From: Streptomyces tsukubensis
GTDB taxonomy: Bacteria; Actinomycetota; Actinomycetes; Streptomycetales; Streptomycetaceae
Assembly: GCF_009296025.1 (NCBI RefSeq)
Contig: NZ_CP045178.1
Location: 6,944,001-7,008,000, forward strand
Direction: 5' to 3'
Length of the DNA: 64,000 nucleotides
Positions 1-64,000 of the stretch are shown one piece after another (the stretch's first letter is position 1; each line of letters begins with the position of its first letter). Position numbers and translations under genes: made by a program. Below the pieces are notes generated by a model. It saw only the letters and a list, made by a program, of their open reading frames with translations. It did no database searches and had not been told where the DNA came from.

Positions 1-1
1 A

Positions 2-262
2 TCGGGCCTCACCTTCGACCACCGCTGGAACCAGGCCACTTACGCCTACTTCCGCGACCGGATCCACACCCACGCACGAGAGATACGCGCGGCCTACGAG
101 GAGACGGACCCCACTACCAGCCTGCGCCTGTGGCGGGATCTATTCGGCGACCGCTTCCCCGAGCCGCCCGAGGCGTCCTCGTCGTCCGCTACCCCGGCGG
201 CAGGTCCCAAGTTCCCGGTGCCGCCCCTGATCACCCCCACCCGGACTGGACGTGCCGGATGA
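2..262 (+). CDS. CD-NTase (CBASS cyclase), 3' end only
   Basis: Only the last 86 codons are in the window; the 5' end lies to the left. The frame stays open to a TGA that overlaps the next gene's ATG (ATGA), so the two are translationally coupled. The segment WRDLFGDRFP, followed by a Ser/Pro/Ala-rich tail, resembles the C-terminus of SMODS/CD-NTase proteins, which make cyclic oligonucleotide alarms from NTPs during phage infection. The catalytic part is not visible. The call therefore rests on this C-terminal signature plus the neighbours, an E2/E1 fusion and a SAVED nuclease, which are the standard partners of a CD-NTase. The cyclic nucleotide made cannot be told from this piece. Confidence 0.72.
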   Translation, partial: SGLTFDHRWNQATYAYFRDRIHTHAREIRAAYEETDPTTSLRLWRDLFGDRFPEPPEASSSSATPAAGPKFPVPPLITPTRTGRAG

Positions 263-2091
263 CCAAGCGCAGGCCCCCCGCTCTCAAGGCGAACCCGTGG
301 CAGCAGGACCTGCTGTCCGGTCTCAAAGCTCTTGCCGCTCAGTACCCAGCAGACCTCCGCGTCTTGGGCGGCCCTCAAATCCTGCCCAACGGCACGGCTC
401 TGGCTTCCATCTGCCTGTTCACCGCCGGCATCCCGCACGTCGAGGGCGGTCTTGCTCTGGGCGAGGCAGAGGAGTTCATCCTCTGCCTCCCGCCCACCGA
501 GCAAGTGCCTCCGCAGGTACTGACCCCGCACACCCGCTTCGCCGGCACCCCGCATGTACTGGAGGGAGTGCGCCTGTGCATCTACCTTGACGACGCCCGT
601 GAGTGGAACCCCGAAGGAGGCATCCCCGCCGTCCTGAACCGACTGTGGCAGTGGCTTACGGACGCTGCTTCCAACCGATTCGACGCCACCACCGCCCTGT
701 ACCACGCCGTCGGGGGAGTCCTCCACCGCACCGACGGCACGCCCACCATCGTTGCCCGGGAACCGGACGAGCACCGCACCGCGCACACGGCCTGGCTCAC
801 CCCACGTTCCGGTCAGCGACTCGATCTGTCCAGCCACCGGGTCAGCGAGCACAGTCAGCGCGTGCCCGTACTACCCCTCAGCCATCATCTGCCGCTGGCG
901 GCCGGTCACACCCTCGCCGCTCTCCTCGACCGCATCGACACCCTCACGCCCAACGAAACAAGAACCCTCCACCAGCCCCGACGCCCCTCATCCGCCTTCT
1001 TGACGGCCCTGACCCAAACAGCCCGCCGCAACCCCGAGGGAACCAGTCAGTACTTCGTCCTCGCCGTACCCCACCCCCGTCTCCCAGCAGAGCCTCGCTT
1101 CCTCCTGGCCGGCCGCCTGCCCACCCCGGTCAGTGACGCCCTCCGTCGCATGTCCCGCGTCCAACAAGGTCCATTCGCGCTGCCAGCCGAGGTGCGCGAT
1201 AGCGCCATCGAATGGTGTTACCTCTCCGACGAACGGGAAGCCGTGACCACTCGCCGTGACGTCCAACGACCCGTCAACGCCTTCTACGACACCCACGTTC
1301 ATCTCTGGGGCTGCGGTGGTATCGGTTCCTGGGCCGCAGAACTGATTGCCCGCGCAGGAGCCGCCCGTATCACCCTCAGCGATCCCGGCACACCCATCAC
1401 CGGAGGGCTGCTCGTGAGACAGAACTACGCCGAGGCCGACATCGGCGAGAACAAGGCGGTAGCCCTGGCCAAACGCCTCCTCAGCCTGCGCGACGACCTC
1501 ACCGTTGACATTTCCCCGTCGCCACCCTCACCCGAACTGTTCGACGCAGCCCACCAGGCCGACGTCGTCATCGACACCACCGTCAGCATCACCGCGGGAC
1601 GATTCCTCGACCTCCTGGCACGCCTCCCCGGCCGTAAAGCAGTGCTAGCTCAGATGGCCACCGACGTCACCGCGGCCAGTCATGGCATCCTCTCGGTCTC
1701 AGCCCGCGACACCAGCCACGGCCCAGCGTTCATCGATCACACCACCGGCAAGCATGTTCTGGCCGACCCCACCCTGGAGCCCTACCACTCGCTGTGGAGC
1801 CAACCACAGTCGGGCCAGGAGATCCGCCCCACGCGTGGCTGCTCCGTGCCCACTTTCCACGGATCCGCTGCCGACCTCGTCGGCATCACCGCGAGTCTCA
1901 TCACCCTCCTGGGCACGCAGATGCACCACCCAGTTTCCGGAACCCACCTATGTGCTCAGCCGCACACCGGAACCCAACCGGCTCAGCACTTCGTCCCCTA
2001 CACCGCCCACCCCGAAGACCCGCCAGCCGATCTAGCCACTGTCCCCACGCTTGACCCGCTGGGTCCGCCCACCTCAAGCGTCGGCACGTAG
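259..2091 (+). CDS. cap2: E2-E1 fusion (ThiF-type) of a CBASS system, Cap2-like
   Basis: 610 residues from an ATG that overlaps the stop of the CD-NTase. The N-terminal part (about 20-150) looks like a prokaryotic E2-like domain, with a candidate active Cys107 in VRLCIYLD and a W-rich helix after it. A linker follows, then a ThiF/E1 adenylation domain (about 340-560): GCGGIG at 351-356 for ATP, LSDPG at 373-377, RQNY..ADIGENKA around 388-400, and a late Cys528 in RGCSVP as candidate E1 cysteine. In known CBASS, Cap2 ligates the C-terminus of the CD-NTase to a target and so primes cyclase activity. No JAB protease (Cap3) is visible; it could lie to the left or be absent. The low-complexity C-terminus overlaps the convergent nuclease gene by 94 bp. 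Confidence 0.82.
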   Translation: MTKRRPPALKANPWQQDLLSGLKALAAQYPADLRVLGGPQILPNGTALASICLFTAGIPHVEGGLALGEAEEFILCLPPTEQVPPQVLTPHTRFAGTPHVLEGVRLCIYLDDAREWNPEGGIPAVLNRLWQWLTDAASNRFDATTALYHAVGGVLHRTDGTPTIVAREPDEHRTAHTAWLTPRSGQRLDLSSHRVSEHSQRVPVLPLSHHLPLAAGHTLAALLDRIDTLTPNETRTLHQPRRPSSAFLTALTQTARRNPEGTSQYFVLAVPHPRLPAEPRFLLAGRLPTPVSDALRRMSRVQQGPFALPAEVRDSAIEWCYLSDEREAVTTRRDVQRPVNAFYDTHVHLWGCGGIGSWAAELIARAGAARITLSDPGTPITGGLLVRQNYAEADIGENKAVALAKRLLSLRDDLTVDISPSPPSPELFDAAHQADVVIDTTVSITAGRFLDLLARLPGRKAVLAQMATDVTAASHGILSVSARDTSHGPAFIDHTTGKHVLADPTLEPYHSLWSQPQSGQEIRPTRGCSVPTFHGSAADLVGITASLITLLGTQMHHPVSGTHLCAQPHTGTQPAQHFVPYTAHPEDPPADLATVPTLDPLGPPTSSVGT

Positions 2092-3272
2092 CATCCGGAC
2101 AGCCGCTCGTAGACCACCAACTGAGGGTGAACCTGCGGGTGATGGACACGGCCCAGTACGATCGCGGCGGACATCGGCAGTGCGGGCAGCACATGCAGGC
2201 GCTTCAACATCTTGACCTCTGCCTCCAGTTCGGCGAAGAAGCCCCGAAGCGCCTCCGCGAAGCGCTCTAGGCAGCCGCGAGCAGCCATGATGTCCGGTCC
2301 CGTCGGCGCCCCAACCGGACGAATCTCCCAGCGACGCATTCCTCTCAGCGGCGCCGGCACTTCCTGTGCTCCGATAGCCCCCGACACGTTGATGAGCACT
2401 ACGGCCTCTCTCCCGGACGGCACATCGTGATCGACCCGTGCGGCGAAATTTGGGGCCAGACCGTCCTCCTCGCGCCACACCCACGACTCGTCCTCACGGT
2501 GCCGCTGGTAGATGTCCGTAGGCACCGTGTCGTCCAGCCGAGAACCCAGATGCACCAGCAGCGGCAAGCGTGCGAAGCCGAACACGCTCACATGCCGTAC
2601 GGCATCGCGCGTGATGCCGGGCCGTAACTGCCGTTCGATCACGCCGTCGACCAGCTGGGTCGCCATGCGGTAATACGCACGACTGGCAGTTGCCTGCGAC
2701 GCCGTGTATGGGGCGGCCTGCGATTCGCCGGGCACACCACGCAGGTCGATTTCGAGGCCATGGCGCGTGTAGGACTCCAGGAACAGCGGATATCGGTCCC
2801 TGGCGATGACCGCAGTCGCAGCGGTCTGCCGGGACAACTCCACCTGATTGCCGTGCACCGAACCCACCATCCGCACCACCGTGGTTGCGCGGTCCGAACC
2901 AAGACCCGTCACATGCCGAATCCGGTCCTCATGTTCTTGCTTGACCCGGCGCAGCTTCTCCACCGTGAACAGATCCAACCCGCCTGCTGCATCGACCTCA
3001 TCGTGCTGATCGGCGCACAACAGCATCAGATTGTCCGCATCCTCCCTCTGCGCGCGGTCCAGTGGATGCTCACCCCGTGGAGAGCGGACGCTGCTGCCGC
3101 GGCCGACGATGTGAGCCAGCTCGCCAAGATTTAGCGTTCGCCAGGACATGGAGCCCTCCAACAGGTAGGCGTTACAGAGAGCGCACCTGCCCCCACTGCG
3201 CACCCATACCTCCCGGCGTACCGGTTCGGACGGCTTGCCGCTCGCACCTCTTGTCCTGCCTTGTCTCTTCAC
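1998..3272 (-). CDS. cap5: HNH-SAVED effector nuclease, Cap5-like
   Basis: 424 residues from a GTG start with an AAGGG-type ribosome site. An HNH nuclease sits at the N-terminus: C30/C33, H54 in LAHIVG, N81 in DADNLMLLC, C86 and H90. A SAVED domain fills the rest, with its typical stretch VFGFARLPLLVHLG followed by W.WRE. In Cap5 proteins SAVED binds the CD-NTase product and switches on DNA degradation by HNH, killing the infected cell. The gene faces the cyclase/E2-E1 pair tail to tail instead of following it. One leucine codon is TTA (2625-2627, in frame), so full translation would need the bldA tRNA in Streptomyces. Confidence 0.88.
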   Translation of the reverse strand: MKRQGRTRGASGKPSEPVRREVWVRSGGRCALCNAYLLEGSMSWRTLNLGELAHIVGRGSSVRSPRGEHPLDRAQREDADNLMLLCADQHDEVDAAGGLDLFTVEKLRRVKQEHEDRIRHVTGLGSDRATTVVRMVGSVHGNQVELSRQTAATAVIARDRYPLFLESYTRHGLEIDLRGVPGESQAAPYTASQATASRAYYRMATQLVDGVIERQLRPGITRDAVRHVSVFGFARLPLLVHLGSRLDDTVPTDIYQRHREDESWVWREEDGLAPNFAARVDHDVPSGREAVVLINVSGAIGAQEVPAPLRGMRRWEIRPVGAPTGPDIMAARGCLERFAEALRGFFAELEAEVKMLKRLHVLPALPMSAAIVLGRVHHPQVHPQLVVYERLSGCYVPTLEVGGPSGSSVGTVARSAGGSSGWAV

Positions 3273-3510
3273 GGTGCCCGCCCTTCGACCCAGTTGACAC
3301 TTGCTCCTCGAAGCTATGCTGCAACGGCCACTACCTCGAGTGGGCTTGACAAACTCCGGGGGCGGTGCTGTGCGCTCCGGTCAAATCAGCGTCGTGCGCC
3401 ACAGGGAAGTCCGGGGTCGACATCAGCCCTGAGTCGGCGGGGCGCTGGTTCCCCAGCAGGACTGGGGTGGACGTATGTTGGCGGCTAGGTGATCTCTATT
3501 GGGGGCTGGG

Positions 3511-6201
3511 GTGCCAGGTCGGGATCTGCGAGCACTGTTCAGTACGAACGACCGGACGCTGGGGGCTGCGGAGGCGTTCACGAACCGGCAGGCGCAGTGG
3601 GAGTTCGCGGTGGCCGCGCTCGCCGAGCACCTGCGACATGTCAGCAACTCTGCCTTCGACCCTGAAGACCTGGAGGCTGCCCGCGACAACGTGGTGGTCT
3701 TCCATGGGATCGGTGGCATCGGGAAGTCCACGCTGTCGCGCAAGTTCGAGGCGTCCCTCGCCGACCCGTGGCAGCGCCCCGCCCAGTGGGGTGCCCCCGC
3801 ATGGGGTGGAGCGCGGATCCTGCCCGTACGGATCGACCTCGCGCGCTCCGCGAGTCCCGATTTCGAGAAGATCGTGCTCTCCGTCCGCCTCGCGCTGGCC
3901 GCTATCGGCCAGCCTCTGCCTGCCTTCGACTTGGCGTTGCGCCGCTACTGGGAGCATCAGCACCCGTGGGATCCGCTGGAGGACTTCCTCAACCGCGGCG
4001 GGCTGGCCGCCCGGTTCGGCAAGGCGCTGCCGCAGCAGATGCAGTCCGCGCTCGCCGACGTCGCCCAGGCCCTGCTGCTGCCCGGCACGGTGGGCTCCGC
4101 AGTCGGGCAGGTTACCGGGGCGCTCGTAGGAGCGCTGCGCGAGCGTCGGCAGACCGTGCGCGCGCTCGCCGGCTGCTCTCGCCTTGCCGACCTCCTGGAG
4201 AGCGAACCGGATCTGGACTCCCTCTCCTACTATCCGCACCTGCTCGCCTGGGAAATCGCCCGGGTACCGGCCGAGAAGTGGGTTACGCCGGTGATCTTGT
4301 TGGACGCCTTCGAGGAGATCGGAGATCGTACTCACCGAGACTTCGAGCGACTCCTGCAGCGTCTGGTGTGGTTGATGCCGAACGCCTTCTTCGTCATCAC
4401 CGGCCGCTCCCGCCTGCAGTGGGCTGACGAAGCGCTCCAGGGCCAGCTCGACTTCACCGGCTCCACCGCCTGGCCCGGCCTGGCCGCCCACGACATCCCC
4501 CAGGCCCGTAACGAGTTCCCCACCCCCCGCCGCGAACGGCAGATGCTGATCGGCGACTTCTCCTTCGAGGACTGCGACGACTATCTCGCCCGCCGTCTCT
4601 CCGCCGACGGCAGCCCCCTCATCAGCGAGCCCATCCGCACGGTGATCGGCCAGCGCTCGCACGGCCTGCCGCTGTACCTGGACCTCTCCGTGATGAGGTT
4701 CCTGGAGCTCCGCCGCAGCGGGCACACCCCGCAGCCGACCGACTTCGACCACGAATTCCCCGCCCTGATCGCCCGTACCCTCTCCGACCTCACCGCCCCC
4801 GAGCGCCACGTTCTGCGCTCCGTCAGCCTCTTCTCCTCCTTCGACGTGGCACTGGCGACCCGGGCCGCGGCTCTGCCGCAACAAGCGTCGGCGCAGAGGC
4901 TCGTTGAGCGTCCCTTCGTACGGGAGACTCCGTGCGGACTGTGGCCCTACCACCTCCATGCCCTCACTCGCGCGACGATCCGCGGTGCCGACGACCAGAC
5001 CGACGACCGGTGGTCTCCGGCCGACTGGCAGCAAGCTGCCATCCGGGCCTTCGCCGCCCTCGGAGAGCGGTGGAGCGGTGGCTCGGACCGTGACCGGCTG
5101 CTTCTCGTGGGCTGCTTACGTCAGGGACTGGCCATCGCCCGCGACTACCGTCTTGACCTCGGCTGGCTCACGGAGGCCGCCTGGACTTACGTCGGCGACT
5201 CCGTGTGGGAGCCGCTCGACCTGGCCGCCAGCTCTGAGAGGGAGGTCGAAGCGGCCACGGCCGCCGACGCACTGGTGGAGTTGCTCAGCGCGCTCGCCCG
5301 CCGGCAGCACCAGAACCGGTCCCGCACCGTGGAGCGCCTGGTCGCGGTCGCAGACACCGGCCTGCTGCCTGCGGAGTTGTGCGAAATGGCCGTCTACTAC
5401 CGGGCCAAGGCGCAGCGCGACCTCGGGCACACCGAGGGGTCCCGCCAGGGAATGCAGTTGGTCGTCGCCGGTGGGGGACGTCTTGCACCGAACGCCCGCC
5501 GCGGGCTCGCCCATCTCTCCCGGCTCGCCGGTGACTTCCCGACCGCTCTTGAGGCCGCTGAACACTTGGGCCGGGCGGGCCGCCACCACCGCGTCGTCGG
5601 CGACGTGCGCTGGGTTCAGGGCGACATGTCCCTGGCCGCGCAGGCATTCGGGGCGGCGCGCGCGGAGGCCGAAGAGCACGGGAAGAGCGGGGAGGCAGCC
5701 ATGTCACAGGCCATGCGTGCCTTCACCCTCGCCTTCACGACCGACCCCATCACCGATGACGAGATCGACCTCGGTGAACACCTCCTGGCCCAGGTCGATC
5801 TACGCGCCGCGGCCCTGGACATACGGATCGCAGCACTCCTGCGCGACGCCGGTACGGACGCCGGAGTCGAGGGCCGGGCACAGGTCCTGGCGGCAGAGAT
5901 CAACACGTCGGGACTGCTCTTCGTCCAGGCCAAGCTCGAGTTGGCACGCGCCTTCCACCACGCCATTCGCGACGACCAGGCGGGCGTCGCCTCCAGAATC
6001 AGCCGGCTCCGCGAGCTGACCCGTGAGGGCTACTACGCCTACTACGTCGACATCGCCCACTTCATGGCCGACCTCGCGCTCGACACCCCCTCCCGTGCGC
6101 AGTGGCTCGACGAGCAGCAGACGGTGCACCAACGGTGGCGCAGCATGGTCACCGACCGACGCGCTCTGCTCATTTCAGGGCCAGCCACCGGAGCACCGTA
6201 G
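3511..6201 (+). CDS. STAND-type P-loop NTPase with helical-repeat C-terminus
   Basis: 896 residues from GTG at 3511 (GGGGG at 3500-3504 gives fair spacing); a TTG at 3499 in the same frame is an alternative. After a short N-terminus comes a P-loop GIGGIGKST (66-74), a Walker B-like VILLDAFEE, a sensor-like ITGRSR and a winged-helix-like region. About 400 helical, Ala/Leu-rich residues then resemble TPR repeats. This order fits STAND regulators, which use the repeats to sense a ligand and the NTPase to switch. No effector nuclease or TIR domain is seen. It lies beside the CBASS locus, divergent from the Cap5-like gene, so a defence role is a fair inference but unproven. It has an in-frame TTA codon at 5116-5118. 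Confidence 0.7.
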   Translation: MPGRDLRALFSTNDRTLGAAEAFTNRQAQWEFAVAALAEHLRHVSNSAFDPEDLEAARDNVVVFHGIGGIGKSTLSRKFEASLADPWQRPAQWGAPAWGGARILPVRIDLARSASPDFEKIVLSVRLALAAIGQPLPAFDLALRRYWEHQHPWDPLEDFLNRGGLAARFGKALPQQMQSALADVAQALLLPGTVGSAVGQVTGALVGALRERRQTVRALAGCSRLADLLESEPDLDSLSYYPHLLAWEIARVPAEKWVTPVILLDAFEEIGDRTHRDFERLLQRLVWLMPNAFFVITGRSRLQWADEALQGQLDFTGSTAWPGLAAHDIPQARNEFPTPRRERQMLIGDFSFEDCDDYLARRLSADGSPLISEPIRTVIGQRSHGLPLYLDLSVMRFLELRRSGHTPQPTDFDHEFPALIARTLSDLTAPERHVLRSVSLFSSFDVALATRAAALPQQASAQRLVERPFVRETPCGLWPYHLHALTRATIRGADDQTDDRWSPADWQQAAIRAFAALGERWSGGSDRDRLLLVGCLRQGLAIARDYRLDLGWLTEAAWTYVGDSVWEPLDLAASSEREVEAATAADALVELLSALARRQHQNRSRTVERLVAVADTGLLPAELCEMAVYYRAKAQRDLGHTEGSRQGMQLVVAGGGRLAPNARRGLAHLSRLAGDFPTALEAAEHLGRAGRHHRVVGDVRWVQGDMSLAAQAFGAARAEAEEHGKSGEAAMSQAMRAFTLAFTTDPITDDEIDLGEHLLAQVDLRAAALDIRIAALLRDAGTDAGVEGRAQVLAAEINTSGLLFVQAKLELARAFHHAIRDDQAGVASRISRLRELTREGYYAYYVDIAHFMADLALDTPSRAQWLDEQQTVHQRWRSMVTDRRALLISGPATGAP

Positions 6202-6298
6202 CCGCCGTGGCGATGTGCTCAGCGGTTGCCGTTGATCTGGAGCGCTAGGACAGCCAGCAATGGCGCCGATTGCCAAGTCGTGTCTCGCATCGCAGTCG

Positions 6299-6580
6299 TC
6301 ACCGGAGAGTCGCGCGGCATTGGAACGCATACTGCGCTTCGGCGCCGAACTTCTCGGCCTGGGCCCGCATCGTCTCCGTCAGCACGGGCCCGTCGACGCC
6401 CTCGGGGAAACCGGGGAAGTTCTCGACTTCGGTCGTGGTGGTGAGCGAGCCGCCGACGAAGATGGAGCTGCCGAACAGTAGTGGACACAGCTGGGCGCGG
6501 GCGGTGTAGAGGGCGGCGGTGTATCCGGCGGGGCCGGAGCCGATGATGATGACCTCGCGTATGTCGTCTCTGCTGGTCAT
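6299..6580 (-). pseudogene. Thioredoxin reductase (TrxB/ArsT-type), N-terminal remnant
   Basis: About 85 residues match the start of thioredoxin reductase: [20 protein letters not shown] (FAD site), [24 protein letters not shown] and [14 protein letters not shown]. The match then stops in unrelated residues and a stop codon. The usual protein is about 310-330 residues, so the CxxC centre and NADPH domain are gone. It starts 4 bp after the arsC remnant, as in actinobacterial ars operons where the reductase supports arsenate reduction. Confidence 0.8.
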
Positions 6581-6584
6581 CCGC

Positions 6585-6740
6585 TCACGCCTCCTGCGGG
6601 GAGTCGATTTCGGCGATGAGGGCCTCGATGCGGGTCTTGATCTCGTCGCGGATGGGGCGGACGGCGTCGATTCCCTGGCCGGCCGGGTCTGCGAGGGCCC
6701 AGTCGAGGTACTTCTTGCCGGGGAAGATCGGGCAGGGGGC
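6585..6740 (-). pseudogene. Arsenate reductase (ArsC, low-MW phosphatase type), C-terminal remnant
   Basis: About 50 residues match the C-terminus of Ars[30 protein letters not shown] and a helical end. The N-terminal catalytic loop is missing and the sequence before CPIFPGK is unrelated, so a deletion or insertion junction lies near 6740. With the adjoining thioredoxin reductase scrap this marks a decayed arsenic-resistance operon. Confidence 0.75.
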
Positions 6741-6861
6741 CGCACACCGCCAGAGACCACCGGTAGCAGCAGGGATCCTCATTTCTCGTAGCGAGGTGAG
6801 CCGCTGGGCGCGGCTGTCGTGTCGCCGAAGGACAGCAAACGGCTCCCAGGAAGGGAACTCA

Positions 6862-7203
6862 TTAGAGTCCGCTGACGGGCTGTCCGGTGAGGGCTTGGGC
6901 GACCTGCCACAACATGCCGCCCCGCGATGCCTTCGTCAGGACAACGTCTCCAGGGCGGAGGACGGAATCGACGTATGCCGCGGCGGTTGCGTTGTCAGCG
7001 ACGATCGCCACGTCTGGCACTCCCGCTGCGCCCGCAGCGAGAGCGAGTTGCTTTGCGAGGTCCCCGCCGACCGCCACGACGAGATCGACGCCGCTCTCGC
7101 CGGCCATGCGTCCTACTGCCCTGTGGGCCTCCAAGGCTTCGTCGCCCAGTTCCAGCATTTCCCCGAGCACGGCGATCCTCCGGCCGCCCTCTGCCTCGGT
7201 CAT
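6862..7203 (-). CDS. Stand-alone MurF C-terminal (Mur ligase) domain
   Basis: 113 residues from an ATG that overlaps the stop of the C39-type gene (ATGA). The text RRIAVLGEMLELGDEALEAH, VVAVGGDLA, DNATAAAYVDSVLRPGDVVL and KASRGG matches the C-terminal domain of MurF, which binds the incoming dipeptide substrate. The UDP-MurNAc and ATP domains of a full ligase (about 450 residues) are absent, so it cannot ligate by itself. It begins almost exactly at the domain border and is coupled to its neighbour, which argues for a real gene. The alternative is a deleted full MurF, since decayed ars genes lie just downstream. Confidence 0.7.
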   Translation of the reverse strand: MTEAEGGRRIAVLGEMLELGDEALEAHRAVGRMAGESGVDLVVAVGGDLAKQLALAAGAAGVPDVAIVADNATAAAYVDSVLRPGDVVLTKASRGGMLWQVAQALTGQPVSGL

Positions 7204-7751
7204 TGGGACGCTCCGTTGTGATTGAGGGGTGCGAACGTGATGGCTCGGCCTGTGTAGGAGGGCGCGATCCGGCTCAGGGGGACGCGGTCGTTGGTCTGTC
7301 CCCATGCGGAGGGGTCGCGGATGAAGATGGTCGGGTCCGCCCTGTCCTCGAAGCCGCGCGCGAGGACGAGATGGCCACCGGCCCGGCCGTCGTCGGGGAA
7401 CTGCTCGGTCACCGACATGATCAGCGGTGCTTCTTCGAGGCGGTCGACCAGGCTTTCCGCCGCGATTGGTTCGGCTCGGGCAGGAACTCCGAAGTCGGTT
7501 GCCAGGTTGGCGATGCCGGCATGTAGCGCTCCACGTGGGGTCAACACCTCGTGCTTGACCGCGAGCTTCAGCAGTTCCGTGACTGTTGGTGCCTCACGGC
7601 CGTAGGCGAGCAGGATCATCCTCAGTGACGCCAGGCCGCACGCCCGGTTGGACCACTCGGCCCGGTCTCCCAGTGCCCACCCTCCGTGGAGATCCCATTC
7701 GGCGGGAGCGATGAGCTGTCGGCACATGGGGACGTCGTGGACACGTGGCAC
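7200..7751 (-). CDS. C39-like cysteine peptidase family protein
   Basis: 183 residues from GTG with AGGAG nine bases upstream; Met9 is an alternative start. The triad of papain-like C39 proteins can be read: C38 in RACGLASLRM, H127 in GGHLVLARGF and D146 in IRDPSAW. There is no signal peptide and no ABC transporter domain, so it is a free cytoplasmic protease or acyl/peptidyl transferase. It lies between the Ddl-like gene and the MurF-domain gene, which suggests it acts on the peptide or amino-acid product of this operon. The substrate is unknown. Confidence 0.65.
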   Translation of the reverse strand: MPRVHDVPMCRQLIAPAEWDLHGGWALGDRAEWSNRACGLASLRMILLAYGREAPTVTELLKLAVKHEVLTPRGALHAGIANLATDFGVPARAEPIAAESLVDRLEEAPLIMSVTEQFPDDGRAGGHLVLARGFEDRADPTIFIRDPSAWGQTNDRVPLSRIAPSYTGRAITFAPLNHNGASQ

Positions 7752-7763
7752 AGCGGCGTGCTC

Positions 7764-8855
7764 CTACGGTGAGACGGCAGCCTCCCGTGTTGGTGTGGAG
7801 CCGGCGAACGCGGGAGTGGGCAGGGGGACATCGTATGGCGGGCGGGTCAGGGCCTCGTGGAGCATCGCCAACACGATGTCTGTGTGAGTGAGCCCGACCA
7901 TGGCCCCGCCTACGGCGAAGTTGCTGTCACGCGACATGCCTGGCGTCGTGTTGACCTCCAGGGCGTGCACCTGGTCGGTTTCGGTGAGGATGAAGTCCAC
8001 CCGAGCGGAGCCGCGCAGGGCCATCCCATCCCACATCGTCTTGGCGTAGCCGGTGATCTCGGCCAGCAGTGCGGGCTTCAGGTCGGCGGCCCTGACCGTT
8101 ACAGCGCCTCTGGAGTCCGCATCGAGCTTCGTATCGGCGTCGTAGAAGTCAGCGTCAGCGACGTCGGTAGCCAGTGGTGGGTGGACGAGTACCGCTCCTC
8201 CGGGCAGCTCCAGCAGTCCTACGGTGAGAGGTATGCCGGGAACGTAGTCCTCGATCAGTACGGGATCTCTCTCATCGCGGGCAGCGTCCGCCAGGGCCAG
8301 CGGAAGGGCTGCCTGGTCGCGGACCAGGCTCATGCCCACGCTGGAGCCGCCGAAGGGCGGCTTGACCATTACGGGTGTTCCGGTCCAGTCCGCCGGGCCT
8401 CCTGACCACACCCACCAGCCGGGCGTCGGGACGCCCAGGCTCTCCATCACCCGCTTGCAGAGAATCTTGTCGGCAGCCACCGCCGAGGCGGCGACGCCGC
8501 TTCCGCAGTAGGGCATGCGGATGTAGTCCAGGAGTCCTTGCAGGCGTCCGTCCTCGCCGAACGGGCCGTGGAGGTTCGAGAGGGCCACGTCGTATCTGGC
8601 CAGTTCCGGGATGAACGTCGGCTCGCACGGGTCCAGGACCTTCCACCGGGCGCCGATCTCCTCCAGCGCCCCGGACAGGGCTGTCACCGAGCGCTGCTCC
8701 ACGGGACACTTCGAGTGGTAGAGCCGATCCTCAAGGCTGACCGGGCCGTAGAGCAGGGCGACGCCGATCCCCTGCCGGTCCTGCTGCCAGTCGCGAAGCG
8801 CTTGGGTCGCCTGCTGCACGGTCCTGCCGGAGCTGGTGTCCAGGAAGAGCGTCAT
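7764..8855 (-). CDS. D-alanine--D-alanine ligase homologue (ATP-grasp)
   Basis: 363 residues; the ATG overlaps the stop of the DapF-like gene (ATGA). ATP-grasp features are clear: ADKILCKRVMESLGVPTP, VKPPFGGSSVGM as the ATP loop, an IEDYV strand, then RGSARVDFIL and EVNTTPGMS for metal binding. Ddl joins two D-amino acids with ATP. A housekeeping Ddl is expected elsewhere in the genome, so this copy probably makes a special dipeptide or amino-acid amide, fed by the epimerase encoded upstream. It could instead be a resistance ligase, but no VanH/VanX partners are present. Confidence 0.75.
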   Translation of the reverse strand: MTLFLDTSSGRTVQQATQALRDWQQDRQGIGVALLYGPVSLEDRLYHSKCPVEQRSVTALSGALEEIGARWKVLDPCEPTFIPELARYDVALSNLHGPFGEDGRLQGLLDYIRMPYCGSGVAASAVAADKILCKRVMESLGVPTPGWWVWSGGPADWTGTPVMVKPPFGGSSVGMSLVRDQAALPLALADAARDERDPVLIEDYVPGIPLTVGLLELPGGAVLVHPPLATDVADADFYDADTKLDADSRGAVTVRAADLKPALLAEITGYAKTMWDGMALRGSARVDFILTETDQVHALEVNTTPGMSRDSNFAVGGAMVGLTHTDIVLAMLHEALTRPPYDVPLPTPAFAGSTPTREAAVSP

Positions 8856-9652
8856 GCGAGTACCCCTTCGAATGTGTGGGTGACAGGGCCGCCGACCCAC
8901 TGCGTGCGCGTCGGCCGGTCAGGGTGCGGGCGTACCGTCAGTGGCTCCCCGGCCTGGTTGTGGACGGTGACGGGGCGCCGGGCGACCAGCCCGCGCATGG
9001 TGGCGATGACGACTGCAGCGACCGCTCCACTGCCGCAGGACAGCGTTTCGGCTTCCACACCGCGCTCGTAGGTGCGGATCCTCAGCTCTTGACTGCCAGC
9101 GGACTGGACGAAGTTGACGTTCGTGCCGAGCGGGGCAAGGTCGGCATGGTGGCGGATGAGGCGGCCGACCGTGACGGTGTCGATGGAGTCCACGTCAGCC
9201 ACGACCGCGACCACGTGCTCGGTGCCGGTGTGCGCACTGTCGAACCACGTCGGCCTGCCGTTGATGACCGCCTGAACACATCGCGGTTGAACAGCGCCGA
9301 CTTCGGCCGTGACCCACACGGCGTCATCACTCACGACGGCCTCGTGCGTCACCCCAGCCATGAGGAGGCCCATCGTCGTGAGGCCATGGTCTTGGCGCGC
9401 CAGCCAGGCGGTACAGCGCAGGGCGTTGCCGCACATCGTCGCGGTCGAACCGTCCGCGTTGAAGCACGCGACTTCGATCAGGGCGGGGTTCGTGCTGATC
9501 AGCCTGCTGATGACTTGGCCGTCAGCACCCACGCCGGTCCTTCTGGCACAGAGCTGTTCGGCCTCCTTCGCCCAGTTGTTGTCGCTCTCCGGCGCGGGGT
9601 CGGAGAGGAAGACGAAGTCGTTCCCCGCTCCGTGGATCTTGCGAAAGCGCAT
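8852..9652 (-). CDS. Diaminopimelate epimerase homologue (DapF family)
   Basis: 266 residues from the ATG at 9652, preceded by GAGGAG. Both catalytic cysteines of PLP-free DapF racemases are present: C74 in NADGSTATMCGNALRC and C206 in EAETLSCGSGAVA. FRKIHGAGNDFV is the classic N-terminus. The active-site text differs a little from housekeeping DapF (NALRC for NGxRC), as seen in pathway-specific homologues such as the O-ureidoserine racemase of cycloserine biosynthesis. It probably supplies a D- or meso-amino acid to the Ddl-like ligase it is coupled to. The substrate is inferred only. Confidence 0.75.
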   Translation of the reverse strand: MRFRKIHGAGNDFVFLSDPAPESDNNWAKEAEQLCARRTGVGADGQVISRLISTNPALIEVACFNADGSTATMCGNALRCTAWLARQDHGLTTMGLLMAGVTHEAVVSDDAVWVTAEVGAVQPRCVQAVINGRPTWFDSAHTGTEHVVAVVADVDSIDTVTVGRLIRHHADLAPLGTNVNFVQSAGSQELRIRTYERGVEAETLSCGSGAVAAVVIATMRGLVARRPVTVHNQAGEPLTVRPHPDRPTRTQWVGGPVTHTFEGVLA

Positions 9653-9713
9653 GGCGAAGCTCCTCATTCCGGTGAGGTGACGGCTCTGCGTTGGTATGAA
9701 GGGGCCGGTGGAA

Positions 9714-9956
9714 TCAGGTGAGTTCGATGGGCCGATACGTGATCGTCGACTGCCTCATGACCCAAGGAGGGTGCCCGTCGAAGATCAGAACCCGCTGCGC
9801 GGCGGTGCCGGCGGCGCGCATGTCCTGGACCCGTAGGAACATGTCGTCGAGGTGAACGAAGTCACCGATGTGGACATCGCTTGGCGGCCGCAAGCGGGCA
9901 GTGGTACCGAGTGGGGCGGGTGGGGGAGCCGAGTCACTACTTCGCCGCTCGTACAT
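9714..9956 (-). CDS. Small protein of unknown function (80 residues)
   Basis: Not recognised. The start ATG directly follows the stop of the 28-residue gene (TGA-ATG), so it belongs to the operon. After a Pro-rich N-terminus, a core of about 50 residues (VHIGDFVHLDDMFLRVQDM..VLIFDGHPPWVM) looks like a small beta-rich fold with a valine/aspartate binding-loop pattern. It lies just before the DapF-like gene. No signal peptide or membrane segment. Confidence 0.5.
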   Translation of the reverse strand: MYERRSSDSAPPPAPLGTTARLRPPSDVHIGDFVHLDDMFLRVQDMRAAGTAAQRVLIFDGHPPWVMRQSTITYRPIELT

Positions 9957-10043
9957 TCAGCCCCTCCAGATGGCGAGCAGCAGCGCCCCGCCCAGTGACA
10001 AAAGGCTGGCTACGTAGGCGACCTGTCCTCCTCGGGGGCTCAT
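9957..10043 (-). CDS. 28-residue single-pass membrane peptide
   Basis: A very short gene, ATG to TGA. Its ATG overlaps the stop of the Nudix gene (ATGA), and the ATG of the 80-residue gene follows its stop with no gap. The product starts MSPRGGQ and then has one hydrophobic helix (VAYVASLLSLGGALLLAIW) ending in Arg-Gly. Exact placement at both junctions argues for translation. It could anchor or assist operon enzymes at the membrane; nothing more can be said. Confidence 0.5.
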   Translation of the reverse strand: MSPRGGQVAYVASLLSLGGALLLAIWRG

Positions 10044-10579
10044 GCGGCCCCTGCCAAGTGGCCGTGGAGGCGCTCGCGCACCGATGGGATGCCGATCTCG
10101 GCTATGGGCACCCAGGCCGCCGCGCCGGTCTCGATCATGGTGGGGAAGCCGGCCCCCGAGTGGGCGCGGAAGAGGTACCGGAAGCCGACCCTGATGCGAG
10201 GGCCGTACTCGGGTGCGGCCCTGGTCACGTCGACCAGGAAGGGCCCCTCGCTGCCCGGCTCCGTCCAGACGTCGCGGATACCGGCTTCTTCGGCCAGTAG
10301 GCGCAAAGCTGCGCCGCTGAGGGAATCGTCCTGGGGCTCTGGAGCCAACTCGGCGAGAGAGTAGCCGCCACCGTGCCGCAGGGACAGCACGCGGTGGAGC
10401 TCATCCACGATGACCGCCCCAGCCGTCACCAAGGGGCACCGGTCGTTGTGGCGACAGGACCCACGCCGCGCGTGATCGCGCACAGCGTCGTACAAGGGCA
10501 TGAGGGCCGTCGACTCGGCAGGGTGCTCGTGGATGTAGTGCGCGAGCTCCTTCACGATCTGGTGGTCTCTGATGCTCAC
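10040..10579 (-). CDS. Nudix hydrolase
   Basis: About 179 residues from a GTG that overlaps the stop of the gene before it (GTGA). The region LVTAGAVIVDELHRVLSLRHGG..YSLAELAP fits a Nudix fold, and LRLLAEEAGI is the second half of a Nudix box with its metal-binding Glu pair; the usual RE is RL, so the box is degenerate. An N-terminal helical part of about 55 residues has a Cys/His-rich stretch (RRGSCRHNDRCPLV). Nudix enzymes cleave NDP-X bonds. Here it may clean up or trim a nucleotide-linked intermediate of the operon. Confidence 0.7.
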   Translation of the reverse strand: MSIRDHQIVKELAHYIHEHPAESTALMPLYDAVRDHARRGSCRHNDRCPLVTAGAVIVDELHRVLSLRHGGGYSLAELAPEPQDDSLSGAALRLLAEEAGIRDVWTEPGSEGPFLVDVTRAAPEYGPRIRVGFRYLFRAHSGAGFPTMIETGAAAWVPIAEIGIPSVRERLHGHLAGAA

Positions 10580-10965
10580 GGGGCACCGAGCCCGTTGTGC
10601 TGGGTGTAGATCCACAGCAGTTGGCGCGTGAGATGGGCGCTATCCCGGAGGTAGATGAAAGCGCCGAACGAAGTGGTCTCCGCGGTCGGGCGGCTCGTGT
10701 AGTCGACGAGCTTGCGGCCCCGGTGGAGCAGCTCCTGTACGCCCTCGTCCTCTGCCGTTCCCAGGTCCTCAACAAGGAGTCGGTTGAGGTGCCCAAGGAT
10801 CACGGACGTGGACCCGTCCATTTCCTGACGGGTGGAGGTGGCCATCTGCATGGCGAGGACCATGTTCGTGCTGACGGAGATCGTCTCTACATCGACCGGA
10901 AGAACTCCGTTCTCAGTGTTGCCGGTTGCCCTCGGTTGCTTGCCTCTACTTGCCACAGTCATCAC
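10576..10965 (-). CDS. Hypothetical protein, first gene of the Nudix/DapF/Ddl operon
   Basis: Not recognised. 129 residues from a GTG (or the ATG just after it) with GGAGGG about 10 bases upstream. It is mostly helical, with TRQEMDGSTSVILGHLNRLLVEDLGTAEDEGVQELLHRGRKLVDY, and has no signal peptide or membrane segment. Its stop overlaps the start of the Nudix gene. A GAACTTGCCA box (11047-11056) lies about 80 bp upstream and suggests control by the neighbouring WhiJ-type regulator. Confidence 0.5.
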   Translation of the reverse strand: MMTVASRGKQPRATGNTENGVLPVDVETISVSTNMVLAMQMATSTRQEMDGSTSVILGHLNRLLVEDLGTAEDEGVQELLHRGRKLVDYTSRPTAETTSFGAFIYLRDSAHLTRQLLWIYTQHNGLGAP

Positions 10966-11046
10966 CGCTTCGCCCTCCGGTGCACGTATTCCAGCCGTGC
11001 CAGTAACGCTAGGAAGGGTGATGGCAAGGGCTCTACGAATGTGCCG

Positions 11047-11056
11047 GAACTTGCCA
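11047..11056. promoter_or_regulatory. GAACTTGCCA box before the Nudix/DapF/Ddl operon
   Basis: The 10-mer GAACTTGCCA sits in a longer GTGCCGGAACTTGCC block (11041-11055). A 14/15 match of that block, and two exact tandem copies of the 10-mer, lie before the 76-residue gene at 12654. A shared operator of the regulator encoded between them is the simplest reading. Confidence 0.45.
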
Positions 11057-11061
11057 GGGAA

Positions 11062-11907
11062 TCACCTGAGCGATGCGATGGCCGCCGTAATCAGCTCGCG
11101 TGCCTTGACGCCGTACACCGCCAGCTCAGCCAGGTCGGTGAACGTCTGGGCGTACAGAGCAATTTCATGCTTCTGCGTAATGGTGAGATGGGCCGATACG
11201 AGCTCCACCTGGACGGTGTGGTCGTCGAAGAGGAAGAAGCCTTCGCACGGCCACAGGGCAGAGCGGTCGGCGTCTTCGGGGATGATGCCAATGCTTACCG
11301 AAGGCAGCGCTGCAGCGCTCAGCAGGTAGCCGAGTTGGCCGACCAGCATCTCGGTTCCACCGATGCGCTTCCGGAGTGCCGACTCTTCCAGGAGGATCGC
11401 GAATCGGTGGCTGCCGTAAACGATCTCCTGCTTGTCGACTCGTACTTTCACGGCCTCCGGAACATCGTTGATGAGCCCGCGCCGACTTTGAATGGAAGTC
11501 AGCAGGGCGTTGATGTACGAGGCGGTTTGTACGGGGCCCGGGACCAGCGCGTGTGAGTAGATACGGAAGCGCTCGGTGCGCTCCCACAGGGGCAGCACGG
11601 ACTCCTGGGCCTGCTTGAGGCCGGAGCGCTCCATCTTGCGCCAATCGACGTACATACCGTCGATTCCGCGGGCAGTGGAGACGAGATCCTCGGCAGTATC
11701 CGCAGCGCCGCAGGCAGAAGCCCAGCCTCGGAGGTCGGCCTCGGAGGGGGCGCGCGTGCCGCTCTCGAAGCGTGAGCACTTTGACTCGTGCCAGCCCAGG
11801 AGAGCGGCCAACGCCCGCTTGGTGAGTCCGGCGTCATTCCGGATCTCGCGAAGGCGTTGGCCGAGGGTCCTACGTGCTTCCTGGACACTTGAAGACGGTG
11901 AGGTCAT
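11062..11907 (-). CDS. XRE regulator with DUF5753 (WhiJ/Scr1-like)
   Basis: 281 residues. An N-terminal XRE helix-turn-helix (about 13-70: LGQRLREIRNDAGLTKRALAALLGWHESKCSRFESG) is joined to a DUF5753 domain (about 100-275: SHALVPGPVQTASYINALL, ILLEESALRKRIGG, ALWPCEGFFLFDD). Such proteins are abundant in Streptomyces, usually beside one or two small partner genes, and regulate development or local genes. Here the partners are the DUF6879 gene and the 76-residue gene upstream. It stands between them and the Nudix/DapF/Ddl operon, whose upstream region carries the same DNA box. Confidence 0.85.
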   Translation of the reverse strand: MTSPSSSVQEARRTLGQRLREIRNDAGLTKRALAALLGWHESKCSRFESGTRAPSEADLRGWASACGAADTAEDLVSTARGIDGMYVDWRKMERSGLKQAQESVLPLWERTERFRIYSHALVPGPVQTASYINALLTSIQSRRGLINDVPEAVKVRVDKQEIVYGSHRFAILLEESALRKRIGGTEMLVGQLGYLLSAAALPSVSIGIIPEDADRSALWPCEGFFLFDDHTVQVELVSAHLTITQKHEIALYAQTFTDLAELAVYGVKARELITAAIASLR

Positions 11908-11933
11908 ATCGCTGAGAAGCGCTATTCGCTGCG

Positions 11934-12446
11934 TCAGAGCGGCCGGAACTCGGCATGCGGCGTTGCGCGCCGCCAGACGGCATCGAAGGCCGTTTCGCAG
12001 AGCTTCGCCGACTCCGGGGATTCGTTGAGCTCCCGCTCCAAGTTCTCGCCCTCACCGTCGAAATGGTTGACCAGGACGAGCTGGGCGTCGAACAGCCAAA
12101 AGTCGTTGCCTGGCAGAGCAATGTCGGTGGCTTCGCGGCGTGACAGCCATCGCACCTGCTCTCCGGCAGCGATGTTGAGCCCCTCCGTGACCTCGTACTC
12201 GAAGCGGATGTACTCGCTGATGGGTGTGGAGGCGATTCGTGCCCGGCGGACCTCGACACCTCGCGACGTCGCCGCCGTGACCAGCGTGTGCCAATCGGCC
12301 CAGCGCTCTGCAGGGTCAAGGGACTTGCCGGCACGCCAGTCGATGAAGGCCGGGTCCGACTTCATGTAGGCGTCGCGCATCTCCAGATGAACAGCCGTCC
12401 TCTGGCAGTCGCGGAACAGATCCTCAAACGTCGGGACCCTCGTCAC
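11934..12446 (-). CDS. DUF6879 family protein
   Basis: 170 residues from a GTG start that overlaps the end of the upstream 76-residue gene by 23 bp. It has the DUF6879 pattern: FEDLFRDCQRTAVHLEMRDAY, FIDWRAG, RGVEVRRARIASTPISEYIRFEYEVT, DFWLFDAQLVLVNHF. The family is nearly always next to DUF5753 regulators in actinomycetes, as here. The biochemical role is unknown; an accessory of the regulator is the usual suggestion. Confidence 0.8.
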   Translation of the reverse strand: MTRVPTFEDLFRDCQRTAVHLEMRDAYMKSDPAFIDWRAGKSLDPAERWADWHTLVTAATSRGVEVRRARIASTPISEYIRFEYEVTEGLNIAAGEQVRWLSRREATDIALPGNDFWLFDAQLVLVNHFDGEGENLERELNESPESAKLCETAFDAVWRRATPHAEFRPL

Positions 12447-12654
12447 CCTTCACCTCCAAGAAGAACTGCACCATGCGACGGGGGATCTCCACCACCGACT
12501 CGTGACCAGGAAGGTCCATCTCGTTGAGGCGCTCCTCGTCGAGAACCGTCACGCCCTGGACAAGGTAGGTGTTCTTCACGTCATCCAGGTAGATCGTGGG
12601 GGAGCCCCCACTCGGGCTTTCCGGGTCCTTACCGAGCTTGATCAGGGCCATCAT
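12424..12654 (-). CDS. Small partner protein of the DUF6879/DUF5753 locus
   Basis: 76 residues from ATG at 12654 with a strong GGAGGT; a second ATG follows at once. Features are MALIKLGKDPESPSGGSPTIYLDD, VQGVTVLD and HESVVEIPRRMVQFFLEV. I recall similar short proteins beside DUF6879 genes in Streptomyces, but no function. It heads a three-gene unit with DUF6879 and the XRE-DUF5753 regulator, and its upstream DNA carries the GAACTTGCCA repeats. Confidence 0.7.
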   Translation of the reverse strand: MMALIKLGKDPESPSGGSPTIYLDDVKNTYLVQGVTVLDEERLNEMDLPGHESVVEIPRRMVQFFLEVKGDEGPDV

Positions 12655-12683
12655 GTCCACCTCCGTTGAAGGTAACGATCGCT

Positions 12684-12740
12684 GTGCCGGAGCTTGCCCC
12701 CATCTCCGGCTCCGGACGAGGAACTTGCCAGAACTTGCCA
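12684..12740. promoter_or_regulatory. Repeated GAACTTGCCA operator region
   Basis: Two perfect head-to-tail copies of GAACTTGCCA (12721-12730 and 12731-12740) and a GTGCCGGAGCTTGCC variant (12684-12698) precede the 76-residue gene. The same element recurs at 11041-11056. Probably binding sites of the XRE-DUF5753 protein, giving autoregulation. Confidence 0.5.
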
Positions 12741-12818
12741 GAAGAACGGTGCTCATGGAGAGCAGGCTGGCGTGGGATCGGCCTGTTGGCGGCCGGATTG
12801 GCACGAGCGCTGCCGCAA

Positions 12819-14519
12819 TCAGCGTCGCCGTGGGGGCGGCGGCTGCGGCGCCGGAGTAGGTGTCGAAGCGGGCGCGGAGGCGGTGGGGCGTTGTGTGGTG
12901 CTGCGGAACCTTGCTGCCTGCGCCCGGGGGCCAGACGCGTGGCGTTCGCCGAGGCGGCGGATGCGCCAGGTCAGCGTGCGGGCGGGGCTGTGGGCGTCGT
13001 CCAAGGTGCGCTGGCCGAGTGCCTGGTCGAGGACGGTGGTTGCGCTGTGCCCGGCTGCCTCCGCTTCGGCGAGCACGGTGGTTAGTGCTTCCCACGCGGG
13101 GTCGTTGAGGACGCGCTCGGCGTGCTCCGGCACCGCCTGCTGTAGGTGGTGGGCGAAGCGGCGCTTCATCTGGGGGCTGGGGGCGCGTTGCGCGAGGCCG
13201 GTCAGGACCGGCTCGGCGACCCGTGCGTACGCAATCTGTAGATGGATGAGGGCTTGTTCGGCTGCCGCTTCCTGTTGGGCGTGCTGGTGGGTGCGGTGCC
13301 AGTGCTTCGCGAAGGCCACGGCGGTGAGCACGGTGTCCAGGAGCATCGCGATTCCGGCTCCGTCGCTGTCCGAGGGCCGGTCGCGCCAGATGGCTCGGAC
13401 GCTGCGGCGCAGGACGCGGGTGCTGTCGAGGTCGGCTGTGATGCGGGAGCGAGTGGCGCGCTCGAAGGCGGCGGCGGCCTGTTCGAGCTGGGCCTTCACT
13501 GCGGCAGGTGCGTTGATCGGCAGCAGGTCCAGCGTCGCGCCGAGTGCAGCCAGTTGGCCTTGGGCGGTCTGGTCGTCGCTGTGGGTGAGGTGGTGGGGGA
13601 TGCGGTCGGTGGCTGCGGTGGCCTGGTGCCACGGATCACCCGGCCGGACGGTGACAGGTTCGGGACTGGTGGTGGCGAGGGTCTTGCGGATCTTGGGCAG
13701 GGACAGGTCGGGCGCGAGCGTGGAGCCCGCGTAGAACACCGGCTCGCCCTTGTCGTTGGTGTCGCCGGGCAGGGCGAAATTGCAGCCGAGAGCCTCGCCG
13801 GAAGGGCCGAGCTTGAGGCGCACGGTCACGCCTGTGGCTTCCAGCAGGGTGAAGAACTCGGCCTCGTCGGACGCGGCGGCGACGGCGCGACGGACCCGCA
13901 GGCGCAGGACATCGCGGGTGGCGGCGTCCTGGCCCAGACGCTTGGCCTTGAAGTGTTCCTTGCTTGTGGGCCGCTTGGCTCCGGTGCCGTCGCCCGGCTT
14001 CAACCGCCGCAGCCCGTAGTCGACTTCGATCTGGCGGGCCTCACGCTGGACGGCGCGCTGGTCGTAGCCGCGCTCGGGGCGGCGACCGTCCTGGCGTACG
14101 AGGGTGGCGGCGATGTGGATGTGGTCTTCGGCGTGGCGGACGGCGACCCAGCGGCAGGCTTCCTCGTCACCGTCGGGGGCGATACCGGCGGCGGCCACCA
14201 TTCGGCGGGCGACGTCCGCCCACTGGGCGTCGCTGAGGATCGGGTCTTCTGGTGCGGCGCGTACGGGGCAGTGCCACACGGTGTCCTTGGGCGCCTGGTC
14301 GCCCAGCATCCTCACGGGCTGGTCGAGCTGCGCGACGAGCTGGGCCATCGCGTCCTTCGGATCGCGGTGAGGGCTGCGGCCGGGGTCGGGGGCGAAGCTG
14401 TTCCAGGAGGCTGTGAGGTGCGGGTCGATGTGCTCGTTGGCGCGGCCCTTGCCGAAGAGGTAGCCGATCGTGCGTCGCGTGGCAGTCGGGCCCGAGCTGA
14501 GGATGATTTTGGGTATCAC
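12819..14519 (-). CDS. Relaxase / mobilisation nuclease (MobA/VirD2 type)
   Basis: 566 residues from GTG at 14519, five bases after the MobC stop. The N-terminus (IPKIILSSGPTATRRTIGYLFG) and the metal-binding motif VRHAEDHIHIAATLVR around residues 130-145 match actinobacterial relaxases that nick at oriT. A later YGLRRLKPGDG..RPTSKEHF block and a long helical C-terminus with a Pro-rich tail complete it. It would start conjugal transfer of the element. No FtsK-like TraB or coupling protein is visible here, so the element may be mobilised by another one. Confidence 0.8.
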   Translation of the reverse strand: MIPKIILSSGPTATRRTIGYLFGKGRANEHIDPHLTASWNSFAPDPGRSPHRDPKDAMAQLVAQLDQPVRMLGDQAPKDTVWHCPVRAAPEDPILSDAQWADVARRMVAAAGIAPDGDEEACRWVAVRHAEDHIHIAATLVRQDGRRPERGYDQRAVQREARQIEVDYGLRRLKPGDGTGAKRPTSKEHFKAKRLGQDAATRDVLRLRVRRAVAAASDEAEFFTLLEATGVTVRLKLGPSGEALGCNFALPGDTNDKGEPVFYAGSTLAPDLSLPKIRKTLATTSPEPVTVRPGDPWHQATAATDRIPHHLTHSDDQTAQGQLAALGATLDLLPINAPAAVKAQLEQAAAAFERATRSRITADLDSTRVLRRSVRAIWRDRPSDSDGAGIAMLLDTVLTAVAFAKHWHRTHQHAQQEAAAEQALIHLQIAYARVAEPVLTGLAQRAPSPQMKRRFAHHLQQAVPEHAERVLNDPAWEALTTVLAEAEAAGHSATTVLDQALGQRTLDDAHSPARTLTWRIRRLGERHASGPRAQAARFRSTTQRPTASAPASTPTPAPQPPPPRRR

Positions 14520-14523
14520 CCGC

Positions 14524-15129
14524 TCACCGCCCCTCAGTGACCTGAGCGATGGCGGTGTCCAGCTCGGCGACTGACGCCTCGACGCGGTCCAGAAGCCGTT
14601 GGACGGTGTCGGGGTGGGGCCAGGCGCCGTCCTTGTGGAGGTGCCAGGTGAGCTGGTTGAGGTTGTTGCCGATCTGGCCGAGCTGCCCGTTGGAGGCCAT
14701 GAGTGCCTTGATCATGGCGCGGTAGTCGGCGACGGCTGCGGTGGGGTCGTCGGAGCGGGCGGCGGCGAGCGAGCACTCGGCCACGTAGCCGCCGAGCGCC
14801 ATGCGGCTCAGAGCGGCGGCGTTCTGGACAAGGGCGAACTCGTCGTCGTTGTAGCGGGGGTGGACGCGGCGCTCGCGCAGCTGCTTGTCACGCAGACGGC
14901 GACGCGGTGCAAGCTGATGCGGCTCGTTCGACGACGGCTCGATGCCCCCTGTCTCGGTCGGCACCCTTGGGCCGACCGACTCCGGTGCCGCCTCGGCGCC
15001 GGATGCCTCCGCCCCCTGTGGGGTGGAGGTCGGGTAAGGACTCCTTCCCCGACAACTTGCTGCGCGTGTGACGGGGGTGGTGGTCGTCTGCTGCTGAGCC
15101 GTGAGGGGTTCGTGGTGCGGGTCGTGCAT
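14524..15129 (-). CDS. MobC-family relaxosome protein
   Basis: 201 residues from ATG at 15129 (GGAG upstream); an in-frame ATG at 15201 would close the gap to the next gene and is possible. The N-terminal 90 residues are low-complexity. The rest fits bacterial MobC: RRVHPRYNDDEFALVQNAAALSRMALGGYVAECSL (ribbon-helix-helix-like) and ASNGQLGQIGNNLNQLTWHLHKDG. MobC proteins open oriT DNA for the relaxase encoded directly downstream. Confidence 0.8.
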   Translation of the reverse strand: MHDPHHEPLTAQQQTTTTPVTRAASCRGRSPYPTSTPQGAEASGAEAAPESVGPRVPTETGGIEPSSNEPHQLAPRRRLRDKQLRERRVHPRYNDDEFALVQNAAALSRMALGGYVAECSLAAARSDDPTAAVADYRAMIKALMASNGQLGQIGNNLNQLTWHLHKDGAWPHPDTVQRLLDRVEASVAELDTAIAQVTEGR

Positions 15130-15248
15130 GGGTCGGATCTCCGTGGGGGTGATGGTGTTGAGGACCTCGCTGCGTCTGGCTTCGATTTCCCCGCGCTGCA
15201 TCCCGAGGGGCGCGGGGTGGACCGCGAGGGTGAGGTGAACGTGGGGAA

Positions 15249-16265
15249 TCAGACGTCGTCGCCAGGCGCGTTGGGTTCGCCCTGTTGCTGGGAGGCGGCC
15301 TCGTCGAGTCCTTCGAGAGACTCGGCCGCGAAGCCGTAGTACGCGACGGGCTCGGCCCGGCCGGTGCGACGCTCGGCCTGCAGCTGGTCACGCAGGACGC
15401 GGGCTCGCTTCTGGCCAATCCGTAGTTCGTTGCGCAGACGCTCGGCGGTCAGTTGGTCTTCGCTCCAGGCGGCGGTCAGGAGTCGGGCCTCGTCGAGAAC
15501 TTCGGCGTCTGTGCGGGTGCGGTCGGTGGTCGACCTGGTGGCGGGGACCCGACCGGTCGCCCGACGCGGGGTGGTTCCGGTCGACTCCGGTACAGCAGCC
15601 GACCGGGACGGTCGGGCAGCGGGGGCGAGGGCGGGGGCCGACTCGTCGGTCTCGGTCGGCCTCGTCACGGGCGCCTCGGCGACCTTCAGAGGGGTCGACT
15701 CAGTCAGCTGCTCGGGGGTGAATTCAGCCTGGTCAGATGCCGACCGGGCAGCCTGCTCGTTGGCTTGCCGACCAGCCGACTCGTCAGCTTGCTGGCCAAC
15801 CGGCTGGGCGGAGGCCGTTTCGGCCGGGTCGGCCGACTCGGGGGTGTGGTGCAGCACCTTCGCCACGAGATCCGAGCCGAAGTAGATCGACCCGACCGGG
15901 AGCGAGGTCGCCAGCAGGACAAGGGCCCAGTTCGCGGGGTCCCAGTCGGTCAGTCGGCCCTGCTGGATCGACGTGGTGTGCAGGGCTGGAATGAGGCCGT
16001 GCACGTAGTTCAGCAGGAGGCTGGCGATCGCGTAGGCCGCCAGGACCCGCAGCGCGAACTTCCGGCCGGGACCGGTCAGCACGAGCGTGGCGATGAGCGC
16101 GAGGGCCATCAGCCCGTCGACCACGATCGGATAGAGCAGAGCGGCGGTGGAGTCTGCGCCGATGGCGCGGGCCACGTCGGACAGCGCGTTCCACGAGACG
16201 CGGAAGGCCATGAGGACGACGGCCACCAGGCCGATGACAAGGGTGATGCGTCCCTTGCGGTTCAC
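15249..16265 (-). CDS. DUF2637 membrane protein (SpdB-like)
   Basis: 338 residues from GTG. Four hydrophobic segments fill the first 135 residues (ITLVIGLVAVVLMAF, LLYPIVVDGLMALALIATLVL, VLAAYAIASLLLNYVHG, WALVLLATSLPVGSIYFG), as in DUF2637 proteins of Streptomyces plasmids and integrative elements, where SpdB-like proteins act in intramycelial plasmid spread. A Gln/Ala/Glu-rich linker and a C-terminal winged-helix-like region (LTAAWSEDQLTAERLRNELRIGQKRARVLRDQL) follow. Confidence 0.75.
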   Translation of the reverse strand: MNRKGRITLVIGLVAVVLMAFRVSWNALSDVARAIGADSTAALLYPIVVDGLMALALIATLVLTGPGRKFALRVLAAYAIASLLLNYVHGLIPALHTTSIQQGRLTDWDPANWALVLLATSLPVGSIYFGSDLVAKVLHHTPESADPAETASAQPVGQQADESAGRQANEQAARSASDQAEFTPEQLTESTPLKVAEAPVTRPTETDESAPALAPAARPSRSAAVPESTGTTPRRATGRVPATRSTTDRTRTDAEVLDEARLLTAAWSEDQLTAERLRNELRIGQKRARVLRDQLQAERRTGRAEPVAYYGFAAESLEGLDEAASQQQGEPNAPGDDV

Positions 16266-16683
16266 GCGAGGGCCCTCAGTTGGCGCGGGTGCTCGGCGAG
16301 CATCACCAGCATCATCACGTGGGCGAGGGTCTCGTCCTCGGCGGCCGGGGGAGCGCGGGAGCAGGGCGATGCCCTCGCGGACGCTGCGGCTTCCGCGTAC
16401 GGCTGCCCGGGCGCTCGGGGCAGGGGAGTGCAAGGCGGGGGGCTCCAGGGGGAAGTGGGACTTGTGGGGCGGGCGTGAGGGGGGGCACGGAGGGGCGTAC
16501 ATGCGATCGCTCCACGCGGGCCGGTCAGGGCTCAGCCGACGGCGGTCAGGCGGCGGGAGGAGGCGCAGAAGCGGGTCTGCTGCCCGCCCTCGGCCCTCCG
16601 GTGACGCAGTCGACCAATGGCGGCCAGGTTGCTGTCGACGAGGCGGCTCAGCGGATCAGGCGGCGCCGGGGAGCAAGGGTCTG
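16266..16683. other. 418-bp stretch without a supported gene
   Basis: On the minus strand a frame ending ..AEDETLAHVMMLVMLAEHPRQLRALA has a TGA that overlaps the GTG of the DUF2637 gene, but no ATG/GTG/TTG lies upstream except GTG-ATG-ATG within the last 20 codons. A second frame (about 16532-16680, ending RFCASSRRLTAVG) reads like protein but has no start. They look like remnants of small element genes or a very short leader. No promoter or repeat stands out. Confidence 0.4.
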
Positions 16684-17400
16684 TTAATACCCGTGCGGGC
16701 CGGTGCCTGCGCTGCGTCTGCGGTCGGGGCCGTCGAGGATGACGCGGCGGGTCATCTCGGCGAGGCGGGAGGCGACGCGGTCGCCTACGGCGGTCCGCAG
16801 GTCGGCGATGGGGACGTTGGTGGTGATGAGGGTGGGCAGCTCGTGGACGTACCGGTGGTCGATGAGCCGGTATGCCAGCTCCTCGGTCCACTCCGATGCC
16901 TTGGCGGCGCCGAGGTCGTCGAGCAGCAGCAGCGGGCTGCGGGCCAGTTCCTGGAAGCGGCGTTCGCCGTCGTGGCCCTGGCGTGGGCGCAGGGTGGCGT
17001 GCAGTTCGGCGGTGGTGATGGCCTCCCAGCGCAGCCGGACTCCGGCGCCGAGCAGTGAGCGGATGGCGCCGTACGCCTGGTAGGTCTTGCCGGTGCCGGT
17101 CGGACCCGCGATCAGCAGCGAGGGCCCGTAGGCGATGCCCGGTGCGCCGCCCGGCCCCGGTCGCCCGGCAGCCGCGATCTCCTCGACCCAGGGCGATACG
17201 TCGGGGTGGTCGGCCAGGGCGTCGCGGTAGCGGCGCGGGATGCGGGCGGCGGCCAGCTCCAGAGCGGTCACCGGTTCCGGCGATGGCGTCGCGTCGACCA
17301 CGGCGGTGAGGTCGATGTCGCGGGAGGCCAGGATCGCCTCCAGCTTGGCCACGGCGCCGCCCAGTTGGCGTGGCTCGCGGGCAGATGTCTTCGTGCTCAC
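16684..17400 (-). CDS. DnaC/IstB-like ATPase (helicase loader type)
   Basis: 238 residues from GTG; GTGA overlap with the gene before. Walker A GPTGTGKTYQAYGAI, Walker B LLLLDDLGAAK, sensor ITTNVP and the arginine region GDRVASRLAEMTRRV give the DnaC/DnaA-type AAA+ order. Such ATPases lie next to the replication protein of Streptomyces integrative elements and probably load the helicase during element replication. Confidence 0.8.
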   Translation of the reverse strand: MSTKTSAREPRQLGGAVAKLEAILASRDIDLTAVVDATPSPEPVTALELAAARIPRRYRDALADHPDVSPWVEEIAAAGRPGPGGAPGIAYGPSLLIAGPTGTGKTYQAYGAIRSLLGAGVRLRWEAITTAELHATLRPRQGHDGERRFQELARSPLLLLDDLGAAKASEWTEELAYRLIDHRYVHELPTLITTNVPIADLRTAVGDRVASRLAEMTRRVILDGPDRRRSAGTGPHGY

Positions 17401-18233
17401 AGCTCACCCCCGTACGCGGACTGCGCGTCGATCGGGTTGGTCCACGGCCGGTGCCCTGCGGACGTGCCACTCGCCGTGGGCGGGTTCATGGCCTCGTTGA
17501 CCAGGCTCGGCAGCACGCTGGGGTGCAGGCCCTTGGCACGCAGCCGCTCAAGCCCGGCGCGCACGTGCGCCGCCTCGATGCCATCGGCGAGCAACTGGGC
17601 GGTCTGTTTGCCGAGATGCCCCAGGAAGCTGCTGGGAGGCCGATTGGGGCAGGCGGCGGCGTACTCGCCTATGAGGGTCTTGGCCGAGATGGTCTCGGGT
17701 GCGTGGGCGCTTGCGCCCCCCAACGGAGTAGATCCTAGATCCCTGTTCCTAGGTCCTAGATCCGGACCGTGAGTGCTCACCGCTTGCTCCCGCGTTCGTG
17801 GTGAGGGCTCAAGGAATCCGTTCTGACCTGCGCCTTCGTGGCTCACGGAGCCTTCCTTACCTCCTCCGAGAGCCTGCGCGGAGGGCTCGGTGAGGGCTCC
17901 GCGCGTAGGCGGTGCGGACTCACGCGTCAGGCCGAGATCGTGGTGCGGGCAATCGGGATGTCGGACGCCGCTTGGCCGGTTGACCTTCTGGTGCCGGGCG
18001 AAGGTGACGACGTGCAGGTACCGCTTCCCGTCCACGCCCTCGTACCGGCAGATCAGGCCGGCGGTGTCGAGCTGGTTGAGGTCGTCCTCGACGCCCACGG
18101 GCCCGTGCTCGGGGCGCAGGGACCACAGCAGGCCGGCTATGACGGCGGCCTGGTCGCGATACCGGCCGTGGTCGTCGGCCTGGGTGAGCAGGCCGAAGAA
18201 GGTCCGCTCGGCGGAGAGGGTGACGGCTGCCAA
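17397..18233 (-). CDS. Winged-helix replication-type protein of the integrative element
   Basis: At least 278 residues from TTG at 18233. The N-terminal part (TLSAERTFFGLLTQADDHGRYRDQAAVIAGLLWSLRPEH..YLHVVTFARHQKVNRPS) is a winged helix shared with element-borne replication proteins. A variable linker and a C-terminal helical domain (EYAAACPNRPPSSFLGHLGKQTAQLL) follow, as in DnaD/DnaT-like proteins. The family N-terminus, usually MARIRTIKPE, continues upstream of the TTG as IARIRTIKPEAFASES, but the codon where the start belongs is ATC (18279-18281), after a good AAGGTGG site. Either AUC is the start or the gene is truncated to the TTG. Confidence 0.7.
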   Translation of the reverse strand: MAAVTLSAERTFFGLLTQADDHGRYRDQAAVIAGLLWSLRPEHGPVGVEDDLNQLDTAGLICRYEGVDGKRYLHVVTFARHQKVNRPSGVRHPDCPHHDLGLTRESAPPTRGALTEPSAQALGGGKEGSVSHEGAGQNGFLEPSPRTREQAVSTHGPDLGPRNRDLGSTPLGGASAHAPETISAKTLIGEYAAACPNRPPSSFLGHLGKQTAQLLADGIEAAHVRAGLERLRAKGLHPSVLPSLVNEAMNPPTASGTSAGHRPWTNPIDAQSAYGGEL

Positions 18234-18377
18234 GGATTCGGACGCGAACGCCTCGGGCTTGATGGTGCGGATTCGGGCGATGTCGTTCGACCACCTTCGT
18301 CGTAAATCGGGGCAGGGAATTCGGGAGGGTGTGCTGGGGGCGTGGACAACACAGCCACACCCAGGGCGCGAAAGTCC

Positions 18378-18397
18378 AGAGTTAGTTCACAAACTCT
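18378..18397. promoter_or_regulatory. Inverted repeat AGAGTT-N8-AACTCT
   Basis: Palindrome in the divergent region between the replication-type gene and the XRE gene at 18531. Its place suits an operator for the XRE repressor, similar in role to KorSA-type control of Streptomyces elements. The assignment is inference. Confidence 0.4.
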
Positions 18398-18530
18398 GTA
18401 CTACTTCCGTGCGGGGGCCAATACCGTAGCCCCGGAACCCCGGTTGTCGAAATCACCGTCGGTCGGCGCATCGCTCACGGCAGACGAATAGCGCTTCCGT
18501 AAAGGGGCGAGAGGAAGTTACAACACAACC

Positions 18531-18815
18531 ATGCCCCCACATCCTCTTGAAATAGGGCCCGCGGGACAGGCCGCCGCCCGCGCCCTCGTGCGCACCCGCA
18601 CCGCCCGTGGCTACTCTCAGCGTCAGCTCGCCACTCGCGTCACCGCTCAGGGCCGGCGCATGACCTTCACCGCGCTCTCTCGCATCGAACGCAGGGCCCG
18701 ACGCTGCGACATCGACGATCTCGTCGCCATCGCCGCCGCCCTCGGTGTCTCCCCCTGCGCGCTCCTCGGCGGTCCCGCCGAGCCCCTGGAGCCGGTCAGC
18801 GCGGGCGCAACATAG
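18531..18815 (+). CDS. Small XRE-family regulator
   Basis: 94 residues. One helix-turn-helix domain covers residues 15-80: ALVRTRTARGYSQRQLATRV..FTALSRIERRARRCDIDDLVAIAAALGVSP. It stands divergent from the replication genes, which suggests a repressor of element replication or transfer. No other domain. Confidence 0.75.
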   Translation: MPPHPLEIGPAGQAAARALVRTRTARGYSQRQLATRVTAQGRRMTFTALSRIERRARRCDIDDLVAIAAALGVSPCALLGGPAEPLEPVSAGAT

Positions 18816-19024
18816 CCGACGATCGCCGGTTACCCAAACCGGCGATTCTCCGCATCATTGAACCTGCCAGCGAGTCCCCCGTTTCCACGCGTTTCGTGAA
18901 TCCTCGTGCAGCAGGATCTACGGCGAGTGGAAACAGGGGCCTTCAGGAAAGGTCAGTCGCGACGCACGGCTTCAGTCGTCGTGACAAGCCGTACCTCATT
19001 GTGTTCCCCATCGAAGGATTCCTC

Positions 19025-19342
19025 TTGCCTGAAATCGTCACACTTCCCTCCGCTCGTTATTCCGCCTCCTCGGATTTCTTCGCCGTCGACCGTGCATTTC
19101 TCGGGGTGCGGGAAGCGGCTGCCTACCTCGGCCTTTCGCCTCGCACGCTCTACGTTTGGCGGCACCGCCGGCAGGGGCCGCCGAGTTTCCGGCTGGGCGC
19201 CCGCGGGCGTGTGACGTACCGGCTCGATGCGCTCGACGCCTGGATACGCGAGCAGGAGCAGGCCGACTCGCGCTCGAACCCGGCCCTGGATCCCGTGAGC
19301 GCGGCCCCGCAGCGCCGCGCCGGCTACTCGGCCACGGCCTGA
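19025..19342 (+). CDS. xis: Excisionase-type helix-turn-helix protein (Xis)
   Basis: 105 residues from TTG at 19025, with GAAGGA seven bases upstream; the longer open frame upstream has no better start. A MerR/excisionase helix-turn-helix is clear: LGVREAAAYLGLSPRTLYVWRHRRQGPPSFRLGARGRVTYRLDALDAWI. It lies directly before the integrase, the usual place for the directionality factor of an integrative element. Confidence 0.8.
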   Translation: MPEIVTLPSARYSASSDFFAVDRAFLGVREAAAYLGLSPRTLYVWRHRRQGPPSFRLGARGRVTYRLDALDAWIREQEQADSRSNPALDPVSAAPQRRAGYSATA

Positions 19343-19388
19343 CGCCCGAGCGTCAACGGCACTACAACCCCCGATCCTGAGGAAGTAC

Positions 19389-20636
19389 TTGGCCGGCTAC
19401 ATCGAAGACCGCTGGATCAACAAGAAGAAGGACCCCACCAGCGGCAAGCGGGAGCGCACCGCTCGGTACGGGAAGGGCTCGCGGTACCGCGTCGCCGGGA
19501 TCCCCGGCGTCCGGGACATGTCGTTCGACACGCTGGAGGACGCCAAGGCGTGGTTGCGCAGGTCTGGAACCGACAGCGAGCGCGGTGAGTTCGTCGACCC
19601 GCGCGATGGCTCCATCACCGTCGCCGACTACGTCACCCGCTACTGGAAAGCTGGCGTTCGCGGGGCGCCGGGCACGGTCAAACGCGTCGACGAGCGGGTA
19701 CGTCTCCACGTCCTTCCGCACCTCGGCACAGTGCCGCTGAGGGACGTGTCAGCGGCCGTCCTGCGCAGCTACATCGCCACGCTCGAAGGTGAGTGCGCGC
19801 CGCGCTACGCACGCCAGATACTCACCTCCCTCTCGAACATCTTCGAGACGGCCATCGACGACAGGCGCCTGGTGCGCAATCCGATGCGTGCCAAGTCGGT
19901 GCGCTGGCCCAAGGCACCGGAGGACCAACGGGAGGCGTGGCCGCTGGAGATCGCGCAACGCGTGCGGGACAAGATCAATCCGCGCTATCGCATCGCCGTT
20001 GTGGTCGCACTTGGATGCGGGTTGCGGCAGGGGGAGGTCTTCGGACTCTCTCCGGAGGACGTCGACTTCCAGCGCGGGATCATCCGCGTACGCCGACAGG
20101 TCCAACTGCTCAACGGTCGCTTGTACTTCACCCTCCCTAAGGGCGGGAAGACGCGCATCGTCGACATGCCCCGGTCGGTCGCCGCCGAGCTGGCCGCGTA
20201 CTTCTTGCAGAACCCGGCTGTCGAAGTCGAGTTGCCGTGGGGCGGGCCGGAGCCTGAGCGGGAGAAGCGGACGTTCCCGCTCGTACTGAGCACGACGTAC
20301 GGCAATGCGATCCGCGCGAACATCTTCAACGACGAGGTCTGGAAGCCTGCCCTCGCGAAGATCGGCGTCATCCCGATGAGGGAGAAGGGGAAGCGCTGGA
20401 AGGCGTCCCGCAGGGACGGATTCCACGTTCTCCGGCACACATACGCGTCCATCATCCTTGAAGCGGGGGAGTCTGTTGTGACACTGGCCCGATGGCTCGG
20501 TCACTCCAGCCCGACCATCACCCTTGATCACTACGCCCACTTCATGCCGGAGGCCGGCGGGAAGGGGCGTACGGCTGTCGACGCGCTGCTCGGTGTGGTT
20601 CCGGAGTACGTCCCAGAGAACCTCGCAAGCGCGTGA
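19389..20636 (+). CDS. int: Tyrosine recombinase / integrase
   Basis: 415 residues from TTG with GAGGAAG upstream. An N-terminal arm-type and SAM-like DNA-binding part (1-170) precedes the catalytic domain with R213 (CGLRQGE), H346-x-x-R349 (FHVLRH), H372 (LGHSSPTIT) and Tyr382 (HYAH). It would integrate and excise the element with Xis at tRNA-type sites, but no tRNA gene or att repeat could be found near its end. Confidence 0.9.
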   Translation: MAGYIEDRWINKKKDPTSGKRERTARYGKGSRYRVAGIPGVRDMSFDTLEDAKAWLRRSGTDSERGEFVDPRDGSITVADYVTRYWKAGVRGAPGTVKRVDERVRLHVLPHLGTVPLRDVSAAVLRSYIATLEGECAPRYARQILTSLSNIFETAIDDRRLVRNPMRAKSVRWPKAPEDQREAWPLEIAQRVRDKINPRYRIAVVVALGCGLRQGEVFGLSPEDVDFQRGIIRVRRQVQLLNGRLYFTLPKGGKTRIVDMPRSVAAELAAYFLQNPAVEVELPWGGPEPEREKRTFPLVLSTTYGNAIRANIFNDEVWKPALAKIGVIPMREKGKRWKASRRDGFHVLRHTYASIILEAGESVVTLARWLGHSSPTITLDHYAHFMPEAGGKGRTAVDALLGVVPEYVPENLASA

Positions 20637-20643
20637 GAGTGGA

Positions 20644-20679
20644 GAACGGGTGGCACAGCAGACGCTGTGCCACCCGTTC
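20644..20679. terminator. Hairpin after integrase
   Basis: Perfect 16-bp arms (GAACGGGTGGCACAGC and its complement) with a 4-base loop, then TTGCTGT. It starts 7 bases after the integrase stop and serves int and perhaps the convergent gene. Confidence 0.8.
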
Positions 20680-20713
20680 TTGCTGTGTCGGCTTCGTGGC
20701 CACGCCGCCTGGA

Positions 20714-21220
20714 TCAGTTGGCGAGGCTTCTGCGGAGCACACGCAGCGAGTACGTCTTTCCTTCCGGGCCACTGCTGCTACCCCAACCGCCGGTCTTGGC
20801 CACGTCCCATCCGCGCTGCTCCTTCATCTGGGCCGCGAAGGCGCCCAGGCTGCGGATCGAGCAGCCGCAGCTGAGTGAGACGCGGATGGTGACGTACGGA
20901 CTACGGGGGTTGTCGTTCCGGTAGGACTCCTTCTCCCATTGCACGTCATGGACGTGCTCCGTGAGGCCGGTACGCTCCTGGTCATGCTTGATCCCGTGAG
21001 CCTTGGCGTACTCGTCCAGATCGTCGATCATGAACAAGTCGCTCGACCACTCGCCGGGCCACACGGCGAACAGACGCGACTGGCTGGCGAGCGCCCGATC
21101 GTAGGCTGCGCGGCCGCCTCCGTGCGTCACCGAGCCGTCCTGGTGGACCTCGATGTAGCACGTCGTACGCGCGGTGTATGGGAAGTCCTTCCCTACTGCC
21201 GCGGCGCTTCTCGGTTCCAA
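20714..21220 (-). CDS. Hypothetical protein near the element end
   Basis: 168 residues from TTG after a GGGGGG run. Not recognised. It is a soluble, mixed alpha/beta protein with CYIEVHQDGSVTHGGGRAAYDRAL, LFAVWPGEWSSDLFMIDDLDEYAKAHG and a late SLSCGCSI pair of Cys, ending in LRRSLAN. It is convergent with the integrase. It may be the last element gene or the first chromosomal one. Confidence 0.55.
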   Translation of the reverse strand: MEPRSAAAVGKDFPYTARTTCYIEVHQDGSVTHGGGRAAYDRALASQSRLFAVWPGEWSSDLFMIDDLDEYAKAHGIKHDQERTGLTEHVHDVQWEKESYRNDNPRSPYVTIRVSLSCGCSIRSLGAFAAQMKEQRGWDVAKTGGWGSSSGPEGKTYSLRVLRRSLAN

Positions 21221-21455
21221 CTAGTCCCCCCGGGTGTGCGTGTATCGACATGACGGCTCAGTCAACACGCTGGGTGACATCCCGGGGAGGCAGATCGGCG
21301 GAACTTGGCCGGGTGGGGAGCGCCGGATGGCTTGTGGTGCGGACGGCGCCTGCTCCCCAGCGCCGCGCATTCTCCCCAGATTCTCCCCAGGGGGCCGGGA
21401 GAGCCCTTCTGAACCCTTCGCGTACGCGAAGTCGAGCAAGCCTACTGGCTCCCCG
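21221..21455. other. Non-coding junction region, candidate element end
   Basis: No gene seen. It holds a short direct repeat (ATTCTCCCCAG, 21369-21390), a CGCGTACGCG palindrome near 21418 and no tRNA-like sequence on either strand. The right boundary of the element probably lies here or just before. Confidence 0.35.
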
Positions 21456-22664
21456 CTACAGCCAGTCCCGCCGCTTGAAGATGAAGTACAGACTGACGCA
21501 CACCACTGCCATCAGCCCGATCGCGAACGGATACCCGAACGCCCAGTGCAACTCCGGCATCTCGTCGAAGTTCATGCCGTAGATCGTTCCCACCAGCGTG
21601 GGAGCGAACAGGATCGCCGCCCACGAGGAGATCTTCTTGATCTCCTCGTTCTGTTCGAACCCCGCCTCCGCCAGCGCCCGCATCTCCGCGTTCTGTTCCT
21701 GGGTCACCAGGGTCGCGTTGACCGTGAGGATGTCCGCGAGTGCCTGGCGGAACGAGTCGACGCGTTCGCTCGTGTGGGTCACGTGGTCCGCCACGTCGCG
21801 GAGGTAACGTTGGAGTTCCTCGTCCGTGCCGTACTTGGCGAACCCTGCCATCAGGGCGTGCAGCATGCCCACCAAGGGGCGGGTCGCCCGCTGGAACTCG
21901 ACCATTTCCCGGGAGAGTTCGTAGATACGACGCGAGACCGCCGGGTCGCCGCCGAAGACCTCCGTCTCGATCTCGTCGATGTCGTTCTGCACACCCTCGA
22001 CCACCGGTGCGTAGCCGTCCACCACGGCGTCCAGGATCGCGTACAGCACCGCCTCGGGGCCCAGCCTCAGCAGCTCGGGTGAGGCCTCCATGCGGTGGCG
22101 TACCGCCGCCAGGTCGGGTGCGGCTCCGTGGCTGACCGTGATCAGGAAGTCGGGTCCGAGGAACACGTGCAGTTCCGCGAAGTCCACCTCCTCCTGTATG
22201 TCGAGGTAGCGGGTGGCGCGCAACACCACGAACAGCGTTTCGCCGTACCGTTCCAACTTCGGCCGCTGGTGTGCCTCCATCGCGTCCTCGACGGCGAGTT
22301 GGTGCAGGTCGAACTCGGCGGCCAGCGTGACCATGTCCTCCTCCGACGGCCGGGCGAGGCCGATCCACGCCATGCCGTCCGGCTCCTCCTCCTTGAGCCG
22401 GTGGAACGTGTCCGCGAGCGACGTGGGGGTCGCCACCCGCACCCCGTCCCTGTAGACCGCGGTATCCACCACGCTGCCCGCCTCGACCGACTCGGGCTCC
22501 GGCGGCGGAGGCGATGGGGCGGCGGCTTCGGGGCCTTGCGCCCCGCTCGGAGTGCGCCGCCAGGTGTGCTTCCTCGCCGATGCCGATGCCGATGCCGATG
22601 CCGATTCTGACGCCGGTGCGGATTTCGATGTCGACGCCGGTGGGCTGTTCCGTCGCTTGGCCAT
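21456..22664 (-). CDS. corA: CorA-type magnesium/cobalt transporter
   Basis: 402 residues from ATG with GGAGGGAG upstream. A low-complexity Ser/Ala N-terminus (about 1-60, made by GATGCC repeats) precedes the cytoplasmic CorA domain. Two C-terminal membrane helices follow, the first ending in the signature YGMNFDEMPE, the second IGLMAVVCVSLYFIF, then a basic end (FKRRDWL). It mediates Mg2+ uptake as a pentamer. The GMN loop and overall length fit the family. The gene is monocistronic. Confidence 0.92.
   Translation of the reverse strand: MAKRRNSPPASTSKSAPASESASASASASARKHTWRRTPSGAQGPEAAAPSPPPPEPESVEAGSVVDTAVYRDGVRVATPTSLADTFHRLKEEEPDGMAWIGLARPSEEDMVTLAAEFDLHQLAVEDAMEAHQRPKLERYGETLFVVLRATRYLDIQEEVDFAELHVFLGPDFLITVSHGAAPDLAAVRHRMEASPELLRLGPEAVLYAILDAVVDGYAPVVEGVQNDIDEIETEVFGGDPAVSRRIYELSREMVEFQRATRPLVGMLHALMAGFAKYGTDEELQRYLRDVADHVTHTSERVDSFRQALADILTVNATLVTQEQNAEMRALAEAGFEQNEEIKKISSWAAILFAPTLVGTIYGMNFDEMPELHWAFGYPFAIGLMAVVCVSLYFIFKRRDWL
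22575..22600. repeat. GATGCC tandem repeat in corA
   Basis: About four copies of a GCCGAT hexamer, coding the alternating Ser/Ala N-terminus of CorA. A likely slippage site of variable length. Confidence 0.6.
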
Positions 22665-22793
22665 CACTGGCTCCCTCCGTACGCGCTCCGTGCCCCGAGG
22701 GCCGGTCGCTCGCTCCGCTCCGCGCGCGGGCCACCCTTCGCCCCCCACACCATCGCCAGGGCGCCGCCCGCACGCGGCCTTGCGGAGCCGACG

Positions 22794-23651
22794 CTACGGC
22801 AGCAGCCCCGACCGCCGCGCCGCCGCCACGGCCTCCCCGCGTGTGTGCGCCCCCAGCTTCCGCATCGCCGCGCGCAGGTACCCCTTCACCGTCTCGGGCC
22901 GCAGCCCCAGCCGCTGCGCCGCCCCCGCGTTGGTGGCGCCCGCCGCCACGCACGCCAGTACGTCGAGTTCACGCGGGGCCAACGAGGCCGGCTGTTGCTT
23001 CGGGGCCCCCACCGCGTGCGGTGACTCTCCGCCCGGCAGGGCCGCCGTCGCCAGCCGCCCGCACACCGTGAGCAGTCGCTCCCGCAGCAGCGGATCGGAT
23101 ACGAGCGCCGCCATGGAGCGCAGTTCACCGTGGGCCTCCCTGACGCGCTCCCACGCGCCGGGGTCCACCGCCGGCTCCCGCGCCGCCGCGAGCAGCGTCT
23201 GTGCCTCGTCCCGCAGTACCAGCGCCTGCTCCACATCCCGCGCGGCCTCCACCGCCGCGTGCAGCGTCCTGTCGCCCAGCGGCTGGGCCGAGCGCAGCGC
23301 CCCGTACAGCACCGCCCGCACTCTGCGCCGTACGACCACGGGCACGGCGAGCATGGAGCGCAGCCCCTCGGTGGCGACCGAGGCGTCGTACTCGTGGCTG
23401 ATGTGCCGCGATACGCGGTAGTCCGTCACCGCGCACGGCCTGGACAGCGCGATCGCCTTGCCGCCGAGGCCGTTGCCGGAGGAGACGAACAGGCCGGAGA
23501 GGGCAGGCGTGGCCGTGCCGCTCAGCTCCCCGATCCGTACGTGGCTGCCGCCGTCAAGAGCCCCGCCGAAAGCGACCGGCAGCCCGGTCGCGCGGCGCAG
23601 CCGCAGCAGCGCGGTCCTGATCTCGACCGTCTCGCCTCCCACCGCCGTCAC
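22794..23651 (-). CDS. GAF-type LuxR family regulator
   Basis: 285 residues. A GAF-like sensor region (about 25-140: LPVAFGGALDGGSHVRIGEL, SRPCAVTDY, GLRSMLAVPVVVRRRVRAVLYGAL) is followed by a C-terminal LuxR helix-turn-helix (LAPRELDVLACVAAGATNAGAAQRLGLRPETVKGYLRAAMRKLGAHTRGEAV). It is divergent from the two acyl-CoA synthetase genes and probably controls them through the palindrome in between. The ligand is unknown; an aromatic or fatty acid would suit the enzymes. Confidence 0.85.
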   Translation of the reverse strand: MTAVGGETVEIRTALLRLRRATGLPVAFGGALDGGSHVRIGELSGTATPALSGLFVSSGNGLGGKAIALSRPCAVTDYRVSRHISHEYDASVATEGLRSMLAVPVVVRRRVRAVLYGALRSAQPLGDRTLHAAVEAARDVEQALVLRDEAQTLLAAAREPAVDPGAWERVREAHGELRSMAALVSDPLLRERLLTVCGRLATAALPGGESPHAVGAPKQQPASLAPRELDVLACVAAGATNAGAAQRLGLRPETVKGYLRAAMRKLGAHTRGEAVAAARRSGLLP

Positions 23652-23711
23652 TTCGGTGTCCTTCCGTCAGTCCTACCTTGTGCGGGTTCGCCCGCGGGAG
23701 CGCGCGAACAC

Positions 23712-23731
23712 CCACCCCCGTACGGGGGTGG
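23712..23731. promoter_or_regulatory. Perfect 20-bp palindrome between regulator and acyl-CoA synthetases
   Basis: CCACCCCCGT-ACGGGGGTGG lies in the divergent gap between the LuxR-type gene (starts 23651) and the synthetase (starts 23822). Candidate operator for the regulator; it could also fold as a hairpin in the mRNA leader. Confidence 0.5.
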
Positions 23732-23821
23732 TGAGACCCACATCACGAATAACACGATGGTAGGCAGTGGTCCGGCGATGCGGCGGACACATGACGGCAA
23801 CCACGCCAAGGAGGTACGCCC

Positions 23822-25513
23822 ATGACCCCGATGAGAGCCGAGGCCCCGGCCACGGAGGAGTTCCGGGCCGCCCGGGATTTCCTGCTCGGCCACAGTGACG
23901 ATTACGCGGCGGCGTACGAGGGATTTGCCTGGCCACGCCCCGAGTACTTCAACTGGGCGCTCGACTGGTTCGACCGGATCGCCGAGGGAAACGAGAACAC
24001 CGCCCTGCACGTCGTGGAAGAGGACGGTCACCGTACCGAGGTCACCTTCGCGCGTATGTCCGAACGATCCGCGATGGCCGCCAACTGGCTGCGGGAACTC
24101 GGCGTCCGGGCGGGCGACCGCATCCTGCTGATGCTCGGCAACCAGGCCGAACTCTGGGAAATCGCCCTCGCCGCGATGAAACTCCGGGCGGTCGTCATCC
24201 CCGCCACGCCCTTGCTCGGCCCCGTCGACCTCCGCGACCGCATCGACCGGGGAAGGGCCAGGCACGTGATCGTGCGCCCCGAGGACATCGCAAAGTTCGA
24301 CGACGTCCCCGGGGAGTACACCCGTGTCGTGGTCGGGGACTCCTCTCGTACGGAGTGGATCCCGTACGCGGAAGTGGACGGTCACGGAACCGAGTTCGAG
24401 CCCGACGGGCCCACGCGGTCCGACGACCCGCTGATGCTCTATTTCACGTCCGGCACCACGGCCAGGCCCAAACTCGTCGAACACACCCACCTGACCTACC
24501 CGGTGGGCCACCTCTCGACCATGTACTGGATCGGGCTTCGCCCCGGAGACGTGCACCTCAACATCTCCTCGCCCGGCTGGGCCAAACACGCCTGGTCGAA
24601 CCTGTTCGCCCCCTGGAACGCGGAGGCCACGGTCTTCATCCACAACTACACGCGGTTCGACGCGGGCAGGCTGATGGACGAGATGGACCGGGCGGGCGTC
24701 ACCAGTTTCTGCGCCCCGCCGACGGTGTGGCGGATGCTCATCCAGGCCGACCTCGGACGCCTCGCGAAGCCGCCGCGCGCCGTGGTCGCCGCCGGTGAAC
24801 CGCTCAACCCCGAGGTGATCGAGCACGTCAGGCGGGAGTGGGGCGTCACCATCAGGGACGGCTTCGGCCAGACGGAGACCTCGGTCGCCGTCTCCAACAG
24901 CCCGGGTCAGCCACTGAAGGTGGGGTCCATGGGGCGTCCGAGCCCCGGTTTCGTCATCGAACTCCTCGACCCCGTCACCGGCCGGCCCGGCGCACGCGAG
25001 GGTGAGATCTGCCTCGACCTGTCGGCCGCGCCCGTCGGACTGATGACCGGCTACCACGGCGACCCGGAACGCACCTCCGAGGCGATGGCAGGCGGCTTCT
25101 ACCGCACGGGCGACATCGGCGCCCGGGACGATGATGGATATATCACCTATATCGGGCGGAGTGACGACGTGTTCAAAGCCTCCGACTACAAGATCTCGCC
25201 GTTCGAGCTGGAGAGCGCGCTGCTTGAGCACCCGGCCGTCGCGGAGGCCGCCGTGGTGCCCTCGCCCGACCCGGTACGGCTCGCCGTCCCCAAGGCCTAT
25301 GTCGTCCTCGCGGAGGGGTGGGAGCCGGGCGCGGACACGGCCAAGATCCTCTTCGAGCACTCGCGCGCGGTGCTCGCCCCGTACAAGAGGCTGCGGCGCC
25401 TCGAATTCGCCCCCCTGCCCAAGACCGTCTCCGGCAAGATCCGCCGCATCGAACTGCGGGAGATGACCGCCGCGGGTTCGCCCGCCGAGTACCGCGAGGA
25501 GGACCACAGGTGA
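23822..25513 (+). CDS. AMP-forming acyl-CoA synthetase (medium-chain/acetyl-CoA synthetase-like)
   Basis: 563 residues. ANL-superfamily motifs in order: [15 protein letters not shown] (P-loop), [52 protein letters not shown] and the C-terminal lysine in KTVSGKIRR. The N-terminus ([25 protein letters not shown]) is the form seen in acyl-CoA synthetases of the ACSM type. It makes acyl-CoA from a carboxylic acid, ATP and CoA. Its stop overlaps the GTG of the next synthetase. Confidence 0.85.
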
Positions 25514-27183
25514 ACCCCGAACCGGAGCGCGACACCATGGACCACATATCCGCCACGTCCGTATCCGCCGCCTCCGTCCTGTCGTACGCCCATGGCACCG
25601 CCGCCGCGCCGCTGCTCGGCGACACCATCGGCCGCGACCTGGACCGCGCGATCGCCGCCCACCCCGACCGTGACGCACTGGTGGACGTCCCCTCGGGACG
25701 GCGCTGGACGTACGCGGAGTTCGGCGCGGCCGTCGACGCCGTGGCCAAGGGGCTGATGGCACGATCCGTCGGCAAGGGTGACCGGGTCGGCATCTGGGCG
25801 GTCAACTGCCCGGAGTGGGTCCTCGTCCAGTACGCGACGGCCAGGATCGGGGCGATCCTGGTCAACATCAACCCTTCCTACCGCGCACACGAGTTGGAGT
25901 ACGTCCTCAAACAGGGCGGGGTGCACCTCCTCGTCGCCTCGACGGTCCACAGGACCACCGACTACCGTGCCCTCGTCGACCAGGTGCGGGGCGACTGCCC
26001 CCGACTGCGCGAGATCGTCCACATCGGTGAGCCGAGCTGGGACGCCCTCATAGCGGCGGGGGAGACCGTCACGCGGGACCGGCTGGCGGAGAGGGAAGCC
26101 GAGCTGTCGTGCGACGACCCGGTCAACCTCCAGTACACCTCGGGCACCACCGGCTTCCCTAAGGGCGCCACCCTCTCCCACCACAACATCCTCAACAACG
26201 GCTACTGGGTGGGCGAGACGGTCAACTACACCGAGCACGACCGGATCTGCGTGCCCGTGCCCTTCTATCACTGTTTTGGGATGGTGATGGGCAACCTCGG
26301 GGCCACTTCGCACGGCGCCTGCATAGTCATCCCCGCCCCGTCGTTCGACCCGGAGGCGACCCTCGCCGCCGTCCAGGACGAACGCTGTACCTCGCTGTAC
26401 GGGGTGCCGACGATGTTCATCGCGGAACTGGACCTCCCCGACTTCTCCGGCTACGACCTCACCTCACTGCGTACGGGCATCATGGCGGGCTCGCCCTGCC
26501 CGGTCGAGGTGATGAAACGCGTCGTCGCGGAGATGCACATGGCCGAGGTGGCGATCTGCTACGGCATGACGGAGACGTCCCCCGTCTCCACCCAGACACG
26601 GCGTGACGACGACCTGGAGCGCCGCACGACCACGGTGGGGCGGGTCCTGCCGCACATCGAAGTGAAGGTCACCGACCCGGTGAGCGGTGTGACGCTGCCG
26701 CGCGGCCGGGCGGGCGAGCTGTGCACCCGCGGCTACTCGGTGATGCTCGGATACTGGGACGAGCCCGAGCGGACGGCCGAAGTGATCGACTCCGGGAGGT
26801 GGATGCACACCGGGGACCTCGCGTTGATGCGCGAGGACGGCTACGTGGAGATCGTCGGCCGCATCAAGGACATGATCATCAGGGGCGGCGAGAACGTCTA
26901 TCCGCGTGAGATCGAGGAATTCCTCTACGCCCACCCGAAGATCGCGGACGTGCAGGTGGTCGGGGTGCCCAGCGAGCGGTACGGCGAGGAGGTCCTGGCC
27001 TGCGTCATCCCGCGCGACCCCGAGGACCCGCTCACCCTGGCGGAACTGCGCGACTTCTGCGAGAACCGCCTCGCGCATTACAAGGTGCCGAGCGCTCTGC
27101 GGCTCCTGGACGCTTTTCCCATGACGGTGTCGGGAAAGGTGCGGAAGGTGGAGCTGCGCGGGCGTTATGGGGTTCCCGAGTAG
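25510..27183 (+). CDS. Long-chain fatty acid--CoA ligase family protein
   Basis: 557 residues from a GTG that overlaps the upstream stop (GTGA); an ATG at 25537 is the alternative. ANL motifs: [82 protein letters not shown]. This is the FadD/AcsA-like type widespread in actinobacteria. With the gene upstream it forms a two-ligase operon, perhaps handling different chain lengths or aromatic acids. Confidence 0.85.
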
Positions 27184-27194
27184 ACGAGATGAAA

Positions 27195-27232
27195 CCCCCG
27201 ACCGGTTCGGCCTTCAGGCTCACCGGCGGGGG
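27195..27232. terminator. Hairpin after acyl-CoA synthetase operon
   Basis: CCCCCGACCGGT pairs with ACCGGCGGGGG with one bulge, just after the stop at 27183. Confidence 0.5.
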
Positions 27233-27386
27233 CTTCCCGGGCTCGTGGTCCGGTCAGCCGTGCGCCCTGGCGCATGCCACCGGGCCGGTGAACCCTTCCG
27301 GGGTGAAGGTGAGGTGTGGCCCGGTCGGGACCTGGCTGTCGCGCACCATTCCGCGAGAACCGCCTCGCGCACAGTGGTCGGGCTAT

Positions 27387-28178
27387 TCACACTCCAGCGC
27401 AAGCGGGACGCCGGTTGTACCTGTCGATAGTGGCTTTGGCCGTCGACGCGTCCTGGAAGATCAACTCCCATGGGCCCGTATTGACGTCGAACTCCTTCCC
27501 GAAACCCACCCACTTGCCCGCGATGCGGCGGCCGGTGGGGTCGACAAGCATCTGTACGGCACCGTGATACCGAGCCCCCGCGTAATAACCGGCGGTTGCG
27601 GTCTGCTCGGTCCATGTACCAGTGACCACGGCGCCATCCACCTCCAAATCCATGGTGAGCGACGAGTCCGACGAACCTGGAAGGCTCCGTGCACTCAGGC
27701 GCCGCCCGTGTTGGAGCAGCACCACGTAGTGCAGACCTGTGTAGGTGCCGCTCCGTCCGCTTGAGTAGTACTCATAACGGCTCAGTCAGACACCGGAATA
27801 GGTACCGCTGACGGGGGACGGCTGAGGACGGGTACTGGTTGACGGTGCGACCACGCCTGACGTGGACGGGGCCAAGTCGTGTCCACCCTGCCCGTCGCCG
27901 GAGACTCGATCAATCGGCCCGCCGCTAAACCCCAGCGCCTCAATGGGGAGGCCTGTCACGGATTCCAACGCGCGTGCGTAGCGTGGTCTGGGACAAATGA
28001 TGGCGCCCGACTCCCACCTCTGCACAAGGCGCTTCGACGCCCCGTTGCGTTCCCCGGCGCGTTCGCCTGCGCCGCGAACGGCGTGTGCCATGTCATCTTG
28101 CGACAGTCGCAGGCTGAGGCGCACGGCACGGAACACGGCGTTTGGTTCGCTCCTGAAGGCAGCCTTAGGACTTGGCAC
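27387..28178 (-). pseudogene. XRE regulator with conserved C-terminal domain, broken by an in-frame TGA
   Basis: One continuous frame codes an N-terminal helix-turn-helix (VFRAVRLSLRLSQDDMAHAVRGAG..SKRLVQRWESG, ALESVTGLPIEALGF), a Ser/Thr/Pro linker, SGTYSGV, then TGA (27786-27788). It continues as LSRYEYYSSGRSGTYTGLHY, VVLLQHGRRLSARSLPGS and YHGAVQMLVDPTGRRIAGKW. As I recall intact Streptomyces relatives, they read GVWLSRYEYYSSGR, so a Trp TGG has become TGA. GTG at 28178 is the likely original start. The gene is either inactive or yields a truncated HTH protein. Confidence 0.75.
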
Positions 28179-28671
28179 ACGCTTACGACACCCGATTGAC
28201 GCCCGTCGTGACGCCCAAATGACGTCTTGACTGTCATCGAATCTCCCCGCGACGCCGCAGAACAATGGAGTCCTCGCCACGCAGCAGCGCGCGAGTGAGC
28301 CGTTCGGGAGATCTCTTGTCATGGGTAACGTCACGTATTCAGAACCACCCGTCAGTCTGACGCGACATCCCTTCTGCTCCCGTCCCGAAACCGGGGTGTG
28401 ATCGGTGTGCGGCGCACATGTCGCTCTGGCGACAGGCGACGGAGGTGGGCTCTCCGGCGCTTCGGCCTCACGGTCACCCCGCACGGGCAACGTGCCTGGC
28501 TGGATGATCCAGCGAACTGCTGGCCGGCCTGACGTCCACCAACGCCACCCAACGTCACCCAGCGCCGTGTGACCCACGGGACGCCATGTGACGCCATCTG
28601 GCGACCCCCCGCTGCCCCGCTGCCTCCGGCCCCTGCGGCAGGCGGCAGGCGGCAGGCGGCAGGAGAGCGGC
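28179..28671. other. About 490 bp without a supported gene
   Basis: Contains short repeats of ACGCCACC/ACGCCATCTGGCGAC type around 28530-28610 and a GGCAGGC heptamer repeated four times (28637-28665). I see no convincing promoter or small gene. Confidence 0.4.
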
Positions 28672-29211
28672 TCACAACTCCTTCCGCATCGCGAGCCTTC
28701 GCCACCGGTCGAGGCCGAGCGCGCTCTCCTCCTCCCGGATCGCCCGCAGGGCCGGCGTCAGCTCCGCCTCGGCGAGTACGCGGAAGCCGAGGCGCGCGTA
28801 GTACGGCGCGTTCCACGGCACCTCGGCGAAAGTGGTGAGCGTCAGCGCCGACAGCCCCGCGTCTCGTGCGCGGTCGGCGAGGTGGGCGATGAGGTGCGCG
28901 CCCAGGCCCCTGCGGGCCGCCTTGGGGTGCACCGACACCTGCTCGATGTGTGCGGCGCCGTCCACGGTCAGGGTCAGCAGATACGCCAGGGGTTCTCCCG
29001 TCTCGCCCTCCGAGGCCACCCACGCCCCGTCCTCGCGCCTGAACCCGTCCAGTGTCTCCAGCGACGGGGGAGCGTCGTCGGCGATCTCCGCCATTCCCAG
29101 GGCGCGGAACGGTTCCCCCGCTGCCCGTTCCAGGTCCTGGAGAGCCGGGAGTTCGTCGACGGTGACCGTGCGGATCTGTATACGCCGAGTATGCGTACGC
29201 CGAGTAGCCAT
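28672..29211 (-). CDS. GNAT family N-acetyltransferase
   Basis: 179 residues. Acetyl-CoA-binding motif A is clear: IEQVSVHPKAARRGLGAHLIAHLADRARDAG, followed by LTLTTFAEVPWNAPYYARLGFRVL, the usual GNAT C-terminal part. The substrate is unknown. It is divergent from gcl but has no visible link with it. Confidence 0.85.
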   Translation of the reverse strand: MATRRTHTRRIQIRTVTVDELPALQDLERAAGEPFRALGMAEIADDAPPSLETLDGFRREDGAWVASEGETGEPLAYLLTLTVDGAAHIEQVSVHPKAARRGLGAHLIAHLADRARDAGLSALTLTTFAEVPWNAPYYARLGFRVLAEAELTPALRAIREEESALGLDRWRRLAMRKEL

Positions 29212-29350
29212 GCGCCGATGATCGGCCGGGATGTCGCCGCAAGGGCTGGCGGGTGCGACGCACTTGCCGCGGGTGGCGGTGGTCCGGCCGCCGGCTTTGG
29301 TGCGGGTGGCCAGGTGTCTTGACGCTCCCCGAGATCGACGCCTAGATTAC

Positions 29351-29386
29351 TTCCGTATAGCAGAATGAATATTCCGTGATGCGGAA
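29351..29386. promoter_or_regulatory. Paired AllR-type boxes before gcl
   Basis: TTCCGTATAGCAGAA (29351-29365) and TTCCGTGATGCGGAA (29372-29386), start to start 21 bp, about 120 bp before the gcl start. Same pairs occur before hyi, aceB and allR/allB. AllR of S. coelicolor is known to control these genes; that it binds exactly here is inference. Confidence 0.65.
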
Positions 29387-29503
29387 AGGTCGCCTTGTGG
29401 GGTGGCCGGTGCGGTCGTCGCAGCGTCACGGAAACGACAGGACAAGCTCTCCGCAGGGGCGCGACGGGAGCCTGGATTTCGACACCCGAAGCAGGAGAAC
29501 TCG

Positions 29504-31285
29504 ATGGCTCGTATGACCGCCGCACGTGCGGCAGTGGAGATCCTCAAGCGTGAGGGCGTCAGCGACGCCTTCGGTGTGCCGGGAGCGGCGATCAACCCGT
29601 TCTACGCGGCCCTGAAGGCGAGCGGCGGTATCCACCACACACTCGCCCGCCATGTCGAGGGCGCCTCGCACATGGCCGAGGGGTACACCAGGACAGCGCC
29701 GGGCAACATCGGTGTCTGCGTGGGCACATCGGGCCCCGCCGGCACCGACATGGTCACCGGCCTCTACTCGGCCTCCGGCGACTCGATCCCGATCCTTTGC
29801 ATCACAGGGCAGGCGCCGACCGCCCGCCTCCACAAGGAGGACTTCCAGGCCGTCGACATCGCTGCCGTGGCCAAACCCGTGACGAAGATGGCCGTCACGG
29901 TCCTGGAGGCCGCACAGGTGCCCGGCGTCTTCCAGACCGCCTTCCACCTCATGCGTTCCGGCCGCCCAGGACCCGTCCTCATCGACCTGCCCCTCGACGT
30001 GCAGCTCACGGAGATCGAGTTCGACCCCGAGACGTACGAACCGTTGCCGGTCTACAAGCCGGCCGCGACCCGCGCCCAGGCCGAGAAGGCCATCAGGATG
30101 CTGAACGCCTCCGAGCGCCCGCTACTGGTCGCGGGCGGCGGCATCATCAACGCCGACGCGAGCGCGCTGCTGGTGGAGTTCGCCGAACTCACCGGCGTCC
30201 CCGTGGTGCCGACCCTGATGGGCTGGGGCATCCTCCCCGACGACCACGAGCTGAACGCGGGCATGGTCGGCCTCCAGACCTCGCACCGCTACGGCAACGC
30301 CACCTTCCTGGAGTCGGACTTCGTCCTCGGCATCGGCAACCGCTGGGCCAACCGGCACACGGGCGGCCTCGACGTCTACACCGAGGGCCGCACCTTCGTC
30401 CACGTCGACATCGAGCCGACCCAGATCGGGCGGGTCTTCGCCCCGGACTTCGGAATCGCCTCGGACGCCGGGGCCGCGCTCGAACTCTTCGTGGCCGTCG
30501 CCCGCGAACTGCGGGACGCGGGCGAACTGCGGGACCGCTCGGAGTGGGCCGCGGCTGCCCAGGACCGCAGGGCCCGCCTCCAGCGGCGTACCCACTTCGA
30601 CCAGGTGCCGATCAAGCCGCAGCGCGTCTACGAGGAGATGAACCGCGCCTTCGGGCCCGAGACCCGGTACGTCACCACGATCGGTCTCTCGCAGATCGCG
30701 GGCGCCCAGATGCTCCACGTCTTCCGCCCCCGCCACTGGATCAACTGCGGCCAGGCGGGGCCGCTCGGCTGGACCGTGCCCGCCGCGCTCGGCGTCGCGC
30801 AGGCCGACCCCGAGGGCTCGGTGGTGGCGCTCTCCGGCGACTACGACTTCCAGTTCATGATGGAGGAACTGGCGGTCGGCGCCCAGCACCGCATCCCCTA
30901 CGTGCACGTACTCGTCAACAACTCCTACCTGGGCCTCATCCGGCAGGCTCAGCGGGCGTTCGAGATCGACTTCCAGGTCAACCTGGAGTTCGAGAACATC
31001 AACTCGCCCGAACTCGGTGCGTACGGAGTCGATCACGTGAAGGTGGCGGAGGGGCTCGGCTGCAAGGCCATCAGGGTCACCGACCCCGCCGAACTCGCCG
31101 CCGCCTTCGAGGAGGCCAAGAAGCTCGCGGCCGAGCACCGGGTGCCTGTCGTGGTGGAGGCGATCCTGGAGCGGATCACCAACATCTCGATGGCCGCCGT
31201 CGACATCGACAAGGTCAACGAGTTCGAGGAGATCGCCACGGAGCCCGAGCACACGCCGACCTCCATCAGGACACTGAAGGTATGA
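29504..31285 (+). CDS. gcl: Glyoxylate carboligase (tartronate-semialdehyde synthase)
   Basis: 593 residues from ATG with AGGAGA upstream. It condenses two glyoxylate to tartronate semialdehyde and CO2 with TPP, FAD and Mg2+. The TPP-enzyme order is plain: PYR domain with [16 protein letters not shown], central domain, PP domain with [30 protein letters not shown]. Residue 51 is Val where most TPP enzymes have the catalytic Glu, the hallmark of Gcl. It takes glyoxylate from allantoin breakdown; hyi and glxR downstream on the other strand complete the glycerate route. Confidence 0.95.
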
Positions 31286-31341
31286 GGCGTGAGGCGTGAG
31301 GCCTGAGGGCCGCGGTTAGAGCCCTGAGCCCCGTGCCACGT

Positions 31342-31375
31342 GAGCGGGCCGCACCCCAGGGGGTGCGGCCCGCTC
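31342..31375. terminator. Strong hairpin after gcl
   Basis: GAGCGGGCCGCACCCC and its complement with a short loop, 57 bp after gcl. A second hairpin follows for the convergent catalase gene. Confidence 0.8.
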
Positions 31376-31401
31376 GACGTGTGCCCCCTCGGCGCACTGA
31401 A

Positions 31402-31457
31402 ACGGGCCGTGTCGGGCGGTGGGCCACCGCACAGGCTCACCGGCCGACACGGCCCGT
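31402..31457. terminator. Large hairpin between gcl and katA
   Basis: Perfect 14-bp arms (ACGGGCCGTGTCGG and complement) with a 28-base spacer that can pair in part. Likely terminator for katA read from the right. Confidence 0.65.
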
Positions 31458-31559
31458 GGACACCCGTACCGCTCACACCTGGCGAGCGGTACGGGAGGCT
31501 GCGACGCGAAGAGACACCGAACGCCGGGTGCCCAAGGGGCCCCGGCGTCCTGTGGCGGC

Positions 31560-33017
31560 TCAGTCCTCGCGCAGGTCGCGTACCGCCTCCTCGACGCGCT
31601 TGCCGTACTCCGGGTCGGCGGCGTGGAAGTGGGCGAGGTTCTTCTCCACGACGTCGTCGCGTGAGACCTGGGAGAGTCCGCCCGCGATGTTGGCCACCAG
31701 GCGGCCCTTCTCCTCCTCGGACATCAGGCGGTACAACTCGCCCGCCTGGAAGAAGTGGTCGTCCTTGGTGTGCTCGGGCGCGGCGTGGGCGCCGGTGTGA
31801 CCCTGCACCGCGAGCGCGGCCGACAGCGGGGCGCCCGTCTGGGCAGGGCCGGCGTGCGAGTTGGGCTCGTAGTTCTTGTCGTGCCTGCCCTGGGAGTTGG
31901 CGGCCATCAGGCCGTCCCGACCGTAGTTGTCGGCGGAGGTGGCGCGGGGCGCGTTCACGGCGAGTTGGGTGTGGTTGACGCCGAGCCGGTAGCGGTGGGC
32001 GTCCGCGTAGGCGAAGAGCCTGCCCTGGAGCATCTTGTCCGGCGAGGGGCCGATGCCGGGCACGAAGTTGTTGGGCGAGAACGCCGCCTGCTCGACCTCC
32101 GCGAAGACGTTGTCCGGGTTGCGGTCGAGGACCAGCCGGCCCACGCGCCGCAGCGGGTAGTCGCTGTGCGGCCACACCTTCGTCACGTCGAACGGGTTGA
32201 AGCGGTAACCGTCGGCGTCCGCGGCCGGCATGACCTGAACGTGCAGCGTCCAGGACGGGTTCACGCCCCGCTCGATGGCCTGCAACAGGTCCGTCTGGTG
32301 CGAGTTGGGGTCCTTGCCCGCCGTTTCCTGGCCCTGGTCGGCCGAGAGGGAGCGCACACCCTGGTTGGTCTTGAAGTGGTACTTGACGAAGAAGGCCTCG
32401 CCCTCGGCGTTGGTCCACTGGTAGGTGTGCGAGCCGTAGCCGTTCATGTGACGGTACGAGGCGGGGATGCCCCGGTCGCCCATCAGCCAGGTGACCTGGT
32501 GGGTGGCCTCGGGGGAGTGCGCCCAGAAGTCCCAGACATTGTCTGGCTCCTGCTTGCCCGTGAACGGGTCACGCTTCTGGGAGTGGATGAAGTCCGGGAA
32601 CTTCAGCGGGTCCTTGATGAAGAAGACCGGGGTGTTGTTGCCGACGAGGTCGTAATTGCCCTCCGCTGTGTAGAACTTCAACGCGAAGCCGCGCGGGTCG
32701 CGCACCGCGTCCGCGCCGCCGAGATTGTCGGCGACGGTGGAGAAACGGGCGAACACCTCGGTGCGCCTGCCGGTCTGTCCGAGGAAGTGGGCGTGGGTGA
32801 ACTCCGTCATGTCATCGGTGACTTCGAAGTACCCGTAGGCGCCGGAGCCGCGCGCGTGCACCACCCGCTCCGGGATGCGCTCGCGGTTGAAACGGGCGAG
32901 CTTCTCCAGCAGGTGCTGGTCCTGGAGGAGCAGCGGGCCGCCGGCGCCGGCGGAGGCGGAGTTCTGGTTGTCGGCGACCGGGGCGCCGGACTCGGTCGTG
33001 AGCACGCGCTGCGACAT
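31560..33017 (-). CDS. katA: Monofunctional haem catalase
   Basis: 485 residues from ATG with GGAAGG upstream. Degrades H2O2. The haem-site motif [29 protein letters not shown] and the proximal [15 protein letters not shown] stretch are typical of clade 3 catalases; the essential His ([15 protein letters not shown]) and Asn ([24 protein letters not shown]) regions are intact. Its place in a purine-degradation locus fits removal of peroxide made by uricase. The leader carries the palindrome shared with the uricase operon. Confidence 0.95.
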
Positions 33018-33041
33018 GGTGACCTTCCGTACGGGGAGCTG

Positions 33042-33059
33042 GCGGAATCCTGATTCCGC
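33042..33059. promoter_or_regulatory. Palindrome GCGGAATC-CT-GATTCCGC before katA
   Basis: Lies about 25 bp before the katA start. A catalase-specific peroxide sensor (CatR/PerR type) site is one possibility; no such regulator gene is in the window. Confidence 0.4.
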
Positions 33060-33105
33060 TGAGTGGAGTTCCGCTGCGTGGAGCGTAGAGTCGCCCCTCC
33101 CACAC

Positions 33106-33122
33106 GTCAACACTTTGTTGAA
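33106..33122. promoter_or_regulatory. TCAAC-type palindrome before katA
   Basis: GTCAAC-ACTTT-GTTGAA, about 90 bp before the katA start. Same 17-bp pattern as at 39710 (uricase operon) and 60651 (allantoinase). Confidence 0.55.
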
Positions 33123-33295
33123 GTGGTGGACGGGGCGACTGGAGGGGGTGAGGGGGGAGTGGGGTACGTGGTGATCCGGGCGGCGTCGGCACCTGGGCGC
33201 GACAGGACAGTTGTCAGCGCCGACGCCGCCCGGACGTGTGAGGGGCGGCCACGAAAGGCCGGAGAGTGCCCCTTCGATCGGCACCCGTCGGGTCG

Positions 33296-34207
33296 TCAGC
33301 CCTGGACGGGCGTACCGGAGAGCCGGTCGACTCCGCGCAGGAGCGCGGAGTGGTCGAGACCGCCGTCGCCCTGTGTGCGCAGGGAGGCGACGAGCTGGGC
33401 GACCATCGCTCCGACGGGCAGCGCCGCACCGACATCGCGGGCCGCGTCGGTGACGATGCCCATGTCCTTGTGGTGCAGATCGATACGGAAGCCGGGCTTG
33501 AAGTCCCGGTTCAGGAAGTTGTCCTTCTTCCGGGCCAGCACCGTCGACCCGGCGAGCCCGCCGCCCAGTACGTCGAGCGCCGCCGCGAGGTCCACGCCCG
33601 ACTTCTCCAGGAAGCCGACCGCCTCCGCGCACGCCTGGATGTTGACGGCGACGATGAGCTGATTGGCTGCCTTCACGGTCTGGCCCGAGCCGTTGGGACC
33701 GCACAGCACGATGGTCTTGCCCAACGCGTCGAACAGCGGCTTCGCCGCGTCGAAGTCGGCCCGCTCGCCTCCGACCATGATGGAGAGGACGGCCTCGACC
33801 GCCCCGGCCTCACCGCCGGAGACGGGGGCGTCGAGCACCCGGATGCCCTTGGCGCGCCCCGCTGCCGCGAGGTCGATCGAGGTCTGCGGGGTGATCGAGG
33901 ACATGTCGATCAGCAGCGCGCCCGAGCGGGCGTTCTCCAGGATGCCTTCAGGGCCGTACGCGATGGCCTCGACCTGCGGGGAGGCGGGCACCATGGTGAT
34001 GATGACGTCCGCGTCGCGGACCGCCTCGGCGAGGGAGCCCGCGACGGCGCCACCCGCCGCCGCCAGCCGGTCCAGCTTCTCCTTCTCCAGGGTGAAGCCG
34101 GTGACCTGGTATCCGGCCTTGATCAGGTTCTCGGACATCGGGGATCCCATGATGCCGAGACCGACCCAGGCGACCGTGGGGCGGGCGGAGCCTGCGGAGT
34201 TGCTCAT
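33296..34207 (-). CDS. glxR: 2-hydroxy-3-oxopropionate (tartronate semialdehyde) reductase
   Basis: 303 residues. Reduces tartronate semialdehyde to glycerate with NAD(P)H. The Rossmann motif [22 protein letters not shown], the substrate loop [11 protein letters not shown] and the catalytic lysine region [18 protein letters not shown] mark the beta-hydroxyacid dehydrogenase family. It follows hyi on the same strand and acts on the product of Gcl. Confidence 0.93.
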
Positions 34208-34405
34208 GAGGGTGCCTCTCTCACTGCGGTGAAACGTCGTTGTCGTGGGGCGGATTTCCTGTCGCGGGGCGGCGAGTGCCGGTGCCGTCCGCACGTGGAT
34301 GCCGTGGGGCCGGGCCGTCCTTCGTCCCGAGCCGCGCGGGCGGGCGTGGCCCGTGGGGCGGGTGGCCGCCCGGCGCGTACCGCGCGGGCGGGCGCGGACG
34401 TACCG

Positions 34406-35245
34406 TCAGCGGGCGGCCCGCGCCTCGGCCGGCAGCCAGTCGAACGCCTCGGCGCTCGGCCGGTCGCCCGGCTTGTACTCCAGGCCGACCCATCCGCTGT
34501 AGCCGCCCTTGGTGAGCCGGTCGAGCAGGTCTCCCAGCGGCAGGGAGCCGGTGCCGGGGGCGCCGCGCCCGGGGTTGTCCGCGATCTGTACGTGGCCGGT
34601 CCTCGCCGTGTAGCGGTCGATGACGGAGGGCAGGTCCTCGCCGTTCATGGCCAAGTGGTAGAGGTCCATGAGGAACTTGGCGTTGCCCAGCCCGGTCGCT
34701 TCGTTGACGCGGTCCACGACGGCGATCCCCGCCTCCGCGCTGACCAGCGGATAGCGCGGCGACTCCGGCTTGTTGAGCGTCTCGATGAGCAGCACCGCAC
34801 CGACTCGATCCGCGGCGCCCGCCGCCAGGACCAGATTCTCCAGGGCGAGTTCGTCCTGTACGGCCGGATCCACGCCGTCCACGCGGTTGCCGTAGAGGGC
34901 GTTGAGCGCGGTGCAGCCAAGGGAGTGGGCGAAGGCGGCGGCCACGTCGATGTTGGCCCGGAACCTGGCGGACTCCTCGCCGGGCAGCGACAGCGCGCCC
35001 CGGTCGGGGCCGGGGAGCTTTCCCGCGTAGAAGTTGAGGCCGGTCAGCCGTACCCCCGCATCCTCGATGGCGGCCTTGAGTGCGTCGAGTTCGGCCTGCG
35101 GAGGGGTGGGGTCCTCGATCCACGGCCACCACAGCTCGACCGCGCCGAAACCCGCGGCGGCGGCCGCGGCGGGCCGCTTGAGGAGCGGCAGCTCCGTGAA
35201 GAGGATCGACAGATTGACGTTGAAGCGCTGGTCGCTGAGGCCCAT
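34406..35245 (-). CDS. hyi: Hydroxypyruvate isomerase
   Basis: 279 residues from ATG. Interconverts hydroxypyruvate and tartronate semialdehyde. NVNLSILFTELPLLKRPAAAAAAGFGAVELWWPW, GLNFYAGKLPGPDRGALSLPGEE, LIETLNKPESPRYPL, MDLYHLAMNGED, GHVQIADNPGRGAPGTG and EYKPGDR follow the Hyi TIM barrel, including the two catalytic Glu and the metal ligands. Two AllR-type boxes lie in its upstream region. glxR lies 200 bp downstream on the same strand. Confidence 0.93.
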   Translation of the reverse strand: MGLSDQRFNVNLSILFTELPLLKRPAAAAAAGFGAVELWWPWIEDPTPPQAELDALKAAIEDAGVRLTGLNFYAGKLPGPDRGALSLPGEESARFRANIDVAAAFAHSLGCTALNALYGNRVDGVDPAVQDELALENLVLAAGAADRVGAVLLIETLNKPESPRYPLVSAEAGIAVVDRVNEATGLGNAKFLMDLYHLAMNGEDLPSVIDRYTARTGHVQIADNPGRGAPGTGSLPLGDLLDRLTKGGYSGWVGLEYKPGDRPSAEAFDWLPAEARAAR

Positions 35246-35433
35246 GGGGAGTGTGCGCTCCTTCCCGGAGAAGGTCGGTGGTACGTGCGGCGGCGAATCC
35301 GGAGGTGCGGCGGCGGGCGTGGGATCCGAGTGCCGGGGACCGGGCATCGCCCAGGGTCCGTTGGCCGGGCTTCCCCTCGTCGCGGGCTCTCGTGGTCTCC
35401 CGCTGTGCGGGCCGCTCACCCGCCGCAGCCTGC

Positions 35434-35469
35434 TTCCGTATTACGGAACTTACTTTCTGCTTGTTGGAA
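35434..35469. promoter_or_regulatory. Paired AllR-type boxes before hyi
   Basis: TTCCGTATTACGGAA (35434-35448, perfect palindrome) and TTCTGCTTGTTGGAA (35455-35469), again 21 bp apart. Read from hyi the order matches the gcl pair. Confidence 0.65.
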
Positions 35470-35559
35470 GATTGCCCGGGTGGGGTGGACGCTGTCAAGG
35501 GGCGACGGGGGAAGAGTCCGCGAGGGCCAGGGAAACGGGCACGTCCGGGCATGAGGAAA

Positions 35560-35590
35560 GCCCCGGCGGAGCGTCACGCTCCACCGGGGC
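35560..35590. terminator. Hairpin after the TPP enzyme gene
   Basis: GCCCCGGCGGAGCG, TCA loop, then its complement with one mismatch. Downstream of the gene ending at 35613. Confidence 0.7.
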
Positions 35591-35612
35591 GAGGGCCTGC
35601 ACCCGGCCGGGG

Positions 35613-37388
35613 TCAGCTGTCGGTCCCGGCCCCCGCACGCGGCTCATGTCCCGCGATGGGTACCTCGATGAGTCTGGGCCCCACGGCCGAGCCACACGCT
35701 CCGACCGCTTCGGACAGTTCCTCCAAGGTCTTCACCCGCGTCGCGGGCACACCGAACGTGCGTGCCGCCGCCTGGAAGTCGAGGTGCGGCGGCGCCAGGT
35801 CCAGCCCCGGATAACTGCCCCGCGCCGTACTCTCGCTCGACCAGGAATCGAGCGTGTCCTTGAGGATGCGGTACTCCCCGTTGTTCAGCACCACGAACGT
35901 CACCGCGAGACCGAGCCGCGCGGCCGACCACAGCCCCTGAAGCCCGAACATGGTGCAGCCGTCCCCCAGGACCGCCACGACGGGCCGGTCCTGTCCCCCG
36001 AGCCGGGTGCCCACGGCCGCCCCGATCCCATGACCGAGTCCGCCGCCCACCGTGTGGACGTAACCGCCGGGACGCTCCAGTCGCAGCGCCCCGCGCAGCA
36101 GCACGCCCGAGGTGATCGCCTCCTCCACGACGACGGCGTCGGGCGGCAACGCGCGGGCGACGGCGTCCACCGCGGCCAGCGGCGACAGCGGCGCCGAGGG
36201 ACGGTCCGCCCGGTGCGCGGCCACGGTCCGCTCCCACTCCGCCGCGCGCCCGGCGGCCCGCTCGGCCGCCTCAGCCGCGCGCCGCTCCGCGCCCTCCACG
36301 GGGCCGCCCCGTGTCAGCTCGGCCGAGAGTGCGGCGAGCGAGGGCCGGACGGCTCCTGTCAGCCCCACCGCGGCGGGGAAGTTGCGGCCGATCTCCGCCC
36401 CGTCACTGTCGAGCTGCACCACCACGGAGCCGTCCGGAATGGGATGGTCCGGTGTGTAGTGGTGCGGGGTGAAGGCGTGGGTGCCGACGATGAGGACGAC
36501 ATCGTGACCCTCCAGCGCCTCCCGTACCCCGGCGTGGGTGGCGGGGAGCATGCCGGCGTGCAGTGGATGGGTGTAAGGGAAGTCCACCCCGTCGTGGAGC
36601 GGCTGGTGGAGGACGGTCGCCCCCAGGGCCTCGGCCACCGCCACCAGTTCGGCGACCGCCCCTTCCCTGCCCACCCCGTCGCCCGCCACGATCACGGGGC
36701 TGAGCGCCCCGGTGAGCAGCCGGGCCGCCTCCGCCGTCGCCTCCGCGTCCGCCGGGCCCTGCGGCGCCACCCTGGAGCGGGCGGGCACCTCGACGGGCGT
36801 ACGCTCGGCCAGCACATCCATCGGGATGGACAGGAAGACGGGGCCCGCCGGGGCCCGCCTGGCCGTGTCGAAGGCCCGGCGCAGCAGCAGCGGCAGGTCG
36901 GCCGCGTGCCGTACCTCGTGCGCCTCCTTCACGGCGGGGCGCGCGAGAGCGGCCAGGTCGCCCGAGAGCATGGGGTCCTGGAGCAGGTGACGCCGGTCCT
37001 GCTGGCCGGCGAGGACCACCAGGGGCGTCCTCGACCTGCGGGCGTTGAGCAGCCCCGACACGCCGTTGGCCGTGCCGCACGCGGCGTGCAGACTCACCAC
37101 GGCGGGGCGGCCCGTGGCGCGCGCGTACCCGTCGGCCATCGCCACGACCGAACCCTCCTGGAGCCCCAGCACGTACTCGACGCCGTCGGCGGAGTTCAGG
37201 GCGTCGAGCAACGGCAGCTCGGTGGTGCCCGGATTGCCGAAGACCCGGTCCACGCCCTCCTCGGCGAGGATGTGGAGCAGGGCCTGTACGGGCGTACGGC
37301 GGACGCGTCCCTGAGCGGTCGGCGGGCCCCCCGCGACCTCCGCCGCGCTCGTCGCCTCCGGTGAACCGTCACTCACGAACGCCGTCAT
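35613..37388 (-). CDS. TPP-dependent decarboxylase, benzoylformate-decarboxylase-like
   Basis: 591 residues from ATG. Order: PYR domain (RVFGNPGTTELPLLDAL, LGLQEGSVVAMADGYARATG with the catalytic Glu present), central domain, PP domain with GDGCTMFGLQGLWSAARLGL and VLNNGEYRILKDTLD. Similar to benzoylformate decarboxylases and other 2-oxo acid decarboxylases. The substrate cannot be told. It sits between hyi and the uricase block, but a purine role is not evident. Confidence 0.75.
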   Translation of the reverse strand: MTAFVSDGSPEATSAAEVAGGPPTAQGRVRRTPVQALLHILAEEGVDRVFGNPGTTELPLLDALNSADGVEYVLGLQEGSVVAMADGYARATGRPAVVSLHAACGTANGVSGLLNARRSRTPLVVLAGQQDRRHLLQDPMLSGDLAALARPAVKEAHEVRHAADLPLLLRRAFDTARRAPAGPVFLSIPMDVLAERTPVEVPARSRVAPQGPADAEATAEAARLLTGALSPVIVAGDGVGREGAVAELVAVAEALGATVLHQPLHDGVDFPYTHPLHAGMLPATHAGVREALEGHDVVLIVGTHAFTPHHYTPDHPIPDGSVVVQLDSDGAEIGRNFPAAVGLTGAVRPSLAALSAELTRGGPVEGAERRAAEAAERAAGRAAEWERTVAAHRADRPSAPLSPLAAVDAVARALPPDAVVVEEAITSGVLLRGALRLERPGGYVHTVGGGLGHGIGAAVGTRLGGQDRPVVAVLGDGCTMFGLQGLWSAARLGLAVTFVVLNNGEYRILKDTLDSWSSESTARGSYPGLDLAPPHLDFQAAARTFGVPATRVKTLEELSEAVGACGSAVGPRLIEVPIAGHEPRAGAGTDS

Positions 37389-37574
37389 GCCGCCGCCTCC
37401 GCCTCGCCGTGCCCCAGTGGCCCCACCCGATGGCGGGGCCTCGGCCCACCCTGCCCAGTGCGCCCGCCCCCGTACAACAGAAGTGCCGTACCGGGCGTGA
37501 ACCCCGCCCGTACGGGACCGGATCACGACCGGACGCGGCCGAGGCGGCCGGCCGGGGCACGGGCCGCCGCCGGG

Positions 37575-38453
37575 TCACTCCCCTTCCTGGCCGCCCTCGA
37601 ACGGCAGGATCTGCCGCATCAGCCCACGGGGGTGGCCGCGCTTGCGCCACTCGCGGGGATAGCCGATCGAGACTTCCTCGAACCGCACACCGTCCTGCCA
37701 GGTGGTACGCGGAATGTGCAGATGCCCGTAGACCACGGCCGCCGTCGGGAAACGCGTGTGCCAGTCCGCCGTCAGCTCCGTACCGCACCATTGGGCGAAC
37801 TCCGGGTACCACAGGATTTCCGTGGGATGGCGTACGAGCGGCCAGTGACCGATGAGTACGAGCGGCAGCTCCGGATCGTGGGCCACGAGGCGGCGTTCGG
37901 TCTCCGCCACCCGCGCCCTGCACCAGTCGTCGGCGGCCGGATACGGCTCCGGATGCAGCAGGAACTCGTCCGTGCAGACGACGCCGGTGGCGTGGGCCCG
38001 CGCCAGCGACTCCTCCTTCGTACGGGTGCCGGGGGCGCGGAACGTGTAGTCGTACAGGAGGAAGAGCGGAGCCACGGCGACCGGGCCACCCGGCCCCTCC
38101 CACACCGGATAGGGGTCCTCGGGGGTACTGATGTCCAGCTCGCGGCAGAGCTCCACCAGGCGCGCGTAGCGGGCGACGCCCTTCAGCTGGACGGGGTCGT
38201 TCTTGGGGGTCCACAGTTCGTGGTTGCCCGGCGTCCACACCACCTTCGAGAAACGCCCCGCCAACTGCCGCAGGGTCCTCTCGACATCGGCGAAGCGCTC
38301 GGCCACGTCTCCCGCGACGATGAGCCAGTCGGCGTCGGAGCGCGGACGCAGGGTATCCACGATCGCCTGGTTCTCGGTCATCGCGGTGTGCAGGTCACTG
38401 ACGGCCAGCAGCCTTCCGGCCGTCGGCTCGGGCGATGTGGGTGTCGGCATCAT
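37575..38453 (-). CDS. Metallophosphoesterase
   Basis: 292 residues from the ATG-ATG pair at 38453. Calcineurin-type motifs: LLAVSDLHTAMTEN, VAGDVAERF, TPGNHELW, LIGHWPLVRHP and VVYGHLHIP, together the two-metal site. Cytoplasmic, no signal peptide. The substrate is unknown, perhaps a cyclic or linear nucleotide phosphate. Confidence 0.85.
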   Translation of the reverse strand: MMPTPTSPEPTAGRLLAVSDLHTAMTENQAIVDTLRPRSDADWLIVAGDVAERFADVERTLRQLAGRFSKVVWTPGNHELWTPKNDPVQLKGVARYARLVELCRELDISTPEDPYPVWEGPGGPVAVAPLFLLYDYTFRAPGTRTKEESLARAHATGVVCTDEFLLHPEPYPAADDWCRARVAETERRLVAHDPELPLVLIGHWPLVRHPTEILWYPEFAQWCGTELTADWHTRFPTAAVVYGHLHIPRTTWQDGVRFEEVSIGYPREWRKRGHPRGLMRQILPFEGGQEGE

Positions 38454-38821
38454 CACGTCACTGGGTCGAGGGAAGATCCGGACGGTGGAGCACGTCGAGC
38501 TTACGGCAGACGGGTGTTGGCGTGGCTGGAGTTCGATGAGGTACTTCCGCTTCGTGGATGGGGCGCTCCGCTCCCGGTCGGGCACCGCTCGGTCCACGCG
38601 GAACGCGCGCCCACGCCCGAATGCCGTACGGAGGGCGGGGGAGCGGTCGCCCGTACGGCGCGGGGTGGAGGGCGGGGAGAGCGGTGGAGGGGGCGGTGGC
38701 CCGCACACACGCGGGGGCGGCGGCCCGCGCGGGGCCGAGGGGGTTTCGCGTGGGCGGGTAACCTGCCCAGCACGGGCGCGGGCGGATACGTCGCCCGGCC
38801 GAGTACCACGGTGGAGGCGCA
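38454..38821. promoter_or_regulatory. Divergent intergenic region, about 370 bp
   Basis: Upstream region of the metallophosphoesterase and of the small-protein/HTH pair. Very GC-rich with GGGCGGTGG-like runs; no clear palindrome or tRNA. Confidence 0.35.
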
Positions 38822-39073
38822 GTGCGATTGCGGGTCGAGTTCACGACCGAACCCTTCGATCTCGATGAGGCACCGCCCCACGCGGTCGTCGCCCGCGAGG
38901 TCATCCAGGGCGCGGAGCTGGACGCCGTCGATGTCGGTCCTTTCGGCAACACCGCCGAGGGCGAGGCCGACGCCGTGCTCGGCGCGGTGGACGCACTGCT
39001 GCGCAGCGCCCTCGCGGCCGGTGCCACCCGCGTCTCCCTCCAGGTGAACGTGGCGGCGGAGGAGAACAGTTGA
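38822..39073 (+). CDS. Conserved small protein upstream of the uricase regulator gene
   Basis: 83 residues from GTG with GGAGG upstream. Not firmly recognised: RLRVEFTTEPFDLDEAPPHAVVAREVIQGAELDAVDVGPF and LGAVDALLRSALAAGATRVSLQVNV read like a ferredoxin-like alpha/beta fold such as thiamine-binding (DUF77-type) proteins. Its stop overlaps the start of the HTH gene, so the two are made together. Confidence 0.55.
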   Translation: MRLRVEFTTEPFDLDEAPPHAVVAREVIQGAELDAVDVGPFGNTAEGEADAVLGAVDALLRSALAAGATRVSLQVNVAAEENS

Positions 39074-39573
39074 CCGGGCCGGGCGGGATGACGGAGCCGG
39101 GCGGGGTCACGGGGCCGGGCGTACCCGCGCGGCGGACGGAGACAGCGGGGCCGACCGAAAGGGCGGAAGCGGCGGGGCCGGTGGAAACAGGGGGGCAGGC
39201 GGAGTCGGCCGGGCTGGTGGGCCAGCCTTTCATCGACGCGGTGAAGCCGCTGGTGGACGCCATGGGCGGGCGGGTGCTCGCCCCGGCGGAGGCGGGCGAG
39301 AACGACGTCGTCCTCGCCTGGGAGGGCGAGGACGTGGTAGCCGTACGGCTGCCGCAGCTCGCCGACTCGCTCGACCACATCCTGGCCGCGCTCGAACGCA
39401 AACAGGGCAGACCCCTGGCCGAGCTGGACCGCAAGGCGAAGCAGGACGTCGTGAAGGTGCTGGAGGCGCGCGGCGCGTTCTCCGTACGCCATGGTGTGGA
39501 AACCGTCGCCACCGCTCTGGGCGTCTCCCGATTCACCGTATACAACTACTTGAACCGGGCGCAGACTCGTTAG
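39070..39573 (+). CDS. Helix-turn-helix regulator next to the uricase operon
   Basis: 167 residues from a TTG that overlaps the upstream stop (TTGA); an ATG at 39088 would also serve. After a Gly/Pro/Thr-rich start comes a helical domain (QPFIDAVKPLVDAMGGRVLAPA..VVLAWEGEDVVAVRLP). The C-terminal helix-turn-helix reads AKQDVVKVLEARGAFSVRHGVETVATALGVSRFTVYNYLN, like the end of PucR/Fis-type activators. It precedes the uricase operon and is the local candidate to read the TTCAAC-N5-GTTGAA palindrome. Confidence 0.7.
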   Translation: MTGPGGMTEPGGVTGPGVPARRTETAGPTERAEAAGPVETGGQAESAGLVGQPFIDAVKPLVDAMGGRVLAPAEAGENDVVLAWEGEDVVAVRLPQLADSLDHILAALERKQGRPLAELDRKAKQDVVKVLEARGAFSVRHGVETVATALGVSRFTVYNYLNRAQTR

Positions 39574-39594
39574 GCGCTCTACGCCGCTCCTCCA

Positions 39595-39641
39595 GCGGGG
39601 CGAAACGCGCTAATCCGGCATACCGGAGCGTTCCGCCCCGC
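39595..39641. terminator. Hairpin after the HTH gene
   Basis: GCGGGGCGAAACGC pairs with GCGTTCCGCCCCGC (one mismatch) across a 19-base loop that can itself pair. Confidence 0.65.
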
Positions 39642-39709
39642 CGTGTGTCCCCGGAGTGGACGGGTGGTGGCGGAGCGTGTTTCCCGCGGATCTCAACCGT
39701 CGAAGAGAT

Positions 39710-39726
39710 TTCAACAAACTGTTGAC
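39710..39726. promoter_or_regulatory. TCAAC-type palindrome before uraD
   Basis: TTCAAC-AAACT-GTTGAC, about 60 bp before the uraD start. Shared with katA and allB upstream regions. Confidence 0.6.
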
Positions 39727-39788
39727 GCATGGTGGTCGAAGGTCTTAGCTGTTCGCAGCCCGTTCAGCACAAGGCCACGGAGGCTCCC

Positions 39789-40328
39789 GTGACTTCGAGT
39801 TCGACTCCGGGCCTCGCCCGGTTCAACACCCTGCCCGAGGCGGCGGCCACCGCCGTCCTTCACGAGGTCTGCGCTTCAAGGGCGTGGGGGAGCGCACTGC
39901 TCGCCCACCGCCCGTATTCCGGCCTGGAAGACCTTTTCGCCGTGAGTGACACCGCGACGGAGGGGCTGGCCGGCGAGGGTCTGGCGGAGGCCATGTCGGG
40001 GCACCCCCCGATCGGACGCCCCAAGCCCGGTGACCCGACCTCCTCGCGTGAACAGCGCGGGATGGCCGGGGCCCCGGACGCACTCAAGGCGGAGATGCTC
40101 GCACTCAACCTTGAGTACCAGGACAAGTTCGGGCACGTCTTCCTGATCTGTGCCACCGGCGCGGGGGCGGAGGAGATGCGCGACGCGCTCAAGAAGCGGC
40201 TCGGCAACACGCCGGAGGAGGAGCGCGGGAATGTCCGCACCGAACTGGGCAAGATCAACCGCATCCGCCTCGACCGCCTCGCACGTGAACCACAGCACCA
40301 GTCCAGCCAAGGAGCGCCCACCGTATGA
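39789..40328 (+). CDS. uraD: OHCU decarboxylase
   Basis: 179 residues from GTG with GGAGG five bases before; an upstream ATG frame exists but has no ribosome site. It decarboxylates OHCU to S-allantoin, the last step of urate oxidation. LARFNTLPEAAATAVLHEVCASRAWGSAL, the catalytic SGHPPIG, REQRGM and LNLEYQDKFGHVFLICATG are family marks. Its stop overlaps the ATG of uraH. Confidence 0.95.
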   Translation: MTSSSTPGLARFNTLPEAAATAVLHEVCASRAWGSALLAHRPYSGLEDLFAVSDTATEGLAGEGLAEAMSGHPPIGRPKPGDPTSSREQRGMAGAPDALKAEMLALNLEYQDKFGHVFLICATGAGAEEMRDALKKRLGNTPEEERGNVRTELGKINRIRLDRLAREPQHQSSQGAPTV

Positions 40329-40747
40329 GCACCGCCACCACCGCCTCGGTGTCCACACACATCCTGGACACCAGCGTCGGCCGGCCCGCGGGGGGAGTGG
40401 CGGTCGCCCTCTCGGCCCGCGAGGGCTCCGGTGCGCCCTGGGCGGACCTCGGCGGCTCCAGGACCGACTCCGACGGGCGCTGCAAGGACCTGCCGACCCT
40501 GCCGGAGGGCACCACCCACGTACGGCTCGACTTCAAGACCGAGGCGTACTTCGCCCAAGGTCACCATGACCGGGGCGCGCACAGCGACCACCAGCAAGCC
40601 GAGGCGCAGCAGGACGCCCCCCGCGTAAGGGACAGCGGCGCGTTCTTCCCGGAAGTGGCGATCACCTTCGCCGTCTCACCGGGCGAGCACTTTCACGTAC
40701 CGCTGCTGCTCAACCCGTTCGGCTACTCCGTTTACCGAGGGAGCTAG
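40325..40747 (+). CDS. uraH: 5-hydroxyisourate hydrolase (transthyretin-related)
   Basis: 140 residues; ATGA overlap with uraD. Hydrolyses 5-hydroxyisourate to OHCU. SVSTHILDTSVGRPAGGVAVAL at the start, HFHVPLLLNPFGYSVYRGS at the end (YRGS is the signature). A His/Asp-rich insertion (GHHDRGAHSDHQQAEAQQD) in the middle is unusual. Confidence 0.95.
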   Translation: MSTATTASVSTHILDTSVGRPAGGVAVALSAREGSGAPWADLGGSRTDSDGRCKDLPTLPEGTTHVRLDFKTEAYFAQGHHDRGAHSDHQQAEAQQDAPRVRDSGAFFPEVAITFAVSPGEHFHVPLLLNPFGYSVYRGS

Positions 40748-40753
40748 CAGACA

Positions 40754-41677
40754 ATGCCCACGATTCTTGGCCAGAACCAGTACGGCAAAGCGGAGAACCG
40801 CGTCGTCAAAATCACGCGGGACGGCGACACCCACCACATCAAGGACCTGAACGTCTCGATCGCCCTCTCCGGCGACATGGAGGACGTGCACTACTCCGGA
40901 TCCAACGCCAACGTCCTGCCGACCGACACCACCAAGAACACGGTGTACGCGTTCGCCAAGGAGTACGGCATAGCGTCGGCCGAGCAGTTCGGCATCCACC
41001 TGGCCAGGCATTTCGTCAACAGCCAGGAGCCGATCCACCGGGCACGCATTCGCATCGAGGAGTACGGCTGGGAGCGTATCGAGACCTCGGAGAGCGGCTC
41101 CCGGTTCATCGGAGCCGACGAGGTGAAGCACTCCTTCGTACGCAAGGGCCAGGAGACCAGGCTCACTCAGATCACCTACGACGGCGAGCGGTGGGAGGTC
41201 ATCTCCGGGCTCAAGGACCTGGTGGTCATGAACTCCACCAACTCCGAGTTCTGGGGCTACGTCAAGGACAAGTACACGACACTTCCCGAGGCGTACGACC
41301 GTATCCTCGCCACCCAGGTGGCAGGCCGCTGGCGGTTCAACTGGACCGACGACACACAGCGCGCGCCCCAGTGGGAGAAGTCGTACGCGCAGGTCAGGAA
41401 GCACATGTTGCAGGCCTTCGCGGAGACGTACTCGCTCTCGCTCCAGCAGACCATGTACCAGATGGGCTCACGCATCATCAACCACAGGTCGGAGATCGAC
41501 GAGGTACGTTTCTCCCTCCCCAACAAGCACCACTTCCTGGTGGACCTCGAACCGTTCGGGCTCAAGAACGACAACGAGGTGTACTACGCGGCCGACCGTC
41601 CCTACGGACTGATAGAGGCCACCATCCTGCGGGACGGCTGCGAGGCACACATCCCGCAGGACCTCACCAACCTGTGA
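40754..41677 (+). CDS. pucL: Urate oxidase (uricase)
   Basis: 307 residues, six bases after uraH. Oxidises urate to 5-hydroxyisourate, releasing H2O2, without cofactor. LGQNQYGKAENRV (catalytic Lys), LPTDTTKNTVY (catalytic Thr), MNSTNSEFWGY, and SEIDEVRFSLPNKHHFLVDL are typical uricase motifs. Last gene of the uraD-uraH-pucL operon. Confidence 0.96.
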   Translation: MPTILGQNQYGKAENRVVKITRDGDTHHIKDLNVSIALSGDMEDVHYSGSNANVLPTDTTKNTVYAFAKEYGIASAEQFGIHLARHFVNSQEPIHRARIRIEEYGWERIETSESGSRFIGADEVKHSFVRKGQETRLTQITYDGERWEVISGLKDLVVMNSTNSEFWGYVKDKYTTLPEAYDRILATQVAGRWRFNWTDDTQRAPQWEKSYAQVRKHMLQAFAETYSLSLQQTMYQMGSRIINHRSEIDEVRFSLPNKHHFLVDLEPFGLKNDNEVYYAADRPYGLIEATILRDGCEAHIPQDLTNL

Positions 41678-41760
41678 GCACCTCACCCGCGTGTTCTTCG
41701 CCTGTGAGCCCTTCACCGGCGAGTCCACCACCTGTTGGTCCCTCACCTGTGAGTCCATGA
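41678..41760. repeat. Short imperfect repeats after uricase
   Basis: TCACCTGTGAG-like units recur three to four times (41675-41757). They could form weak hairpins. No gene is seen in the 261 bp up to the deaminase start. Confidence 0.4.
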
Positions 41761-41938
41761 CCGAGACCCGGCACCGCGCCGGGCCCGGTCCACCGAAGAC
41801 CGGAGTTTCCCCCTTTCGGCACCCGGGGCGCCGGGTGGGCGGCCGTATCCCGTACGGCCGCCCACCCACCCCGGCACTCAAATCCTCCAGGGTCCTGCCG
41901 TGCCCGCACCGTCCCGACACAAGGACAGAGGAACCCTC

Positions 41939-43351
41939 ATGGCAGCACCGGCAACCTCCGGCGGCGCGGCAGCGACCGCCGTCGAACGGCTCGTCATCGA
42001 GAACGCGGCCATCGCGACCGTGGACGCCCACGACACCGAGTACACCTCGGGCCATGTCGTGGTGGCGGGCAACAGGATCGAATCGATCGGCGCGGGCCCC
42101 GCGCCCGAGGGCCTGGAAGGCGTCGTCCGCCGCGTCGACGGCACAGGACACCTCGTCACGCCCGGCCTGGTCAACACACACCACCACTTCTACCAGTGGA
42201 TAACCCGGGGCCTCGCCACCGACCACAACCTCTTCGAGTGGCTCACCGCCCTCTACCCGACGTGGGCGCGGCTGGACGAACCGATGGCGTACGCCGCCGC
42301 GCAGGGCTCGCTCGCCATGATGGCCAGGGGCGGAGTCACCACCGCCATGGACCACCACTACGTCTTCCCCCGCGGCGCGGGCGACCTCTCGGGCGCCATC
42401 ATCAAGGCCGCGTCCGAGACGGGCGTACGTTTCACGCTGGCCCGAGGCTCCATGGACCGCAGCGAGAAGGACGGCGGTCTGCCGCCCGACTTCGCCGTCG
42501 AGACGCTGGAAGGCGCCCTCGCCGCCACGGAGGAGACCGTCGACCGCTATCACGACGCCTCCTTCGACTCGATGACGCAGATCGCCGTCGCACCCTGTTC
42601 GCCGTTCTCCGTGTCGACGGAACTCCTCAAGCAGGGAGCGGAGTTGGCCAGGCGCAAGGGAGTTCGACTGCATACGCACGGGTCCGAGACGCGGGAGGAG
42701 GAGCAGTTCTGCAAGGAACTGTTCGGCATGGGCCCCACCGACTACTTCGCATCGACCGGCTGGCTCGGTGACGACGTGTGGATGGCGCACTGCGTCCACA
42801 TGAACGACTCCGACATCGCCGCGTTCGCCCGCACCGGCACCGGCGTCGCCCACTGCCCCTCGTCGAACGCCAGGCTCGCCGCCGGTATCGCCCGGGTTCC
42901 CGACATGCTGGAGGCGGGCGTCCCCGTCGGCCTCGGAGTCGACGGCACCGCCTCCAACGAGTCGGGCGAACTCCACACGGAGCTGCGCAACGCGCTGCTC
43001 ATCAACCGCCTCGGCGCCCACCGTGAAGCCGCCATGACGGCCCGTCAGGCGCTGCGGCTCGGCACCCACGGCGGTGCGCGGGTGCTCGGCCGCGCGGACC
43101 AGACCGGCTCGCTCGAACCGGGCAAACTCGCCGACCTGGTGCTCTGGAAGCTGGACACGGTCGCGCACGCCTCCATCGCGGACCCGGTCACCGCCCTCGT
43201 GTTCGGCGCGGCGGCCCCCGTCACCCTCTCCCTCGCAGACGGCCGCCCCGTCGTCGAGGACAACCACCTCGTCACCGTGGACGAGGACGCCATCGCCCGC
43301 TCCACCAGGGCAGAGGCACGGCGACTCGCGCGGATCGCCGCAGCCGGCTGA
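41939..43351 (+). CDS. 8-oxoguanine deaminase (amidohydrolase)
   Basis: 470 residues from ATG with GAGGAA upstream. Deaminates 8-oxoguanine to urate, feeding uricase. HLVTPGLVNTHHHFYQWITRG (metal-binding His), DHHYVFPRG, LHTHGSETREEE, MAHCVHM and GLGVDGTASNES order as in the ATZ/TRZ subfamily. Its position between uricase and a nucleobase permease supports this over an S-adenosylhomocysteine deaminase. Confidence 0.88.
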   Translation: MAAPATSGGAAATAVERLVIENAAIATVDAHDTEYTSGHVVVAGNRIESIGAGPAPEGLEGVVRRVDGTGHLVTPGLVNTHHHFYQWITRGLATDHNLFEWLTALYPTWARLDEPMAYAAAQGSLAMMARGGVTTAMDHHYVFPRGAGDLSGAIIKAASETGVRFTLARGSMDRSEKDGGLPPDFAVETLEGALAATEETVDRYHDASFDSMTQIAVAPCSPFSVSTELLKQGAELARRKGVRLHTHGSETREEEQFCKELFGMGPTDYFASTGWLGDDVWMAHCVHMNDSDIAAFARTGTGVAHCPSSNARLAAGIARVPDMLEAGVPVGLGVDGTASNESGELHTELRNALLINRLGAHREAAMTARQALRLGTHGGARVLGRADQTGSLEPGKLADLVLWKLDTVAHASIADPVTALVFGAAAPVTLSLADGRPVVEDNHLVTVDEDAIARSTRAEARRLARIAAAG

Positions 43352-43477
43352 TCCCGCCCCAGGATCCGGCCGGGGAGGACGGTCCCCGGCCGGCCGCCGG
43401 ACACCCGAGCGGGGTGCCCGGCAGCCGAGCCCGGGAGGCGGAGGCCGCATTCGTGTGGCTCCTGCTTCCCGGGCCGG

Positions 43478-43612
43478 TCGGAAACAGCCCCGGCTCCCGG
43501 CCGGTCCGAGACACCACCGGCTCCCGGCCGGGTGGGTCAGGGACACCACCGGTTCCCGGGCCGGCCAGGGACCCCACCGGTTCCCGGGCGGGTCAGGGGC
43601 CACCGGCCACCT
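43478..43612. repeat. Tandem repeats between deaminase and permease
   Basis: Four to five copies of a unit of about 30 bp with the core ACACCACCGG-(C/T)TCCCGG-CCGG. Non-coding. They may be a source of slippage or form stacked hairpins. Confidence 0.6.
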
Positions 43613-43733
43613 GACCGCCCCTCCGCACCACCCCCACACACCCCCCGCACAAGCCCAGCTCCCGTACCACCTCGCTCGCATCACCTCCCAGACACCCACG
43701 CCGGCAAGGCGTGTAACCGACCGGAGGAGCCCC

Positions 43734-45452
43734 GTGGCCGCCAAGCCCAGGTTTCGCACAGAAGACGCAGGTGCCGACCCCGCCATAGCCGCCCAGCAGG
43801 GCAAAGGCACAGGCCAGGAGCCGGATGTGACAGAGCCGGAGACACCTCCGGTGGATCATGACCCCTCGGCGGACCGGCCGGTGGACCGTTCCGCCGAGCC
43901 GCTGAAACAGTCCGCGGAGCCACCCGATCAGTCCGCGGAGCCGTTGAACCAGTCCGCGGACCGACCGGAAAAACATCCGGTCGACGAGAAGCTGCCCCCG
44001 GTCAGGATGTTCACCAGCGGCCTCCAGCACGTCGCCGCGATGTACGCCGGTGTGGTCGCGCCGCCGATGATCGTGGGGCCCGCCCTGGGGCTGGGGGCCA
44101 AGGACACCGCCTTCCTGATGGGCGCGAGCCTCTTCACCGCGGGAATCGCCACCCTGCTCCAGACCCTCGGCTTCTGGAAGGTCGGCGCCAAACTGCCCTT
44201 CGTCAACGGGGTGTCCTTCGCCGGTGTCACTCCGATGATCGCCATCGGCAGGGGCCAGGGGGACGACGGGCTCCCCATCGTCTTCGGCGCCATCATGGTC
44301 GCCAGCGTGCTCGGCTTCTTCCTCACGCCCTACTTCTCGAAGCTCGTCCGCTTCTTCCCACCCGTCGTGACCGGCACCGTCATCACCCTGATCGGGGTCT
44401 CCCTGCTGCCCGTCGCCTTCGGCTGGGCCCAGGGCAGCGACACCCAGGCCCCCGACTACGGCTCGATGCGCAACATCGGCATGGCGGCGCTCACCCTGGC
44501 CATCGTGCTCGCGCTGCGGAAAGTACTGCGCGGCTTCCTCCAGCAGATCGCCATCCTGCTCGGCCTCGTCATCGGCACGCTCATCGCCATCCCCTTCGGC
44601 ATGACCGATCTGGGCGCCATCGCCGACGCCGACGTGGTCGGGTTCCCCACCCCCTTCCACTTCGGCGGCCCGCAGTTCTCCCTGCCCGCCATCGTCTCCA
44701 TGTGCATCGTGATGCTCGTCTGTATGACCGAGTCCACGGCCGACATGCTGGCGCTCGGAAAGATAGTGGGACGGCCGGCCGACGAGCGCACCATCGAGGG
44801 CGGCCTGCGCGCCGACACCCTGGGCAGCCTCGTGAGCACCCTCTTCAACGGCTTCATGGCCAGCGCCTTCGCACAGAACATCGGCCTCGTCGCGATGACC
44901 AAGGTGCGCAGCCGCTTCGTCGTCGCCACCGGCGGCGGCATCCTGATCCTCCTCGGACTCTGTCCGGTCGCCGCCTCCGTGATCGCCCTCGTCCCGCTGC
45001 CCGTACTGGGAGGTGCGGGCATCGTGCTCTTCGGGTCCGTCGCGGCGAGCGGCATCCAGACCCTGGCCACGGCAGCCCTGGAGAAGGGCGAGAACGCCCT
45101 GATCGTCGCGGCCGCCGTCGGCATCGGGCTGATACCCATCGCCGCGCCCGGCTTCTACCACGCCTTCCCCAAGGACGTGCTCGTCGTCCTCGACTCCGGC
45201 ATCAGCACCGGCTGTGTGGTGGCCATCGGGCTCAACCTCGCCTTCAACCACCTGGGCAGGAAGAAGAACTCCCAGGAGGAGGACGTGCCCGAAGGGACGG
45301 AAGGGCCGCTCGGCTCCGCGCTTCCCGAGCCGGTCGCTGCACCCGACGGGACGTCACCCGGGGCCGTTGCACCGGCGGTCTCCTCACCCGGGGTCGCCTC
45401 CGCCGAGGCTGCCGCACCCGGAGCCGCCGCACCCGGCGCGGCCGGACACTGA
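43734..45452 (+). CDS. NCS2 nucleobase permease (xanthine/uric acid type)
   Basis: 572 residues from GTG with GGAGGAG upstream. About twelve membrane segments between residues 95 and 510. NCS2 signatures: FVNGVSFAGVTPMIAIG, VCMTESTADMLALGKIVG and SAFAQNIGLVAMTKV. It imports urate, xanthine or a similar purine by cation symport. A disordered N-terminus with repeated QSAEPLxx units (about 50-75) and an Ala/Pro tail flank the core. Confidence 0.9.
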   Translation: MAAKPRFRTEDAGADPAIAAQQGKGTGQEPDVTEPETPPVDHDPSADRPVDRSAEPLKQSAEPPDQSAEPLNQSADRPEKHPVDEKLPPVRMFTSGLQHVAAMYAGVVAPPMIVGPALGLGAKDTAFLMGASLFTAGIATLLQTLGFWKVGAKLPFVNGVSFAGVTPMIAIGRGQGDDGLPIVFGAIMVASVLGFFLTPYFSKLVRFFPPVVTGTVITLIGVSLLPVAFGWAQGSDTQAPDYGSMRNIGMAALTLAIVLALRKVLRGFLQQIAILLGLVIGTLIAIPFGMTDLGAIADADVVGFPTPFHFGGPQFSLPAIVSMCIVMLVCMTESTADMLALGKIVGRPADERTIEGGLRADTLGSLVSTLFNGFMASAFAQNIGLVAMTKVRSRFVVATGGGILILLGLCPVAASVIALVPLPVLGGAGIVLFGSVAASGIQTLATAALEKGENALIVAAAVGIGLIPIAAPGFYHAFPKDVLVVLDSGISTGCVVAIGLNLAFNHLGRKKNSQEEDVPEGTEGPLGSALPEPVAAPDGTSPGAVAPAVSSPGVASAEAAAPGAAAPGAAGH

Positions 45453-45536
45453 CTCCGGAGCGTACGTACGGAGGGGCGGGGGCGTACGTACGGAGGGAAG
45501 GAAGTCCGACGGTACGGCGGATACGGCGGTACGGCG

Positions 45537-45593
45537 GTACGGCGGTGCCGGGCGGGTTCCGGGAGACCCGGCGTCCGCCCGGCACCGCCGTAC
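45537..45593. terminator. Strong hairpin between permease and GH89 gene
   Basis: GTACGGCGGTGCCGGGCGG pairs perfectly with its complement across a 19-base loop. It follows a GGCGGTAC tandem repeat (45515-45545) and serves both convergent genes. Confidence 0.8.
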
Positions 45594-45629
45594 CCCCTCA
45601 AGTGAGGGCAGCCGCACCGCCGTACGGGC

Positions 45630-47831
45630 TCAGACCTGCTGGGCGAGCGCGTCCCGCACCTGGACCGCCACCCGATAGGTGTCACCCGCGGGCTTGGTGG
45701 CGAGCCGTCCAGGGGCGCGCGTCCAGCGGTCCTCCAGGGCGAACCAGTCGACCGCCTTGGGCTCCCGCCCCTCCTTCAGCGCCGTGGCCAGCTCGTCGAA
45801 CCAGGTCCGCCAGCGCAGTACGTACAGGCCGCCGACGAGTCCCGCCCACTCACGGTTGGCGTAGTCGCGCAGACCCGCGTCCGCCCCCTTGCGGGCCCCC
45901 CATACGGTGAGCAAGGACAGCGCGTCGTACTCCAGTTGGTCCCGTTCGCCCGCGTCGGCGCCCCACGCGCGCGCGTCGGCCACCCAGCGCCCCAGCAGAT
46001 GATCGCGGTCGGTCGCCACCAACTGGTCGAGCAGCTCCATCAAGGTCAGCCACCGCTTGGTCAGTTCCCCGAACCGCGTGCGGTCGCGGGTTTCGTACGC
46101 GTCCCTCAGCGCGGGCAGCATCACCCGGCTGCGGTTCGACAGCGCCTGCCGTGCCACGTCGAGCAGATCGCGCCGGTAGGCGGAGCTGCTCCGCAACGGG
46201 GAGGCGACCAGCAGCAGTTCGGTGAGGGCGGGTTCGAAGGCGGCCGGGTCGTACCGCATGGCCTTCGGTGACCAGGACCCGGCCGAGGTCGCCGTCAGGG
46301 ACGGCCTGGCCCCGAACAGGCCGTCCGCCTGCTCCGACCAGGAGTCGGCGCGTGTCGTGCCGTACGCCGTCTCGCGCAGCACGTCCCAGGCCGCTTCGGC
46401 GTGCTCGTCACGCTCCCCGTATCTCGCCTCCGCGTACTGGGCGAACCAGTCCCTCAGATCGATGGGCCCCTCGGTCCACGGGAGTTCGGAGAACAGCTCG
46501 AAGGCCGCCGGGTTGTTGTCGCCGGCCTCCGGCATCAGGGCGATGCCCCGCAGCATGCTGCCCTGCTTGGTGCGCCACTGGTCGTAGAGGTGCGCCCAGT
46601 CGGGGGCGTTGCCGCCGAGCGTCGTATGGCCGCCGAAGTTCCAGATGGAACCGAAGGTGTACGGGGTGGAGTTCCAGTCGTCCTCGCGGTCGACGACGGT
46701 GGCGCGGCGGTCGGAGAGGCCGTCGACCACCAGCATCTTCTGCCGGTCGACGGCGTCGACGATCGCCCTCGGCGGATTCTTCTGCCAGCCGAGGATCACC
46801 CAGATCGCGTCGCTGTGCGCGGCGCGCAGTGCCTTCTCGACCCCCTTGGCCGCGTCGGGCACCGGGACGTCACCGGCGGTGCCGCCCTCGTGCAGCAGGT
46901 CCATCTTGTACATCGTGGTGGCGCCGTACATCTCGTCCTGGAGTCGGTAGAAGGCGGCGGCCACCTTGGCGAACCCGGCCGTGCGGGGGTCGAGCCAGTC
47001 CGGGCGGTCGAACCCCATCCAGGTGCCCTGGGGCACGACGCGCGTACCGGAATTGCGCTTGTCGAATCCGGGCGGGACCGTACCGAAGTAGCCGGGCAGC
47101 ACCGGCGTCATGCCCAGCTCCCGCAGCCGCCGGACGATCCGGAGCCCGAGCGCGGCCCTCGCGTCCAGCAGCCGCGCCGAGACGGGGTGGGGGAACGACG
47201 ACAGGTTCTGGAGCAGCCACCACGGCTGGTGGGCCGGGCCGGGCACCCACGCGCGCAGCTCCGCTGAGCTGAAGCCGAACTGCTGGAAGAGCCGGTGGTA
47301 GAGCGCGTCCGCGCCCGTGTAGACGAGCACCTCGTTGTAGCCGTGCAGCGCGAGGACATCGATCTCCCGCTCCCAGTATGCCCAGTCGTGGTAAGGCCCG
47401 GTGTAACCGTCGTTGGTGTCGTTGAGGACGAACCGGTGCGGGACGTCACTCGAACCGGTCAGCTCCCGCGCGGGCGCGGGCAACCGCTCGGGGAGGTCGA
47501 GCTGCTCGCCCGCCCAGGTGATGTTGGCGTGGGCGACCTGCTTCAGATAGGTGCGCAACCCCGTGAGCTGGACGGCGGGTGTGCTGCCCTCGATGGTGAT
47601 GGCACCGCTCTCGCCCGACACCCTGAACACGTCGTCGCCCGCGCGAGCGGGTACGGATCTGAAGCTGAGCTGACCTGCGTGGCGGGGGAGCAGACGCCGG
47701 GCCGAGGCGGCGGCCGCGGTGGGTGAGGGAGCGGCCCTCGGCCGCACCGCGTCCGCCAGTGCCGGTGTGGCGACGGCGGCTCCCGTGGTACCGGCGAGGG
47801 CGGTGAGGAAGGTACGGCGGCCCAAAGGCAT
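45630..47831 (-). CDS. Secreted alpha-N-acetylglucosaminidase (GH89, NAGLU type)
   Basis: 733 residues from ATG with AGGAG. A twin-arginine signal (RRTFLTALAGTTGAAVATPALA) sends it out. The GH89 core shows VPHRFVLNDTNDGYTGPYHDWAYWEREIDVLALHGYNEVLVYTG, QPWWLLQNLSSF, PVLPGYFGTVP, VILGWQKNP, GSIWNFGGHTTLGGNAP and MPEAGDNNPAAFELFSELPW, the usual active-site regions. It removes terminal alpha-linked GlcNAc from polymers. No link with purines. Confidence 0.93.
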   Translation of the reverse strand: MPLGRRTFLTALAGTTGAAVATPALADAVRPRAAPSPTAAAASARRLLPRHAGQLSFRSVPARAGDDVFRVSGESGAITIEGSTPAVQLTGLRTYLKQVAHANITWAGEQLDLPERLPAPARELTGSSDVPHRFVLNDTNDGYTGPYHDWAYWEREIDVLALHGYNEVLVYTGADALYHRLFQQFGFSSAELRAWVPGPAHQPWWLLQNLSSFPHPVSARLLDARAALGLRIVRRLRELGMTPVLPGYFGTVPPGFDKRNSGTRVVPQGTWMGFDRPDWLDPRTAGFAKVAAAFYRLQDEMYGATTMYKMDLLHEGGTAGDVPVPDAAKGVEKALRAAHSDAIWVILGWQKNPPRAIVDAVDRQKMLVVDGLSDRRATVVDREDDWNSTPYTFGSIWNFGGHTTLGGNAPDWAHLYDQWRTKQGSMLRGIALMPEAGDNNPAAFELFSELPWTEGPIDLRDWFAQYAEARYGERDEHAEAAWDVLRETAYGTTRADSWSEQADGLFGARPSLTATSAGSWSPKAMRYDPAAFEPALTELLLVASPLRSSSAYRRDLLDVARQALSNRSRVMLPALRDAYETRDRTRFGELTKRWLTLMELLDQLVATDRDHLLGRWVADARAWGADAGERDQLEYDALSLLTVWGARKGADAGLRDYANREWAGLVGGLYVLRWRTWFDELATALKEGREPKAVDWFALEDRWTRAPGRLATKPAGDTYRVAVQVRDALAQQV

Positions 47832-48080
47832 ATCGGCTCCTGTCTGCGGACGCGGTCCGCGGGTGTGCTCATGGTCGGCGGCTGCTCCGCCCACGCGCCC
47901 GCGGACCGGCGACGGGTCGCCCCGCTGACGCACGCGGACACCCGACAGATTGACTCCCCCGTACGCACTCCCGACAGCAAACGACCGAACTAGTCGATTT
48001 TCTGTCGCATCTAGGTCCGTTTGGCGGTGTGTTGGCTCCACTGACGGGTCAATACCCCGGGCGGGAGTCAGCGCCGTCCC

Positions 48081-48845
48081 TCAGACCCGGCGAGGAGAGG
48101 CCAGCAGGTAGCTCTCGTCGGTGCGCCGGTCCCGGTGCTCACCCACCTGCCAGCCGGCGCGCGTCAGAGCCTCCGCGCACCCGGTGAGGCCGCCGCGCAC
48201 GGCGACGGCCTCCGGCTGCGCGGTGGCCGAGACCCGGTAGCCCCCGGGCCCCGGACCCGGTGGGAGGCCCGCCGCTTCGAGGGCGAGCGCGGCCGACCGT
48301 ACGAGGTGCGTGCGCTCCCAGGCGCAGGGCCGTCCGGTGTCCCCGTCGGGGTTGGTCATCCTGCGCATCTCCAGCAGCCCCAGCCAGGCGCTACGCACCT
48401 CTCTGGCCCTCCCCGGTGTTCCCGGCCCCGCCCATTGTTCGTATCCCGTCCGGGCCGCGAAGACCCCACCGGAGTCCTCGCCCGAGGGGGCGCTCCCTGC
48501 GGCCGCCCGGTCCGCGCCGCGCACTTCCGCAGGGGTGGCGGCCCCGGTGCCGTCCGCCGCGTCTGCGCTCGCGCCTCCCCGTCCGGACCCGGGCGGGCCG
48601 ACGCCGGGACGCGCCGTCTCCCCGCCGGATCGCCCCGCCCGCTCCGCGGCGTCGGGCGGCTCCGCCTCCCGCAGCCGGTGTCCCGCGGGTGTCAGGAAGA
48701 AGGCGTGCGGCGGCCGGGGATGACGGAAGGCGAGCCCGAGTTTGACCAGCCGCTCCAGCACCGCCGCGCCGCCGGTGATCCGGCCGGTGACCGGCTCCGC
48801 GCGCTCCAGCACCTTCCGCTGGGCCGCCGTGACCTGACTGACCAA
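48081..48845 (-). CDS. Hypothetical protein with winged-helix-like N-terminus
   Basis: 254 residues from TTG with AAGGAGG just upstream. The first 60 residues (TAAQRKVLERAEPVTGRITGGAAVLERLVKLGLAFRH..FFLTPAGHRLREAE) look like a winged helix. A disordered Gly/Ala/Ser linker and a C-terminal domain (WERTHLVRSAALALEAAGLPPG, ALTRAGWQVGEHRDRRTDESYLLASPRRV) follow. Not recognised. Confidence 0.6.
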   Translation of the reverse strand: MVSQVTAAQRKVLERAEPVTGRITGGAAVLERLVKLGLAFRHPRPPHAFFLTPAGHRLREAEPPDAAERAGRSGGETARPGVGPPGSGRGGASADAADGTGAATPAEVRGADRAAAGSAPSGEDSGGVFAARTGYEQWAGPGTPGRAREVRSAWLGLLEMRRMTNPDGDTGRPCAWERTHLVRSAALALEAAGLPPGPGPGGYRVSATAQPEAVAVRGGLTGCAEALTRAGWQVGEHRDRRTDESYLLASPRRV

Positions 48846-48967
48846 GGGAGCCTCCTTCCGCGTCCGCGTTCCCCGTGGCACACCGCTCGTCCGATACTGC
48901 CTCCCGCCACTGACAAGGGCCACGGCGAAGGGCGGGCCCCGGCGACGCGGGCCCGCCCTCGAACGGC

Positions 48968-49546
48968 TCACAGCGTGCGCGCCCACCGCCCCAGTTCCTT
49001 GAAGTCGCTGTCGCGCAGCCCCCTGCGGGGATCGACGCGCAGCAGCAGGGCCCGTGTGTCGTGGACCTCGGCCACGTACGCCTCGTCCAGCTCCGTGATC
49101 ATGTCGTCCACCCAGGCGAAGGGACGGCCCGCGGTCCACTCCAGCACCGTACGGGTCTTCCAGTACAGGCCGTCCTGGTCCTTCTTGAACAGTTCGGTGA
49201 ACTCGATGACCGGCAGCTCAGCGGTGAGCCCGATCGCGGGCCCGATCAGCTCGTTGGCCTCGTGCATCCAGGTCGTCGCCCACACCGGTTCGTACGGCAG
49301 GGCGAGCAGCCGGGCCCCGTGTCCCGGATGCAGCCGCACCCGCAGCCCCCTGCGGAAGCGGTACGACCCCGGGTCCTGGCGCGCCGTCCAGGCCGACGGG
49401 CGGAACCGGTGCGTGACATACCCCCGCGGCCGTATGAAGCGGGCACCGTAGGGATTGAGTGGGCCGTCCACGTCGAGCAGCAGCAGCGGGAGCGAGGAGG
49501 ACCGGCGATCACTCGGTTCGGGGTCGTCGGGCGGGCCATGGTTCAT
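48968..49546 (-). CDS. HAD-like hydrolase domain protein
   Basis: 192 residues from ATG. LLLLDVDGPLNPYG is the HAD motif I (DxD). The middle VWATTWMHEANELIG and late FAWVDDMITELDEAYV fit motifs II and IV of this Streptomyces-type HAD group. A phosphatase role is likely; substrate unknown. Confidence 0.75.
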   Translation of the reverse strand: MNHGPPDDPEPSDRRSSSLPLLLLDVDGPLNPYGARFIRPRGYVTHRFRPSAWTARQDPGSYRFRRGLRVRLHPGHGARLLALPYEPVWATTWMHEANELIGPAIGLTAELPVIEFTELFKKDQDGLYWKTRTVLEWTAGRPFAWVDDMITELDEAYVAEVHDTRALLLRVDPRRGLRDSDFKELGRWARTL

Positions 49547-49805
49547 GGCCTCATATCTACCCCGGCAGCCCGCGCCAGCCACCCGAGCCGGACATCTCGC
49601 GCTCGAACACCCCGAAGAATGCGGGGAGTTGTACTCGTTAGGGGTCCTTGGGGCGGTCCGTCGACAAGGGCGCACCGGACGGGAGGGCGTGGACGGCGGG
49701 GCGGTGGACCCGCGTGTCCAGCCGTGGCGCTGTCGGCCGCGACCGCTCCGCGTGCCGGCGGCGCCGCGCCGGCACGCCACCGTCAGCGGCCGGGGTGCTG
49801 ATCGC

Positions 49806-50615
49806 TCAGGTGCGGCGCAGCGTCGACGTGGCGATCTCCTGGAAGTCCCGCAGCAGCGTCTCGCGCCGGCCCGCGAGGGTGACCAGGCACGTCTCCAACT
49901 CCGGTACGTCCGTGACGGGGAGATGGGCGAGGTCGGGGCGGGAGTAGGAGCGCGCGACGCTCAGCGGGACGAGCACGATTCCGTGCCCGGAGGCGATGCG
50001 CTCGAATTTCTCTTCGAGCGAAGACGCCCGCCGCGTCGGTGTGTCGAGCCTCACCTCGTCGGCGAGATCCGCCGAGGTGAGCTCGCCCCGGTCCGACAGC
50101 GGGTGCGTCGCGGGCATACAGGCGACTCTGGGTTCGTGGCCGATAGGGATGGTGTGCAGGCCCGAGTCGTCGAACGGCCTGCGCAAATACCCCACTTGAG
50201 CCCGGCCGTCCCGGATCGGCGCGTCCGGCTCCCACCAGCGCGCCGGGACGACATCGGTCTCGACGTGGGGGTGGCGCAGGGTGAACGCGCGGATCGCGTC
50301 CGACACGTGCAACCCGGGAGAGAAAGCGACCACGAGCCGTTGGACGCCGTGATCGATGTCGTGCACGCGTCGCACCGACGCCGCGACAGCCGCGAGGATG
50401 CCCTGCGCCTCCTCGTAGAGCTGTTTCCCCGCGGCGGTCAGCTCCACGCTGCGGGTGGTCCGCACGAGCAGAGCGCACTCCAGCTCCTGTTCGAAGGCCC
50501 TGACCTGTCGGCTGAGAACCGGCTGGGTGATGTACAGCTGTTCCGCCGCCCTGCCGAAGTGCCTGTGGTCGGCCACCGCGACGAAGTAGCGAAGCTTGCG
50601 CAGGTCGAGATCCAT
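49806..50615 (-). CDS. LysR-family regulator
   Basis: 269 residues. N-terminal winged helix (LRKLRYFVAVADHRHFGRAAEQLYITQPVLSRQVRAFEQELECALLVRTTRSVELTAAGK) and a periplasmic-binding-like sensor. Divergent from the NmrA/SDR pair, which it probably controls; an AT-richer TATC-N11-TATT stretch (50625-50650) lies in the gap. Confidence 0.88.
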   Translation of the reverse strand: MDLDLRKLRYFVAVADHRHFGRAAEQLYITQPVLSRQVRAFEQELECALLVRTTRSVELTAAGKQLYEEAQGILAAVAASVRRVHDIDHGVQRLVVAFSPGLHVSDAIRAFTLRHPHVETDVVPARWWEPDAPIRDGRAQVGYLRRPFDDSGLHTIPIGHEPRVACMPATHPLSDRGELTSADLADEVRLDTPTRRASSLEEKFERIASGHGIVLVPLSVARSYSRPDLAHLPVTDVPELETCLVTLAGRRETLLRDFQEIATSTLRRT

Positions 50616-50683
50616 GCCCTCAAGGTATCAATTGCCGCAAAGGGTATTGGACGCCGCAGGTGGCACGCGCCGAGACTCGACAC

Positions 50684-51580
50684 ATGATCGTCATCACCAC
50701 TCCTACCGGCCAGATCGGCGGCCGGCTCCTGGACACCCTGCTCGGCGAGGCCCCCACGCACGGTGAAACACTGCGCGTCATCGTGCGCGACCCCGGGAAA
50801 CTCCCCGCCGCGACCCGCGCCCGCGTCGACGTCGTCACCGGCTCGCACGACGACCCCGAGGTCATCGACCGGGCCTTCACCGACGCCGACGCCGTCTTCT
50901 GGCTCGTCCCGTCCGCCCAGCGGGCACCGAGCCTGGACGCCGTCTACTCCGGATTCACACGCGCCGCCGCGGAGGCGTTCAGGACCCACGGCGTCCGACA
51001 TGTCGTCGGCGTCTCCGCGCTCGGCCGCGGCACGCCCGTCGCGGACCGCGCCGGGCACGTGACGGCGTCGCTGGCCATGGACGACCTCATCGCGAGTACC
51101 GGCGTCTCCTATCGGGCGCTCGCCAACCCGACCTTCATGGACAACCTGCTGTGGCAGGTGGCGTCGATCCGCGACCACGGCGTGTTCACCGGCACCGTCA
51201 CCGCCGACCGCGAAGCACCGGCTGCCGCCACCCGGGACATCGCCGCGGCCGCCGCGCGACTGCTGCTCGACCGCTCCTGGACGGGGACGGGCGAGGTCCC
51301 CGTACTCGGCCCCGAGGACCTCTCCGCCCACGACATGGCACGCACCATCTCCGACGTACTCGGCCGCCAGGTCCGCTACGAGCGGCAGTCGCTCGACGAC
51401 TTCCGTGCCGCACTCGAAGGCCACGGGACCGGGAACGCGATCGTCGGCGGCTACCTGGACATGGCGCGAGCCAAGGACGACGGCCTCGACGACGGCGTAC
51501 GGCGCACCCCTCGGACCGCGAGCCCGACGACCTTCCGCACCTGGTGCGAAGAGGTCCTGAAGCCGGCGGTCCTGGCATGA
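50684..51580 (+). CDS. NmrA-like NAD(P)-binding protein
   Basis: 298 residues from ATG at 50684; a GTG at 50660 is in frame. MIVITTPTGQIGGRLLDTLLG is the dinucleotide motif; VSALGRGTPVADRAGHV and AALEGHGTGNAIVGGYL follow NmrA/QOR2-like proteins. No catalytic YxxxK is seen, so a sensor or atypical reductase. Coupled to the SDR downstream by ATGA. Confidence 0.8.
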   Translation: MIVITTPTGQIGGRLLDTLLGEAPTHGETLRVIVRDPGKLPAATRARVDVVTGSHDDPEVIDRAFTDADAVFWLVPSAQRAPSLDAVYSGFTRAAAEAFRTHGVRHVVGVSALGRGTPVADRAGHVTASLAMDDLIASTGVSYRALANPTFMDNLLWQVASIRDHGVFTGTVTADREAPAAATRDIAAAAARLLLDRSWTGTGEVPVLGPEDLSAHDMARTISDVLGRQVRYERQSLDDFRAALEGHGTGNAIVGGYLDMARAKDDGLDDGVRRTPRTASPTTFRTWCEEVLKPAVLA

Positions 51581-52266
51581 GCACCAGGACCGCTCTCATC
51601 GTCGGCGCGTCCCGCACCCTCGGGCTCGGCCTCGCCACCGAGTACACGCGGCGGGGCTGGGACGTCATCGGGACCGTCCGGGGCAGTCGCCGTACCGGTC
51701 TGCACGAGCTGGCCGAAGCGTCCGGGGGCAGCGTCACGGTCGAGTCACTCGACACGGCGAAGCCGCAGCAGATCACCGCGCTGCGCGACCGCCTGGCGGA
51801 GCGCACCCTCGACCTGCTGTTCGTCAACGCCGCCATCACACGGGGCGACATACCGATCGGCGACGTGCCGGAGGAGATGTTCACCGAGGTCATGGTCACG
51901 AACGCGCTCGGCCCGATGCGCGTGGTCGAGTCCCTGCGCCCGCTCGTCGCGCCCACGGGGACCATCGGCGTCATGTCATCGAGCCAGGGCAGCATCGGGC
52001 TCAACACCAACGGCGGTCAGGATGTCTACCGCGCCAGCAAGTCCGCCCTGAACCAGCTGATGCGGGGCTACGCCGCCCGGCACGCCGACGCGGCGCACAC
52101 GCTCCTGCTCATCTGTCCGGGGCACGTCCGCACCGAACTCGGCGGTCCTGACGCGCCGCTGACCATCGACCAGTCCATCCCGGGCGTGGCGGACACGATC
52201 GACCACCACGGCGGTCGACCGGGCCTGCGGTTCCTCAACCACCAGGACCAGCCTGTGCCTTGGTAG
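51577..52266 (+). CDS. Short-chain dehydrogenase/reductase
   Basis: 229 residues. ALIVGASRTLGLGLATEYTRRGW (cofactor motif), LLFVNAAITRGD, SSSQGSIG and YRASKSALNQLMRG with the catalytic Tyr/Lys. The N-terminal glycine motif is GxxxxLGLG, the family form. It overlaps the NmrA-like gene and likely works on a related compound. Confidence 0.85.
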   Translation: MSTRTALIVGASRTLGLGLATEYTRRGWDVIGTVRGSRRTGLHELAEASGGSVTVESLDTAKPQQITALRDRLAERTLDLLFVNAAITRGDIPIGDVPEEMFTEVMVTNALGPMRVVESLRPLVAPTGTIGVMSSSQGSIGLNTNGGQDVYRASKSALNQLMRGYAARHADAAHTLLLICPGHVRTELGGPDAPLTIDQSIPGVADTIDHHGGRPGLRFLNHQDQPVPW

Positions 52267-52313
52267 GGGCGGCGGGACGCCGTGGCCCGGTGGCCGGTGC
52301 GGGGCCACCGAGG

Positions 52314-53123
52314 TCAGCCGTCGAACGACGTCAGGAAGTCAACGAGTGCGGCGTCGAGATCGGCGAAGGATTCCGCACAGAAAAGGACCGGCTGGTAGGC
52401 GTCCACGTCGTAATCCCGCGCCGCCATCTCGCGCACACTCAATGGACGCAGATCGGCGGTCTCCATGGCCCGCAGCTCGCCGACGGAGGACATCAGGGTG
52501 GCCCCGCACACCTTCAATTCGCCGCCCTGGCGCACCACACCCGTCTCCATGGTGAACCAGAAGACCCGGGCCACCGTGCCGACCGCCTCGTCATCGCGCA
52601 GACGCCGAACGGTGTGTCCGAAGAGTTCGTACAGAGCGGCCCATCGTTCGTGGGCCAGGGCCGGCCCGTGCCCCACGAGTTCGTGCAGCATGTCGGGTTC
52701 GGGGGAGAAGTGCGGCCTGCTGCTGTGGCGCAAGTACTGAGTCGCCTGGAAGCGTCGTTCCGCCAACGGTCCGATGAATTCCGTCGGGGGAAGAATGGCC
52801 GGCGCGGGATCGAAGGTGAAACCCGTGAGGGTGCGCAGTCCGGCCGATACGTCGGCGAGTTGCGGAACATGAGTCCGGGGAAGCCCGAGCCGGCCGGCCC
52901 CCTCAAGGAATTCCCGGCAGGCGTACTTCTGATGGAGCTGCTCCAGCTCCCCGGTCAAAGTACGCCACAGACGGTGGTCGTCCGGCGCGTAGTCGACCAC
53001 CGGCACGGGCCGGCCCGGCGTATAGGCCTGTGCGGCCTCCAGAATGGTCTGGCGTCGGCGGCTGTAGACGGGGTCGTCCTCGCCGGGGAGCGACGCGCTG
53101 GGCTGGGAGGGGCGGTTCGGCAT
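52314..53123 (-). CDS. Aromatic amino acid hydroxylase (phenylalanine 4-monooxygenase)
   Basis: 269 residues from ATG with GGAGGT. Iron ligands are H147 and H152 (PDMLHELVGHGP) and E193 (FWFTMETGVV), all present. It hydroxylates Phe to Tyr with a pterin cofactor and O2. LRTLTGFTFDPAPAILPPTEFIGPLAERRFQATQYLRH is the usual central part. No pterin-recycling gene lies nearby. A secondary-metabolite role is possible. Confidence 0.9.
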   Translation of the reverse strand: MPNRPSQPSASLPGEDDPVYSRRRQTILEAAQAYTPGRPVPVVDYAPDDHRLWRTLTGELEQLHQKYACREFLEGAGRLGLPRTHVPQLADVSAGLRTLTGFTFDPAPAILPPTEFIGPLAERRFQATQYLRHSSRPHFSPEPDMLHELVGHGPALAHERWAALYELFGHTVRRLRDDEAVGTVARVFWFTMETGVVRQGGELKVCGATLMSSVGELRAMETADLRPLSVREMAARDYDVDAYQPVLFCAESFADLDAALVDFLTSFDG

Positions 53124-53263
53124 CGTGACCTCCGGTTCGGACGCAGGGCCCTCGGGGAATGTGCCGAAGCGGCACCACACCACTGACTCCTTCCTCGGAG
53201 GGACGACCGCGCCCACACCTCCACTCAAGATCAACCGTAAGAGTGAAAGCGACCCATGTCAGC

Positions 53264-53300
53264 GGCCGTGAGTGACTCGGAACGTGGGTCGCTCACGGCC
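53264..53300. terminator. Hairpin after the kinase gene
   Basis: GGCCGTGAGTGAC pairs with GTCGCTCACGGCC (one mismatch) across an 11-base loop, 40 bp beyond the kinase stop. Confidence 0.55.
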
Positions 53301-53339
53301 ATCTCCTCGAAGGTCCGGGTCATGTAGGAGAGTCCCGGG

Positions 53340-54950
53340 TCAGTGGTTCGCGCCGGCGGCCCAGAGGACCGATGTCCCGTCGAGGATCGTGATGTTGCCG
53401 TCGCTCTGCAACTTCAGTACCGCGTTCGCGTGCCCGCCCGTCCGACTGGCCCACACGGGCCGGTCCTCCGTGTCGTAGACGACGAGGTTGCCGTCGGGCT
53501 GGAAGTCGGCACGGGCGCCGGTGTCGCGAGTCCTACTGGCCCAGCGCGCGTGGTTCGTCTCGTCGTAGGCGACGAGGTTGCCGTCCCGCTGGAGAGTGAG
53601 CTGGACCCGCGCCGCCGCGATCTCCTCACCGGGCCGCAGGCTCATCGGCGCGGTGACGATCTTCTCCACCGGCAAGTTCTCTTCCGCGCCGTCCGACGCA
53701 CCGTCCGATTCGCCGTCCGAGGCCTTGTCCGCAGAGCCGGCCGAGGTGTCCGCGGACTCGGTGCTCTTTCCCGACGGAGTCGAAGCCGACCCGGCCTCGG
53801 CCTTCCCCCCGCCGGTCCCCTTCGTGCTCTGCCAGGGCTGAAGGACCAGCAGTACCGCGGCCACCACGCACACGGCCGCGACCGCGGACATGGCCACCAC
53901 CGCCGGGCGCCGCCACACGCGGTGGTTCTCGGCTCCGCCGAGCGGCGGTACGGGGGCCGGCGGGACAGGGGGCGGCCCCACCTCCGTCGGCGCGGGCACG
54001 GGGGCCGAGAGTGTCGGCGCCGCGGAGGCCGGGACGCCCGGGACCGCCGCGGAGGCGTCAATCGCCGTGGGCACGGGGGCCGGGCCCGCGCCGCCCTCTG
54101 CCAGGTCAGGGGCGGCGATCCGCTGATAGGCAGGATCGTTCGCCAGGGAGACGCGGGACTGGCACAGTTCCACGATCTCCCCGGGTGTCGGGCGCCGTGC
54201 CGGGGCACGATCGGTACAGGCCGCGATGATCCTCGCCAGATCGGCGTCGACCCCGTCCAGGTCGATGTCGCCGTGGACCGTGCGGTAGGAGACCGCGGGG
54301 AGAGCGCCCTTGCCGTACGGGGGGCGGCCGGTCGCGGCGAAGGCGAGGGTGGCGCCCAGCGCGAACACGTCCGCGGCGACCCCGACTTCTTCCCCCTGCC
54401 ACGCCTCGGGAGCGGTGAAGCCGGGGGTTCCGGCGGTGTGGCCGACCTGGGTCAGCGCGGTCTGCCCGGTCTCCCTGGCGATACCGAAATCGATGAGCTG
54501 TGGGCCGACCGGCGACAGGATGATGTTCTGCGGTTTGACGTCCCGGTGCAGGACCCCGTGCACGTGGATGTCCGAGAGGCCCTCGGCCAGCGCGGCCATG
54601 ATGCCGAGGCAGAGCCGCGCGGGCAGCGCGCCGGACGCGCGCACCGCTGCGTCCAGGGTCCTGCCGGGCACGTACTCGGTGGCGAACCAGTAGGGCGGGG
54701 CCTCCAGGCCACAGTCGATCAGCGAAGTGGTGTAGGCGCTGCGCACGGTGTGCAAGGTGCCCACCTCGCGTCGGAACCGCTCCAGAGCCTGTTCCTCGTA
54801 CTGGAACCGGCCACTGATGACCTTGATCGCGACTGGCCGGCCACCAGGAGTACTGCCGAGATAGACGGTACCCATACCGCCCTCTCCGAGGCGGCCGGTG
54901 AGACGGTAGCGACCGATCCTGACCGGATCGGAATCGGTGAGGGGATGCAC
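53340..54950 (-). CDS. Membrane Ser/Thr protein kinase with C-terminal bulb-type lectin domain
   Basis: 536 residues from GTG, preceded by AGGAGGAA. Kinase domain 13-270: LGEGGMGTVYLG, K43 in VAIKVI, HRDVKPQNI, DFGIA, GTPGFTAPE. A Pro/Ala linker, one membrane helix (VAMSAVAAVCVVAAVLLVL) and a Ser/Asp-rich stalk follow. The outer C-terminus has three repeats of the mannose-binding lectin type: LQRDGNLVAYD, FQPDGNLVVYD, and a weaker LQSDGNITILD. The lectin part may sense glycan or cell wall and pass the signal to the kinase. Confidence 0.88.
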   Translation of the reverse strand: MHPLTDSDPVRIGRYRLTGRLGEGGMGTVYLGSTPGGRPVAIKVISGRFQYEEQALERFRREVGTLHTVRSAYTTSLIDCGLEAPPYWFATEYVPGRTLDAAVRASGALPARLCLGIMAALAEGLSDIHVHGVLHRDVKPQNIILSPVGPQLIDFGIARETGQTALTQVGHTAGTPGFTAPEAWQGEEVGVAADVFALGATLAFAATGRPPYGKGALPAVSYRTVHGDIDLDGVDADLARIIAACTDRAPARRPTPGEIVELCQSRVSLANDPAYQRIAAPDLAEGGAGPAPVPTAIDASAAVPGVPASAAPTLSAPVPAPTEVGPPPVPPAPVPPLGGAENHRVWRRPAVVAMSAVAAVCVVAAVLLVLQPWQSTKGTGGGKAEAGSASTPSGKSTESADTSAGSADKASDGESDGASDGAEENLPVEKIVTAPMSLRPGEEIAAARVQLTLQRDGNLVAYDETNHARWASRTRDTGARADFQPDGNLVVYDTEDRPVWASRTGGHANAVLKLQSDGNITILDGTSVLWAAGANH

Positions 54951-55168
54951 GGCGGGGAATTCCTCCTGGGATGACCTGCCCGCCCGCACGGTGGTCCGCG
55001 TCCGCTGGGCACCGGTGGCATCGCTGCGCAGGGCGCCGCACGCGCTGCAAGGTGACGACCTGACGAGCCGCGCCGCCACGGGCAGTTGCTCATCCGATCA
55101 TACGTCCATACGGCAGAGCCCATGATCGCGCGGCCAGTCCTCTCCGCCGACTGCCGCACTCGACAACT

Positions 55169-56155
55169 ATGCTCGCTTCAAGCCGGGAGCCGGGAGCCGG
55201 ATACGCGAGGGGGCCTTCGAAGGTGTTGAGAGAGATCGCCGCGACCCGCTACCTCGCAGCCCTTCGGTCCGGAGGCTCTCTCCCCGGCATCGTCGAGGCA
55301 GACGACCTCGGCACCTATGTCGTCAAGTTCACAGGCTCTGCCCAGGGGCGAAAGGCGCTGGTCGCCGAGGTGATCGTGGGTGAACTCGGGCGGCGGCTCG
55401 GACTGCGGGTGCCGGAGCTGGTGTTCGCCCACTTCGACCCGGCCGTCGCCGCGCACGAACCGCACCAGGAGGTACGGGACCTGCTGGACGCCAGCGCCGG
55501 TCTCAACCTCGGCATGGACCACCTGCCGGGCGCGGTCGACTTCACGCCGGGCGCGCTGGAGATCGGCCCGCTGGAAGCCGGCCGGATCGTCTGGCTGGAC
55601 GCGCTCACCGCCAACGTCGACAGGACCGTGCACAGCCCCAACCTCATGGTGTGGCCGTCCCTCGGGGTGGCCCCGAAAAAGCTGTGGCTCATCGACCACG
55701 GCGCCGCACTGGTCTTCCACCACCGCTGGGAGAGCGCGGCCGCTTCCGTGGAGAAGGTGTACGACTTCAGGGACCACGCTCTCGGCGGGTACGGGCCCGA
55801 CACCGCCGCCGCCGACGCGGAGCTGGCCCCGCAGGTCACCCGCGCGCTTCTCGACGAGGTCGTGGCGCTGGTCCCCGACGCGTGGCTGAGGGACGAGCCG
55901 GGCTTCGCGGGGCCCGAGGAACTGCGCGCGGCCTACGCGGCGCAGCTCACCGCGCGGGCCGCGGTCTCCGCGATCTGGCTGCCCCGGGACTTCCCGAGCG
56001 CGGCGGAGCTCTCCGCGGCCCACGCCAGACGCGCCGAACGGACGCGGGCGGGCCGCCCCCCGTGGTTGCGGCACGTACCCGACCTGCACGGCAGGCCGGA
56101 AGCCGAGCGCGACTGGTCTCCCCTGCTGGGCCCCGGAGGAAACCCGGAGCGGTAG
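55169..56155 (+). CDS. HipA-like kinase fold protein
   Basis: 328 residues from ATG at 55169; a GTG at 55223 (protein starting REIAATRYLAAL) may be the true start. SLPGIVEADDLGTYVVKFTGSAQG, LVAEVIVGELGRRLGLRVPEL, WLDALTANVDRTVHSPNLMVW and KLWLIDHGAALVFHHRW are HipA kinase-type motifs (the N-x-D-R stretch and the metal Asp). No HipB partner is near, so it is not a classical toxin pair. Confidence 0.75.
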   Translation: MLASSREPGAGYARGPSKVLREIAATRYLAALRSGGSLPGIVEADDLGTYVVKFTGSAQGRKALVAEVIVGELGRRLGLRVPELVFAHFDPAVAAHEPHQEVRDLLDASAGLNLGMDHLPGAVDFTPGALEIGPLEAGRIVWLDALTANVDRTVHSPNLMVWPSLGVAPKKLWLIDHGAALVFHHRWESAAASVEKVYDFRDHALGGYGPDTAAADAELAPQVTRALLDEVVALVPDAWLRDEPGFAGPEELRAAYAAQLTARAAVSAIWLPRDFPSAAELSAAHARRAERTRAGRPPWLRHVPDLHGRPEAERDWSPLLGPGGNPER

Positions 56156-56235
56156 CGGGCGCGGCGGGGGACAGGCCGGGCCCGGTGCGGCCGGGGCAGC
56201 CGGCCCGGTCGGAGCGCCCGGCCGCCACGCATGAC

Positions 56236-56270
56236 CGCCCCCGCGCACCGGGACTCGGTGCGCGGGGGCG
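56236..56270. terminator. Perfect hairpin between HipA-like gene and aceB
   Basis: CGCCCCCGCGCACCG and its complement with a 5-base loop. Serves both convergent genes. Confidence 0.85.
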
Positions 56271-56323
56271 GGGTCGCGAGAGGGGGACGGGGCCCCGGTG
56301 GGGGCGCGTCTGCCCCGGTCGGC

Positions 56324-57955
56324 TCAGCCGCGCAGCCGCTCGTACGCGGGGACTGTCAGGAAGTCCGCGTAGTCCTCGTCGAGGGCGACGGTGAGCAGCA
56401 GATCGTGCGCCTGCTGCCAGCGGCCCGCCGCGAAGGTCTCCTCGCCCAGTTCGGCGCGGAGGTCGGTCAGCTCCTTCGCCGCGACCTCGCGGGCCAGTTC
56501 CGCGGTGACGGTGAGCGGCTCGCCCTCGCGCTCGACCCGCACGCCCGCGTTGATCCACTGCCAGATCTGGGAACGGCTGATCTCGGCGGTGGCCGCGTCC
56601 TCCATGAGGTTGAAGATGGCGACGGCGCCCGAGCCGCGCAGCCACGCCTCGATGTAACGGGTGCCGACCTGAACGGCGTTGACGAGCCCTTCGTAGGTGG
56701 GCTTCGCGTCGAGCGAGTCCACGGCGATGAGATCGCCGGCCGCGACCGACACGTCCTCGCGCAGCCGCTCCTTCTGGTTCGGCCTGTCACCGAGGACCGC
56801 GTCGAACGACTTCATGGCGATCGGCACCAGGTCGGGGTGGGCGACCCAGGAGCCGTCGAAGCCGTCGGCGGCCTCACGGTCCTTGTCCGCGCGCACCTTC
56901 TCGAAGGCCACCTTGTTGACCTCGGCGTCCTTGCGGGAGGGGATGAAGGCCGCCATGCCGCCGATGGCGTGGGCGCCCCGCTTGTGGCACGTGCGGACGA
57001 GGAGTTCGGTGTACGCGCGCATGAAGGGCGCTGTCATCGTGACCGCGTTGCGGTCGGGCAGCACGAACTTCTGGCCGCCGTCACGGAAGTTCTTGACGAT
57101 GGAGAAGAGGTAGTCCCAGCGGCCCGCGTTCAGCCCGGAGGCGTGGTCGCGCAGCTCGTAGAGGATCTCCTCCATCTCGTAGGCGGCGGTGATGGTCTCG
57201 ATCAGGACCGTCGCCCGCACGGTGCCCTGCGGGATGCCGAGCGCTTCCTGGGCGTGGACGAAGACGTCGTTCCAGAGGCGGGCCTCCAGGTGCGACTCCG
57301 TCTTCGGCAGGTAGAAGTACGGGCCCTTGCCCTGGTCGAGCAGGCGCTGGGCGTTGTGGAAGAAGTACAGACCGAAGTCGACCAGCGAGCCGGGGACGGC
57401 ACGGCCGCCGCCCTGGAGGTGCCGCTCGTCGAGGTGCCAGCCACGCGGGCGCATGACGACGGTCGCGAGTTCGTCCGCGGGCTTGAGGGCGTACGCCTTG
57501 CCGGTGCGCGCGTCGGTGAAGTCGACGCGGCCCTCGAAGGCGTCGGTGAGGTTGCGCTGCCCGAGGACGACGTTCTCCCAGGTCGGAGCGGAGGCGTCCT
57601 CGAAGTCGGCGAGCCAGATCTTCGCGCCGGAGTTGAGCGCGTTGATCGTCATCTTGCGGTCGGTGGGGCCGGTGATCTCGACGCGGCGGTCATTGAGCGC
57701 CGCGGGGGCGGGTGCGACCCGCCACGAGTCGTCCGCGCGGACGGCGGCCGTCTCCGGCAGGAAGTCGAGCGAGGAGGTGCGGGCGATCTCGGCGCGGCGC
57801 TTCGCGCGCAGGGCGAGCAGCTCGTCACGCCGGGGCGTGAACCGCTCGTGCAACTGGGCCACGAAGGCCAGGGCCGCTTCGGTCAGGACCTCGTCCTGCC
57901 GCTCCAGCGGCTCGGCGTCGACGATGGCCAGCGGGGACGGCGCTGGTGCGGACAT
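56324..57955 (-). CDS. aceB: Malate synthase A
   Basis: 543 residues from ATG. Condenses glyoxylate with acetyl-CoA to malate. KIWLADFEDASAPTWENV (metal/acid), MRPRGWHLDERH, VLIETITAAYEMEEI (metal Glu), and GRWDYLFSIVK plus the late GVRVEREGEPL region are standard. Its promoter carries AllR-type boxes, linking it to glyoxylate from allantoin; isocitrate lyase is not in this window. Confidence 0.96.
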   Translation of the reverse strand: MSAPAPSPLAIVDAEPLERQDEVLTEAALAFVAQLHERFTPRRDELLALRAKRRAEIARTSSLDFLPETAAVRADDSWRVAPAPAALNDRRVEITGPTDRKMTINALNSGAKIWLADFEDASAPTWENVVLGQRNLTDAFEGRVDFTDARTGKAYALKPADELATVVMRPRGWHLDERHLQGGGRAVPGSLVDFGLYFFHNAQRLLDQGKGPYFYLPKTESHLEARLWNDVFVHAQEALGIPQGTVRATVLIETITAAYEMEEILYELRDHASGLNAGRWDYLFSIVKNFRDGGQKFVLPDRNAVTMTAPFMRAYTELLVRTCHKRGAHAIGGMAAFIPSRKDAEVNKVAFEKVRADKDREAADGFDGSWVAHPDLVPIAMKSFDAVLGDRPNQKERLREDVSVAAGDLIAVDSLDAKPTYEGLVNAVQVGTRYIEAWLRGSGAVAIFNLMEDAATAEISRSQIWQWINAGVRVEREGEPLTVTAELAREVAAKELTDLRAELGEETFAAGRWQQAHDLLLTVALDEDYADFLTVPAYERLRG

Positions 57956-58090
57956 GAGGCTGTCACTCCTTCGGCGTGGGGTGCCTGGCGGCCGCGGGGC
58001 CGCCTCCATCATGGCGGCCCGCGGCCGTGAAGGCACGGGGTGCCAAGGCTCCGGATTACGGGCGCAAGCGCTGTCTGGGGGTGAAGGCGC

Positions 58091-58126
58091 TTCTGATCAG
58101 TGGATACTAGTTTCCTTATGGTGGAA
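58091..58126. promoter_or_regulatory. Paired AllR-type boxes before aceB
   Basis: TTCTGATCAGTGGAT (58091-58105) and TTCCTTATGGTGGAA (58112-58126), 21 bp apart as in the other pairs; the first has one mismatch in the outer half-site. Confidence 0.6.
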
Positions 58127-58127
58127 G

Positions 58128-58144
58128 TTCAATGGTTTGTTGAT
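58128..58144. promoter_or_regulatory. Weak TCAAC-type palindrome before aceB
   Basis: TTCAAT-GGTTT-GTTGAT, next to the AllR boxes. One base off in each half relative to TTCAAC-N5-GTTGAA. Confidence 0.35.
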
Positions 58145-58259
58145 GTCGAGATTCTTGGCGGGGAGGAAGAGGCGCGGCCGTGGCACTGAGGGTCATGGGG
58201 GCGGGTTCGGTGGGGCGCAGGAGCACAACTTCCGTACCACCGGCGGCGGTTGCCCCGTT

Positions 58260-58871
58260 TCAATCCTCCGTCAGCCGCGCCAGGTCCTCGGGGGTGTCGA
58301 TGTCGTACGCCGCCGCGATGTCGGAGCACTCGACGAGTTCCAGCGCGCTCGCATGGTCGGAGAGGTAGGCGCGTGCCCCCCTGTCGCCCGAGGCGCTCGC
58401 CATGACCCCCTCCCAGTGGGCGGAGCCGAACAGCACGGGGTGGCCCCTTCTGCCCTCGTAGGCCGCGGCCACCAGGGTCGCCGGTCCGTGCCAGGCCGTA
58501 CGTACCCGGGTCACCGCCCGAGCGCCGATCCCCGGCTGGTCCACCAGTGTGACCAGCGCTCCTGTCGCGGCGGTGCGGCGCAGGGAGTCGAGACCCGCGC
58601 GCAGCGACGACCCCATGCCGCTCTCCCAGAGCGGGTTCTCCACGAGCGTGCAGCCCGTCAGCTCCGCGCGGGCCCGTACCTCGGACGCCGAGGCGCCCAG
58701 CACTACGTGGACGCGGTCGCAGCCGCCTTCGCGCAAGGTGCGTACGGCGTGCTCCACCAGCAGCCCGCCCCGGTGGCCGAGCAGCGCCTTCGGGCGCCCG
58801 CCGAGGCGCCGCCCGCCGCCCGCCGCGAGGAGGATGCCTGTCACCGCTCGTGAATCCGTCGTGTTGGCCAT
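58260..58871 (-). CDS. MobA-like NTP transferase (molybdenum cofactor type)
   Basis: 203 residues from ATG. GILLAAGGGRRLGGRPKALLGHRGGLLVEHAV is the nucleotidyltransferase start; VTLVDQPGI and GHPVLFGSAHW are typical of MocA/CTP:molybdopterin cytidylyltransferases. In purine loci such proteins mature xanthine dehydrogenase, whose genes are not in the window. Role inferred. Confidence 0.8.
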   Translation of the reverse strand: MANTTDSRAVTGILLAAGGGRRLGGRPKALLGHRGGLLVEHAVRTLREGGCDRVHVVLGASASEVRARAELTGCTLVENPLWESGMGSSLRAGLDSLRRTAATGALVTLVDQPGIGARAVTRVRTAWHGPATLVAAAYEGRRGHPVLFGSAHWEGVMASASGDRGARAYLSDHASALELVECSDIAAAYDIDTPEDLARLTED

Positions 58872-59130
58872 GGCCCCTGCATACCTCAGCAGCCGTGGCC
58901 GGGTGACCGCTGGGGCGGCCGGCCTGTGGCGCGGCGGGTGTGGCGCCAACCTTGGGGGTGAACCGCGGTCTGAATCCCCGTTACCAGGTAGCGCGGGTGG
59001 CGCGGGGTAGCGAATACTGTCCGCGTCCCTGGCGTCCGACCAGCGCCGTGGGGCGGGACGAACGGCGTGCGCGGTACGCGTGGGCCCGGTGTGAGCAAGA
59101 CGCACGAGGAAGTGCGAGGGGGGAGTGCCC

Positions 59131-59490
59131 GTGAGGGGTACGGAATCGGCGGCTCAGGGGGCCATGGGGGCGCCTGAGGCACAGGGGGTGCGCAGGACAG
59201 TCGCGCAGGAGGACGACCCGAGGGTGGCGGAGTTACGGGTCGCGGTGTCCCGGTTGCGGCGTGCGCTGGCCTCGCATCCGGTCGAGTTCGCCGACCGCGC
59301 CGTCGCGGAGCACGAACTCGCGGTGCTCGCCGCCATGGCCGAGGCGGGATGCCCGGAGATTCCCATGCTGCGCAGGTCCCTGCTGCTGATCGCCGGGGCC
59401 ATCGGTTCCGTCAGCGCGTTCGCCGTGGTGTTCACGGAGGTGCGGCAGGCGGTCGAACTCTTCGGAGGGGAGCAGGGGCGCGCTCGCTGA
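59131..59490 (+). CDS. DUF5955-type small protein with one membrane segment
   Basis: About 119 residues from GTG at 59131, chosen for the GGGGGGAG seven bases upstream; GTG at 59125 is in frame. RVAELRVAVSRLRRALASHPVEFADRAVAEHELAVLAAMAEAGCPEIPMLRRSLLLIAGAIGSVSAFAVV is a family seen in Streptomyces. The last part is a hydrophobic helix. Function unknown. Confidence 0.6.
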   Translation: MRGTESAAQGAMGAPEAQGVRRTVAQEDDPRVAELRVAVSRLRRALASHPVEFADRAVAEHELAVLAAMAEAGCPEIPMLRRSLLLIAGAIGSVSAFAVVFTEVRQAVELFGGEQGRAR

Positions 59491-59652
59491 AGCCGCACGG
59501 CGCCACGGGGGCGTGGGCCCGTCCTTGAGCCCGCCCGTGGCGTGGCGGCGGGCCCGTCGGTGCGCCGTGACGGACCGGCGGCGAGCCCCTGTCGCGGCGC
59601 CGTCGGGCGGCGGATCGCGGCCCGCGCCCCGGGAGACCGCGACCGCCCGCCG

Positions 59653-60462
59653 TCAGGAAACCTGCGCCGAGCTCGCGAGCGCCACGGAGAGCTCGGCGGC
59701 CACCTGCCGCAGTACGGGAACGATCCTCTCCGTGGCCTCCTCGGTCACCCGGCCCGCTGGGCCCGAGATCGAGATGGCCGCGGCGGTGGGGGAGTCGGGG
59801 ACGGGGACCGCCAGACAACGGACGCCGATCTCCTGCTCGTTGTCGTCCACGGCGTAGCCGGCCTCGCGCACGAGTTCCAGGGCGTCGAGGAAGCCGTCGG
59901 CCGTGGTGATGGTCTTCTCCGTGGCGGCGGGCATGCCCGTGCGGCCGAGCAGGGCCCGCACCTCCGCGGGCGGACTGCCCGCGAGGAGGGCCTTGCCGAC
60001 ACCGGTGGAGTGCGGGAGTACACGTCGGCCGACCTCGGTGAACATCCGCATCGAGTGCTTGGAGGGGACCTGCGCCACGTACACGACCTCGTCACCGTCG
60101 AGCAGTGCCATGTTGGCCGTCTCGCCCGTCTCCTCCACCAGCCGCGCCAGATAGGGGCGGGCCCAGGTGCCGAGCAGGCGGGAGGCCGACTCTCCGAGCC
60201 TGATGAGTCGGGGGCCGAGCGCGTACCTGCGGTTGGGCTGCTGGCGTACGTATCCACAGGCGACCAGCGTGCGCATCAGCCGGTGAATGGTGGGCAGGGG
60301 AAGGCCGCTACTGGCGGACAGCTCGCTCAGCCCGACCTCGCCGCCCGCGTCCGCCATCCGTTCCAGCAGGTCGAAGGCGCGCTCAAGTGACTGGACGCCG
60401 CCACTGGGGGCGGGTTTGCCGCCGACCTGGGCGGAGGCGTCGTTTGCGCTCGAAGTCGGCAC
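59653..60462 (-). CDS. allR: IclR-family repressor of the allantoin pathway (AllR)
   Basis: 269 residues. An IclR winged helix (VQSLERAFDLLERMADAGGEVGLSELSASSGLPLPTIHRLMRTLVACGYVRQQPNRRYALGPRL) and an effector domain with HSTGVGKALLAG, GYAVDDNEQEIGVRCLAVPV and ISISGPAGRV. AllR proteins bind glyoxylate or allantoate-type effectors. It is divergent from allB; paired TTCC-N7-GGAA boxes lie in between and at gcl, hyi and aceB. Confidence 0.9.
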   Translation of the reverse strand: MPTSSANDASAQVGGKPAPSGGVQSLERAFDLLERMADAGGEVGLSELSASSGLPLPTIHRLMRTLVACGYVRQQPNRRYALGPRLIRLGESASRLLGTWARPYLARLVEETGETANMALLDGDEVVYVAQVPSKHSMRMFTEVGRRVLPHSTGVGKALLAGSPPAEVRALLGRTGMPAATEKTITTADGFLDALELVREAGYAVDDNEQEIGVRCLAVPVPDSPTAAAISISGPAGRVTEEATERIVPVLRQVAAELSVALASSAQVS

Positions 60463-60526
60463 GGCGCGTTCCTTTCGGGGCTGACGGGCAAGTCAGCAGC
60501 CTACCCGGCAGTGAAGCCGCGCTGCA

Positions 60527-60562
60527 TTCTATCCTTCGGAAGTATATTTCCACCTATCGGAA
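60527..60562. promoter_or_regulatory. Paired AllR-type boxes between allR and allB
   Basis: TTCTATCCTTCGGAA (60527-60541) and TTCCACCTATCGGAA (60548-60562), 21 bp apart. They could serve autoregulation and allB. Confidence 0.65.
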
Positions 60563-60650
60563 TAAGCTAGGGGGCGGGGTTGAGAGATGTCCCGCCAGGG
60601 TGGGCCCTTGACTGGTCAGGGTCAGGAGTGAAAACTCCTAGCCAAGCCCC

Positions 60651-60667
60651 TTCAACAGAACGTTGAA
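60651..60667. promoter_or_regulatory. TCAAC-type palindrome before allB
   Basis: TTCAAC-AGAAC-GTTGAA, perfect half-sites, about 30 bp before the allB start. Confidence 0.6.
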
Positions 60668-60694
60668 AAACCGGGGGCTGTGAAAGGGGCTGGG

Positions 60695-62029
60695 GTGTCC
60701 GACCTGGAACGCGTACTGCGCTCGACGCGTGTCATCACCCCCGAGGGGACGCGGCCGGCCTCGGTCGCCGTCGCCGCGGGGAAGATCGTCGACGTACTCC
60801 CGCACGACGCCGAGGCCCCGCCGGGCGTTCCCGTCGAGGACTTCGGCGACGACGCGCTGCTGCCGGGTCTTGTCGACACGCACGTCCACGTGAACGACCC
60901 CGGGCGCAGCGAGTGGGAGGGCTTCTGGACCGCGACGCGCGCCGCGGCGGCCGGTGGGATCACCACCCTCGTGGACATGCCCCTCAACTCGCTGCCGCCG
61001 ACCACCACCACCGCGCATCTCCAGGTGAAGCGGGAGACGGCCGCACCCAAGGCCCACATCGACGTCGGGTTCTGGGGTGGCGCGCTGCCGGACAACGTCC
61101 ATGAGCTGCGGCCCCTGCACGACGCCGGTGTCCACGGATTCAAATGTTTCCTCTCGCCCTCGGGCGTGGACGAGTTCCCCCAGCTCGACCAGCGGCAACT
61201 GCGCCGCTCCCTCACGGAGATCGCCGGGTTCGGCGGGCTGCTGATCGTGCACGCCGAGGACCCGCACCAGCTGGCCGGCGCCCCGCAGCGGGGCGGCGAG
61301 CGCTACGCGGACTTCCTCGCCTCCCGGCCGCGCGACGCCGAGAACACCGCGATCCGCACCCTGATCGAACTGGCCCGCGAACTGGACGCACGCGTCCACG
61401 TACTGCACCTCTCCTCCAGCGACGCGCTGCCGCTGATCGCGGAGGCCAAGCGCGCCGGTGTGCGCGTCACCGTCGAGTCCTGCCCGCACTTCCTCACCCT
61501 CACCGCGGAGGAAGTCCCCGACGGGGCCACCGAGTTCAAGTGCTGCCCACCCATCAGGGAGGCCGCCAACCAGGACGCCCTCTGGCAGGGGCTCGCCGAC
61601 GGCACCATCGACTGTGTCGTCTCCGACCACTCGCCGTCCACCGCCGACCTCAAGACCGGTGACTTCGCGACCGCCTGGGGCGGGATCTCCTCGCTCCAAC
61701 TCGGGCTGCCCGCCATCTGGACCGAGGCCCGCGGGCGCGGCCACACCCTCGACGACGTGGTCCGCTGGATGTCCACCGCCCCGGCCGCCATCGCGGGACT
61801 CGCGGACAAGGGCGCCATCGAGGCGGGCAAGGACGCCGACTTCGCCGTACTGGCGCCCGAGCGGAGCTTCACCGTCGACCCGGCGCGGCTCCAACACCGC
61901 AACCCCATCACGGCGTACGCGGGAAAGACCCTGCACGGCGTCGTCACCTCCACCTGGCTGCGCGGACGGCGTGTCCTCGGCGACGACGGGTTCACAGAAC
62001 CCTCGGGACGGCTGCTGCGCGCCCACTGA
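60695..62029 (+). CDS. allB: Allantoinase
   Basis: 444 residues from GTG at 60695, with AAGGGG at suitable spacing; an earlier GTG at 60680 is less likely. Opens allantoin to allantoate. [20 protein letters not shown] (metal His), [15 protein letters not shown] (carboxylated Lys), [35 protein letters not shown] and CVVSDHSPS are dihydroorotase-fold allantoinase motifs. It precedes the allantoicase gene and is divergent from allR. Confidence 0.96.
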
Positions 62030-62124
62030 CCGCGCGCCCCCCCCACTGATCCGCGGGCCCCCAGTGGCACCGTCGGCCCGCTGTCACGGGCCGTACGTCC
62101 CGCGTGCGTCCCCGCACCACACCG

Positions 62125-62156
62125 TTCCTGAGTTCCTGAGTACCTGAGTACCTGAA
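62125..62156. repeat. CCTGAGT(T/A) repeat before allantoicase
   Basis: Four copies of the 8-bp unit CCTGAGT(T/A) in the allB-alc gap, next to the alc ribosome site. Confidence 0.6.
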
Positions 62157-62173
62157 AGGAAGACCTCATCACT

Positions 62174-63289
62174 GTGAAGGCGACACCGAATTTCACCGGC
62201 GATGCCCAGCCCTACGGGGGCGGCGACCCCTACGCCGACTACCGCACCGCCGACTTCCCCTTCACCCGGCACGCCAACCTCGCCGCCAGGGAGCTGGGCG
62301 GCTCCGTGGTCGCCGCCAATGACGAGTTCTTCGCCGAGCGGGAGAACCTGCTGGTCGCCTCGCGCGCGGTCTTCGACCCCGAGCACTTCGGCCACAAGGG
62401 CAAGATCATGGACGGCTGGGAGACACGCAGGCGCAGGGGCGCGGGCGCCGACCGGCCGCATCCCACCGAGGAGGACCACGACTGGGCCCTCGTCAGGCTC
62501 GGCGCGCCCGGCGTCATCAGGGGTGTCGTCGTCGACACCGCCCACTTCAGGGGCAACTACCCGCAGGCCGTCTCCGTGGAGGCCACCGCCGTCGAGGGGA
62601 CCCCCACCCCGGAGGAACTCCGCACGGGCGATGTGAAGTGGACGACTCTCGTCCCGCGCACCCCGGTCGGCGGCCACGCGGCCAACGGTTTCGCCGTCGA
62701 TGTCGAGCAGAGGTTCACGCACCTGCGGGTCAACCAGCACCCCGACGGCGGTATCGCCAGGCTGCGGGTGTACGGCGAGGTCGTCCCCGACCCGAGCTGG
62801 CTCGCCGCGCTCGGCACCTTCGACGTCGTGGCCCTGGAGAACGGCGGCAGGACCGAGGACGCCTCGAACCGCTTCTACTCCTCGCCCGACAACACCATCC
62901 AGCCCGGCCGCTCCCGCAAGATGGACGACGGCTGGGAGACGCGCCGCCGCCGCGACCGGGGCAACGACTGGATCAGCTACGTGCTCGCCGGTCACGCGGA
63001 GATCCGTGCCGTCGAGATCGACACGGCTTACCTGAAGGGAAATTCGGCGGGCTGGGCCTCCCTCTCCGTCAAGGACGGTGACACGGGCGAGTGGCGGGAG
63101 ATCCTGCCCCGCACCCGTCTCCAGCCCGACACCAACCACCGCTTCCCGCTCGACGCCCCCGCGAGGGGCACCCACGCGCGGATCGACATCTACCCCGACG
63201 GCGGAATCTCCCGGCTGCGGCTCTTCGGCGCGCTGACGGACGAGGGCGCCGCACAGCTGGTCGCCCGCCACCAGGAGTTGGCCGGCTGA
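62174..63289 (+). CDS. alc: Allantoicase
   Basis: 371 residues from GTG with AGGAAG. Cleaves allantoate to ureidoglycolate and urea. Two allantoicase domains: KIMDGWETRRRRG..WALVRLGAPGVIRGVVVDTAHFRGNYP and KMDDGWETRRRRDRGNDW..IRAVEIDTAYLKGNSAGWASL, each followed by RxNQHPDGGIARLRVYG or IYPDGGISRLRLFG. Follows allB in the same direction. Confidence 0.96.
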   Translation: MKATPNFTGDAQPYGGGDPYADYRTADFPFTRHANLAARELGGSVVAANDEFFAERENLLVASRAVFDPEHFGHKGKIMDGWETRRRRGAGADRPHPTEEDHDWALVRLGAPGVIRGVVVDTAHFRGNYPQAVSVEATAVEGTPTPEELRTGDVKWTTLVPRTPVGGHAANGFAVDVEQRFTHLRVNQHPDGGIARLRVYGEVVPDPSWLAALGTFDVVALENGGRTEDASNRFYSSPDNTIQPGRSRKMDDGWETRRRRDRGNDWISYVLAGHAEIRAVEIDTAYLKGNSAGWASLSVKDGDTGEWREILPRTRLQPDTNHRFPLDAPARGTHARIDIYPDGGISRLRLFGALTDEGAAQLVARHQELAG

Positions 63290-63293
63290 TACC

Positions 63294-63333
63294 GGGCCGG
63301 CGGGCGGGGACACGCACCCCCGCCCGCCGGCCC
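63294..63333. terminator. Hairpin after allantoicase
   Basis: GGGCCGGCGGGCGGGG and its complement, 8-base loop, 5 bp after the alc stop. Confidence 0.8.
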
Positions 63334-63539
63334 ACCGCGCGTCGGTCGGCCTCCCGTCGGTCGTCCGTCCGCCCGAGGACGGCCGACCCGCGGACATCGA
63401 ACTGCGGTACGCCCCGGTCGCCCAGGTGGGGGGATTCGAGAGGGTATGGGCGCGGTAGCGTCCCTGTAACGGGCAACGCACGGAAAATTCACCTGAGTTG
63501 ACATTGTGCGCACCGGTCTACGCGCGTCATCCTTGACCC

Positions 63540-63965
63540 ATGCGAATCCCCCCACGGATCACCTCACGCATCGCAGCCACCTTCGCCCTCGCCGCCGCAC
63601 TGCTGGTCGGCGGCCCTGTAGCGGGCGCCGCCACGGCCGCGCCCGCCGCGGTCACGGCCTCCGCGCCGCGGATCGCCGCGGTCGGTGACATCTGCCTCTC
63701 CGACCTCCCCGCCCAGGCCCACGACACCCTCGACCTGATCGAGGAGGGCGGCCCCTACCCGTATCCGCAGGACGGCACCGTCTTCCAGAACAGGGAAGGC
63801 GTCCTGCCCAGCCAGAGCAGCGGTTACTACCACGAGTACACGGTCGTCACCCCTGGATCGAGCGACCGGGGCGCCCGCCGCATCGTCACCGGTGACGAGG
63901 ACCGCGAGGACTTCTACACCTCCGACCACTACGAGTCCTTCGACCTGGTCGACCACACCTGCTGA
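63540..63965 (+). CDS. Secreted guanyl-specific ribonuclease (RNase Sa type)
   Basis: 141 residues. A Sec signal (SRIAATFALAAALLVGGPVAGAATA) is followed by a mature chain of about 96 residues close to RNase Sa: GDICLSDLPAQAHDTLDLIEEGGPYPYPQDGTVFQNREGVLP, SSGYYHEYTVVTPG, GARRIVTGDEDREDFYTSDHYESF. The catalytic Glu (YHEYTV), Arg (RRIVTG) and His (SDHYESF) and the two cystine Cys (GDIC, DHTC) are in place. It cuts RNA after G outside the cell. Confidence 0.93.
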   Translation: MRIPPRITSRIAATFALAAALLVGGPVAGAATAAPAAVTASAPRIAAVGDICLSDLPAQAHDTLDLIEEGGPYPYPQDGTVFQNREGVLPSQSSGYYHEYTVVTPGSSDRGARRIVTGDEDREDFYTSDHYESFDLVDHTC

Positions 63966-64000
63966 CCCCGCGAACCGACCGCCACCGGCCCACACCCCGG

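Follow-up and report, generated by a model that had tools for sequence, protein, structure and literature searches.

An Eleven-Gene Streptomyces Operon with DapF-, Ddl-, C39-, and MurF-Type Genes as a Possible van-Like Accessory Pathway

Introduction

Alteration of the cell-wall precursor is so far known mainly from vancomycin-resistance genes. The van operons (vanHAX/vanHOX and D-Ala-D-Ser types) combine a Ddl-family ligase with an enzyme that supplies the second residue, and often also hold a copy of MurF. A DapF-like epimerase and a Ddl-like ligase also stand together in the D-cycloserine cluster of Streptomyces, whose gene content includes DcsC and DcsI and whose Ddl copy is a protective spare or insensitive copy; to our knowledge it holds no C39 protein or MurF piece. 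Two further sets have been described: the pdx operons of Micromonosporales, which carry a PALP dehydratase, a Ddl-like protein, and a VanX-like protein (PMC8698665), and the van loci of Ktedonobacteria, which carry C39 peptidases (a C39 and M15B pair), keep vanHA, and have lost vanX (PMC9689679).

Here we describe an operon within a stretch of 64 kb of Streptomyces DNA, the whole of which is called the window, whose core consists of genes for a DapF-type epimerase, a Ddl-type ligase, a C39-family protein, and a MurF C-terminal domain. It shares with the van operons the general plan of supply enzyme, Ddl-family ligase, and MurF copy, but it has an XRE regulator instead of VanRS and only the C-terminal domain of MurF in place of the complete enzyme. 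The cassette falls outside the van operons by every defining feature compared: the Van ligase models, VanX/VanY, and VanH/VanT. No M15 VanX or VanY was found among the ten proteins scanned (all except tm28), and in the domain scan there was no VanH or VanT, the DapF-type epimerase being the only candidate supply enzyme. Like the pdx operon, the cassette pairs an amino-acid-modifying enzyme with a Ddl-like ligase, but it has DapF for PALP, C39 for VanX, an added MurF C-domain, and no VanRS; PALP, VanX, and VanRS were all absent from the cassette proteins scanned, and a PALP enzyme occurs only in plasmid relatives. With the Ktedonobacteria loci it has in common a peptidase of the C39 family within a wall-remodeling locus. 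The D-cycloserine cluster resembles it in the epimerase and ligase, and no other dcs gene is present in the cassette. The preliminary description knew of no pathway with such a set of genes; a limited literature search found no published description of the four-gene set, and the statement needs qualifying in that the related pdx (PMC8698665) and Ktedonobacteria C39 (PMC9689679) sets have been published.

We tentatively propose, rating it somewhat short of an even chance, that the core belongs to an accessory van-like pathway, which would produce an unusual D-amino-acid dipeptide and modify wall precursors at their D-Ala-D-Ala end.

Organization and Conservation of the Operon

The operon has 11 genes on the minus strand, from 12651 to 6862 of the window, and is longer than the eight genes first noted. 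Those eight lie on the minus strand exactly where the preliminary description had placed them, and s76 (12651-12424), the DUF6879 gene (12446-11934), and the XRE regulator gene (11907-11062) are upstream members of the same unit. Five 4-base overlaps had been reported within the eight genes; we count four among the seven joins (hyp129/nudix, nudix/tm28, dapF/ddl, and C39/murF-C), together with the reported TGA-ATG join, which is present at tm28/s80, and two gaps of 61 bp (s80-dapF) and 12 bp (ddl-C39).

Among loci, these joins are conserved. Where both genes pass the length test, the overlap is -4 for hyp129-nudix (22/22 loci), nudix-tm28 (16/16), and dapF-ddl (27/27), and C39-murF-C overlaps by -1 or -4 in 26 of 31. 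The distance from DUF6879 to xre is 24-34 bp in all 28 loci, that from xre to hyp129 is 92-99 bp in 23 of 24, and homology between loci ends at the stop codon of murF-C. This conservation bears out the view that the genes form one pathway-like unit. Median dN/dS lies between 0.13 and 0.40 across the ten cassette genes tested, in a set that excluded L001-L006, L032, L034-L037, sequences with internal stops, and lengths outside 0.93-1.08 of the window gene; values for single pairs run up to 2.07 (tm28) and 1.04 (s80).

A close C39 copy is found in 21 of 392 Streptomyces genomes (about 1 in 20), and in 19 of these 21 genomes full-length ddl and murF-C adjoin it. Homologues scattered apart from each other, a refuting outcome named in the preliminary description, are not the rule, since 23 of 34 C39 loci hold four full-length core genes; scattering was rejected for the cassette, although C39 alone does occur in rhizobia. 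In the other 11 of the 34 loci at least one core gene is not full length by a length test that also scores the possibly complete murF-C of L027 (128 aa) as not full. Several cassettes are thus decayed, and the function is therefore dispensable. We also considered whether the front half, s76 to s80, is elsewhere joined to a different back half. Four near Nudix copies lacking C39 (L137-L140) were fetched, and each of them stops within a dapF remnant; they are therefore decayed cassettes, and L141-L143 contain Nudix relatives only. The named scan and the genus sample share loci and do not give independent counts: of the 20 loci compared (L041-L060), 11 match a named locus without a difference over 1 kb. 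In the 396-genome phylum sample, scored over the best eight first-look candidates in the genomes shown, the C39 profile matched only the window's own genome apart from one weak match, and the wider C39 profile matched three genomes; because these matches are so sparse, most relatives were drawn from Streptomyces and plasmid collections.

The Epimerase and the Ligase

The DapF-type epimerase (8852..9652, minus strand) passes the diaminopimelate epimerase model TIGR00652 with 183.9 bits against a cut-off of 114.65. Both catalytic cysteines are retained, with GNPH changed to GTEH, and when compared with the 11 substrate contacts of DapF named in PMC12039745, nine are identical, one is changed from Thr to Ser, and Asn164 is changed to Thr. 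A D-cycloserine-type enzyme was considered and rejected, as the O-ureidoserine racemase structure 7vdy matches with E 1.4e-21 and the best DapF structure with E 2.7e-33. The housekeeping DapF is encoded separately in the genome and is 35% identical to the cassette epimerase over the matched part.

The Ddl-type ATP-grasp ligase with an altered substrate pocket (7764..8855, minus strand) scores 104 bits with PF07478 and 180.8 bits with the D-Ala-D-Ala ligase model TIGR01205, below its cut-off of 245.65; its scores with the Van ligase models found among the 25 best of 43 matches are 78-107 bits against cut-offs of 495-775. Ligases that form D-Ala-D-Ala exclusively conserve Ser150 and Tyr216 of E. 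coli DdlB (PMC7691350); the cassette ligase keeps the Ser150 position and has Leu at the Tyr216 position. The same change reaches further: all 14 tabulated cassette, sister, trio, and PLP-type ligases other than that of Rhodococcus have Asn at the position of E. coli Leu282 and lack Tyr216 and Glu187, a set not seen in the VanO, housekeeping, and rhizobial ligases of the residue table. In a midpoint-rooted tree the 15 rows of altered-pocket ligases form one group (support 98/94). Most C39-linked actinobacterial ligases thus share the altered pocket residues and form one clade. The change is not universal, since the Rhodococcus ligase and VanO, both adjoining C39, lie outside this group, and the two rhizobial ligases adjoining C39 do not differ from the housekeeping ligase of the window genome at any of the 15 positions shown.

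DapF, Ddl, and MurF of the housekeeping pathway belong to the same protein families as the cassette enzymes, but the cassette ligase and MurF piece miss the family cut-offs. Plain duplication of the housekeeping enzymes, which the preliminary description had named as a refuting outcome for the ligase and epimerase, was rejected because separate housekeeping copies exist (Ddl also being encoded elsewhere in the genome) and the residues differ.

The C39 Protein and the MurF Domain

The C39-family protein (7200..7751, minus strand) reaches the Pfam score and has the fold of a C39-family peptidase, so that a cysteine peptidase activity is predicted from sequence. The catalytic residues of C39 peptidases are Cys, His, and Asp or Asn; here they are C38, H127, and D146, and among the relatives Cys and His are invariant and the third place is Asp or Asn. 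A peptidase fold would also suit a pathway that breaks down or recycles wall fragments or D-amino-acid dipeptides and that such fragments induce by way of the XRE regulator, and in Mesorhizobium a C39 gene does lie downstream of genes for a peptide ABC transporter and for a membrane dipeptidase. An ATP-dependent ligase, however, speaks for synthesis, and we recognized no uptake system in the cassette, so we hold recycling to be very unlikely.

The last gene encodes a freestanding MurF C-terminal domain (6862..7203, minus strand; PF02875, Mur_ligase_C, 42.7 bits over profile positions 36-127). It is the C-terminal ligase domain only, the N-terminal and ATP-binding domains being absent in the Pfam and TIGR scan and the other match being at chance level, and it scores 61.4 bits with TIGR01143, below the cut-off of 288.6. 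Of its ten PDB matches the seven best are MurF C-termini and the other three have E values of 0.036-0.072. A mere gene fragment is ruled out by the median dN/dS of 0.15 and the fixed joins, and the housekeeping MurF is encoded separately. In the full enzyme the C-domain is the part that closes on the incoming dipeptide.

The cassette genes might instead be spare or insensitive versions of wall enzymes, shielding the host when Ddl or MurF is inhibited, and Ddl, MurF, and MurC copies do stand together on four plasmids. Yet Tyr216, the mark of ligases making only D-Ala-D-Ala, is lost and the MurF copy is without its other two domains, so neither is likely to replace its housekeeping enzyme, and we regard such protection as quite unlikely.

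The Regulator and the Front Genes

An operator-like array precedes s76 (12683..12739, minus strand). In it GGCAAGTTCT and GGCAAGTTCC form a tandem at a distance of 10 bp, and GGCAAGCTCCGGCACA is a third, related copy. A second operator-like site, GGCAAGTTCCGGCACA (11040..11055, minus strand), lies before hyp129 and carries the GGCAAGTTC motif in the xre-hyp129 gap. This motif is found in that gap in 24 of 25 loci, and in 26 of 28 loci it lies upstream of s76 at a distance of no more than 150 bp. The window holds just two exact copies of the 10-mer GGCAAGTTCC (minus strand, 12729-12720 and 11055-11046), where 0.12 would be expected.

The XRE regulator contains HTH_31 and DUF5753 (PF19054) and has a median dN/dS of 0.13, and the DUF6879 protein (PF21806, 185.3 bits) one of 0.15. 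The first gene product, s76, is a small conserved protein with tblastn matches in 28 loci and no Pfam match. Downstream of the regulator, hyp129 (10576..10965, or with its start at 10962, minus strand) is predicted to be all-helical (AF2 pLDDT 83.8), with no PDB match at E<=0.001 and no credible family or fold match; its assignment to DUF6415 was too weak to use (1/21 members, E 0.08). The Nudix-fold protein (10040..10579, minus strand) scores 20.9 bits with PF00293, under the cut-off of 21.1, and its Nudix box is degenerate. REUXEE is part of the Nudix box motif, and this part reads RLLAEE in the window protein. The ORF that follows encodes tm28, a putative membrane peptide of 28 aa (9957..10043, minus strand); in 19 of the 22 loci the ORF at this slot is 28-29 aa long, and in L012, L021, and L027 it measures 60, 59, and 20 aa, respectively. 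The small protein s80 (9714..9956, minus strand) is conserved and has no credible Pfam family.

A Possible Route to an Altered Precursor

If the cassette is a van-like pathway, its steps might run as follows. The XRE regulator would sense a signal via DUF5753 and act at the two operator sites that share the motif. DapF would supply the D-center, probably on diaminopimelate or a close analogue given its active-site residues, and the divergent Ddl, with its altered pocket, would join this D-residue to a second residue. The C39 protein, judging by fold and catalytic residues, may remove the normal D-Ala-D-Ala end or dipeptide in the manner of VanX or VanY. At the weakest step, the MurF C-domain would either hold the dipeptide so formed or bias the MurF of the host. 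A bolder version, which we consider unlikely as a whole, is a mobile and self-regulated wall-rewriting pathway, in which the epimerase and the new Ddl clade would yield a diaminopimelate-containing D,D-type dipeptide, the cysteine peptidase would replace VanX/VanY in clearing the D-Ala-D-Ala end, and the freestanding MurF domain would make the host MurF accept the dipeptide.

The main rival to the wall-precursor reading is a small D-amino-acid peptide, a natural product released against competitors or as a signal, with C39 trimming or transferring it and the MurF piece acting in binding or self-protection. We see this as possible but doubtful: no transporter is recognizable in the cassette, the module is repeatedly accompanied by MurF and MurC, and the same C39 family is found in a vanHOX operon.

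On the wall-precursor reading, a C39 cysteine peptidase family and a freestanding MurF domain would, across actinobacteria, be linked to accessory D-Ala-D-Ala metabolism; kin occur in rhizobia. We suggest that van-type precursor remodeling is a single case of wider accessory dipeptide modules on plasmids and mobile elements. If true, the terminal residues of stem peptides vary more in nature than the known D-Ala, D-Lac, and D-Ser endings. The cassette enzymes are small and amenable to in vitro testing.

Genomic Neighborhood

The cassette adjoins relaxase and integrase genes and lies near an E1-E2 candidate defense gene, a setting that would suit a system that acts on the wall against phages or in plasmid competition. 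We consider this highly improbable, as eight cassette proteins were scanned and PADLOC matched just one of them, the XRE regulator, weakly and to HTH-type models (best E 6.2e-06), and PHROGs matched none of the eight. Of the functions suggested at first, no evidence was found for a toxin against peptidoglycan synthesis, and a wall modification against phage has only the neighboring candidate defense genes in its favor, with PADLOC matching none of the four core genes. There is no tRNA gene in the 64-kb window, no Rfam match at gathering score in positions 1-25000, and no convincing att-like flanking direct repeat in positions 2000-22000.

Relatives beyond the Cassette

Ddl-C39-MurF-C trios are present in three Streptomyces genomes and C39-MurF-C in a fourth; over the matched parts the trio proteins are 33-34% (Ddl) and 25-31% (C39) identical to those of the window. 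The related C39 family was also followed on plasmids, in 22 loci picked by hand and not sampled at random. Ddl adjoins C39 in 11 of these (9 of 12 actinobacterial and 2 of 10 proteobacterial), MurF is present in seven of the 12 actinobacterial loci, and in L150 both Ddl and MurF are in pieces. Nine of the 22, eight of them proteobacterial, have neither Ddl nor a PLP enzyme in the fetched stretch. Some plasmid operons have the order Ddl-PLP enzyme-C39 and also hold complete MurF and MurC; the order is Ddl-PLP enzyme-C39-M15 in Rhodococcus and Ddl-PLP enzyme-C39-M55 D-aminopeptidase in Nonomuraea. On one plasmid of the 22, that of Streptomyces NBC_01591, the order is MurF / vanH-vanO-vanX-C39, with the C39 gene immediately after vanX. 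Four Streptomyces plasmids have MurF-C-like and C39 matches, both partial, that are not together but about 30 kb apart. Another relative cluster joins C39 to an MFS transporter, a FemAB-like protein, and an L-amino-acid ligase, and looks like peptide export.

Organization and Conservation of the Cassette

The cassette consists of 11 genes on the minus strand of an 8.63 Mb genome, running from the start of s76 (window position 12651) to the stop of murF-C (6862) in the order s76, DUF6879, XRE/DUF5753 regulator (xre), hyp129, Nudix-fold gene, 28-residue membrane peptide, s80, dapF, ddl, C39 and murF-C, and the last four are referred to here as the core. The preliminary description had recognized a packed unit of eight genes, and these are indeed the last eight, but the operon begins at s76; its single TGA-ATG join stands, while four-base overlaps occur at four joins rather than five and the remaining two joins are short gaps.

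A scan of a genome collection with the C39 protein, which has a cysteine-peptidase fold, yielded 34 loci, of which 23 retain the complete core at full length (19 when xre, DUF6879, hyp129 and nudix are also required to be full length). Across cassette loci the distances at the gene joins are almost constant and homology ends at the murF-C stop codon; the flanks vary, and one relaxase cluster is represented near 12 of 37 clustered loci, the window among them. Among 392 Streptomyces genomes, 25 have a C39 match at E<=1e-20, of which 21 are close copies, and a full-length ddl and near-full murF-C adjoin the close copy in 19 of the 21 (the window's own genome included); in one of these 19 just the last fifth of dapF was detected. 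This sample overlaps the scan, with 11 of the 20 loci compared being identical over 1 kb to loci of the 34. The core without front genes is found on two Streptomyces plasmids at 53–67% identity. Median dN/dS lies between 0.13 and 0.40 across ten tested cassette genes (murF-C, 0.15). Decay is frequent among the copies: four cassettes (L137–L140) are broken off within dapF at three distinct points and followed by unrelated genes. Three Planomonospora loci (L034, L035 and L040) have a cassette-type C39 (a fragment in L040) with the remaining core missing; among them, L034 has a ddl remnant before C39 and a second, distant C39-family gene after it, and L035 has a C39-like fragment before C39.

In 26 of 28 loci a copy of the motif GGCAAGTTC is present no more than 150 bp upstream of s76, and 24 of 25 loci have one between xre and hyp129. 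Two copies of the exact 10-mer GGCAAGTTCC occur in the window (expected, 0.12), one at each of these places, and the longer form GGCAAGTTCCNGGCA has zero exact matches in the window's own genome. It is likely that the cassette XRE protein reads the motif at these putative operator sites.

Substrate Pockets of the Epimerase and the Ligase

The dapF product scores above the DapF equivalog cut-off. For Anabaena DapF (9MRO), 11 substrate contacts are named in PMC12039745, and in our alignment nine of these are identical in the cassette protein, with Thr226 replaced by Ser and Asn164 by Thr. The GNPH of housekeeping DapF reads GTEH in all 15 rows aligned. The Dab racemase PddB has lost, according to PMC8225329, Asn64, Asn157, Asn190 and Arg209 (H. 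influenzae numbering), three of which cassette DapF retains. Its substrate is therefore likely, though not certain, to be DAP-like.

The cassette ligase scores 180.8 bits on TIGR01205, below the cut-off of 245.65. Ser150 and Tyr216 are described in PMC7691350 as conserved among ligases producing D-Ala-D-Ala only. In the alignment (E. coli numbering) Ser150 is retained and Tyr216, Glu187 and Leu282 are replaced by Leu, Pro and Asn, respectively. Glu187 and Leu282, unlike Ser150 and Tyr216, were placed on the alignment by us. Asn at the Leu282 position together with loss of Tyr216 and Glu187 characterizes each of the 14 tabulated ligases from the cassette, from the sister clusters, trios and plasmid Ddl-PLP enzyme-C39 (PLP-type) loci treated below, the Rhodococcus ligase (L148) not counted; the latter lacks Tyr216, keeps Glu187 and has Ile at Leu282. 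VanO, housekeeping and two rhizobial ligases do not have this set of changes. When 20 ligases were placed in a midpoint-rooted tree, the 15 pocket-altered rows formed one group (support 98/94) with the housekeeping, VanO, L148 and rhizobial rows outside it, VanO and L148 on long branches.

The murF-C product is the C-terminal ligase domain only, 53% identical to the matching part of housekeeping MurF. Such a domain alone cannot be expected to ligate, and this is the weakest step of the pathway reading.

Related Gene Sets and a Possible Dipeptide Module

Four further Streptomyces genomes have a freestanding MurF-C without a close C39, in the order Ddl, distant C39, MurF-C in three (the trios) and C39, MurF-C in the fourth. 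Identity to the window genes is 33–34% for Ddl over the matched part and 25–31% for C39, so gene order has been kept despite sequence distance. Partial MurF-C-like and partial C39 matches about 30 kb apart on four Streptomyces plasmids count against a tight link.

Distant C39 genes were found in 53 of 72,556 plasmid records, and co-occurrence was counted at 22 loci picked by hand. Ddl adjoins C39 at 11 of them (9/12 actinobacterial, 2/10 proteobacterial), a PLP-enzyme gene or remnant occurs without Ddl at two, and nine have neither. MurF is present in seven of the 12 actinobacterial loci (once in pieces), four of which also have a MurC-like ligase; the Rhodococcus locus adds an M15 VanX-type peptidase and the Nonomuraea locus an M55 D-aminopeptidase. 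In Streptomyces NBC_01591 (L164:3323-6630) a C39 gene lies directly 3' of vanX in a vanH-vanO-vanX operon, named by the record's own resistance prediction, with MurF divergent.

The simplest account is an accessory D,D-dipeptide module occurring in several forms, with a supply enzyme (DapF, PLP enzyme or VanH), a Ddl-family ligase, C39 and MurF. To our knowledge the van operon is its sole member of known function. By analogy, the cassette would produce an unusual dipeptide and change wall precursors; the van tests made here were negative for the cassette, which is therefore not classed as a van operon. A secreted D-peptide is a serious rival as the product because of a sister cluster in Streptomyces (L067, L068) with Ddl, MFS, C39, FemAB-like and L-amino-acid ligase genes, which looks like a small-peptide pathway; L069 has this cluster minus Ddl, its MFS gene being shortened, and a VanX-like peptidase and an alanine racemase are also in the vicinity of L067.

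Published related systems include pdx operons, in which PALP dehydratase, Ddl-like and VanX-like genes adjoin VanRS and precursor remodelling has been suggested, and MurF copies near van genes (both PMC8698665), Ktedonobacteria van loci that lost vanX and gained M15B and C39 peptidases (PMC9689679), and vanI clusters that include murF (PMC4229326). The excerpts available from these three papers make no mention of DapF, a freestanding MurF domain or the cassette in a van context.

Genomic Neighborhood

Mobile-element genes adjoin the cassette at 12819-20636, encoding a relaxase-like protein (by eye, with no Pfam match; the cluster near the 12 loci), MobC/NikA-like, DUF2637, IstB-like ATPase and replication-initiator-like proteins and a tyrosine integrase; searches for a tRNA and for a clear att repeat found neither. 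Just beyond the other end, the start of an apparently truncated thioredoxin-reductase-like gene was recognized by eye at 6299-6562 (minus strand); the part of it that was compared with Pfam had no match. On the plus strand, a 900-aa protein adjoining the cassette end (3499-6201) is possibly a STAND-type ATPase, its NACHT/NB-ARC matches all being sub-threshold, and 130-2091 encodes a fused Prok-E2_A/ThiF protein matching a PADLOC E1-E2 candidate defence model (E 3.9e-227). Elsewhere, two Streptomyces plasmids (L003 and L004, ~4900-7450) carry a GntD-type hydroxylase, a 204-aa protein and a DapF homologue with altered active-site motifs (CAN replacing CGN, and no ERG), a candidate for a further amino-acid epimerase pathway.
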